Shown: positions 1-33,019 of the stretch, in pieces
Numbering within the stretch: position 1 is the stretch's first letter
How the letters are laid out: each line of letters begins with the position of its first letter
Origin: Lentisphaerota bacterium
Lineage (GTDB): Bacteria > Verrucomicrobiota > Kiritimatiellia > RFP12 > UBA1067
Reading direction: 5' to 3'
Length of the DNA: 33,019 bases
Assembly (NCBI GenBank): GCA_012838435.1
Contig: DUPH01000039.1
Location: 1-33,019, forward strand
Made by a program: the position numbers and the translations under genes
Notes under the pieces: generated by a model
What the model was told of the DNA's origin: nothing
The model's input: the letters and a program-made list of their open reading frames with translations, nothing else
The model's database searches: none

Positions 1-143
1 ACGGTTTTGTTTCCCTCTGTCCCGAACTGGACATTGCCAGTCAGGGAAAAACGGTTGAAGAGGCTGCGGCTAACTTGCGGGAGGCTGTTGAACTCTACTT
101 GGAGTGTGCTGATGCACAAGAAATTAAATTAAGAGCCGTTTAG
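1..143 (+). CDS. HicB-like antitoxin, C-terminal part (5' truncated)
   Basis: The reading frame is open from the window edge (first full codon at base 3) to a TAG at 141-143 and gives 46 residues. The segment CPELDIASQGKTVEEAAAN followed by LREAVELYLE is the typical end of the HicB-type partial RNase H fold (a Ca-P-E-L-D-x-x-S/T-Q-G-x-T-x-E-E-A pattern). Such proteins neutralise HicA mRNA interferases. HicB often carries a C-terminal DNA-binding domain, but here the chain stops soon after the fold, so this is a short HicB. The HicA partner, if present, lies upstream outside the window; the next gene is a different antitoxin 14 bp downstream. Family assignment is fairly sure; activity is inferred. 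Confidence 0.7.
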   Translation, partial: GFVSLCPELDIASQGKTVEEAAANLREAVELYLECADAQEIKLRAV

Positions 144-157
144 AAAAGGATGAACGT

Positions 158-388
158 ATGGCTACGAAGATCGAAGCTCTGGAAACAAAAGTACTGGAAC
201 TGGGAATCGAGGATAGGGCTCGTTTGGCCGAGAAACTCATACTCAGCCTAGACGCGCCAGAGGAAGAGGAGAACCTGCGCCTGTGGGTTGCAGAAGCCGA
301 GCAGCGGCTACATCAACTTCGGGCTGGCAAAGCCACAGAGATACCTGCGCGCGATGTGTTTCGCCGCGCGAGGGCTGCGCTTACATGA
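158..388 (+). CDS. Addiction-module antitoxin (unstable antitoxin family)
   Basis: A 76-residue protein with the pattern of the short addiction-module component family (TIGR02574/PF09720 type): an N-terminal helix (IEALETKVLELGIEDRARLA), the EKLILSLDAPEEEE segment, then a charged LWVAEAEQRLHQLRAG helix and an EIPARDVF tail. In such proteins the C-terminal segment usually wraps the toxin. Its stop overlaps the start of the downstream RelE/ParE-type toxin by ATGA (385-388), the standard antitoxin-first operon layout. The antitoxin probably autoregulates the operon together with the toxin, but no operator was recognised. Confidence 0.85.
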   Translation: MATKIEALETKVLELGIEDRARLAEKLILSLDAPEEEENLRLWVAEAEQRLHQLRAGKATEIPARDVFRRARAALT

Positions 389-681
389 AGCGTGTGACCT
401 TCCACGAGGATGCAGACGCCGAACTGATCGAGGCGGCTCGCTACTACGAGGCAAGAACGCCGAGCCTGGGGCTGGCACTCTTGCTTGATATTGAGGATGC
501 TGTCGAGCAGATTCAGGCCAACCCAAAGGCGTTCCCGTTGGTCGGTACGGAAGTGCGACACAAGTTGCTGCGGCGGTTCCCGTACAGCGTCATGTATGCT
601 ATTGAACCCGACCGTATACGTGTCGTGGCTGTCGCTCACCAGCGACGGCGACCTAGTTACTGGCTTCACCGTTTGACCTGA
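385..681 (+). CDS. RelE/ParE-family toxin
   Basis: A 98-residue toxin starting at the ATG that overlaps the antitoxin stop. An in-frame upstream start at 283 would run through the antitoxin gene and was rejected. The family pattern is visible: VTFHEDADAELIEAARYYE at the N-terminus, a central RFPYSVMYAIEPDRIRVVAVAHQ strand pair (split by family-typical basic residues), and the C-terminal RRPSYWLHR. Conserved basic residues (R in LLRRFPY, RIRV, HQRRRP) match the RelE/ParE fold, whose members either cleave mRNA on the ribosome or poison gyrase. Which activity applies cannot be told from sequence. With the preceding gene it forms a complete type II toxin-antitoxin pair. Confidence 0.88.
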   Translation: MKRVTFHEDADAELIEAARYYEARTPSLGLALLLDIEDAVEQIQANPKAFPLVGTEVRHKLLRRFPYSVMYAIEPDRIRVVAVAHQRRRPSYWLHRLT

Positions 682-769
682 AACACCTGTTCCTGTTTGA
701 GCGTGAGTTTCCAGATCTCCGGCAACGACGTTGTGACCGAGGTGCTAAAGTCGTACAGAGGAGAGTGAG

Positions 770-1978
770 ATGCAGCTGATTTCAAACAACAAAACTCTTG
801 TTAAGACGCTTGTTCGATTGATCAATAGTTATACGGATATCTCATTTGCTGTCGCTTGGGCAACCGCAAATCACAAAATCTTCTCTCTGCTAAAGGAGAA
901 TTCTTCGAAGATTTCACGAGCGGTAATTGGGATCCACTTTTACCAGACCCATCCAGAGGTTCTAAAATCTTTCAAAGAATCAGAAAACGTGCGATTCATC
1001 TTTCAAACAGAAGGCGTATTCCACCCGAAGATCTACCTGTTCAAGTCGAAACATAAATGGGAGGCCATAATTGGTAGCGCAAATTTGACAGCAGGAGCGC
1101 TTGGCCGTAATGCAGAGGCCGTAATATTGATCGGGGGAATGTTAGATGCAGCGAGCGGAATGCCAATTGAGCTAGACAAGCTGATCGAAAGCTACTGGAA
1201 CGAAGCGAGATCGGCTAATTCCCATGATGTCGTCGCGTACCAAGCGGTTTGGACAGAACGGCAGCCCGTTATCAAAAGGCTGTCAGGAAAATACGGGGCG
1301 GGCAAGGCATCGAAGACGGTAATTGAGTCATCTGTAATGACAATGGCGTGGCCGCAGTACTACCAAGCCGTTACCAGAGACAAGCATCACGGCTTTGAGG
1401 GTAGATGTGAATTGCTAAAGGTCGTATCGGCAGCATTCTTAGATTATGACTCGTTTATGGAAATGACGTTGCCGTTGCGAAAGACTATAGCCGGCCTTCC
1501 AAACGATAAGGAGAGCCATTGGGGCTGGTTCGGAAGTATGCGGGGGGCTGGGCACTACCATCAAGCAGTTAACGAAAATAACGCGCACCTTTCAGCTGCG
1601 CTTGATGAAATCCCCCTTCGCGGCATAATCACAAAACGGGAATATGACTCCTACATAAAGAAGTTCATTCTCGCCTTTCCAAACGGACGGCATGGCGTTG
1701 GAATTGCGAGCCGTTTGCTTGCGATGAAAAGACCGGATCAATTTGTTTGTCTCAGTTCAAAAAACAAAAGAGGTCTGTGTAAGGATTTCGGAATAACGCA
1801 GTCGAAAATTGACTACGACTTCTATTGGGAGGAATTTATTGAGCGGATACGAGACGCCCCTTGGTGGAAATCCGATGAGCCAGAGGAAAAATCTGAAAGA
1901 GGGGTGTGGCTTGGAAGAGCGGCAATGCTTGATGCAATATTCTACGAGGGAAAAGAAATCAAACCCGACGAACCATGA
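770..1978 (+). CDS. Phospholipase D-fold nuclease-like protein
   Basis: A 402-residue protein. Residues 20-110 form a PLD-type domain with one catalytic half-motif: HPKIYLF at 85-91 (H85, K87) and GSANLTAG at 102-109. One HxK motif per chain is usual for PLD-type restriction nucleases and bacterial Nuc-like enzymes that work as dimers. The C-terminal 200 residues are a separate region of unknown function (ending around GRAAMLDAIFY at 386-396) with conserved-looking aromatic and charged patches. An SD-like AGAGGAGAG precedes the start. The stop overlaps the next gene by ATGA at 1975-1978, so the two are co-translated. Base composition is clearly more AT-rich than the central genes of the window, suggesting horizontal acquisition. 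A role in defence or DNA processing is inference. Confidence 0.75.
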   Translation: MQLISNNKTLVKTLVRLINSYTDISFAVAWATANHKIFSLLKENSSKISRAVIGIHFYQTHPEVLKSFKESENVRFIFQTEGVFHPKIYLFKSKHKWEAIIGSANLTAGALGRNAEAVILIGGMLDAASGMPIELDKLIESYWNEARSANSHDVVAYQAVWTERQPVIKRLSGKYGAGKASKTVIESSVMTMAWPQYYQAVTRDKHHGFEGRCELLKVVSAAFLDYDSFMEMTLPLRKTIAGLPNDKESHWGWFGSMRGAGHYHQAVNENNAHLSAALDEIPLRGIITKREYDSYIKKFILAFPNGRHGVGIASRLLAMKRPDQFVCLSSKNKRGLCKDFGITQSKIDYDFYWEEFIERIRDAPWWKSDEPEEKSERGVWLGRAAMLDAIFYEGKEIKPDEP

Positions 1979-2742
1979 AAAACGAGAGTAAGAACGCATT
2001 GCAACAGGTCTTTCGGCGGTCACGAGTCTTTCTGCCCGTCATTCACCCCGGCACGAAAAAGAGTGCTCTACAGAGCATTGACACGGCTGTCCGGTCTGGA
2101 GCGGATGGCATATTCTTGTTCAATCAAGGGATGTCTTCCGCCCAAGTTCTCGACTTCATCCCGCAAGTGTATCAACGGCACCCGAACCTTTGGATTGGGG
2201 TGAATCTGCTCGGAACAGAGCCGGAAGAGGTCATTGGTCTCGTCGCCGGTCTTCCGGTGGGCGGCATCTGGTCAGACAATGCTAAGATTGACGAGATGTC
2301 CGATGCGCAGCCCGCCGGAGAACAGTTCCGGCAAGCACGCAACAAGGCCGGATGGAAAGGGCTTTACTTCGGAGGAGTCGCATTCAAGTACCAGCGAGAA
2401 GTGGATGCCGCCCTGTTGCCTGAAGCGGCCAGAAAGGCAAGCCCCTGGATGGACGTAATTACATCGAGTGGCCCGGGGACCGGATACGCCGCGACGGTAG
2501 AGAAGGCAAGGGCCTTGCGATCTGGGGCCGGGACGCATCCGTTGGCCCTTGCCAGCGGCGTGAGCCCAGAGAATGTAGACGGTTTTCTGCCGTATGTGGA
2601 TGCCTATTTGGTTGCATCTGAAATCGAGACAGCGAAGTACTCCGGCATTCTGGTGCCCGAGCGGACAAAGTTGCTGGCTAAAAAAATTCATGGATGGGAG
2701 CGGCAGGGGTGCGTCGAACCAGCAGGCACAGGAGACGTTTAA
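1975..2742 (+). CDS. BtpA/SgcQ-like TIM-barrel protein
   Basis: A 255-residue protein read as a complete (beta-alpha)8 barrel. Early strand RVFLPVIHPG (17-26), then GADGIFLFNQG (42-52), LWIGVNLLG (72-80), a phosphate-loop-like SSGPGTGYA (164-172) and LALASGVSPENV (190-201) followed by VDAYLVAS. These positions match BtpA/SgcQ-type barrels, where GPGTG and SGV/ITPENV are recurring loops. The family's biochemical role is poorly defined (photosystem I assembly in cyanobacteria, a putative sugar-pathway member in enterobacteria). Here it is translationally coupled to a PLD-like nuclease, so it may work on a nucleotide or phosphosugar in the same process. No membrane or signal segment is seen. Confidence 0.6.
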   Translation: MKNESKNALQQVFRRSRVFLPVIHPGTKKSALQSIDTAVRSGADGIFLFNQGMSSAQVLDFIPQVYQRHPNLWIGVNLLGTEPEEVIGLVAGLPVGGIWSDNAKIDEMSDAQPAGEQFRQARNKAGWKGLYFGGVAFKYQREVDAALLPEAARKASPWMDVITSSGPGTGYAATVEKARALRSGAGTHPLALASGVSPENVDGFLPYVDAYLVASEIETAKYSGILVPERTKLLAKKIHGWERQGCVEPAGTGDV

Positions 2743-2797
2743 CAGCGCACCTGCCCCATACCGGTTACAGGCAGATAATCAACCATGATGCATATTC

Positions 2798-2938
2798 ATG
2801 GCAGCGGATCGTGCGGACAAGACGGGGGGATGGCGAGCGAATGAATCAGCCGTGTGGTTCTTTGACGAGGCGATGCGCCGTGGCCTTGTGCCCCAAGAGA
2901 CCGTTTTTGACGTACCGGAAGCAACTGCTTGCCTATAA
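2798..2938 (+). CDS. Doubtful small ORF or gene remnant
   Basis: A 46-residue frame (MAADRADKTGG start, FFDEAMRRGLVPQETVF in the middle) with protein-like composition but no clear ribosome binding site and no recognised family. It could be the tail of a decayed gene. A 7-nt repeat array begins two bases after its stop, a pattern seen at real gene ends elsewhere in this window, which gives it slight support. Confidence 0.25.
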   Translation: MAADRADKTGGWRANESAVWFFDEAMRRGLVPQETVFDVPEATACL

Positions 2939-2939
2939 C

Positions 2940-3025
2940 TTGAGCGTTAAAAGTTGAGCGGTGAGCGTTAAACGTTTTTTAACTCAGAACGCTGAACGTC
3001 GAACTCTGAACTCTGAACTCTGAAG
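2940..3025. repeat. 7-nt periodic repeat array (two blocks)
   Basis: Block one (2940-2974) reads as TTGAGCG, TTAAAAG, TTGAGCG, GTGAGCG, TTAAACG. Block two (2981-3025) contains AACTCTG repeated three times with a degenerate leader. Both keep an exact 7-nt period. This is the same family as the arrays near 19330, 23910, 24022, 28866, 30639 and 32191. The rest of the interval up to 3149 shows only a GC-rich stretch with no recognised gene. Confidence 0.8.
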
Positions 3026-3149
3026 TCGAAAACACAATAAAGTGTGCGCTTGCTTATAGCCGTCAGAGCGAATACCACCTGGATGCGCGTGGGGGCTACC
3101 CGCCTTCGTGAGGTAGGCTAGGTAGTGCTGTTTGGTAGAGGAGATGAGA

Positions 3150-3710
3150 ATGGAACAACTCGACTTCAATGAGAAAACCGGCAAGCAGAAGTTTCTTGAT
3201 GTTCTGTGCTGGATTGTGGCGTTACCTGCTTCTGTTCTTGGTTGTGTCATTGCGTATTGGATCGTTGTTATCTTAAATAGGCTCACCATAACACGGCATG
3301 TTGCTCCATATTCCTTCATGGAGCGGGTCTTCGAGCAAGGGATTGGTCATGCTACCATGGGAGCAGCCTTCGTCTACATCAGCGTCTGCATCGTGCCCTC
3401 ATACAAAAAGCAGACAGGCATCGTCATCGCAGGCATTGCCCTTCTCTTCTCAGGGGCATCCCTGTTGGCTGCCATCATGACTCGGAACTATTGGGCCATA
3501 TTCGGGGTTGTTTGCATGAATGTGGGGTCGATAGGGGTCGCACACGATGTGTTCAAACATGAGACGCAAAAAGCGACTGACGATTCTGTGCAACAAGATG
3601 CAGGGCATATTTCTGAAGGCACCCGTCTGGGAAATATCATCGTTTTTGTGGGGCGCAGTTTGACATTAGACGCTCCGAGTGATTTTGAGAAAAAGCTATG
3701 TGTCGTTTAG
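3150..3710 (+). CDS. Multi-pass membrane protein, unknown function
   Basis: The ATG at 3150 was chosen because GAGGAG at 3138-3143 lies six bases ahead; a TTG at 3132 and an ATG at 3144 are possible but worse placed. The 186-residue protein has four likely membrane segments: about residues 15-42 (FLDVLCWIVALPASVLGCVI onward), 64-80, 88-110 and 115-135, with a polar C-terminal tail of roughly 45 residues. No catalytic motif or family was recognised. A second small membrane protein follows about 65 bp downstream on the same strand, so the two may belong together. Confidence 0.6.
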   Translation: MEQLDFNEKTGKQKFLDVLCWIVALPASVLGCVIAYWIVVILNRLTITRHVAPYSFMERVFEQGIGHATMGAAFVYISVCIVPSYKKQTGIVIAGIALLFSGASLLAAIMTRNYWAIFGVVCMNVGSIGVAHDVFKHETQKATDDSVQQDAGHISEGTRLGNIIVFVGRSLTLDAPSDFEKKLCVV

Positions 3711-3776
3711 CTATCTTTTGCCTAATGTCAAATCACGCCCATTGCGATAGCCGTCATGCTCGCTGTTGGAGATCGT

Positions 3777-4049
3777 ATGAATGACGCTGTTTTTCAAATC
3801 ATGCCTCTGGTTATCTGCCCCATCTTTATGATCGTCGGTATTGCCATTTTTCGGGCGGATCCAAAAAAGCTGCTGTCTTGGGATAGGCGCACCGGCTACC
3901 ATATTTACAAGAACAAGCTCAAGTCCACGAACGATGAAGCGAGGGCATTGCGCGCAGCAGGTGATTTCTATAAGTTCTTCGGAGGCTGTTTCTTTCTCTT
4001 TTCACTGGTCATGTTACTTGTTGCCATTGGTGTTTTGTTCCTGAGATGA
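3777..4049 (+). CDS. Small two-pass membrane protein
   Basis: A 90-residue protein. The ATG at 3777 is preceded by GGAGA at a five-base spacing; an in-frame ATG at 3756 lacks such a site. Hydrophobic segments at about residues 5-25 (FQIMPLVICPIFMIVGIAIF) and 68-89 (FFGGCFFLFSLVMLLVAIGV) flank a basic, soluble middle with SWDRRTGYHIYKNKLK. The two-pass layout with a charged loop resembles many unnamed small membrane proteins. No function can be assigned. A hairpin-like repeat follows its stop. Confidence 0.55.
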   Translation: MNDAVFQIMPLVICPIFMIVGIAIFRADPKKLLSWDRRTGYHIYKNKLKSTNDEARALRAAGDFYKFFGGCFFLFSLVMLLVAIGVLFLR

Positions 4050-4079
4050 AGCATGACACAGATGGGGCTCGGGCTCTTA

Positions 4080-4157
4080 TCACACGAAGGCACCAAGGAC
4101 ACAAAGGTTTTCCCATAACACCCTACACCCCTTAGTGCCTTTGTGCCCTTCGTGTGA
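4080..4157. repeat. Dispersed inverted repeat, hairpin-forming
   Basis: Left arm TCACACGAAGGCACCAAGG and right arm CCTTCGTGTGA (with GTGCCTTTGTGCC before it) are inverted around a 25-base loop. The arms are themselves built from about 9-nt units rich in CACAAAGG. Single-arm relatives occur at 19253-19282 and 31184-31213. It lies after the small membrane-protein gene and may act as a transcription end, but there is no clean U-tract. Confidence 0.6.
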
Positions 4158-4259
4158 GAAACAACTTGTTTTTTATCGCGCTTGTTGAGCCTTACAGCCT
4201 CACAGCCTTACGGCCTGACAAGCATTTCAGGTTGCGGGGGGCTCCTGCATTAGATTAAA

Positions 4260-5666
4260 ATGCTCGCCATGACACGGAAAAAAGTGATACGGGGCGTCGC
4301 GGTGGTCGTGGCGCTGGGTGTAGTGGGCAACCTGATTGCCTTTGTGGTCCGGCAGCGTCCGCGGCCGGTGCCTTCCGAACCGGCGGCGGTGCGTACGGCG
4401 GCGCTTGCGATTTTGGACGCCAAGTGTGCCGCATGCCACGACAGCCGAAAATCGTTGCCTTTCTATGTGAAGCTGCCCGGCCCCGGGAGTCTGATACGTC
4501 GCGACGTAAAGGACGGCCTCCGCCATTGGGATCTTTATGATGTGGGGCATCTCGGCGCCGACGCCACAGAGGCTGAGAAGGCGGCGGAGGAAGTCCCGCT
4601 CGGGCGTCTGATTAAACTCCGTCGAAACGTGGCGGACGGAACCATGCCGCCGATCCAGTACTGGGCGATCCACTGGGGCACCACCCTGACTGCGAGCGAG
4701 CGCCAGATTCTGAACGCATGGGTCGGTCAAGTGTGGGGCGCGTGGCTCGCCAGTTGGGGCATCGAGAACGGTGCCGACGCGGACGTGCATCCGATTCCGC
4801 AGACGATCCCGTTCGATGCGGCAAAAGCGGCGATGGGCGAGCGGCTCTATTTCGATACGCGCTTCTCCAAGGACAATACAGTTTCATGCGCGTCGTGCCA
4901 TGCATTCGAGAAGGGCGGCACCGACAACCTGCAATTCTCCGTGGGCGTTGGCGGCCTCAAGGGCAATGTGAACGCGCCGACCGTTTTCAACGCGGTTTTC
5001 AACATGCGCCAGTTCTGGGACGGTCGCGCCCGTCACCTCGCGGAGCAGGCTGCTGGACCGCCGCTTAATCCCGTCGAAATGGCCTGTGAGAATTGGGATG
5101 AGATTATTGCAAAATTGGAGCAGGATGCCGCCCTCAAAAAGGCCTTCACCGCGCTCTATCCAGAAGGGTTCAGCGAGGCTACGCTCTGCGGCGCGATCGC
5201 GGAGTTCGAGCGGCGGTTGATCACCCCGGGCTCACGCTTTGACCGCTATCTTGCCGGAGAGAAAAACGCGCTCTCGGAAAAGGAGGTCAAGGGCTACACG
5301 GCGTTTCAAACGCATCGCTGCACCACCTGTCACGCCGGTCCTGCAATGGGTGGCCTCTCCTTTGAATACGCCGACCTGAAAGCGGATTACTTCGCTGGCC
5401 GCGAGGTGACTGACGGTGACCAGGGTTTGGCGGCCTTCAGCAAAAACCCGAAGGATGCCAAACGCTTCAAGGTGCCGATCCTGCGCAACATCGCGCTGAC
5501 CGCGCCTTATCTGCATGACGGCAGCCAGCCCGACCTCAAAGAGACGGTGCGCTCGATGATGAAATATCAGGTTGGCGCTGTCGCGTCAGAAGAGGAACTG
5601 GACGCGCTCACCGCGTTCTTGGGAACACTGACCGGCAACCTGTTCGGCAAGCCGCTCGCGCCGTAA
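4260..5666 (+). CDS. yhjA: Tri-haem cytochrome c peroxidase (YhjA type)
   Basis: A 468-residue protein with three CxxCH haem c sites: CAACH (56-60), CASCH (210-214) and CTTCH (354-358). An N-terminal membrane anchor spans about 11-31. The first haem sits in an extra N-terminal domain with the TMPP and HWG signatures, as in Escherichia coli YhjA, a quinol-linked periplasmic peroxidase. The other two haems belong to the classic MauG/CcpA di-haem core, recognisable by NAPTVFNAVFN, FWDGRA, GPPLNPVEM and LRNIALTAPYLHDG. It reduces hydrogen peroxide to water at the outer face of the membrane. Starts at 4260 and 4269 are both possible; neither has a good ribosome binding site. It appears to be a single-gene unit. 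Confidence 0.93.
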   Translation: MLAMTRKKVIRGVAVVVALGVVGNLIAFVVRQRPRPVPSEPAAVRTAALAILDAKCAACHDSRKSLPFYVKLPGPGSLIRRDVKDGLRHWDLYDVGHLGADATEAEKAAEEVPLGRLIKLRRNVADGTMPPIQYWAIHWGTTLTASERQILNAWVGQVWGAWLASWGIENGADADVHPIPQTIPFDAAKAAMGERLYFDTRFSKDNTVSCASCHAFEKGGTDNLQFSVGVGGLKGNVNAPTVFNAVFNMRQFWDGRARHLAEQAAGPPLNPVEMACENWDEIIAKLEQDAALKKAFTALYPEGFSEATLCGAIAEFERRLITPGSRFDRYLAGEKNALSEKEVKGYTAFQTHRCTTCHAGPAMGGLSFEYADLKADYFAGREVTDGDQGLAAFSKNPKDAKRFKVPILRNIALTAPYLHDGSQPDLKETVRSMMKYQVGAVASEEELDALTAFLGTLTGNLFGKPLAP

Positions 5667-5703
5667 CGCCGCGTCCGCGCGGCGGAAAAAGTTGAGGTTT
5701 TTT
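5667..5703 (+). terminator. Possible terminator after the peroxidase gene
   Basis: A perfect 7-bp stem CGCCGCG/CGCGGCG (5667-5673 with 5678-5684) starts right after the stop codon. A run of six T lies at 5698-5703, but 13 bases separate it from the stem, so it is not a textbook intrinsic terminator. Confidence 0.35.
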
Positions 5704-5812
5704 AACGCAGAGACGCGGAGACGCAGAGGTTTTTACGGGGTGGTGGCGTGACCGCCGTCGGGAGGGGCAAGCGTCTGCTTGCCCGCGGACGAGCAGACGC
5801 TCGTCCCTCCCC
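5699..5812. repeat. Composite dispersed repeat: 'ACGCAGAG' tract plus nested palindrome
   Basis: A purine-rich tract of ACGCAGAG-like units (5704-5730) is followed by GGTGGCGTGACCGCC and the core palindrome 5760-5812, in which GGCAAGCGTCTGCTTGCC and GACGAGCAGACGCTCGTC are two small hairpins inside a larger inverted repeat. Other copies of the core: 18891-18942, 23953-24004 (opposite orientation), 31382-31431, and a half copy at 13830-13850. Confidence 0.85.
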
Positions 5813-5887
5813 TCCTGCGGTCAAAGACAAAAAAGAAAAAATCTGCGCAATCTGTGCAAATCTGCGGATAAAACCAGAAAACCGCAA

Positions 5888-5981
5888 GACACGTTGTCGC
5901 AGGCGAGAACGCCCGCGTTACCTTCTCACGACCTCCTTTTCACCAGAAACATGACCTTCGCATACCCCTCTCACTAACCGA
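5888..5981. repeat. Dispersed repeat ending CTNTCACTAACCG
   Basis: The block runs from ACACGTTGTCGCAGGCGAG through CTTTTCACCAGAAAC to CTCTCACTAACCG. Relatives are at 19138-19231, 32462-32509 and 32686-32780. Short inverted copies of its end (CGGTTGGTGACAGGGGG) occur at 31149-31166 and 32530-32548. No coding potential is seen. Confidence 0.7.
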
Positions 5982-6023
5982 TAACGACTTTTTGATTGAT
6001 TGCTGTCGATAAGTCGTTACACT
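5982..6023 (+). promoter_or_regulatory. Promoter with operator-like inverted repeat for the Fic gene
   Basis: Perfect 9-bp arms TAACGACTT (5982-5990) and AAGTCGTTA (6011-6019) are separated by 20 bases. A sigma-70-like pair, TTGATT (5996-6001) and TACACT (6018-6023), is spaced 16 bp, so the -35 lies between the arms and the right arm overlaps the -10. Binding of a dimeric repressor there would block transcription of the gene starting at 6060. The regulator is unknown; self-regulation through the N-terminal HTH-like part of the Fic protein is possible. Confidence 0.5.
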
Positions 6024-6059
6024 TTGGGCTTGAACAGGTGAAAAAGAGGTTACAATGTC

Positions 6060-7043
6060 ATGCCCGGAAAACCTTTCCAGTCAAAACTGAACCCGCACGA
6101 GGATGAGATTTTTGTTCTGCTGGATGCGGGTTGGAGCTTTCGCCGGGTCGCCGAACAGCTTAACCGCACCCACGGCCTCGGGGTGACGCACAACGCGGTG
6201 TTCTCTTTTGTGAAGTGCCGTCGCAAACGGCGCGGTCCCCGTTTCTTTTTCGAGGGGCTCTCTCCCGATATCCGCGACCACATGCTGAAGCAGATTGCCG
6301 CTGTCTGGACGCACGACTCTACCGCTATCGAGGGGAACACGTTAACGCTGGGCGACACGGCTAAGATTCTGGAGTTGGGGTTGACCATCAGCGGGAAAAG
6401 TCTGCGCGAGCATCAGGAGGTTTACGGACACGCCCGTGCGATTGATCTGATTTACCGGATGTTACGTCAGCCGGGTATCACCGAAAAGGATCTGTTCGCC
6501 TTGCACTGCGCCGTGATGCAACTCTCGGCGATAGACGCCCTGAATCCGGTGGGGGCGTGGAAGCAGTCATACAACGGCACTACCGGCGTGGTGAACGGTC
6601 AGGTCGTTTTCATGGAGTACGCCGATCCCTTGGATGTGCCGTACCTGATGAAGCGATGGCTTGAAACATTCAATGCGTCGCTGGATGAAGCGCAACAACC
6701 GGAAGAGGCCGTCGGTGCTTATGTCCGGGCACATCTGGGCTTCGTGCGGATCCATCCGTTTTTCGATGGTAACGGACGCGTGGCGCGGCTGGTCGCGAAT
6801 CTGCCTGTGCTACGTGCCGGTTATCCGCCCGTCACCGTTCCGCTGGAGCGTCGCGGCGATTACATCGACATCCTGTGGGAGCACGAGAACGCGGTCGGCA
6901 AGATCCAGCGTGACGATCCGCTTGTGCCGCCGTATCCAGCCATCGAGCGATTTACGGCGTTATTGCAGGCCGAATGGCAGCGGACACTGAAGCCCCTAGA
7001 AGAGGCTCGCCGCCGGGAAGCCGAGAGAAAAAGTAATAGGTAG
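6060..7043 (+). CDS. Fic-family protein with built-in inhibitory motif
   Basis: A 327-residue protein. Residues 14-55 look like a helix-turn-helix (SFRRVAEQLNRTHGL). The Fic core carries the full active motif HPFFDGNGR (232-240) with catalytic H232. An N-terminal inhibitory helix motif STAIEGN (87-93) matches (S/T)xxxE(G/N), the class II autoinhibition signature that blocks ATP binding. Fic enzymes usually transfer AMP from ATP to a hydroxyl of a target protein. The start is preceded by AGAGG at ten bases. The last codons (RKSNR and stop) are made from a 7-nt repeat array that continues downstream. No separate antitoxin is adjacent, in line with the internal inhibitor. The target is unknown. 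Confidence 0.9.
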   Translation: MPGKPFQSKLNPHEDEIFVLLDAGWSFRRVAEQLNRTHGLGVTHNAVFSFVKCRRKRRGPRFFFEGLSPDIRDHMLKQIAAVWTHDSTAIEGNTLTLGDTAKILELGLTISGKSLREHQEVYGHARAIDLIYRMLRQPGITEKDLFALHCAVMQLSAIDALNPVGAWKQSYNGTTGVVNGQVVFMEYADPLDVPYLMKRWLETFNASLDEAQQPEEAVGAYVRAHLGFVRIHPFFDGNGRVARLVANLPVLRAGYPPVTVPLERRGDYIDILWEHENAVGKIQRDDPLVPPYPAIERFTALLQAEWQRTLKPLEEARRREAERKSNR

Positions 7044-7130
7044 TAGGTAATGGGTAATAGGTAAGAAGTAATAGGTAAGAAGTAATAGGTAATAGGTAGT
7101 AGGTAATAGGTAATGGGTAATGGGTAATAG
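7031..7130. repeat. AATAGGT heptamer array over the Fic stop codon
   Basis: About 14 tandem 7-nt units with consensus AATAGGT (variants AGTAGGT, AATGGGT, AAGAAGT) in perfect register. The array begins inside the coding sequence and supplies the stop codon at 7041-7043. A cousin in the opposite sense (CCTACTG units) lies at 14014-14041. This resembles the short tandem heptamer repeats known from cyanobacteria. Confidence 0.9.
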
Positions 7131-7138
7131 TGTCCCCA

Positions 7139-7176
7139 AAAAAACCTCTGCGTCTCTGCGCCTCTGCGTTAAACAA
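7139..7176. repeat. CTCTGCGT-type dispersed tract
   Basis: The sequence CCTCTGCGTCTCTGCGCC and its continuation to GCGTTAAA is the reverse complement of the ACGCAGAG tract found near 5704, 18845 and (same sense as here) 32163. It fills the gap between the convergent Fic and lipoprotein genes together with the heptamer array. Confidence 0.65.
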
Positions 7177-7218
7177 ACAACTTTTTTATCGTGCTTGTCG
7201 GACCGTAAGGCGCTAATC

Positions 7219-7884
7219 TCAATACTCGCTCCTACGGATGTCACGCACTTCGTTGCTGAAGATGTTGATGCGGATGTAGCGGGTCACGTTGTCCTTGACG
7301 GCGCGTGCGTAGATAAATTTCTGTCCCTCTTTGATCGAAGCGGGGAACGTCACTTTGCCTCGCTTGTCGACCTTGGCGGTGATGTCGGTCTCCACGCCGC
7401 CCGGTTGCTTGTAGTAGAGGCGTGAACCCGGTTTGACATTGAAGGTGACCGTGATGGTCGCCGAGGCCGAGACATCAGTGGAGTCGAACGTGACGTCCAC
7501 GCCTGCGGCGCGCATGTTCAGCACCTGACGCCGGTTGGCGGTAAGCATCGCGTCGGGATTGTCGAAGAGCAACTGCGGATGCAGGCGGTCGAGGTCGCTC
7601 AGCCGCGCCACGCGGAAGCGGTATTCGGGATAGGAGACGGTGCCGCTCTTGGTGACCGGCCCGACAGCCACCGCGCGGATCGCGTTGTCCACGCGATCCT
7701 GATCGGCGGGGCGCGTCAACATCTTGAAGCGGTAAGTGCAGGGGATGGATACGGTGGCGTTGCGTGAGCCGCCGAGGCTGGCGCAACCGGCGGAGAGCAG
7801 CATCGTTGCGGCCAGCACGCATCCAAATGCGCGGGCGAGGAGGGCTGCATGGGGGGGGAGGGTGGTGGGGGCGACAGGGTTCAT
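7219..7884 (-). CDS. Putative lipoprotein, unknown function
   Basis: A 221-residue protein starting at the ATG at 7884, with AAGGA about eight bases ahead. An N-terminal signal (about 15-33) ends in LLSAGC, a plausible lipobox with lipidated C34, so the mature protein should be membrane-anchored outside the cytoplasm. The rest is beta-rich with regular strands (ASATITVTFNV, GKVTFPASIKEGQKFIY) but no known family was recognised. It follows the SDR gene by 29 bp on the same strand, so the two probably share a transcript, although a functional link is not obvious. Confidence 0.7.
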   Translation of the reverse strand: MNPVAPTTLPPHAALLARAFGCVLAATMLLSAGCASLGGSRNATVSIPCTYRFKMLTRPADQDRVDNAIRAVAVGPVTKSGTVSYPEYRFRVARLSDLDRLHPQLLFDNPDAMLTANRRQVLNMRAAGVDVTFDSTDVSASATITVTFNVKPGSRLYYKQPGGVETDITAKVDKRGKVTFPASIKEGQKFIYARAVKDNVTRYIRINIFSNEVRDIRRSEY

Positions 7885-7913
7885 AGGGGATTCCTTGGTT
7901 TGGGGGTTAGAGG

Positions 7914-8633
7914 TTAAAGAAGGTGCTGACCACCGTCGACAAACAGGATCTGACCTGTGGTGGATTCGGCTTCCAGCAGAAAACGTACGGCGGCGGCGAC
8001 CTGACAAACCGTAGGGCGCACCGACAACGGAAATTCACCGGCTGCTTCACGCGCAGCCGTGTCTGTCGGCGGCAGAACGGCGCCGGGCGCCACTGCGTTG
8101 ACGCGCAGGCGCGGCGCGAAGGCCAGCGCCGCAGAGAGCGTGTACGCTTCAAGCGCTTTCTTTGAGACAAGGTAGGGGACAGCCATCGCGTCGGGCTGCG
8201 TGATGCGCTGGTCGAGCAGATTCACGGCGCAACCGACGGCGTCACGCCGCTTCAGATGGTCGGCGAGCCGCTGCGTCAGCATCATCGGCGCGAGTGCGTT
8301 GACGCGCCACTGGTGGTCGAAGTCGGCGGCTGTCGCGTCTGCCAGCGGCTGACGCGCGAACACTGCGGCGTTGTTGACGAGCGCGTCGATACGACCGGCC
8401 TGCGCGAGCGCGGCTGCGAACACCGCGTCCGGACCGCCCACCGCCGCGAGGTCGCCCGCAACGCGCCAGGCCCGTGCACCGGTGTCGGCAGTCAGCGCAG
8501 CGCACAACGCATCGGCCTCCGCCGTCGCGCGGTGCGCGTGGACGACGACATTCCAGCCTGTTCGGGCCAGCGCTTCTGCGATACCCCGTCCGATACGACG
8601 TGCAGCGCCCGTGATGAGAATAGTCTGCTTCAT
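7914..8633 (-). CDS. Pteridine reductase-like SDR oxidoreductase
   Basis: A 239-residue short-chain dehydrogenase/reductase. The Rossmann glycine motif is TGAARRIGRG (8-17), the NNA motif lies at 87-89, and the catalytic Y154xxxK158 is present. The usual catalytic serine is replaced by D141 placed 13 residues before the tyrosine, the arrangement of pteridine reductases (PTR1, FolM). An HR pair near residue 34 suits NADPH. It probably reduces dihydropterins or a related carbonyl compound, and could supply reduced folate or monapterin. The ATG at 8633 was chosen; a GTG at 8651 is an in-frame alternative. A HAD gene is divergent upstream, leaving about 67 bp for two promoters. Confidence 0.82.
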   Translation of the reverse strand: MKQTILITGAARRIGRGIAEALARTGWNVVVHAHRATAEADALCAALTADTGARAWRVAGDLAAVGGPDAVFAAALAQAGRIDALVNNAAVFARQPLADATAADFDHQWRVNALAPMMLTQRLADHLKRRDAVGCAVNLLDQRITQPDAMAVPYLVSKKALEAYTLSAALAFAPRLRVNAVAPGAVLPPTDTAAREAAGEFPLSVRPTVCQVAAAVRFLLEAESTTGQILFVDGGQHLL

Positions 8634-8700
8634 GGGATTGACAACTGTCACGGAGCATCATACCTTAATCGCAATGCCCAGTCATGTCAAAAGCGTCAAT

Positions 8701-9585
8701 ATGAATGTCGCCGAGCGCGACTTCAAGTACTATATCTTCGATTGGGACGACAATATCCTGCACATGCCTACGCGCATTCACCTTGAGAAACGTCAGCCCG
8801 ACGGCTCTTGGCGGCCGCACAGTGTCTCGACTGCAGCGTTCGCAGTGGTGCGCAATGACCACGAAAATTACCGGCCGCCGGACGGTGTGTGGGAGAATGC
8901 CTTTGTCGAATTTCAGGACACGGCGGGCGAGAGCGAGAGCCGCTTCTTGCACGATACGCGGATCTCGTTGGAGCGGGTCATGGCGGGCGAGAGTGCGCCC
9001 GGCCCCAGTTTTGAAACATTGCGCGAAACGCTGCGCGAGGGACGGCTGTTTGCAATCGTCACAGCCCGCGGCCATGAGTCGGAGTCGCTCAAGAAAGCGG
9101 TGCGCCTCTTTATCGATGTGGTGCTGACCGACGCCGAGCGTGAAGAGATGATGGCGAACCTCCGGGGCTACCGCGCCTGTTTTGACGGGTGTACGACATT
9201 CGGCACGGACGAGGAAGAGTTGGCCTACTACCTGAATCTCAACCGCTACCACGCGGTGACGAACCCCTCATTCAAACGCTGGATGGCCGAAGCGACCGAA
9301 GGCGGCGCTTCGTCCGGAGATGCCAAGCCGTTTGCGATTCGCGATTTTGTGGAGCATGTGGTAAAGATCCTGTCGCGAACCGGCGCGGAGTCCCTGCGCC
9401 GACCGATCAGCGTCGGTTTTTCTGATGACGATGCCGGGAACGTGCGCGCCGTCGAGCGCTACATTCAGGAGGAGCTGTCACGGCGCTTTCCCGGCATCAA
9501 GTTTTGCGTGTATGATACGTCGGATCCGGCTGTGCCGGACGGTCGCAAGGTGACCGTCTCCGGCCAGCTTGATTTCGGCTTTTAA
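8701..9585 (+). CDS. HAD-superfamily-like phosphatase/hydrolase
   Basis: A 294-residue protein with a HAD motif I, FDWDDNIL (13-20; D14 and D16), and a late motif IV-like VGFSDDDAGNV (acidic triad), plus a TARGH segment typical of the motif II region. The aspartates would form a phosphoaspartate intermediate. The middle of the protein (roughly 60-110 and 160-215) is not recognised and may act as a cap. The start at 8701 is a choice; an in-frame ATG at 8674 is also possible and neither has a clear SD. The following flavoprotein gene begins 17 bp after its stop behind a strong SD, so the genes are likely co-transcribed. Substrate unknown. Confidence 0.72.
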   Translation: MNVAERDFKYYIFDWDDNILHMPTRIHLEKRQPDGSWRPHSVSTAAFAVVRNDHENYRPPDGVWENAFVEFQDTAGESESRFLHDTRISLERVMAGESAPGPSFETLRETLREGRLFAIVTARGHESESLKKAVRLFIDVVLTDAEREEMMANLRGYRACFDGCTTFGTDEEELAYYLNLNRYHAVTNPSFKRWMAEATEGGASSGDAKPFAIRDFVEHVVKILSRTGAESLRRPISVGFSDDDAGNVRAVERYIQEELSRRFPGIKFCVYDTSDPAVPDGRKVTVSGQLDFGF

Positions 9586-9602
9586 CCCGAAAGGAGGCTG
9601 CG

Positions 9603-10217
9603 ATGAAAGTGGTCGCGTTCAATGGAAGTCCGAACCCAGAAGGAAACACGGCTATCCTGCTCATGAAGGTGCTGTCGCGCGTCGCGCGCGCGGGGATCAA
9701 CACCGAGCTGGTGCAGGTCGGCGGCAATAAGATTCAAGGCTGCATGGCGTGTTACCAGTGCTTCAAGGCCAAGGACAAGCGCTGTGCGATCGACGATGAC
9801 ATCGTCAACGACTGCATCGCCAAAATGATCGAGGCGGATGCCATTGTTATGGGCACGCCCACCTATTTCGCGAACATGACGCCTGAGATGAAGGCGTTGA
9901 TCGACCGTGCGGGATTGGTGGCGGTCGCCAACGAACAGCTTTTCGCACGCAAAATCGGTGCGGCGGTGGCGGTCAATCGGCGCGGCGGGGCGGTGCATGC
10001 GGTTGACGCCATCAACCACATGTTTCTGATGTCGCGTATGATTGTGCCCGGCTCGATCTATTGGAATTTCGGGGTGGGGATGCGGCCCGGCGATGTGGAG
10101 AACGACACCGAGGCGGTCGAGAACATGCACGATCTGGGTGAAACAATCGCCTGGCTGGTGAAGAGCCTGTGCCGCAGCGATGGGCAAGCGGTAGGCGCAC
10201 AAGGAGGTCTCATATGA
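9603..10217 (+). CDS. Iron-sulfur flavoprotein / NAD(P)H-dependent FMN reductase family
   Basis: A 204-residue flavodoxin-like protein with the FMN phosphate loop NGSPNPEGNT (7-16) and a compact cysteine motif C47xxC50xxC53 then C61, which is the CX2CX2CX4-7C pattern of iron-sulfur flavoproteins. GTPTYFANMTPEMKALIDR is the second flavin-binding loop. It should carry FMN and possibly a 4Fe-4S cluster, moving electrons in the cytoplasm. An excellent SD (AAAGGAGG) precedes the ATG. It overlaps the next gene by ATGA at 10214-10217. Confidence 0.88.
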   Translation: MKVVAFNGSPNPEGNTAILLMKVLSRVARAGINTELVQVGGNKIQGCMACYQCFKAKDKRCAIDDDIVNDCIAKMIEADAIVMGTPTYFANMTPEMKALIDRAGLVAVANEQLFARKIGAAVAVNRRGGAVHAVDAINHMFLMSRMIVPGSIYWNFGVGMRPGDVENDTEAVENMHDLGETIAWLVKSLCRSDGQAVGAQGGLI

Positions 10218-10981
10218 GCAACAGATACACATGGCTGATGGTCGCGGCGTTTGCCGTCTGTGCGTTGGTGCACGGCGGCGAAGTCGCCTGTCCGGGTGCA
10301 TATCCGGGGCATTTGCAAGGGATTGCACGCGATGACGATGGCAATCTCTACTGGTCGTTCACGACGTTTCTGATCAAGACCGATGCGTCGGGCACCGAGT
10401 GCGCGAAGGTGGCGGTGCCGAACCACTACGGCGATCTGACGTGGCACGACGGCAAAGTTTACGTGGCGGTCAATTACGGCGCGTTCAACAAAGAGCCGGG
10501 CAAGGCGAAGTCGTGGGTCTGCGTACACGATGCCAATTCACTCGCGTTGCTCTCCTCAAACGCCGTGCCGGAGGTGGTACATGGCGCGGGCGGCATGGAG
10601 TGGCACGATGGCCGCTTCTTCATTGTCGGCGGACTGCCGGAAACGCATACCGCCAACTATGTCTACGAGTACTCTGAGTCGTTTGAATTCCGGAAGCGTC
10701 ACGTCATTGAGAGCGGCTGGACCCATTTGGGCATCCAGACAGTCTGTCGCGGCAACGACGGTACATGGTGGTTCGGTTGCTACGGCAAACCGGCCGTCAC
10801 GTTGCGCACCGACGACGCCTTTCGCTTCCTCGGCAAGCACGCCTTCAACTGCTCGGTGGGCGTTGCGCGTGCGCCGGACAGCAGCGAGTTACTGGTCGCG
10901 AAAAACTTCCGCTCCAAAGAGGACAAGCGCAATACGGCGACCGTGGCGCCTGTCCGCATTGAGACGATCTTCGCGAAATAG
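10214..10981 (+). CDS. Secreted beta-propeller-like protein
   Basis: A 255-residue protein with an N-terminal signal peptide (hydrophobic TWLMVAAFAVCALVHGGEV, cut near residue 22). The mature part repeats a blade-like pattern with GIARDDDGNLYWSF, LTWHDGKVYVAV, MEWHDGRFFIVGG and RGNDGTWWFG, i.e. D-G-x-(L/F/W) turns between strands, as in NHL/SMP-30-like propellers. With four visible blades it is short for a six-blade propeller. AAGGAGG sits nine bases ahead of the ATG, inside the preceding gene. The function is unknown; exported binding or lactonase-like activity are guesses. It converges with the FAH-family gene seven bases away. Confidence 0.65.
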   Translation: MSNRYTWLMVAAFAVCALVHGGEVACPGAYPGHLQGIARDDDGNLYWSFTTFLIKTDASGTECAKVAVPNHYGDLTWHDGKVYVAVNYGAFNKEPGKAKSWVCVHDANSLALLSSNAVPEVVHGAGGMEWHDGRFFIVGGLPETHTANYVYEYSESFEFRKRHVIESGWTHLGIQTVCRGNDGTWWFGCYGKPAVTLRTDDAFRFLGKHAFNCSVGVARAPDSSELLVAKNFRSKEDKRNTATVAPVRIETIFAK

Positions 10982-10988
10982 GCGCGTG

Positions 10989-11798
10989 TTACGCGTCTTC
11001 GAGGACGACCGGGTTGGTGAGTTCGCCGATGCCGTCGATGGCGACGGTCACGGTGTCGCCCGCCGCGAGATAAAGCGGCGGTGTGCGCGAGAAGCCAGCC
11101 CCGGCAGGGGTGCCGGTGAAGATCGCCGTGCCGGCCGGCAACGTGGTGCTGCCGCTCAGGAAGACGATCAGGTCAACCACGCTGAAGATGTGGTCCGCCG
11201 TGTTGGAGCATTGGCGCAGGTCGCCGTTGACCCAAGCCTTCAGGGCGAGGTTCTGTGGATCGGGAATCTCGTCGCGAGTGACGATCACGGGGCCGAGCGG
11301 CGCGAAGGTATCGAAGGATTTGCCGCGGCACCACTGATTACCGCCGAAGCTCTTTTGCCAGTCGCGCGCCGTGACGTCATTGCCGCAGGTGTAGCCCAGC
11401 ACGTAATCAAGTGCATTGTCAGGCGTGGCATTCTTACACGGCTTGCCGAGAATCACGACCAACTCGGCCTCATAGTCCACTTGGGTGCTGGGCAGATGCG
11501 TGGGGATGAGGATCGGATCGCCGGGGTGCTGCACACTCCACGGGCTTTTCATGAAGAGCACCGGATGCTCTGGAATCGGCTGCCGCGTCTCGTGGGCGTG
11601 GGCGCGGAAGTTGAGGCCGATCGCCAAGATGACGGGCGGCTGGAGCGGGGCGAGCAACTTGGCGACGCGCTCGCGGCGTCCGCTGGGCTGCCAAGATCCG
11701 AAGAGGTCGCCGATGATCGGCTCGGCCGAGCCGTCAGGGTGGAGAATGCCGGTCTGCGGTTCGGCGCAGGTGTCTGTCAGGAAGCGAATGATTTTCAT
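10989..11798 (-). CDS. Fumarylacetoacetate hydrolase-family protein
   Basis: A 269-residue protein with the family's metal site: E110 and E112 in DYEAELVVILGK, D141 in GNDVTARDWQ, plus KSFDTFAPLGP and FTGTPAGAG near the C-terminus and GLNFRAHA at 61-68. Members are Mg/Mn-dependent and cleave C-C bonds in diketo acids, or decarboxylate/hydrate them; in non-phosphorylative deoxy-sugar routes an FAH enzyme cleaves the 2,4-diketo-3-deoxy acid. Its start overlaps the stop of the alcohol dehydrogenase gene by ATGA, so the two are co-expressed. The exact substrate cannot be read from sequence. Confidence 0.88.
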   Translation of the reverse strand: MKIIRFLTDTCAEPQTGILHPDGSAEPIIGDLFGSWQPSGRRERVAKLLAPLQPPVILAIGLNFRAHAHETRQPIPEHPVLFMKSPWSVQHPGDPILIPTHLPSTQVDYEAELVVILGKPCKNATPDNALDYVLGYTCGNDVTARDWQKSFGGNQWCRGKSFDTFAPLGPVIVTRDEIPDPQNLALKAWVNGDLRQCSNTADHIFSVVDLIVFLSGSTTLPAGTAIFTGTPAGAGFSRTPPLYLAAGDTVTVAIDGIGELTNPVVLEDA

Positions 11799-12925
11799 GC
11801 GGGTGTCGTAGCAGTTTTTTCTAGAATCGTGTCAAGCAGCGACGAGACGTCATCCGCCGTGACGGGGCGGGGATTGGCTGCGGTCGATCCCGAGGCGAGC
11901 GTCTCGCGGATGAAGGCCTCGCGGTCAGTCACCTGTTGGCCGGCAAAAGGATTTTTAAGTTCCATTGCCGTCATCCACATGGCGATCTGCGCTTCCACGT
12001 CCAGCCCGTGCTGTGATTTAAGCGTGTTGAGGTCGCGAGCCACGGCCTTTCGGTTAAAGGCGAGACAGGCCGGCAGGCAGCAGGCGCAGGCCAGGCCGTG
12101 CGCGACGTTGAAGCGCACGCCTAGCGGGTGCGCGAGACCGTGGATGATGCCCAGGCGCGCGTGCGACAGCGCGACGCCCGCCAGATAACTCGCCTCCAGC
12201 ATCTCGCCTGCCAGATCGCTGTTGCCCTGATAGAACGGCAGCAACGCGCGTGCAATGCGCGTCAAGGCCAGTTCCGAGAGCACCCGCGTGAAGGGCGTGG
12301 CGTGCAGGCTGGTGTAGGACTCAAAGGCCTGCACGAAGGCGTCGAATCCCGCCGCCGCGCGTGTGTTCGACGGACAGCACCGGAGCAGGCAGGGATCGAG
12401 GATCACCAGACGCGGCATGTAGGAGGGGTGGCGAATCGATTGTTTCACGGTTCGCGACGGGTCGGTCAGCACCGACACCACCGTAGCCTCTGCGCCGGTA
12501 CCGGCGGTGGTAGGGGCCGCGATCAACGGCAGTGCCGCCGGGGGGATTGAAGCCGGGTGCATCTGGTAAAACGCGGTGTTTTCCGGCGCGTCCAGCAGTC
12601 CCGCCGCCGCCTTGGCCAGATCGATTACACTGCCGCCGCCGACCGCCGCCACCCAATCGGGACGGTCGGCTTTCAGATCGGCGCGCAGTGCATCGACCGC
12701 GTCGACGGTCGGTTCGTTACCGGCATGGCGCCAAGCGCGAACTCGCATGCCGAACGGTGGCTCGTTTAAGATCGCGTCCAGTAGCTCGGAGCGTTGCAAC
12801 GAACAACCGTGAACCAATACACCGCTCGAACCGAACTCAGCGGCAAGGTTGGTGAGGCGCAACACCGCGCCTTCAGCGGCGACGGTCCGTTGCGGCAGGA
12901 GCAGGGATGCGGGCAAAAGATTCAT
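11795..12925 (-). CDS. Iron-type alcohol dehydrogenase family
   Basis: A 376-residue protein starting at the ATG at 12925. The NAD site GGGSVIDLAK is at 96-105, followed by PTTAGTGAEAT (138-148). The metal region reads GFDAFVQAFE (193-202), HGLAHPLG (262-269) and NVAHGLA (273-279). The usual second ligand, histidine in G-x-D-A-x-x-H-A, is Q199, which is odd for a FucO-type iron enzyme. FucO and relatives interconvert aldehydes and alcohols such as lactaldehyde and propanediol. The next gene downstream (FAH family) overlaps by four bases and a cupin gene lies 41 bp upstream, giving a cupin-ADH-FAH operon. Confidence 0.87.
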   Translation of the reverse strand: MNLLPASLLLPQRTVAAEGAVLRLTNLAAEFGSSGVLVHGCSLQRSELLDAILNEPPFGMRVRAWRHAGNEPTVDAVDALRADLKADRPDWVAAVGGGSVIDLAKAAAGLLDAPENTAFYQMHPASIPPAALPLIAAPTTAGTGAEATVVSVLTDPSRTVKQSIRHPSYMPRLVILDPCLLRCCPSNTRAAAGFDAFVQAFESYTSLHATPFTRVLSELALTRIARALLPFYQGNSDLAGEMLEASYLAGVALSHARLGIIHGLAHPLGVRFNVAHGLACACCLPACLAFNRKAVARDLNTLKSQHGLDVEAQIAMWMTAMELKNPFAGQQVTDREAFIRETLASGSTAANPRPVTADDVSSLLDTILEKTATTPA

Positions 12926-12966
12926 AAGGATTTTCTCTGAAGATAAAGATGTGGGTACGGGTAGAC

Positions 12967-13317
12967 TCAGGCAACCTGCACGATGATGGCGGCGATGACC
13001 AGCGGTTCGCTGCCGGTGTTTTCGACGCCGTGTGAAGCGCCCTTGCCGGTCAGGATCGCGTCGCCGGGCTGGATGGGCACCCATTTGCCCTGCTCTTCGA
13101 TAAGTCCGCTGCCGGAGAGAACCAGATAGATCTCGTCCTCGCCGTCGTGCGTGTGGCTGCCGATAGAGCCGCCGGGCTCAATCGTCAAGCGTGCGCAAAG
13201 TCGCGCCTTGGCACTGAACGCTTCGGGCTTGAACCAGTGCTCGACCTTAACCGTACCTTTGCCACCGCGCATGTTTGGACGGAGTTCCATTTGAAGCGCA
13301 TCATTTCTCGCAATCAT
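12967..13317 (-). CDS. Cupin-domain protein
   Basis: A 116-residue single-domain cupin. Motif 1 is seen as GSHTHDGEDEIYLVLSGSG (about 53-71; two His and a Glu as metal ligands) and motif 2 as PGDAILTGKGASHGVENTG. The ATG at 13317 has GGAGG five bases ahead; a GTG one codon earlier is possible. Small cupins of this type can be sugar or keto-acid isomerases, or sensors. It leads the cupin-ADH-FAH operon, so a small-molecule role in the same pathway is likely, though unproven. Confidence 0.82.
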   Translation of the reverse strand: MIARNDALQMELRPNMRGGKGTVKVEHWFKPEAFSAKARLCARLTIEPGGSIGSHTHDGEDEIYLVLSGSGLIEEQGKWVPIQPGDAILTGKGASHGVENTGSEPLVIAAIIVQVA

Positions 13318-13469
13318 CACAACCTCCTCTATTATTAAAACGTCATCTTAGCATATGAGCGCTGTCGGACGAATCGTTTTTTGAAGAGATCATTTGGGCC
13401 GCGGTTACGCGCTTATTCGTGAAGGGCCGAAAGTACGGCTTGCGGATTCTTTGCTGCCACGGTGAGGAG

Positions 13470-13665
13470 CGCTCGCCAAATCGGGATCGGGATCGCTATC
13501 GAAATCGGAACCGATTGGCGAACAGCAGAGCAGGGCTTTTACACTCATCATTGCGACCACTGGGTGGCCGCAATAAGAGGTGGTTGACTCGCGACTTGCG
13601 ACCTACGACGCGCGCGATACCGATAGCGATACCGATCCCGATACCGATAGCGATGCGCTGCAAGT
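13470..13665. repeat. GAT(A/C)(C/G)C hexamer-type repeats
   Basis: Two facing tracts: 13478-13515 rich in ATCGGG/ATCGCT units and 13613-13660 with GATACC GATAGC GATACC units, a 6-nt period. The two tracts are roughly inverted relative to each other, so the region could fold back. No gene is seen in 13318-14046; the remainder is made of the repeats listed next. Confidence 0.7.
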
Positions 13666-13769
13666 TTGAAGTGACCTTTCTGGCCACCATGCCTTTCGCT
13701 CCCGGACCCAGGGCTGCGCTACGTTTGCCCTGGCTAAGGTGATGCCGCCCCTTCGGGGCTGTGATTCCG

Positions 13770-13850
13770 CGCACGGCGCGGAAGGCGGCTCGCGGGGACG
13801 CTCGCCCTCCAACCTATGATCGGACCGCCGGGAGGGACGAGCGTCTGCTC
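13770..13850. repeat. GGAAGGCGGCTCG repeat plus half palindrome
   Basis: The unit GCGCGGAAGGCGGCTCG followed by GGGGACGCTCGCCCTCC and CTATGATC is repeated at 28622-28675, in variant form at 18970-19050, and inverted at 31303-31350. It is followed by a half copy of the core palindrome (13830-13850). Confidence 0.75.
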
Positions 13851-13867
13851 TGAAAGTTTGGCTAAAG

Positions 13868-14000
13868 AATTTGGAGTGCGTGCGGCAAGCGGTATTCCGC
13901 GCGACGCCGCTTTTCAAGCATGAGTACGGCGGCAGGGCGGTGCGCAAAAGCGGTGCCGCGAATCGCACGTAGCGCGACTCTTGTCACCGCACTCCAAATT
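13868..14000. mobile_element. MITE-like element, copy A (133 bp)
   Basis: Bounded by inverted ends AATTTGGAGTGCG and CGCACTCCAAATT, with a conserved interior (GCGGCAAGCGGTATTCCGCG, GCGGTGCCGCGA). It has no transposase. Related copies: 28709-28832 (inverted) and 32240-32370. The preserved ends suggest mobilisation by a transposase elsewhere, or a REP-like element. Confidence 0.75.
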
Positions 14001-14013
14001 TCGCGCACTAAAA

Positions 14014-14041
14014 CCTACTGCCTACTGCCCATTGCCTACTG
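14014..14041. repeat. CCTACTG heptamer array at the aldolase gene end
   Basis: Four 7-nt units in register: CCTACTG, CCTACTG, CCCATTG, CCTACTG. The array ends five bases from the aldolase stop codon (14047-14049, minus strand). It is the reverse-complement relative of the AATAGGT array after the Fic gene. Confidence 0.75.
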
Positions 14042-14046
14042 CAGAT

Positions 14047-14868
14047 TTACATCAGACTTTGGATTTTGGCGCGGACGTAGGCCTGTACGTCTGCCTCGAC
14101 CGGTTTGAAACACAGGTCGATGGGTTTGAATGTGTCGCCGCAAGCCGCGATTTCGGCCGCGACACGTTTGAGGAATAGGCTCTGCAACTCGGTGGCGATA
14201 TTGATCTTGGCTACGCCGTTGTCAATAGCCAGCCGGAGCTGGTCTTCTGGGACGCCGGTACCGCCGTGAAGAACAAGCGGGACATCCACTTTCTCGCCGA
14301 TTTCCCGCGCGCGCTCGATGTCCAGCATGGGTGCCTTTTTATAGAAGCCGTGGACTGTACCGATGGAGATGGCCAGGGCGTCGACACCGGTCTTCGAGAC
14401 GAATTCGTGAGCCTCTGCGGCGGTGGATAGTTCGATCGTGCCGTCGCCGAAGGGCACGTGCCCGATCTCGGCTTCCAGCGTGACTCCGGCGTCGTGCGCG
14501 ATGCGCGCGGCCTCGGCACTGAGCGCGATATTCTCAGCAAAAGAGAGCTTGGAGCCATCGATCATGACCGAGGTATAGCCGATTGCGATTGCCGCGCGGA
14601 GCTGTTCCAGCGATTCTCCGTGATCCAGATGCAGGACAACGGGAATGTCGGACTCCGATGCCAGACGCGTCACCATGGCTGCTATCAGGCTTGCGCGTTC
14701 ATCTTTGAAAAGGCGTTGGTATACCTGAATGATCACAGGCGCTTTCAACGCTTCCGCCTCCTTGAAGACCGCGAGCACGGTCTCCAAGTTGGCGACGTTG
14801 AAGGCGGCCACGGCCCGCTTTTCAGCGCGGGCCTGTGGCAGGATTTCGTTAACCGTGACAAGAGGCAT
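14047..14868 (-). CDS. Class II fructose-bisphosphate/tagatose-bisphosphate-type aldolase
   Basis: A 273-residue zinc aldolase. HLDHGES (80-86) gives catalytic D82 and Zn ligand H83; E134 in EAEIGH, H173 in GTVHGFY and H201 in LHGGTGVPEDQ complete the site, and MIDGSKLSFAEN is the family phosphate-binding segment. It cleaves a ketose 1-phosphate or 1,6-bisphosphate into dihydroxyacetone phosphate plus an aldehyde. GatY/KbaY, IolJ and Fba all share this fold, so the substrate is open. It follows the fucose-isomerase-like gene by eight bases with AAGGA just ahead of the start, so the two are one transcript. Confidence 0.92.
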   Translation of the reverse strand: MPLVTVNEILPQARAEKRAVAAFNVANLETVLAVFKEAEALKAPVIIQVYQRLFKDERASLIAAMVTRLASESDIPVVLHLDHGESLEQLRAAIAIGYTSVMIDGSKLSFAENIALSAEAARIAHDAGVTLEAEIGHVPFGDGTIELSTAAEAHEFVSKTGVDALAISIGTVHGFYKKAPMLDIERAREIGEKVDVPLVLHGGTGVPEDQLRLAIDNGVAKINIATELQSLFLKRVAAEIAACGDTFKPIDLCFKPVEADVQAYVRAKIQSLM

Positions 14869-14876
14869 GATTTTCC

Positions 14877-16226
14877 TTATTTCACGAGCACGGGCTTGAT
14901 GTCCAGCCAGCGGCAGAGTTCGAGCAGGTCGTTCTCGATGTCGGCGTGGATGATCGAGTAGTGGTGCTTGAAGCCCTCGGTCATGATCGTGTTGACCAGC
15001 CGCTCGGCGGTGCAGTCGAAACGGACGTTCAGCGGATTGCCGCGGATGAACGGCTCGGTGTCGAGCGCGGTGCCCTTGGCGATCAGCATGCGGTAGCCGT
15101 CGCCGTCTTCATCGAGCTGCGCCAGCGTGATCGGGCCGGCCTTCATCGAGAATTCGTTCGTGAGCCCTTTCTTGTTGCCGCCGTCCACGCGGAAGTGCTG
15201 GGATAGGGTGGTCTCCTCGAACTTGCGGCAGATGGCGGAGGGCGCCGCGCCGCAATGCCAGAGCACGGCCGTGTCTTGGTCGTAGTCGAATGAGATGAGG
15301 TCGGCGAAGAAGGGAATGCCGCCGCTCAGCGACGCTTCGATCTGCATCAGGACCGCGCCCAGCACGTCGCCTTCGCAACTGCTGACGAGGCGGTCGTTGT
15401 TGAGCATGCCGATCACGGCGCACGGCGCGATGCCGTAAATGTCCGACCACTCCGGCCAGCAGCGGATGGCGTATGCGGAGAGCGCGTACTTCTTGGCGGT
15501 CTTGCGGAACGATGCGTACATCCTTCCGGCGGGCTCGATATCCTTCTCGATCGTTTTGGCGCAGACGGCGGCGGTCTTGCGGACGGTGTCGACGCCCTGC
15601 TTGACCTCAGCCTCGCTCAGTTTTTTGGCGGTGTCGACAATCTCGAGGAGGTCGATGATCTCGATCTCCGTGCCGAGCTTGGCGCGCAGCCGCATCTCGT
15701 CGCAGTTGGAGGTGTAGAAGCCGGGGACGCGTCCGCCGACGAGGCCGACTTTGCCAGCGGCGAGGTCAGAGACGCACTTCAGGATTTCGAGGGGGCGCTT
15801 GACAAGCTCCCCGGCCTGTTCGGCCGGCCCGAAGACGAAGGTGTTCTTGCGGCCGAGTTGGCGCAGCGTGTGCACGGCCATGTTCGATCCGCAGAAGGAG
15901 TTCTGCGTCCACATGCGGTTGGCCTGCGGTTTTTCAGGCGTGGAGATCAGCACCACCGGCACCGGCAGTTCCTTGGCGATGACCGGAACGATCGCGCCGA
16001 CCGGGAAGGTCGCCATGAAGACGATGACGGCGCTGACATCCTGCTTACGCAGGTCGGCGCAGAGCGCGGACGCCTCCGCTGCGGTCGTGGTCAGGCTGTC
16101 GTCGGCCACGATCTCGTAGGGGAGGGTCTTGAGACTGGCCAGCATGGTCTTGCGCAGGTTGTCGATCTCGGGCGTAGCCCAACTGGCTTTGGTAAGTGCG
16201 ATGAATCCGACTTTGAATACTTTCAT
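14877..16226 (-). CDS. L-fucose/L-arabinose isomerase-like protein
   Basis: A 449-residue protein beginning MKVFKVGFIAL, with GGA about ten bases upstream. The fold resembles the fucose/arabinose isomerase family: an N-terminal Rossmann-like domain (VSAVIVFMATFPVGAIVPVI), a middle domain with GLVGGRVPGFY, and a C-terminal part with SCEGDVLGAVLMQI and HCGAAP, motifs that in FucI/AraA relatives hold the metal and substrate. Members isomerise aldoses to ketoses, but many in this distant group are uncharacterised. Eight bases separate it from the aldolase, suggesting isomerisation then aldol cleavage in one pathway. The substrate is unknown. Confidence 0.75.
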   Translation of the reverse strand: MKVFKVGFIALTKASWATPEIDNLRKTMLASLKTLPYEIVADDSLTTTAAEASALCADLRKQDVSAVIVFMATFPVGAIVPVIAKELPVPVVLISTPEKPQANRMWTQNSFCGSNMAVHTLRQLGRKNTFVFGPAEQAGELVKRPLEILKCVSDLAAGKVGLVGGRVPGFYTSNCDEMRLRAKLGTEIEIIDLLEIVDTAKKLSEAEVKQGVDTVRKTAAVCAKTIEKDIEPAGRMYASFRKTAKKYALSAYAIRCWPEWSDIYGIAPCAVIGMLNNDRLVSSCEGDVLGAVLMQIEASLSGGIPFFADLISFDYDQDTAVLWHCGAAPSAICRKFEETTLSQHFRVDGGNKKGLTNEFSMKAGPITLAQLDEDGDGYRMLIAKGTALDTEPFIRGNPLNVRFDCTAERLVNTIMTEGFKHHYSIIHADIENDLLELCRWLDIKPVLVK

Positions 16227-16261
16227 TGATGGGTTTCCTTTGAGGCGCTTGCAAAACTTCT

Positions 16262-16330
16262 TGCTTGCGGGTGTGGCACGGGCATCTTGCCCGTGTTTCA
16301 TGGGCGGGACGCCCATGCCACGAGGGTCTT
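16262..16330. repeat. Dispersed palindrome CACGGGCATCTTGCCCGTG
   Basis: Two adjacent hairpins, CACGGGCATCTTGCCCGTG and ATGGGCGGGACGCCCAT, inside a larger inverted repeat (TGGCA...TGCCA). A related copy is at 19097-19124. It lies between the Fe-S gene end and the isomerase-like gene start (both on the minus strand), in a 173-bp gap with nothing else recognised. Confidence 0.75.
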
Positions 16331-16399
16331 GCAAGAGTCTCGTTTGGTTAGTGGTTAAGGACTGGTGAACCAGAGTGACCAAATTGACCGAAGTGACGG

Positions 16400-17371
16400 T
16401 TAATCCTGTGACAGAGCGACCGCTTCTTCGAGCGTGATGACATCGAAGGCGGGGTTGTACTTCTTCAGGGTGTCTTTCACGGTCTGCGACGCGGTGATGA
16501 AACGGGTCTTTCCGAGTCCCTCGGCAAGATCGTAGACGCGCTGGCAGAGCCGTTCGGCGAGTGTCGGGTAGAGCGTGTCGTAGACTACGGCGCCTTCGCC
16601 CACGGCGTAGGACTCTTCCACGTTGGTACCGAACGGCACGAGCTTGTAGCCGAGCTGCTTGAGCAGGTCGCGCGGCGCGGAAGGATTGCCGCAGTAGTTC
16701 TTGAGGAAATCGCTTTCCAAATAAACCGCCTTGCGCGAGCCGGTCTTGTTCATGCCTTGCTCCACGAAGTACGCGGCGCTGTGGATGACCTTGACGTCGG
16801 GCAGGCGGTCGTGCAGGAACTCAAACGCCGAGGGCTCCGCCACGATCAGGGTCTTGCAGCCGCTGTCGGTGACCGCCTTCTTGAAGCGCGCGAAGACCTT
16901 TTTCGAAGCGGCTTCGAAGCCCAGCACCGCAAGAGCCTTGCCGGGGTCGCCGCCGGTGATCACCGCGCATCCTTTGTACAGTTCGGGCGTGGGGCCGAAG
17001 TAGAGCGCGTTCCCTTTGCCCTTGACGCTAAAGGCGTCCTTTTCCAGTGTCTTGGCCAGTGCCTTCACTGCGGCGGGTGCGAGGTCCGCCTCAACGATAT
17101 CCCGGCGCACCGCGAGGACGAGGCCAGTTTCGTCATAGTCGCTCACGCAGTGGAAGCGGTTGGCGGCGCTCAATGCGCTGCGATAGAACGCGTCGATGTA
17201 GTCGGGATTCGACAGGTTGGCGGCATCCATGCGGATGCGGTCGCACATCAGCGCACGGCCGCGCGGGGTGTCGGCTTCACGGAAGGTGACGTTCCCCACC
17301 GGGTCGAGATGCCTGCACATGAAGCAGAAGCGGCAGGCGTCAATCACATTCAGATAATTTTCGATATGCAT
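16400..17371 (-). CDS. Fe-S-binding partner of a GlcD-like oxidase (degenerate GlcF/HdrD type)
   Basis: A 323-residue protein starting behind AAAAGGAG. The N-terminus has one compact cysteine motif, C13xxC16xxC19, in DACRFCFMCRHLDP; C43 follows in LMCDRI. GlcF-type proteins usually carry two CxxCxxCxxxCP clusters and two CCG domains. Here the second cluster is missing and the CCG-like part (SAPRDLLKQLG then VGEGAVVYDTL) has lost most cysteines. It starts four bases after the FAD oxidase stop, so the pair is coupled and probably forms an electron-transfer complex oxidising a hydroxy acid. Confidence 0.78.
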   Translation of the reverse strand: MHIENYLNVIDACRFCFMCRHLDPVGNVTFREADTPRGRALMCDRIRMDAANLSNPDYIDAFYRSALSAANRFHCVSDYDETGLVLAVRRDIVEADLAPAAVKALAKTLEKDAFSVKGKGNALYFGPTPELYKGCAVITGGDPGKALAVLGFEAASKKVFARFKKAVTDSGCKTLIVAEPSAFEFLHDRLPDVKVIHSAAYFVEQGMNKTGSRKAVYLESDFLKNYCGNPSAPRDLLKQLGYKLVPFGTNVEESYAVGEGAVVYDTLYPTLAERLCQRVYDLAEGLGKTRFITASQTVKDTLKKYNPAFDVITLEEAVALSQD

Positions 17372-17375
17372 GTTG

Positions 17376-18818
17376 TTACACTCCTTTTCCGGGGAAACCC
17401 ATTTTGCCGGGGTTCATGATGTTGTTGGGGTCGAGCACTTTCTTGAGAGACTCAAGCACATTGAAGGCTGGCCCGTAAAGGTCGCGCATGATGCGGCCGA
17501 GCTTGAGGCCCACGCCGTGGTGCTCGTTGATCACGCCACCCTCGCGGATCGCCGCGCGGATCGCCATGTCCCAGATGCGGTTGTAGAGCGCGACCGCCTC
17601 GTTCGGGTCCTGTGGCGGTTCCTCGATGATGAAGCGCGCATAGAGCATGCAGCCCCAGTCGTACCAGTGCGAGAAGTGACCGATGAAGGCGGCCTGCGGG
17701 AAGTTCTCTTTGACGACATTCTTCATGGCCCAGTAGACATTCTCGATGTTGGCGAAGGTGGCGACCGTGTCGAGTGTGCCGAAAGCCTGCGGCAACTGGA
17801 ACATATAGGGCGGGTAGAAGAACTTGTAGCGGTTTTTCCACCACGACTGCCCGGCCTCTGTGCCCAGATCCTCCTTGGAGGTTCTTTCACAGATTTTGCA
17901 GGCCTCTTCCATCTCCAGATCCACGATCTTTTCCGGGCCGTCAAAGCCGAACACCAAGTACGCGCCCTTGCGGTCGATGTTGAGCACCCGCTTGATGACC
18001 CTGGCGGTCGAGGCCTCGTCATAGAGACGGATGACGGCGGGACGCATGCGGCTGATCATAAGTTGGGAACCCGCCACCATGGCATCGTGCATGGTTTCGA
18101 ACAGGTAGGCGTGGAACTTACGCGCGGCCGGGATCGGGTGAATCTTCATGACCGCCTTGGTCACGACTCCCAGTGTGCCCTCGCTGCCCAAAAAGAGTTC
18201 AGTGAGGGAGGGGCCGGAGGCGTGACGCGGTACCGGCAGGGTGTTGATGATTTCGCCGGTCGGTGTGACCACCTCCAGCGACATGATCATGTCTTCGATC
18301 TTGCCGTACTTGGTGCTGAGCACACCGGTACCGCGGTGCGCGATGAAGCCACCGAGTGTGGCGCAGGAAATCGAGGCGGGGAGGTGCATGGTGCTGAAAC
18401 CAGCTTTCTCGACCTCCCACTCCAGATGCTGCGCGTTGATGCCGGCTTCCGCAGTAACGCACATCGTGACCGGATCAATTTCGATCACTTTGTTCATGCG
18501 CTTCATGTCCAGCACGATGCCGCCGTAGATCGGCAACGCGCCGCCTTGGGAGCCCGAGCCGCCACCCCACGGGGTCACGGGAATATTGTGGGTGTTGGCG
18601 ATCTTGAGAATCGCGGCGACCTCCTGCGTGTTGCCGGGATAGACAACAAGATCCGGCGGCGTGGGTCTTTCACCGCGATCGTGCCAGCACTCCGGCACCC
18701 AATAGTAGTCGATGGAGTGGCCGAGATTATCGGCCTCGTTAGCTTGGACATACTCGTCGCCGACCACCCAGGTCAGCTCGCTACGAATCATCTCGTAGAG
18801 GTAGTTTTTTGGTGTCAT
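17376..18818 (-). CDS. FAD-linked oxidase, GlcD/AGPS family
   Basis: A 480-residue flavoprotein. The N-terminal PCMH-type FAD domain holds PWGGGSGSQGGA (83-94), then LGGFIAHRGTG and GSEGTLGVVT. The C-terminal half contains NEHHGVGLKLGR (HH at 433-434) and ends PNNIMNPGKMG, both hallmarks of the GlcD / D-lactate dehydrogenase / alkyl-DHAP synthase group. It should oxidise a 2-hydroxy acid and pass electrons through the Fe-S partner encoded next. An SD AAAGGAG is six bases ahead. No membrane segment is visible. The hydroxy acid (glycolate, lactate or a sugar acid) is not determinable. Confidence 0.9.
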   Translation of the reverse strand: MTPKNYLYEMIRSELTWVVGDEYVQANEADNLGHSIDYYWVPECWHDRGERPTPPDLVVYPGNTQEVAAILKIANTHNIPVTPWGGGSGSQGGALPIYGGIVLDMKRMNKVIEIDPVTMCVTAEAGINAQHLEWEVEKAGFSTMHLPASISCATLGGFIAHRGTGVLSTKYGKIEDMIMSLEVVTPTGEIINTLPVPRHASGPSLTELFLGSEGTLGVVTKAVMKIHPIPAARKFHAYLFETMHDAMVAGSQLMISRMRPAVIRLYDEASTARVIKRVLNIDRKGAYLVFGFDGPEKIVDLEMEEACKICERTSKEDLGTEAGQSWWKNRYKFFYPPYMFQLPQAFGTLDTVATFANIENVYWAMKNVVKENFPQAAFIGHFSHWYDWGCMLYARFIIEEPPQDPNEAVALYNRIWDMAIRAAIREGGVINEHHGVGLKLGRIMRDLYGPAFNVLESLKKVLDPNNIMNPGKMGFPGKGV

Positions 18819-18842
18819 GTTTTCTCCTTTAAGAGTTGTTTT

Positions 18843-18942
18843 TTAACGCAGAGACGCAGAGGTTTTGATGGATGCGGCGTGACCGCCGCTGGGAGGGGCA
18901 AGCGTCTGCTTGCCCGCGGACGAGCAGACGCTCGTCCCTCCC
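18843..18942. repeat. Composite dispersed repeat, second copy
   Basis: Same order as the 5699-5812 copy: an ACGCAGAG tract, a GGCGTGACCGCC hairpin, then the core palindrome at 18891-18942. It starts about 25 bp upstream of the FAD-oxidase start codon. Confidence 0.85.
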
Positions 18943-19329
18943 GGTGCTCCGCAATGAACCCTGAAACCATCCTTCCGCACAGCGGAAGGCGGCTCGTGGG
19001 GACACTCGCCATCCATTGCCCGTCCCTGCGGCTCGTGGGGACACTCGCCATCCAAATCATGTCAATCATGTCAATCATGTCAAAAAAATGAAACCATGGA
19101 ACACGGGCAAGATGCCCGTGCCACACCCTTTTGCAAGACACGTTGTTGCGGGCGAGGACGCCCGACTCCAAATCTCTGCTCCCCTTTTCACCAGAAACGC
19201 ACGATCTTCGCACATCCCTGTCATTAACCGACTGTGGATGGTCATGGAAAAACCTTTGTGTCCTTTGTGCCTTTGTGTGAGATTGAATTGGGTTGCGGGC
19301 TTTACCCGCGCTAGGTGAAAGGATCTAAT
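18943..19329. repeat. Mosaic of dispersed repeats (no gene seen)
   Basis: In order: the GGAAGGCGGCTCG unit with a second partial tandem copy (18970-19050); a 9-nt period tract of CATGTCAAT units (19058-19089; relative at 32423-32450); ACGGGCAAGATGCCCGT (19097-19124 region); the CACCAGAAACGCACGATC block (19138-19231); and a CCTTTGTG tract (19253-19282). Every piece has a relative elsewhere in the window. Confidence 0.75.
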
Positions 19330-19371
19330 AACGTTCAACGCTTAACGCTCAACTTTTAACGCTCAAGTTTT
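19330..19371. repeat. AACGCTC heptamer array over the FGGY-kinase stop
   Basis: Six in-register units: AACGTTC, AACGCTT, AACGCTC, AACTTTT, AACGCTC, AAGTTTT. The kinase stop (19349-19351, minus strand) falls inside, so the last residues NLSVKS are encoded by the array. Confidence 0.85.
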
Positions 19372-20845
19372 GAAGGGCGAGGTTCCTGTAGCACGGAGCC
19401 AGCACGTCGTGGATGGCGCGGTAGCGTTGGAACTGACTGTTGTAAAACTCCGCGCGTCCGGCGTCGGGCAACAACTCGCGATCAAAACGCAGGCACTGCT
19501 TGACGGCGCTGACCACATCGTCAAAAACGCCGATACCAACACCGGCGAGCAGGGCACTGCCGAACGAAGCGTCGCAACAGGCGGGGCACTTGACCGGCGC
19601 GTTGAAAAGGTCGCAGACAATGCTGCTCCAAAGCGCGCTCTTGGCACCGCCGCCGATCAACAGGAACTCGTGAACCGGAAGCTTCATCTTCTCGATGGTA
19701 CGGTAGCAGTCGCGCAACGAGTACGCCACGCCTTCAAGCAGCGCACGCGACGCATCGCCGCGTGTGCTGGCCATGCTGAACCCAGTGAAGCTGCCGCGCA
19801 GATCCGCGTCCCAGTAGGGCGAGCGCTCGCCCTGCAGATACGGGTGGAAGAAGACGCCGTTGCTGCCGGGCGGCGCTTGGGCGGCCTCGGCGTCGATGGC
19901 GTCGTAGTGCGTTCCCGGTGTGCAAAAGGTGTCGCGGTACCAGCGCTGGCAGACCGCCGCTGCGTTGGTCGCGGTGACGGTGTACCACATGCCGGGCACG
20001 ACATGCGAGTAGGTGAGCGTCTCGCGGTGCGGGTGAGCCTTGGCGGTCATCACATTGACATTGCCGGCGGTGGCGAGTTTGAGCACGCACTGGCCGGGCT
20101 CGATCGCGCCGGCTGCGTAATCCTCGACCGCTGAATCGCTGGCTCCCATAATGACGGGCGTACCGACCGGCAGACCTGTGTCGGCCGCCGCCTGCGCCGT
20201 GATGTGTCCCGCCAAGTCCGTCGGATCGCCGATGCGCGGCAGGGCTTTCAGCGGGATGCCGGCCAACTCGCAGAGCGCCTCCGACCAGCACGCTTTGCGC
20301 ATGTCCCAGAAGAGCGTACCTTGCGCCTCGATGCTGTCGCAGGCCATCTCGCCGGTCAGGAGATAACGGATGTAATCTTTGACGAACGAGATGTGCCGCG
20401 TCTGCTTGAGGGTGCGCGGCTCGTTGTTGCGCAACCACAGCATCTGCGGCAGTGTCCACGTCGGCGTCGGCGCCTGATAGGCGGTCTTGAAGATCAGGTC
20501 GAAATGATTCCGCTTCAGGGCCGCGCACTCCTGCACGCTGCGCTGGTCGGTCCAGATGATGGTCGGGCGCACCACGTTGAGTTTGCTGTCGAGCAGCACC
20601 GCGCCGTGCGTGTAGCTGTCGAGCGCAATGGCCGCGATGCGGCGGCGCTGCTTGAGCTTCTTGAGCACCTCGCACATGACGCGATACCAGTCGGCAGGAT
20701 CCTGTTCGGCCCAGGCCGGTCGCGGGTGGTGGGTGGGGTATTCGCCGGACACACTCTCGACCACGTTGCCCGCAAGGTCGATCAATGTCACCTTGCAGCC
20801 GCCCGTGCCGAAATCGATTCCAAGTAAAAGGTCTTGGCGTTTCAT
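19349..20845 (-). CDS. FGGY-family carbohydrate kinase (xylulokinase-like)
   Basis: A 498-residue kinase. DFGTGGCKVTL (11-21) is the first phosphate-binding loop of the actin-like ATPase fold; TDQRS at about 99-103 is the conserved sugar-site segment with catalytic Asp nearby, and MGASDS with IGGGAKSALW are the later adenosine/phosphate loops. Length fits xylulokinase, fuculokinase and rhamnulokinase relatives. The start at 20845 overlaps the IolB stop (TGATG), showing translational coupling; an ATG at 20860 is also possible. It probably phosphorylates the ketose made by the upstream isomerase. The last six residues derive from a heptamer repeat. Confidence 0.9.
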   Translation of the reverse strand: MKRQDLLLGIDFGTGGCKVTLIDLAGNVVESVSGEYPTHHPRPAWAEQDPADWYRVMCEVLKKLKQRRRIAAIALDSYTHGAVLLDSKLNVVRPTIIWTDQRSVQECAALKRNHFDLIFKTAYQAPTPTWTLPQMLWLRNNEPRTLKQTRHISFVKDYIRYLLTGEMACDSIEAQGTLFWDMRKACWSEALCELAGIPLKALPRIGDPTDLAGHITAQAAADTGLPVGTPVIMGASDSAVEDYAAGAIEPGQCVLKLATAGNVNVMTAKAHPHRETLTYSHVVPGMWYTVTATNAAAVCQRWYRDTFCTPGTHYDAIDAEAAQAPPGSNGVFFHPYLQGERSPYWDADLRGSFTGFSMASTRGDASRALLEGVAYSLRDCYRTIEKMKLPVHEFLLIGGGAKSALWSSIVCDLFNAPVKCPACCDASFGSALLAGVGIGVFDDVVSAVKQCLRFDRELLPDAGRAEFYNSQFQRYRAIHDVLAPCYRNLALQNLSVKS

Positions 20846-21639
20846 CAACCCAATATCCATTTGTGGTCGGGATCGGGCACCGACAAAAACTTGCGGTGGT
20901 TCGGGCCGGCCATGACCCACAGGTAGTACATGGTGTAGCCCGGCGCGTTGATTACGGGGTGGTAGCCGCGCGGGATCAGCGTGGTGTCGTTCTGTTGCAC
21001 CGTGCAGGTGAAATCGATCGAACGGTCATCGGTGTAGATCTTCTGGATGCCGTAGCCCTGCGATGGATTGAAGCGGAAGAAGTAGACCTCTTCCATATCC
21101 ACCTCGACCGGCAGGTTGTCGAAATCGTGACGGTGCGGCGGATAGCTCGCATGATTGCCCGAGGGCACAAACGCCTCGCCGATGAAGAAGTGGCTGGAAG
21201 GAAACTCGTCGGTCAACATGAGCAACGCATCGCGTTGGTAACTCTCCTTGCCGATGCGGGCTTCCTTTACCTGTTCGGGTGTGATCTCATACGCGGCGGT
21301 CTTGAGGTCGGATGGCGAGGCCGCCCAAGCGATCTCGACATCGGTCGTGCCGGTCACGGTGTAGGCGGTGCCGCACGGAATGTAGACGGTGTGCGGCTTG
21401 CCGGAGAAGACATCCTTGCGCGTGCCGACCTTCGCGAAATTGAAGCTCTCGCCGGTGACGGCACAGGTTCCGCCCAGCACGACCAGGGCGACCTCAAACG
21501 CGCCGGACTCGGCTTTGTACGACTCGCCTGCTTTGAGCGTGATGATGCCGAACTCGGTCAGTTTCAAATCGCCGTCGCCGATCGAGGCGATCTTGGTGAA
21601 CGTGCCTTGGTTCTTGTAGTGTTTCAGATACTCTTTCAT
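20845..21639 (-). CDS. iolB: 5-deoxy-glucuronate isomerase (IolB) family
   Basis: A 264-residue bicupin of the KduI/IolB family. Conserved metal-site residues are visible in PPHRHD (H169, H171), MEEVYFFRF (E183/E184) and GYHPV (H227). IolB converts 5-deoxy-D-glucuronate to 5-dehydro-2-deoxy-D-gluconate in myo-inositol breakdown. AAAGGAG lies five bases before the ATG. The rest of a classical iol set (IolD hydrolase, IolA) is not in this window, so an inositol route is not proven; the enzyme may isomerise another uronate or deoxy-sugar. The gene overlaps the downstream FGGY kinase and follows a PfkB kinase by 47 bp. Confidence 0.88.
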   Translation of the reverse strand: MKEYLKHYKNQGTFTKIASIGDGDLKLTEFGIITLKAGESYKAESGAFEVALVVLGGTCAVTGESFNFAKVGTRKDVFSGKPHTVYIPCGTAYTVTGTTDVEIAWAASPSDLKTAAYEITPEQVKEARIGKESYQRDALLMLTDEFPSSHFFIGEAFVPSGNHASYPPHRHDFDNLPVEVDMEEVYFFRFNPSQGYGIQKIYTDDRSIDFTCTVQQNDTTLIPRGYHPVINAPGYTMYYLWVMAGPNHRKFLSVPDPDHKWILG

Positions 21640-21686
21640 GATGCTCCTTTCTTTACGCCGGTATGCCCCGGCTTGCCGCGCGCGGA

Positions 21687-22613
21687 TCACGCGTCGCGGA
21701 TTGTGGTTTCAAACTTCTTCAAATGCTGTTCTGCCGTTTTGAGATTCGGTATGCCGGTTCTGCCGCCGAGCTGCGTGCATTTCAGCGCGGCGACGACGGT
21801 CGCGAAGCGCATGCAGGACTCCCAAGGGCGCCCCTGCGCAACGGCGAATGTGAAAGCGCCGTGATAGGTGTCGCCCGCGCCGGTGGTGTCGACCTCAGCA
21901 GGCACCTCGTACTGCGGACAACTGAACACCTGCTTCCCGTCAAAGCCGATCGAACCGCGCTTGCCGAGGGTGATCCCCGCGAAGCGGCAACCGGGCACAA
22001 ACAGTTTGCGCACCGCAGCGGTCGGCGAGCGCGATCCCGTAAACCGGGCGGCGAAAGGCTGTGAGGCGATGATGATATCGCTCAACGCCAACAGCTCTTC
22101 GATGCCTGGGACGAGCGTTCCGGCGTCGATAGAAACACACACGCCATGTTTGCGGGCGGTTTTGGCCGCAGCGAGCGCGGCTTGCATCTGGTGTCCGTCA
22201 AGATGCAGCAGGTCGCTGGCGCGGATCCGCTCGCGGCAGAACTCGCGTGCCGAGAGAGGACGGGCTGTGCCGCGCGTCCAGGCGATGCTGCGCTTGCCGC
22301 TTGGCTGATCGATCCAGCAAAAGCCAGCCGGTGACTCGGCGTTTTTGCGGACTTTGATGCCTGCGGTGTCGACGCCCTCATCCGCGATGCCGCGCACGAT
22401 CTGCTCGCCGCGCTCGTCGTCTCCGACCACCCCGCAAAACGCAGTGTCCGCGCCTAGACGGGCAGCGGCGACGATGGCGGTGGCGGCCGGACCGCCACCC
22501 TGTATGAGGCTCTCGACGATCTCGACTTTGTCGTCATGCGGGATATGCGGCAGGACACAGAGGTAGTCCATGCCGCAATAGCCGATACCGATGAGCTTGG
22601 GGGTTCGCTTCAT
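21687..22613 (-). CDS. PfkB-family sugar kinase
   Basis: A 308-residue ribokinase-fold protein with motif 1 GGGPAATAIVAAARLG (about 39-54) and motif 2 DTTGAGDTYHGAF (242-254), catalytic D248. In an iol setting the PfkB enzyme (IolC) phosphorylates 5-dehydro-2-deoxygluconate, the IolB product, which would suit this neighbourhood; but ribokinase, fructokinase and KdgK share the motifs. Its start overlaps the MFS transporter stop by ATGA, so it is the second gene of the MFS-PfkB-IolB-FGGY operon. Confidence 0.9.
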   Translation of the reverse strand: MKRTPKLIGIGYCGMDYLCVLPHIPHDDKVEIVESLIQGGGPAATAIVAAARLGADTAFCGVVGDDERGEQIVRGIADEGVDTAGIKVRKNAESPAGFCWIDQPSGKRSIAWTRGTARPLSAREFCRERIRASDLLHLDGHQMQAALAAAKTARKHGVCVSIDAGTLVPGIEELLALSDIIIASQPFAARFTGSRSPTAAVRKLFVPGCRFAGITLGKRGSIGFDGKQVFSCPQYEVPAEVDTTGAGDTYHGAFTFAVAQGRPWESCMRFATVVAALKCTQLGGRTGIPNLKTAEQHLKKFETTIRDA

Positions 22614-23872
22614 TCTCGCGCGACGCTTTCCTCGTTGATGAAGTCATCCTTAAAACTGGTGAGCGCGGCGACCAGCAGAACGACGCCTCCGAGCACGAAC
22701 CCGATGGAGAGGTAGGACATCGCGGTGGTCAGGCCAACCGTCTGCTTGGCCCAGCCCAGGATGACCGGGGCAAAGGCGCCGACAAAGAAAATACAGGTCA
22801 GCATCAGGCCGGTGGCCGAGCCGCGGTATTTGGGCTCGATCACATCAAAAAGCGTGGCATAGATATTTGAGTCGAAGATCCCGCGGAAGATGCCGAAACC
22901 AGCCAGAGCGGCGTAGCAGACCCACAGCGTGCTGGTCGCGCCCATGAGATAAACGAAGGGGGCGGCCAGGAACAGGCCGAAGACCACGACCTTGATCCGG
23001 ACACGCGGGAAACGCACTGCCAGCAGGTCGGAGATCCGTCCGCCCAGCAACACACCGGTGGCGGCCGCGACCTGATGGTAGAACATCGAGGAAAAACCGA
23101 CTTTGGCCAGTTTGAGTTCGTATTTCTCGTACAGGAAGGTGGATATCCAGGTGTTGAAACCGCAGATTACAAAGAAAAACGCGCTGAACGAGAGGCAGAG
23201 CGCCCAGAAAGTCGGTTTGCACAGGACACCGTGGAACAACTCCTTGAGAGGGATACGGCTGACCTTTTTGCGGTCGTCGGTCTGTGAGGGCTGCCCCACA
23301 TCCTTGACGCGCCAAAGGATGATGAAGCAGAGGATCAGCGCCATGGTGCCGAAGAGAAAGAAGGGGGTCCGCCAACCGAAGTGCTCGCCCATCCATCCGG
23401 CAATCAGGCCGCTGAAGATCAGGCCGAAGTAGAGCGCCGTCTGATGGATGCCCATGGCGAGCGCGCGGGTCTTGTGATGGTACTGACCGATCAGCGAATT
23501 TGCGGAGGGAAAGTAGCATGCCTCGCCGCCGCCGTTGCCGAATCCCCGGATCAGGATGAGACTTGTCATGCCGCCCGCAATGCCGGAGAGGAAGGTACAG
23601 CCGCTCGCCAGCAAGAGGCTGAAAAAAAGCACCCACTTGCGGCGCGAGATATCGCCCAAGTACCCGCCCAGCGGAACCAGCAGCGCGTAGCACCAGAGAA
23701 AGATGGAGCCGATGAGCCCGGTCTGCACCGAGGAGAGCCCCAAGTCTTTCGTCAGCAGCGGCAGGACCACGTTGTAGGACTGTCGGTCGGCTTGGTTAAA
23801 GAAAAACGCGAACCAGAGCAGCGCGATCAGTTCCCATTTGTAGGGCAACCAGGTTTTTTTCGTGTCAGTCAT
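22610..23872 (-). CDS. MFS transporter
   Basis: A 420-residue transporter with about twelve predicted membrane segments. Family features include GGYLGDISRRKWV between segments 2 and 3, and RGFGNGGGEACYFP in segment 4, typical of the anion:cation symporter / hexuronate (ExuT/GudP) group of MFS proteins, where an N-terminal FFNQADRQSYNVV also fits. Hexuronate or related organic-anion uptake would match the IolB-family isomerase encoded downstream. AAGGAAG is seven bases before the ATG. It is the first gene of the catabolic operon. Confidence 0.88.
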   Translation of the reverse strand: MTDTKKTWLPYKWELIALLWFAFFFNQADRQSYNVVLPLLTKDLGLSSVQTGLIGSIFLWCYALLVPLGGYLGDISRRKWVLFFSLLLASGCTFLSGIAGGMTSLILIRGFGNGGGEACYFPSANSLIGQYHHKTRALAMGIHQTALYFGLIFSGLIAGWMGEHFGWRTPFFLFGTMALILCFIILWRVKDVGQPSQTDDRKKVSRIPLKELFHGVLCKPTFWALCLSFSAFFFVICGFNTWISTFLYEKYELKLAKVGFSSMFYHQVAAATGVLLGGRISDLLAVRFPRVRIKVVVFGLFLAAPFVYLMGATSTLWVCYAALAGFGIFRGIFDSNIYATLFDVIEPKYRGSATGLMLTCIFFVGAFAPVILGWAKQTVGLTTAMSYLSIGFVLGGVVLLVAALTSFKDDFINEESVARE

Positions 23873-23909
23873 CGGAAACTTCCTTCTTTTGGAGTAGCAC
23901 AGGGGTGAT

Positions 23910-24035
23910 AACGCTCAACGTTCAACTTCAGCTTTATCATGCTCTGGAATCGGGGAGGGACGAGCGTCTGCTCGTCCTCGGGCAAGCAGACGCTTGCCCC
24001 TCCCGTTTCGTACTTGATGTGTTGAGCGTTGAACA
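23910..24035. repeat. Heptamer arrays flanking a core palindrome
   Basis: AACGCTC-AACGTTC-AACTTCA (23910-23930), an inverted copy of the core palindrome (23953-24004), then TTGAGCG-TTGAACA (24022-24035) ending two bases before the oxidoreductase stop codon at 24038. The heptamers are inverted relative to each other, giving a large fold-back that fills the whole gap. Confidence 0.8.
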
Positions 24036-24037
24036 TT

Positions 24038-25309
24038 TCACTTGTCTTTGCCCGGGCGCGGGGCGACGTTCTCTTCGGGCAACTCGATATCCGCCGTGCC
24101 TTCGAAGTCAATCGCGGCAGGCTTACAGTTCATGTTGTAGAACGGCGAGTCCTTGTTCGTCAAAATGTCAGACATGCGCACGACCTGTCCGGTATAAGCC
24201 GAGAGACGCCCCATGATCGCTGCCGCCGTGGCGTAGGCGATGGTCTCGCCCTCGTTAAGTTGCTTGCCGTGGATCACACTGTCCAGCAGGGCCGAGTGCT
24301 CGTTAACGTAGGGGTTGCCTTCGTTACCGACATCTTCCAGTTTTATCTCCTCGCCGTCATAACGGCGGACTTTGCCGCCGCCGGAAATCTCTGCCAGTTC
24401 GGTTGCAAACAACTCGCCCACGCGGCCGGCGCAACCGGGGATTTGGCGTGCGAGACTGTGGATGTGCAATCCGTCGCCGTAGTCGAAGTCTACGCTGAAA
24501 AAGTCATACTGATTGCCGGTGGGACGGCGTACGCGTGCGCCCACGCCCATCGCGGTGCGCGGATAGCGCCCGATGAACCAGTTGGCCACGTCGATGTTGT
24601 GGACGTGCTGCTCGACGATGTGGTCGCCCGACATCTCGGCCCAGTTCATCCAGTTGTTGCACATATACTGTGCGTTGGTGACGCCCTCCTTACGCGGACG
24701 GATACTACCGCGTGCCTGGCACCAATAGATGTTGCCGCCGCGGATTGTGCCGAGCTGACCTTTTTGAAACGCCAGCGCCTGACGCATGTAGGCACCCTGA
24801 TGGCGACGTTGCGTACCGGTCACCAGTGTCAACTGCTTGGCTTTGGCGGCAGCCGTGATTTCCAGAATATGGCGCACGCCTTGCGGGTCAACCGCGATTG
24901 GCTTTTCCGCGAACACATGCTTGCCGGCCTTGATGCAGGCGTCGAGGTGGCGCGGGCGGAAGGCGGGCGGCGCGCCGAGGATTACGATCTCGATGCCCGG
25001 TACATCGAGCATCTTGAAGTAGCCGTCGCCGCCGCCGAAGGCGAATTTCTCATCGCAGCCGAACTGCTTACAGCGGCGCTGCGCCTCTTCGAGGAAAAAG
25101 TCGTGTGCGGCCACCAGTTGAATGTTATGGCCGATCTTTTTGGCGGCTTCGGCCATGTTGTTGAAAGCATCGGCAGCGCGTCGGCCCGAGCCGATCATGG
25201 CGACCTTGAAGGTGCGTGCCGCGCCTTGCGCGGACACGATCGTGGGAGCTGCGGCCATCATGGCCGAGAATAAGGATGCATTTTTAATGAATTCTCTACG
25301 GTTCTGCAT
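24038..25309 (-). CDS. Tat-exported Gfo/Idh/MocA oxidoreductase (1)
   Basis: A 423-residue protein. The N-terminus NRREFIKNASLFSAMMAAA is a twin-arginine signal. A Rossmann fold follows with VAMIGSGRRA (36-45) and the family EKP at 135-137 (GKHVFAEKPIAV), whose lysine is catalytic. The C-terminal half with GDHIVEQHVHNIDVANWFIG is the substrate domain; its histidines probably line the site. Such enzymes use tightly bound NAD(P) and oxidise or reduce sugar hydroxyls; Tat export of a folded, cofactor-loaded enzyme fits. It lies 61 bp after the TIM-barrel gene on the same strand, in a four-gene exported block. Confidence 0.92.
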   Translation of the reverse strand: MQNRREFIKNASLFSAMMAAAPTIVSAQGAARTFKVAMIGSGRRAADAFNNMAEAAKKIGHNIQLVAAHDFFLEEAQRRCKQFGCDEKFAFGGGDGYFKMLDVPGIEIVILGAPPAFRPRHLDACIKAGKHVFAEKPIAVDPQGVRHILEITAAAKAKQLTLVTGTQRRHQGAYMRQALAFQKGQLGTIRGGNIYWCQARGSIRPRKEGVTNAQYMCNNWMNWAEMSGDHIVEQHVHNIDVANWFIGRYPRTAMGVGARVRRPTGNQYDFFSVDFDYGDGLHIHSLARQIPGCAGRVGELFATELAEISGGGKVRRYDGEEIKLEDVGNEGNPYVNEHSALLDSVIHGKQLNEGETIAYATAAAIMGRLSAYTGQVVRMSDILTNKDSPFYNMNCKPAAIDFEGTADIELPEENVAPRPGKDK

Positions 25310-25370
25310 GGTTGGTACCTTTTGGTTGTGCCGGACGTGGCTGACAGGCCAGACACGTCCGACGGGGTTA

Positions 25371-26315
25371 TTACGCTTGAGCCCACTGCTCGCGCATGAG
25401 CGCGGCGGCTTGTGCCAGAAGCTTTCGTTTTTGATCGTCGGAAACGCCTTTCGGATAACCGGCCTCAATGCTGATTGCGCCACGGTATCCGATCAGCTTC
25501 AAGCCTTTGAAGCCGAGCACATAATTGTCAGCCTCGCTATCGACACCCGGGATCTTGCGGGTCTTGCGCGAGGCGATGTGGACGTGCTTGAGATAAGCGC
25601 CCGCTGAGATAAACGCCCCCATGTCGTTGGTCTCTTCAGCGGTCATGTGCCAGAAGTCGCCGAGCACGCCGATGGCGGGGCTGTTCGCATCGCGTGCGAT
25701 GGCGGCGGCGTCCGCCACGAGACGCAGGAACATGGTTTCGTTACGATTAAGCGGCTCCATGATCAGGCAGACGCCCAGTTTCTCTGCATGAGCGAGGATT
25801 TCCGGCAGGATCTCCTTGAGGTAACGTTCACGCAGTTCGGGGAAGGGCAGGTCGATCTTCTTGCGCGCCGGCACGGTGATGACGCCGGTGGCACCGAGCT
25901 TGGCCGCGCTCTCTAAGATGCTCTTGGTGGTGTCGATCACCGCGCGGCGCTCTGTGGGATCGGCCATACCTGCGTTGCCGCGTGCGCTGATGCAGGTCAC
26001 ACTGAAGCGTAGGTTGCGATTTTTGATCGCAGCGGCCATCTCGTCGACGTTTTTGGCCAGCCACTCCCAGTTGCCGCCGTTGATCTCGATGCGGTCATAG
26101 CCGTTAGCCTCAAGGAAATCGTAGCGCTCCGCGAAGCTTTTGCCCGGCACCAGCATCTGCTGGCAGCCGATGTGCAACTCAGCGGGCGGTTCAGGTGCCT
26201 TGAGAACCGGCATGCCGCTCGTGGTGGCGGCGTGCGCCTGCCGTGCGCCGAACAGCGCCGCACCGCCCAGTCCCGCTGCACTGAATGTGAAAAACTGTCT
26301 TCTGTTGATAGCCAT
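25371..26315 (-). CDS. Tat-exported sugar phosphate isomerase/epimerase-like TIM barrel (1)
   Basis: A 314-residue protein. NRRQFFTFSAAGLGGAALFG is a Tat signal cut near AHAA. The xylose-isomerase-like barrel is seen in YDRIEINGGNWEWL, MEPLNRNET (metal-binding Glu), GVLGDFWHM (Asp/His) and KHVHIASR. The barrel ends ISIEAGYP with the last metal Glu. Relatives include hydroxypyruvate isomerase and IolE/IolI-like enzymes, and the 3-keto-glycoside lyases of exported glycoside-opening systems. It is flanked by the two exported oxidoreductases, pointing to sequential action outside the cytoplasm. The start at 26315 has no strong SD. Confidence 0.88.
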   Translation of the reverse strand: MAINRRQFFTFSAAGLGGAALFGARQAHAATTSGMPVLKAPEPPAELHIGCQQMLVPGKSFAERYDFLEANGYDRIEINGGNWEWLAKNVDEMAAAIKNRNLRFSVTCISARGNAGMADPTERRAVIDTTKSILESAAKLGATGVITVPARKKIDLPFPELRERYLKEILPEILAHAEKLGVCLIMEPLNRNETMFLRLVADAAAIARDANSPAIGVLGDFWHMTAEETNDMGAFISAGAYLKHVHIASRKTRKIPGVDSEADNYVLGFKGLKLIGYRGAISIEAGYPKGVSDDQKRKLLAQAAALMREQWAQA

Positions 26316-26344
26316 GTGTGTCTGTCTTTTCCCCGTGTTAGAAG

Positions 26345-27703
26345 TTAGAGTGTCCAAGGTTTTCGCAACGTGCGGCTCAGCATCGCACTGGCCGCATCGT
26401 TTCCGACGATCTTTTCCGCAACGGGATCCCATTTGAGGTTCGCGTGTCCCAGACGCAGACCGATGACTGCCAGCGCACCGATGGTGTTTGAGCGGTGCCC
26501 GACTTCGCAAGGGGCGACGGTAGGCTTGCCGCTGTAGATGCAATCGATGAAATTCCGTTCGTGAGAGCGGCTGGCATAGACGCGGATCTCGTCCTCCTTG
26601 ATCTTTTCACGGATCAACTCGGCGGGATTCGTCGAGATGCTGCCGCGCGTGACGAAAAGCGATCGATCATTTTCACCGTAGAAACGGATGCCAACTTTAA
26701 ATTCGTTGTTCACCGTAACGCGCGCGCCCTCGGGGTACACGAAATCGTAGGAGAACCCCTTGGCCACGTTGAAGACGTCACCGGCTGGCGGCATCTCCAC
26801 CGCCTTGATGTTCTCGATCGAAGTCGGTCCGGAATGATCTTTGTCAAAGGCCCACTGCACGATGTCGGAGTGATGCGCGCCCCAGTCGGTCAACACACCG
26901 CCCGCGAAATCGTAGTTGCTGCGCCACGAGAGCGGCTGCAGCGCGGAGCAGTAGGGGCGCATCGGGGAAGGCCCCGTCCAAAGCTCGTAATCCAGCCCGT
27001 CCGGAACCGCGCACGGTTCGAAGCTGGCCAGCGCGCCGGTGCGTCCGTAAAACTTATGCCACGCCTTGGGCAATCCGATTTCAACCTTGTGGATTTTTCC
27101 CAGCCGGTTGTTGCGGATGAACTCGACAGCCATCTTGAAGTAGGTGTCGGAGCGTTGTTGCGAGCCGGTCTGAAACGTCACGCCGCTCTCCTTGGCGACG
27201 TTGGCCATGGCACGGCCTTCGGCGACCGAGAGCGAAAGCGGCTTTTGGCAGTACACGTGCAGGCCTTTGCGCATAGCGGTGATCGCCATGACCGCATGCC
27301 AGTGGTCGGGCGTGCAGATCATCACGGCGTCGAGTCCGGGGATTTCCAGCAACTCACGGAAGTCGACAAAAGACGCGCATCCGTTATACGATGACTGGCC
27401 TGTCTTTTTTGCGTAATGCGCATTGATCGCGCGTGTGCCGTGATCGCGCCCGCCCGGCTCTCCGGAGTTATATCCATAGAGCGAGGACTCGCGGTTGCAG
27501 TCGCAGACCGCTACGGCCTGCACGCGGTCATCCTGCAGGAAGTTACTCGTGTTGTAGCGGCCCTGCGTGCCGTAGCCAATGATGCCGAGCGTGATACGGT
27601 CAGACGGCGCGGGACGGCCCGCGCGGCCAAGCGCCGAAGCCGGTATCAGCGCGGGGAAGCCGAGAGCGGCCGCGGTTGCTTTGATGAATGAGCGACGTTT
27701 CAT
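26345..27703 (-). CDS. Tat-exported Gfo/Idh/MocA oxidoreductase (2)
   Basis: A 452-residue protein. KRRSFIKATAAALGFPALIP is a Tat signal. Nucleotide loop IGYGTQG (42-48). The normal EKP motif is QKP here (153-155 in YCQKPLSLS), keeping the lysine. TDWGAHHSDIVQWAF is the family substrate-domain motif with paired histidines, and TGPSPMRPY is the loop common in the PVC-type group of exported family members. It starts one base after the preceding TIM-barrel stop (27705), so the two are translated together. Confidence 0.92.
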   Translation of the reverse strand: MKRRSFIKATAAALGFPALIPASALGRAGRPAPSDRITLGIIGYGTQGRYNTSNFLQDDRVQAVAVCDCNRESSLYGYNSGEPGGRDHGTRAINAHYAKKTGQSSYNGCASFVDFRELLEIPGLDAVMICTPDHWHAVMAITAMRKGLHVYCQKPLSLSVAEGRAMANVAKESGVTFQTGSQQRSDTYFKMAVEFIRNNRLGKIHKVEIGLPKAWHKFYGRTGALASFEPCAVPDGLDYELWTGPSPMRPYCSALQPLSWRSNYDFAGGVLTDWGAHHSDIVQWAFDKDHSGPTSIENIKAVEMPPAGDVFNVAKGFSYDFVYPEGARVTVNNEFKVGIRFYGENDRSLFVTRGSISTNPAELIREKIKEDEIRVYASRSHERNFIDCIYSGKPTVAPCEVGHRSNTIGALAVIGLRLGHANLKWDPVAEKIVGNDAASAMLSRTLRKPWTL

Positions 27704-27704
27704 A

Positions 27705-28523
27705 TTAAGCTCTCCCTAGTTTTTTCATGTACGCGAGACAGTCGCGCACGTCATCCAGCGTGTCGGGTCGGACTTCGGCCTCGACCACATACCACTCAGT
27801 GACATCGGCCTCGCACGCAGCGAAAACCTTCTCCCAATCCGCGCCATCGGTGCCGATTACGCCGGTGGTTTTGGAGGCGGCCTTGACATGCACGGCGGGG
27901 TTGCGGTTCGGGTATTTCTTCAACCAGAAGGCGGGCGATTCTCCGGCCAACAGGCAGTGTCCGAGATCAAGTTGTTGCAAGACGTCCGGCGAGGCGTTCT
28001 GATAGAGGATATCCCACTTGCACACGCCGTCAAAGCGGTCGCGGAACTCATGCTGGTGATTGTGGTAGCCCAAACCGATCCCAGCCGCCTTGAAAGCCTG
28101 CGCGGCAACGGACATCTGCTCCGCGAAGCGCTTCCAGCCATCCGCTGTCTTGGCGTCGAACCAAGGAACAAACAGATAGGGGGCGCCCAACTCGCTGGCA
28201 AATGTCACCGATTCCGCGATGTTCTCGGGCTTGATGATCCGGTCGGCCTGCATCTGCATACCGGCTGCCGCGAGACCGTGGTCTTTAAAAAGCGTGTTCA
28301 GTTCCTTGGCGGTGCGACCAAAAAAGCCGCCGCACTGCACCCCCTCGTAGCCCATCGCTTTGAGCGCACGCAGCGTACCGGGAAAATCCCGCTCGCAAAG
28401 CTTACGTACCGAATAGAGTTGAACCCCCGCTTTTACACGCCGCGTCGGCGCGGCACCGAGCCCAGACAGCGCCAAACCCGCCGTAGCGGCGAAGCCTGTC
28501 CTTAGAAAAGAGCGTCTGTTCAT
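27705..28523 (-). CDS. Tat-exported sugar phosphate isomerase/epimerase-like TIM barrel (2)
   Basis: A 272-residue protein, first gene of the exported block. NRRSFLRTGFAATAGLALSG is a Tat signal. The barrel shows VQLYSVRKL (strand 1), YEGVQCGGFFG, YHNHQHEF (metal His/Glu), QLDLGHCL (Asp/His) and PAVHVKAAS, i.e. the metal sites of the AP-endonuclease-2-like family. Its sequence is clearly different from the other TIM barrel in the block, so the two should do different steps. AAGGGGAA precedes the ATG and an extended -10 lies just upstream. Confidence 0.88.
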   Translation of the reverse strand: MNRRSFLRTGFAATAGLALSGLGAAPTRRVKAGVQLYSVRKLCERDFPGTLRALKAMGYEGVQCGGFFGRTAKELNTLFKDHGLAAAGMQMQADRIIKPENIAESVTFASELGAPYLFVPWFDAKTADGWKRFAEQMSVAAQAFKAAGIGLGYHNHQHEFRDRFDGVCKWDILYQNASPDVLQQLDLGHCLLAGESPAFWLKKYPNRNPAVHVKAASKTTGVIGTDGADWEKVFAACEADVTEWYVVEAEVRPDTLDDVRDCLAYMKKLGRA

Positions 28524-28551
28524 GAAAGCATTCCCCTTGGTTACTCGCTGT

Positions 28552-28557
28552 ATCATA
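28552..28557 (-). promoter_or_regulatory. Extended -10 promoter for the exported sugar block
   Basis: On the minus strand TGCTATGAT gives an extended -10 (TGn-TATGAT), about 29 bases before the ATG at 28523. No good -35 at 17 bp was found, which is tolerated by extended -10 promoters. It would drive all four exported genes. Confidence 0.4.
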
Positions 28558-28621
28558 GCAAATTATGAGAGTCATATACCACCAAATGCGAAAAAATAAT
28601 AATGCATTTTGCGCAATGAGG

Positions 28622-28675
28622 GAGGAGCGGAAGGCGGCTCGCGAGGACGCTCGCCCTCCAGTCTATGATCAGGCT
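28622..28675. repeat. GGAAGGCGGCTCG dispersed unit
   Basis: A second good copy of the 13770 repeat (GGAAGGCGGCTCGCGAGG then CGCTCGCCCTCC and CTATGATC). Together with the MITE-like element it fills the gap between the exported block and the ABC genes. Confidence 0.7.
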
Positions 28676-28708
28676 TGCGGAACGCCGAGAGTAAGCGTCT
28701 ACTGCAAA

Positions 28709-28832
28709 ATTTGGAGACAAGAACTGCGCTGTGCGCGGGTCGCGGCACCGCTTTTGCGTACCATCCTGCCGTCGCACTCCTACTCAAAAAGCGGCGTCGC
28801 ACGGAATACCGCTTGCCGCCGCACTCCAAATT
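28709..28832. mobile_element. MITE-like element, copy C (inverted, 124 bp)
   Basis: Opposite orientation to copies A and B. Right end CGCACTCCAAATT is intact; the left end reads AATTTGGAGACAAG, missing about seven bases next to the terminal repeat compared with copy B. The interior shares CGCGGCACCGCTTTTGCG and GCGGCGTCGC. Confidence 0.72.
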
Positions 28833-28865
28833 TTTTCGCCAGACTTGCGGGTTCCGAAGGAAACA

Positions 28866-28893
28866 AACGTTCAACGCTCAGCTTTCAACTTTG
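28866..28893. repeat. Heptamer array over the stop of the second ABC ATPase
   Basis: AACGTTC-AACGCTC-AGCTTTC-AACTTTG in register. The ATPase stop (28871-28873, minus strand) lies inside, so the C-terminal residues KLKAER are repeat-encoded. Confidence 0.8.
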
Positions 28894-29671
28894 ACTGCAA
28901 AGCGCGGCCGACGTCCGGCACTGCCTCTAGCAGTGTGCGCGTGTAGGCGTGGCGGGGCACGTCGAGCACATCGGCGGCAATGCCGGTTTCGACGAACACG
29001 CCGTCATGCATCACAGCCACGCGGTCGCAGATGTTGCGGACGACGGCGAGGTCGTGCGAGATGAGGATGATGGAGAGGCCGAGGCGCTGCTGCAAGGAAC
29101 GTACGAGATTGAGGATGCGGGCTTGGACCGAGACGTCGAGCGCGCTGACCGGTTCGTCCGCGATGATCAGGCGCGGTTCGAGCGCCAGGCAACGCGCGAA
29201 GCTGACACGCTGACACTGGCCGCCGCTGATTTCACGCGGGAAGGCGTCCAGCACTGTCGTGGGCAGTCCCACCAGGTCCAGCAGTTCGTCGACGCGTTGC
29301 GGAATCGCCGCCGCCGGGCGCATGCGGTGGACGCGTAGCACTTCGTGCAGCGTCTGTCGAACCGTCATACGCGGATTGAGCGAGCCCGTGGCATCTTGGA
29401 AGACCATCTGCACGGCGCGCCGGTAGTCGCGGAAGCCCTGACGCGAGAGCCGGTCGACCGCCCGGCCTTCAAACGTGAGTGTTCCGGCGCTGGCCGGTTG
29501 CAAGCCGATCAGCGCGCGGGCGAGCGACGATTTACCACAACCGCTTTCGCCGACGATGCCGAGTGACGCGCCAGCCGCGAGGCTGAATGAAACGCCGCGC
29601 ACGGCGCGGACCGGCGGCTGGCCGGGCGTGCGATAGGTGACGTGCAGGTCTTGGACGGTCAGGAGTGACAT
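28871..29671 (-). CDS. Peptide-type ABC transporter ATPase (OppF/DppF-like)
   Basis: A 266-residue ATPase: Walker A GESGCGKS (41-48), Q-loop QMVFQDATGSLNPRMT (the SLNPR segment is typical of the Opp/Dpp subfamily), signature ISGGQCQR, Walker B LIIADEPVSALD and the H-loop ISHDLAV. It would energise import of an oligopeptide or similar solute with the neighbouring ATPase. Its start overlaps the stop of that gene by 13 bp. No permease or binding protein is in the window, so the pair is orphaned here. The usual C-terminal extension after the nucleotide-binding domain is short. Confidence 0.92.
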   Translation of the reverse strand: MSLLTVQDLHVTYRTPGQPPVRAVRGVSFSLAAGASLGIVGESGCGKSSLARALIGLQPASAGTLTFEGRAVDRLSRQGFRDYRRAVQMVFQDATGSLNPRMTVRQTLHEVLRVHRMRPAAAIPQRVDELLDLVGLPTTVLDAFPREISGGQCQRVSFARCLALEPRLIIADEPVSALDVSVQARILNLVRSLQQRLGLSIILISHDLAVVRNICDRVAVMHDGVFVETGIAADVLDVPRHAYTRTLLEAVPDVGRALQSKLKAER

Positions 29672-30630
29672 GGCTGTGTATGCCAGCAGCGCGAACGGTG
29701 GCTGTCGGCGTCGTCGGTTTCAGGGGGTTGTTCGGCGTGGCAACGCGCGTCGGCCTGTGCGCAGCGCGGCGCAAAGGCACAACCGGCGGGCCAGGCGTCC
29801 GGCGAGGGCACGGTGCCGGGAATATCCTGCAGCGGAGCGTTGCGCGGTGCGTCAAGCATCGGCACCGCGGCGAGCAGGCCGCGCGTGTAGGGGTGGCGCG
29901 GGTTCGACAGCACGTCGGTCACGGCACCGGACTCTACCACCTGCCCCGCATACATCACATACACGCGCGTCATGCGCCCGGCGACCAATCCGAGGTTGTG
30001 GGTGATCAGCAACACCGCCATGCCGTCGGCGTCAGCCAGTGTGTCAATCAGGTCGAGCACCTGCTGTTGGGTTGTGACGTCAAGAGCGGTGGTCGGTTCG
30101 TCTGCAACCAACAGCTTGGGACGCGCGGCTAACGCCATGGCGAGCATGACGCGCTGCTGCTGGCCGCCGCTGAGTTCGCACGGGAAAGCGCGGGCCGCGC
30201 GGGCGGGATCTGGGAGTCCAGTCCGCGTGAGCAGTTCAACGCAGGCATCGCGGTGCGCGGCGCGCGGCAAGTCAGGCAGGCATTCCGCGATTTGATCTTG
30301 TACGCGCATCACCGGGTTGAGGCTTGCAGAGGGGTCTTGAAAGACATACGCGATACCGCGACCGCGTACGCGGGTCAGGGCGTCGGGACTGAGCGCCAGA
30401 GTGTCCGTGCCGTCAAACAGCACACGTCCCTGCAGGCGGGCGCGATCCGTGGGCGAGAGCCGCGTGAGCGACAGGGCGGTGAGACTTTTGCCGCAACCGC
30501 TTTCACCGACTACAGCGACGCGCTCGCCGGCCTGGACGGTCAGCGAGACATCACGCACAGGCGTGGTCAGCATTCCGTCACGTCGGAACGTGACGGAGAG
30601 GTGATCAACTTGGAGTAGGGGATGGGGCAT
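29659..30630 (-). CDS. Peptide-type ABC transporter ATPase (OppD/DppD-like)
   Basis: A 323-residue ATPase: Walker A GESGCGKS (42-49), FQDPSASLNPVMRV, signature LSGGQQQR, Walker B LLVADEPTTALD, H-loop ITHNLGL. The C-terminal extension has the Opp/Dpp cysteine motif (PAGCAFAPRC, then C and RCW), which can bind an Fe-S cluster in this subfamily. The ATG at 30630 was chosen; an upstream frame would start inside a heptamer repeat. A truncated copy of its first 43 codons lies upstream at 30910-31041, separated by a small membrane-protein gene. Confidence 0.92.
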   Translation of the reverse strand: MPHPLLQVDHLSVTFRRDGMLTTPVRDVSLTVQAGERVAVVGESGCGKSLTALSLTRLSPTDRARLQGRVLFDGTDTLALSPDALTRVRGRGIAYVFQDPSASLNPVMRVQDQIAECLPDLPRAAHRDACVELLTRTGLPDPARAARAFPCELSGGQQQRVMLAMALAARPKLLVADEPTTALDVTTQQQVLDLIDTLADADGMAVLLITHNLGLVAGRMTRVYVMYAGQVVESGAVTDVLSNPRHPYTRGLLAAVPMLDAPRNAPLQDIPGTVPSPDAWPAGCAFAPRCAQADARCHAEQPPETDDADSHRSRCWHTQPCHS

Positions 30631-30638
30631 GATTAGGC

Positions 30639-30680
30639 AACTCTCAACTTTCAACTCTTAACTCTCAACTTTCAACTCTT
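30639..30680. repeat. AACTCTC/AACTTTC heptamer array
   Basis: Six perfect 7-nt units: AACTCTC, AACTTTC, AACTCTT, AACTCTC, AACTTTC, AACTCTT. The stop of the small membrane-protein gene (30658-30660, minus strand) lies within it and its last residues ELKVES are repeat-encoded. Confidence 0.9.
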
Positions 30681-30894
30681 TTTCGTCCCCGTCATCTTTT
30701 GTTCGCCGCCGATTTCTGGTTGTTTTGAGCCTCAAAAAATAATCGATTAACCCCAGAAGAACGATACACGTCCACAACACGACATGCCACTTCAAACGGC
30801 TGGAAGCTTGGGAGTACATGCGATAGTACGAGCTAACCGTGTTGAACAGCGCTATGGCCACAGCAATGATCCAAATGATTGTTCGCATTTTCAT
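30658..30894 (-). CDS. Small two-pass membrane protein
   Basis: A 78-residue protein: hydrophobic segments at about 5-22 (TIIWIIAVAIALFNTVSS) and 37-54 (HVVLWTCIVLLGLIDYFL), then a basic RLKTTRNRRRTK tail. No family recognised. It sits between a truncated and a full copy of the OppD-like gene, 15 bp after the truncated copy's stop. Its AT-richer composition differs from the ABC genes, so it probably arrived with the rearrangement that made the duplication. Confidence 0.5.
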   Translation of the reverse strand: MKMRTIIWIIAVAIALFNTVSSYYRMYSQASSRLKWHVVLWTCIVLLGLIDYFLRLKTTRNRRRTKDDGDEKELKVES

Positions 30895-30909
30895 GGGAAA
30901 CTCGTAGAT

Positions 30910-31041
30910 TCAATTTTCACCGACTACAGCGACACGCTCGCCGGCCTGGACGGTCAGCGAGACATCACGCACGGGCGTGGTCAGCATTCCGTCACGCTGG
31001 AACGTGACGGAGAGGCGATCAACTTGGAGCGTGAGTGCCAT
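30910..31041 (-). pseudogene. Truncated 5' duplicate of the OppD-like ATPase gene
   Basis: ATG at 31041 to a TGA at 30910-30912 encodes 43 residues (MALTLQVDRLSVTFQ..., ending VAVVGEN). It aligns to the first 44 codons of the gene starting at 30630 over about 115 bp with only a handful of mismatches and one codon gained or lost next to the start. The match stops within Walker A (GGTGAAA), after which the sequence is unrelated. It cannot make an active ATPase. The mismatches are few, so the duplication is fairly recent or kept by gene conversion. Confidence 0.85.
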
Positions 31042-31148
31042 GATTTACCTGCCTTTCGCCGACGCGGTATACTCCCAGATTTCGAACATGGCGACATGGT
31101 ATCTTTTGCGTTACATAAATCAACAACTTTTTTATTCCGCGTGGTAAT

Positions 31149-31213
31149 CGGTTGGTGACAGGGGGGTGATGCTTGGTTTTTTTATCACACGAAGGCACAA
31201 AGGGCACGAAGGT
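31149..31213. repeat. CGGTTGGTGACAGGGGGG end plus CACGAAGG tract
   Basis: An inverted copy of the end of the CACCAGAAACGC repeat is followed by a TCACACGAAGGCACAAAGGG tract related to 4080-4107. The interval 31042-31148 upstream of the truncated ATPase shows no gene; a 14-codon frame on the minus strand was not accepted. Confidence 0.65.
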
Positions 31214-31302
31214 TTTTTGGGGGCATGGCCCGGGTTTGTTTAACCACGGAATACACTGAACACACGGAAAGGCACAGCTCTGCTGTTTCACGCGAAGACG
31301 CG

Positions 31303-31431
31303 AAGATTGGAGGGCGAGTGGTCCCCACGAGCCGCCTTCCACTGTGCGGAAGGATGGTTTCAGGGTTTATTGCGGAGCGCCGGGAGGGGCAAGCGTCTGC
31401 TTGCCCGCGGACGAGCAGACGCTCGTCCCTC
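31303..31431. repeat. Inverted GGAAGGCGGCTCG unit plus core palindrome (interrupted copy)
   Basis: The unit at 31303-31350 (CGAGCCGCCTTCC...) leads via a segment shared with 18943-18980 into a core palindrome at 31382-31431. The last bases expected from other copies are displaced by a group II intron that begins at 31432; the repeat appears to resume at 32128. Confidence 0.8.
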
Positions 31432-32127
31432 GTGCGCCCAGCATGGGCATGTACTAGTCAACTGAAAGGAGTTGATCGCAAAAGCAGTGACAGCAAGCGT
31501 AGCGAAACGGCAAGGCCGCGACCGCAAGGGAGTGAGCTGAAGGAAGCCGATAGCAAAGACACGGCCGCAGGAACACGAACGGGCAGTGAGGCATGGTCCG
31601 GGCGATGAGTGTGCGAGGAAACACGAAATCCGACAGTCACCGAAAGACGCACTGTGTAGAGCCCGGCGGCACGGGTCGAAAGTACATGCACCTTACCTGG
31701 GGAGGCCCCGTGCGTGAGAGCGGACGGGGAGTCAGCAGAGGCCGTAGTAGTGAAGAGGCCCGCCGAAAGGCGGGAGGAGCGAAGGGCCGAAGGACAACGA
31801 AAGTGCGGTCAGCCGACCGCCTTGGAAGCATGGCGAGGAGGGATGTGAAACAAAGGGGCGCGACAACTACGGTAGCCACCTCTGCGGCGCGGCGGGTCGG
31901 AGCCGGTGGATTCCGGTTCTGTCCAGTCGCACGCGGCCTGAGTCAGGCTTTCAGCGGCATGGAGGTGATGGATGATGCACAATGAAGCGAACATGGCGTT
32001 GCCACGCCGTGGGACTTCGCGGGGGCGCGTCAGCGACCCCCGCCGTGTCCAACCGCCGTATGCGGAAAACCGCACGTACGGTGGTGTGGGAGGGGCACGG
32101 GGCGCAATCCCCGTGCCCCCACCCGAT
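31432..32127 (+). mobile_element. ORF-less group II intron
   Basis: The 5' end GTGCGCCCAGCATGGGC matches the common start of bacterial group II introns (GUGCG...). Domain I segments are recognisable (GCTGAAGGAAGCC, GGAACACGAAC, TTACCTGGGGAGGCCCC, GTCAGCAGAGGCC). Near the 3' end the domain V hairpin is clear: GCCGTATGCGG, an AAAA loop, then CCGCACGTACGG (about 32054-32082). A domain VI-like stem (GGGGCACGGGG/CCCCGTGCCCC) follows and the intron ends ACCCGAT. No reverse transcriptase/maturase is encoded in its roughly 700 nt, so mobility or efficient splicing would need a helper in trans. The flanks form a dispersed repeat when joined. Confidence 0.85.
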
Positions 32128-32211
32128 CCTGGCGGCGGTCACGCCGCCACCCCGTAAAAAAATCTCTGCGCCTCTGTGTCTGCGTTAAAAAACTTTCAAC
32201 GCTCAACTCTC
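32128..32211. repeat. 3' remainder of the interrupted composite repeat plus heptamers
   Basis: GGCGGCGGTCACGCCGCC and the CTCTGCG tract are the reverse complement of the left part of the 5699-5812 composite. It runs into AACTTTC-AACGCTC-AACTCTC heptamers at 32191-32211. Confidence 0.75.
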
Positions 32212-32239
32212 ATTTCGGCACTCACAAGTCAGGCGAAAG

Positions 32240-32370
32240 ATTTGGAGTGCGGCGGCAAGCGGTATTCCGCGCGACGCCGCTTTTTGAGCAGTGTTTTTCC
32301 GCGCGTGGCGCGGAGGGAAAGCGGTGCCGCGACCCGCGCACAGCGCGGCTCTTGTCACCGCACTCCAAAT
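32240..32370. mobile_element. MITE-like element, copy B (131 bp)
   Basis: Ends ATTTGGAGTGCGG and CCGCACTCCAAAT are perfect inverted repeats. It is the same orientation as copy A, with a nearly identical left half (GCAAGCGGTATTCCGCGCGA). Confidence 0.78.
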
Positions 32371-32422
32371 TTTCCGCCGCGCCATGCGCGGCACAACCTT
32401 TTGCGCCCGCGCAGCGGAAAAT

Positions 32423-32780
32423 CATGTCAATCCTGTCAATCGTGTCAAAAAAAACATCCTGCTTTTCACCAGAAACGCATAATCCTCGCGCCCCCCTGTC
32501 ACTAACCGCGCGATTACCGCGCACTGTAATCGGTTGGTGACAGGGGGGGGCATGCGAGTCGAGCGCGTGTTTTGTGCGCATGCAAAGGTGGCGTGGGCGT
32601 CCCGCCCGCTCTGTGAAAGGCCACTCGTGATTCCGGCGCGCGGTTTGGTTTCGAAATGAAATACGCGCATCACCCTTTTGCAAGGCACGTTGTCGCGGGC
32701 GAGGACGCCCACGCTACCTTCTCACGGCCCCCCTTTTCACCAGAAACGCACGATCTTCGCACCCCCCTGTCACTAACCGA
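32423..32780. repeat. Mosaic of CACCAGAAACGC repeats (no gene seen)
   Basis: Contains a 9-nt tract (CATGTCAAT/CCTGTCAAT/CGTGTCAAA), one CACCAGAAACGCA block ending at 32509, an inverted end at 32530-32548 (so two ends face each other around about 20 bases), and a fuller block at 32686-32780 whose outer part GTTGTCGCGGGCGAGGACGC matches 19138 and 5888. Confidence 0.7.
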
Positions 32781-32791
32781 TTCGCGGTCCG

Positions 32792-33019
32792 TCAAATAGA
32801 AAAGACACCGTAGGTTTTTTTGAGGCGGTGACGATCCGTCAAATACTGGACACCGAGGGGGTCAAGGGACGAGGGGCTGGTCAACGGCGTGAAGGGCGCG
32901 GAACCCGGGGTGGTCATCCCTTGCGCTTCGCGTTTGGCGAGCTTGTTCTGCTTGCGCAGGATCAGCGCGTATCGGCGGCGGATGTCCTCAAGGAGGCGGA
33001 TCGGATTGGTCTTTTCGCG
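32792..33019 (-). CDS. C-terminal part of an unidentified protein (start outside window)
   Basis: On the minus strand the frame is open from the window edge to a TGA at 32792-32794, giving 75 residues. It is rich in basic helix (LLEDIRRRYALILRKQNKLA), then a proline/serine linker and YLTDRHRLKKTYGVF at the end. Composition and codon use are protein-like. No family was recognised; a nucleic-acid-binding or transposase-type tail is possible but not shown. Confidence 0.55.
   Translation of the reverse strand, partial: REKTNPIRLLEDIRRRYALILRKQNKLAKREAQGMTTPGSAPFTPLTSPSSLDPLGVQYLTDRHRLKKTYGVFSI

Follow-up and report, generated by a model that had tools for sequence, protein, structure and literature searches.

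A conserved block of four proteins with twin-arginine motifs in a Lentisphaerota bacterium, including a candidate 3-keto-glycoside lyase and a candidate keto-sugar epimerase

Oxidation followed by elimination has only lately become known as a way of cleaving glycosides, chiefly from work on Bacteroides and Agrobacterium. The locus described here has four adjacent genes for proteins with export signals that appear suited to such a route, in which a sugar linkage is opened by prior oxidation of the sugar and not by hydrolysis. The window, by which we mean the whole 33,019-nucleotide stretch of DNA that was analysed (contig DUPH01000039.1), carries the genes head-to-tail on the minus strand in the order B1 (27705..28523), GFO1 (26345..27703), B2 (25371..26315) and GFO2 (24038..25309), at the open reading frame coordinates of an earlier note on this DNA. 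That note had described two Gfo/Idh/MocA oxidoreductases and two xylose-isomerase-like barrels, all with twin-arginine (Tat) signals, and this was confirmed. Pfam matches, every one above cut-off, identify two AP_endonuc_2 TIM barrels (PF01261 in B1) and two Gfo/Idh/MocA proteins (PF01408 in both, with PF19051 in GFO1), and Tat motifs can be read directly in B1 (MNRRSFLRTG), GFO1 (MKRRSFIKAT), B2 (MAINRRQFFTF) and GFO2 (MQNRREFIKN).

The order B1-GFO1-B2-GFO2 is kept in four genomes of the same genus, in one of which a contig end cuts the block after B2, and the same order is found in one genome of a second genus with 66–81% identity. Because the order is kept in the congeners and in another genus, the block is more than a chance arrangement, with the caution that adjacency of a Gfo gene and a barrel gene is common in the organism's own genome, where 13 of the 33 barrel matches lie beside one of 74 Gfo matches as counted from coordinates. 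The Tat motifs recur in the relatives and TatC is encoded in the genome; here too caution applies, as a Tat motif is the norm among the Gfo proteins of this genome (at least 21 of the 29 checked). Export as such is not new or distinguishing for systems of this kind: BT2158 was described as periplasmic (PMC11300592), its homologues carry Tat signals, and homologues of OGE and BT2156 have apparent Sec signals. The suggestion of an exported, Tat-dependent version thus holds as far as the motifs go, but export does not set the block apart. Promoter and terminator scans gave a yield close to that expected from shuffled sequence.

Of the two barrels, B1 is a good candidate for a 3-keto-glycoside 1,2-lyase (β-eliminase). 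Its best PDB matches are 8bvk (7.6e-19) and 8tcd (4.4e-16), and its AF2 model has a pLDDT of 89. In the fold search the top matches are the 3-keto-β-glucopyranoside-1,2-lyases of Alistipes and B. thetaiotaomicron and AtOGE, ahead of IolE, and the first nine are all lyases, AtOGE or relatives that have no assigned function. The tree places B1 in a clade with OGE and the BT2156-type barrels (95/98). The metal ligands of AtOGE, His 132, Asp 163, His 189 and Glu 233, correspond to His 154, Asp 186, His 212 and Glu 248 in B1 and the base His 134 to His 156, with residue roles as given in PMC10628242, so that all five metal and base positions are kept, whereas in the hydratase Glu takes the place of the first of these His residues. 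These residues form the predicted Mn2+ site and base of B1, although its identity to the characterised lyases is only about 25–30%. An alternative start for the gene is also possible at an ATG at 28556. That one of the barrels might be a lyase is therefore borne out by fold, tree and residues, as is the claim that the barrels differ strongly, B1 and B2 lying in separate halves of the tree. Neither barrel joins Hyi/YgbM in the tree, which rules out both as hydroxypyruvate isomerases.

B2 belongs to a different group. It matches 3kws (8.4e-66) and YcjR (6wn6, 9.4e-17) in the PDB, with identities in the fold alignment of 45% to 3KWS and 26% to YcjR, and in the tree it falls in a clade with E. coli YcjR (99/90), itself on a long branch, apart from Hyi, YgbM and FrlC. 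Aligned to YcjR, B2 keeps the E-D-H-E site as Glu 187, Asp 220, His 246 (or His 244) and Glu 284. Tree, residues and fold together make B2 a candidate keto-sugar epimerase of the YcjR type with a predicted metal site. Counting against this reading, D-tagatose 3-epimerase is level with YcjR by fold score, and 3KWS, the structure nearest to B2, has no assigned function. The recurrent partner of B2-type barrels is GFO2, placed by PF01408, pairing and tree. Its best NCBIfam match is IolG, at 68.2 of 355 bits far below the cut-off. The B2-GFO2 pair recurs at a further locus of the same genome, in five other genomes of the set and in P. distasonis, spanning two phyla. Three Bacteroidales loci carry it some 2.4 kb upstream of a BT2158-DUF1080-BT2156 cluster, and this independently links the pair to 3-keto chemistry.

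The two Gfo proteins had been proposed as partners in the 3-oxidation of a sugar. They are of the right superfamily, but neither is a BT2158-type glycoside 3-dehydrogenase, and both were rejected as BT2158 equivalents. Against NF058561, which represents that enzyme, GFO1 scores 166.8 bits with a cut-off of 750 and ranks 27th in its own genome, and GFO2 has no match. GFO1 is better described as distant kin of BT2158: its best PDB matches are 8tdf and 8tdh, it has the motifs GYGTQG, DWGAH and the Lys in QKP, and a GFO1-like protein is present in the BT2158 cluster of Seramator; its placement in the tree has weak support, with long branches nearby. Three of the congeners have an additional, BT2158-like Gfo gene between B1 and GFO1, with a full-length match to 8tdf (5e-55) in a clade supported at 98/91. 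The block in the window is without this dehydrogenase, which counts against the explanation that we prefer.

That explanation, to which we give a probability of about one half, is that the block is a Tat-exported module for oxidation, epimerisation and elimination of glycosides that passes the freed sugar to the operon downstream. We infer the following order of reactions. An exported Gfo protein (GFO1, and in three congeners also the BT2158-type protein of the block) would oxidise the glycoside at C3, and B1, as a Mn2+-dependent lyase, would remove the C2 proton and expel the aglycone to give a 2-hydroxy-3-keto-glycal. B2 and GFO2 would work together on keto-sugars: B2 would invert a carbon beside the ketone, much like YcjR at C4, while GFO2 would form or reduce that ketone, and the module could then also take sugars without the gluco configuration. 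The Gfo enzymes may be exported in folded form with NAD(P) bound, which would be recycled between a glycoside coming in and a 3-keto sugar going out, in which case no soluble carrier would be needed; ping-pong use of NAD, with hydride recycling with 3-oxo-glucose, has been described for the Gfo enzyme DgpA (PMC11239390). No multiheme cytochrome is consistently found near the block in relatives. More tentatively, the steps may form a periplasmic, non-hydrolytic route in which oxidation of the glycoside is followed by the exported YcjR-like epimerase with its Gfo protein and then by the exported lyase, and the Bacteroidales pair may be quinone-linked through a NapC-like cytochrome. A change of configuration before cleavage would allow one lyase to serve several sugars. 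If the module is real, the added epimerase pair would widen the range of sugars open to oxidation-elimination in this bacterial group and suggests a function for 3KWS, a solved structure of unknown role, and for the Gfo protein next to it. The redox question also takes definite form, as one between a closed hydride cycle and electrons from outside.

An exported oxidation-elimination system with an added epimerase pair appears to be new, the recently described pathway having a different arrangement. The Bacteroides BT2156-BT2159 system for disaccharides and glucosinolates, with structures of its type from Alistipes (AL1) and Bacteroides (BT1) in 8tcd and 8tct, comprises the glycoside 3-dehydrogenase BT2158, the DUF1080 3-ketotrehalose hydrolase BT2157 and a BT2156-type lyase. 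There too a single cluster encodes a Gfo dehydrogenase and a xylose-isomerase-like lyase, both exported; B1 shares the fold of that lyase and the residues of its active site, and in three congeners the BT2158-like gene adjoins B1. The window block, however, lacks a BT2158 equivalent and a DUF1080 gene and adds GFO1 and a YcjR-like barrel with its own Gfo partner, and its barrels have Tat signals whereas the known ones have Sec or lipoprotein signals. B1 also resembles AtOGE of the Agrobacterium O-glycoside pathway (GlycDH, AtOGE, AtHYD and a Gfo reductase; PMC10628242) in fold and in all metal and base residues, and OGE homologues have apparent signal peptides; that pathway differs in its FAD-GMC dehydrogenase and AtHYD-type hydratase, both absent from the block, and in that the Gfo proteins of the block carry export signals. 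In the DgpA/CGE pathway for C-glycosides Gfo oxidation is again followed by elimination in a Mn2+ barrel, but CGE is a heterodimer, and its similarity to B1 in the fold search is distant (7drd). The NAD-dependent redox-elimination glycosidases of GH4 combine chemistry of this kind in one protein, whose fold is unrelated and which is not part of this block. B2 resembles the E. coli ycjQRS system, which converts D-guloside to D-glucoside through 3-keto intermediates, in its YcjR clade, its metal ligands and its partnership with a sugar dehydrogenase, although the B2-GFO2 pair has Tat signals and the ycjQRS enzymes are cytoplasmic and not known to include a lyase. YcjQ is not known to be a Gfo protein.

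The sugar-uptake operon that the earlier note saw following the block is borne out by profile matches, all on the minus strand. Its genes encode an MFS transporter (22610..23872; PF07690) nearest to the anion:cation symporter subfamily for galactonate and hexuronate (TIGR00893, 126.6 of 395 bits), a PfkB-family sugar kinase (21687..22613; PF00294), an IolB/KduI-family bicupin isomerase (20848..21690; PF04962) and an XylB-like FGGY-family ketose kinase (19349..20920; TIGR01312, 387.3 of 380.25 bits). Then come a GlcD-like FAD-linked 2-hydroxyacid oxidase subunit (17376..18818; PF01565 and PF02913) and a 323-residue protein (16400..17371) with CxxC near its N terminus and no Pfam or NCBIfam match, probably the GlcD partner from its conserved position. 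A FucI/SftI-family aldose-ketose isomerase (14877..16229, in a longer frame to 16382; PF02952) and a class II fructose/tagatose-bisphosphate-type aldolase (14047..14868; PF01116; TIGR00167, 228.7 of 215.6 bits) follow. An operon of transporter, ketose isomerases, the two kinases and the class II aldolase occurs throughout the phylum, which suggests a ketose-phosphate fate; the freed sugar would pass from the transporter to the aldose-ketose isomerase, the PfkB and FGGY kinases and the aldolase.

Several other readings of the block were weighed. A periplasmic, ycjQRS-like remodelling, in which the glycoside is oxidised, epimerised and reduced uncleaved and B1 is a side enzyme or dehydratase, agrees with the YcjR clade of B2 and with the several loci where B2-GFO2 occurs without any lyase, yet B1 adjoins the other genes, runs in their direction and is conserved with them, and the structures nearest to it are lyases; we consider this reading unlikely. 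The route that had first been proposed, oxidation, elimination, hydration and reduction, all extracytoplasmic and with B2 as hydratase, is quite improbable. The lyase-like tree position and fold of B1, two Gfo partners that could be oxidase and reductase, and the four Tat signals would suit it, but AtHYD-type hydratases fall in the half of the tree opposite to B2, which rejects B2 in that role. With no hydratase in the block, the complete route that had been suggested is not seen here; hydration could still be a task of B1 or of DUF1080 proteins encoded elsewhere, for which the genome has 20 matches, or could take place in the cytoplasm.

The operon brings in two further candidates. In a cyclitol pathway of the inositol type GFO2 would be IolG, B1 IolE and B2 IolI or IolO, next to IolB, an IolC-like kinase and an IolJ-like aldolase. 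The bicupin does exceed the IolB cut-off (TIGR04378, 253.3 of 205 bits), IolG is the top, if low-scoring, NCBIfam match of GFO2, and PfkB kinase and class II aldolase are both there. This is nevertheless distinctly unlikely, as B1 is closer to lyases than to IolE by fold and scores 54.2 of 290 bits for IolE, and inositol pathway enzymes are cytoplasmic in the known pathways; a complete inositol pathway was rejected, the best IolD score in the genome, an assembly about 90% complete, being 193.2 of 715 bits. Least probable is a route from sulfoquinovose glycosides into a sulfo-EMP2-like pathway with an SftI/SqvD-type isomerase, kinase, class II aldolase and Fe-ADH. The isomerase and the aldolase of sulfo-EMP2 belong to PF02952 and PF01116 (PMC9594981), sulfoquinovose isomerase is the only NCBIfam match of the window isomerase, and the best plasmid match of the latter adjoins sulfite reductase and siroheme genes. 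Its score is 257.7 bits with a cut-off of 700 (NF048012), however, so that it was rejected as a strict SftI; the kinases are PfkB and FGGY instead of the PfkA type of sulfo-EMP2, and none of the operon genes could be recognised as one for sulfonate processing. In two relatives the isomerase lies beside a GH4 gene of α-galactosidase type, a lead and not a test with two genomes only.

Distant families have the operon but not the block, and one genome has it with GFO2 as the only gene of the block; the block is thus an optional attachment to it, which counts against the preferred explanation.

The block at 28523-24038 consists of four head-to-tail minus-strand ORFs in the order B1 (a barrel of 272 aa), GFO1 (an oxidoreductase of 452 aa), B2 (a barrel of 314 aa) and GFO2 (an oxidoreductase of 423 aa), separated by intergenic gaps of 1, 29 and 61 bases. 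Both barrels belong to the Pfam family AP_endonuc_2 and both oxidoreductases to GFO_IDH_MocA, and each of the four proteins has a twin-arginine motif with a hydrophobic stretch at its N terminus. This confirms the four-gene exported Gfo/barrel block described in the earlier note. TatC is encoded in the same genome, a 4.0 Mb draft that is 90% complete. It contains 74 Gfo and 33 barrel matches, 13 of these 33 barrels adjoin a Gfo gene by our own count, and a Tat motif is present in 21 or more of the 29 Gfo proteins inspected, so both Tat signals and adjoining Gfo and barrel genes are typical of it. The block is more than a chance arrangement, though set in a background rich in such genes. Immediately upstream lie two Opp-type ABC ATPase genes (28871-30654, minus strand), where the congener G002 has a divergent regulator gene, and group II intron domains RF02001 and RF00029 are found close to the contig end (31518-32127, plus strand).

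The best solved relatives of B1 by sequence are the Agrobacterium O-glycoside β-eliminase AtOGE (8bvk) and the Alistipes/Bacteroides proteins 8tcd and 8tct. A fold search with its AlphaFold model (mean pLDDT 89) returned at the top AL1 and BT1, titled 3-keto-β-glucopyranoside-1,2-lyases, two unassigned Parabacteroides relatives and AtOGE, followed by IolE, weaker than the best hit by over six orders of magnitude. In the tree B1 clades with OGE- and BT2156-type (lyase-type) barrels at 95/98, separate from the OGE-operon hydratases. The metal ligands His132, Asp163, His189 and Glu233 and the catalytic base His134 of AtOGE (PMC10628242) align with H154, D186, H212, E248 and H156 of B1; the hydratase carries Glu at the position of the first ligand histidine. 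Homology in fold, tree and active site thus supports B1 as a candidate lyase, the role proposed for one barrel. The hydratase role proposed for the other was not borne out. The best structure match of B2 is 3KWS, a putative sugar isomerase without assigned function (8e-66), and the next best is the E. coli 3-keto-glycoside 4-epimerase YcjR; a fold search with its model (pLDDT 79) gave the same ranking, except that D-tagatose 3-epimerase was level with YcjR. B2 retains the Glu-Asp-His-Glu site and groups with YcjR at 99/90, away from YgbM, FrlC and hydroxypyruvate isomerase, clustering with which had been named as evidence against the proposal. B2 is therefore a candidate keto-sugar epimerase and no hydratase.

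The order B1-GFO1-B2-GFO2-MFS-PfkB is kept in three genomes of the same genus (G001, G002 and G003), and also in G022 of another genus, where an opposite-strand regulator gene breaks it; in the congener G004 the contig stops after B2. A fifth gene, GFO3, lies between B1 and GFO1 in G001, G003 and G004 (L026:7768-9165, minus; L028:1834-3231, plus; L029 from 917, plus) and is absent from that position in the window, G002 and G022. Its product matches the glycoside 3-dehydrogenase structures 8tdf/8tdh over almost its full length (5e-55), clades at 98/91 with BT2158, the Bacteroides glycoside 3-dehydrogenase, and bears a Tat signal and a possible lipobox cysteine. Many further BT2158-related genes occur elsewhere in the window's own genome, several adjoining DUF1080 genes.

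B2 and GFO2 form a module. Genes of these types adjoin in the own genome (C196), G028, G022 (C205), G021, G366 and G289, and in Parabacteroides distasonis (43% identity for B2, 39.5% for the Gfo protein). Among 80 Bacteroidales loci fetched with a glycoside 3-dehydrogenase probe, three (L097, L100 and L126) have the pair about 2.4 kb upstream of BT2158-DUF1080-BT2156, an association that the probe did not select for and that ties the pair to 3-keto-glycoside chemistry independently of the window. Immediately before GFO2-B2 at L100:3541-9335, L126:2997-8802 and L136:8914-12843 (P. distasonis) lies a gene for a fusion of a NapC/NirT cytochrome with an FGE/SUMF1 domain; further on in L100 are ResB and CcsA-type cytochrome assembly genes. 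In these bacteria the fusion protein may connect an exported Gfo with the quinone pool, a possible electron route of which we know no report.

Gfo enzymes require NAD(P), a cofactor that does not occur free beyond the cytoplasm. The known way round this is to keep the cofactor bound and recycle the hydride, and glucose-fructose oxidoreductase is an exported example. In DgpA, the enzyme that has oxidised the glycoside is re-oxidised by 3-oxo-glucose, the hydride being recycled on bound cofactor (PMC11239390), and we infer that the block oxidoreductases would likewise recycle hydride on bound NAD(P). No redox carrier was found in the window apart from a MauG-family di-haem cytochrome c peroxidase with three CxxCH motifs (4260-5666, plus), about 18 kb from the block on the other strand. 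Export as such is not the novelty, because BT2158 is described as periplasmic (PMC11300592), its homologues have Tat signals, and BT2156- and OGE-type barrels have apparent Sec signals; the Tat motifs of the block stand, but as a distinguishing feature they had been overstated. TatC lies in the fetched flank of 22 of the 80 Bacteroidales loci, mostly immediately behind the lyase gene (L100:13502-14350, L126:12659-13441 and 20 more within L052-L131).

Behind the block, and ending at 14047, come co-directional genes for a transporter (MFS), a kinase (PfkB), a bicupin (IolB-type), a second kinase (FGGY), a flavoprotein (GlcD-like), a conserved protein of 323 aa, an isomerase (FucI/SftI family) and an aldolase (class II). 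The unit from PfkB to the aldolase is conserved well past the block (for example G177; partially in G376 and G055), and G380 has it behind GFO2 but lacks B1, GFO1 and B2 there, so the block is an optional front end. The general chemistry of the earlier interpretation holds, along with its reading of one barrel, the candidate lyase; the claim of a complete route went too far. The predicted set of an aldose-ketose isomerase, a bisphosphate aldolase and two kinases points to a route by way of a ketose-1,6-bisphosphate, for which galactose to tagatose bisphosphate is a guess. GH4 enzymes are redox-elimination glycosidases too (PMC10628242), and one scoring above the cut-off of an α-galactosidase model adjoins the isomerase in G318 and G136, two distantly related genomes from the phylum (L206:259-2956, L218:7560-10376). 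The bicupin (20848-21690, minus) is an IolB equivalog above cut-off, and the operon that holds it is conserved phylum-wide; IolD was not found in the 90% complete draft. The FGGY-GlcD spacing is about 530 bases in the window (18815-19349), with a 132-aa ORF, against about 30-60 in relatives. The window isomerase falls outside the sulfoquinovose isomerase model. A Candidatus Chlorohelix plasmid (L137:5119-14492) carries an SftI-like isomerase with PPi-dependent fructose-6-phosphate phosphotransferase, Gfo, barrel, sugar ABC transporter and sulfite reductase genes, and this cluster resembles a sulfoquinovose cluster.
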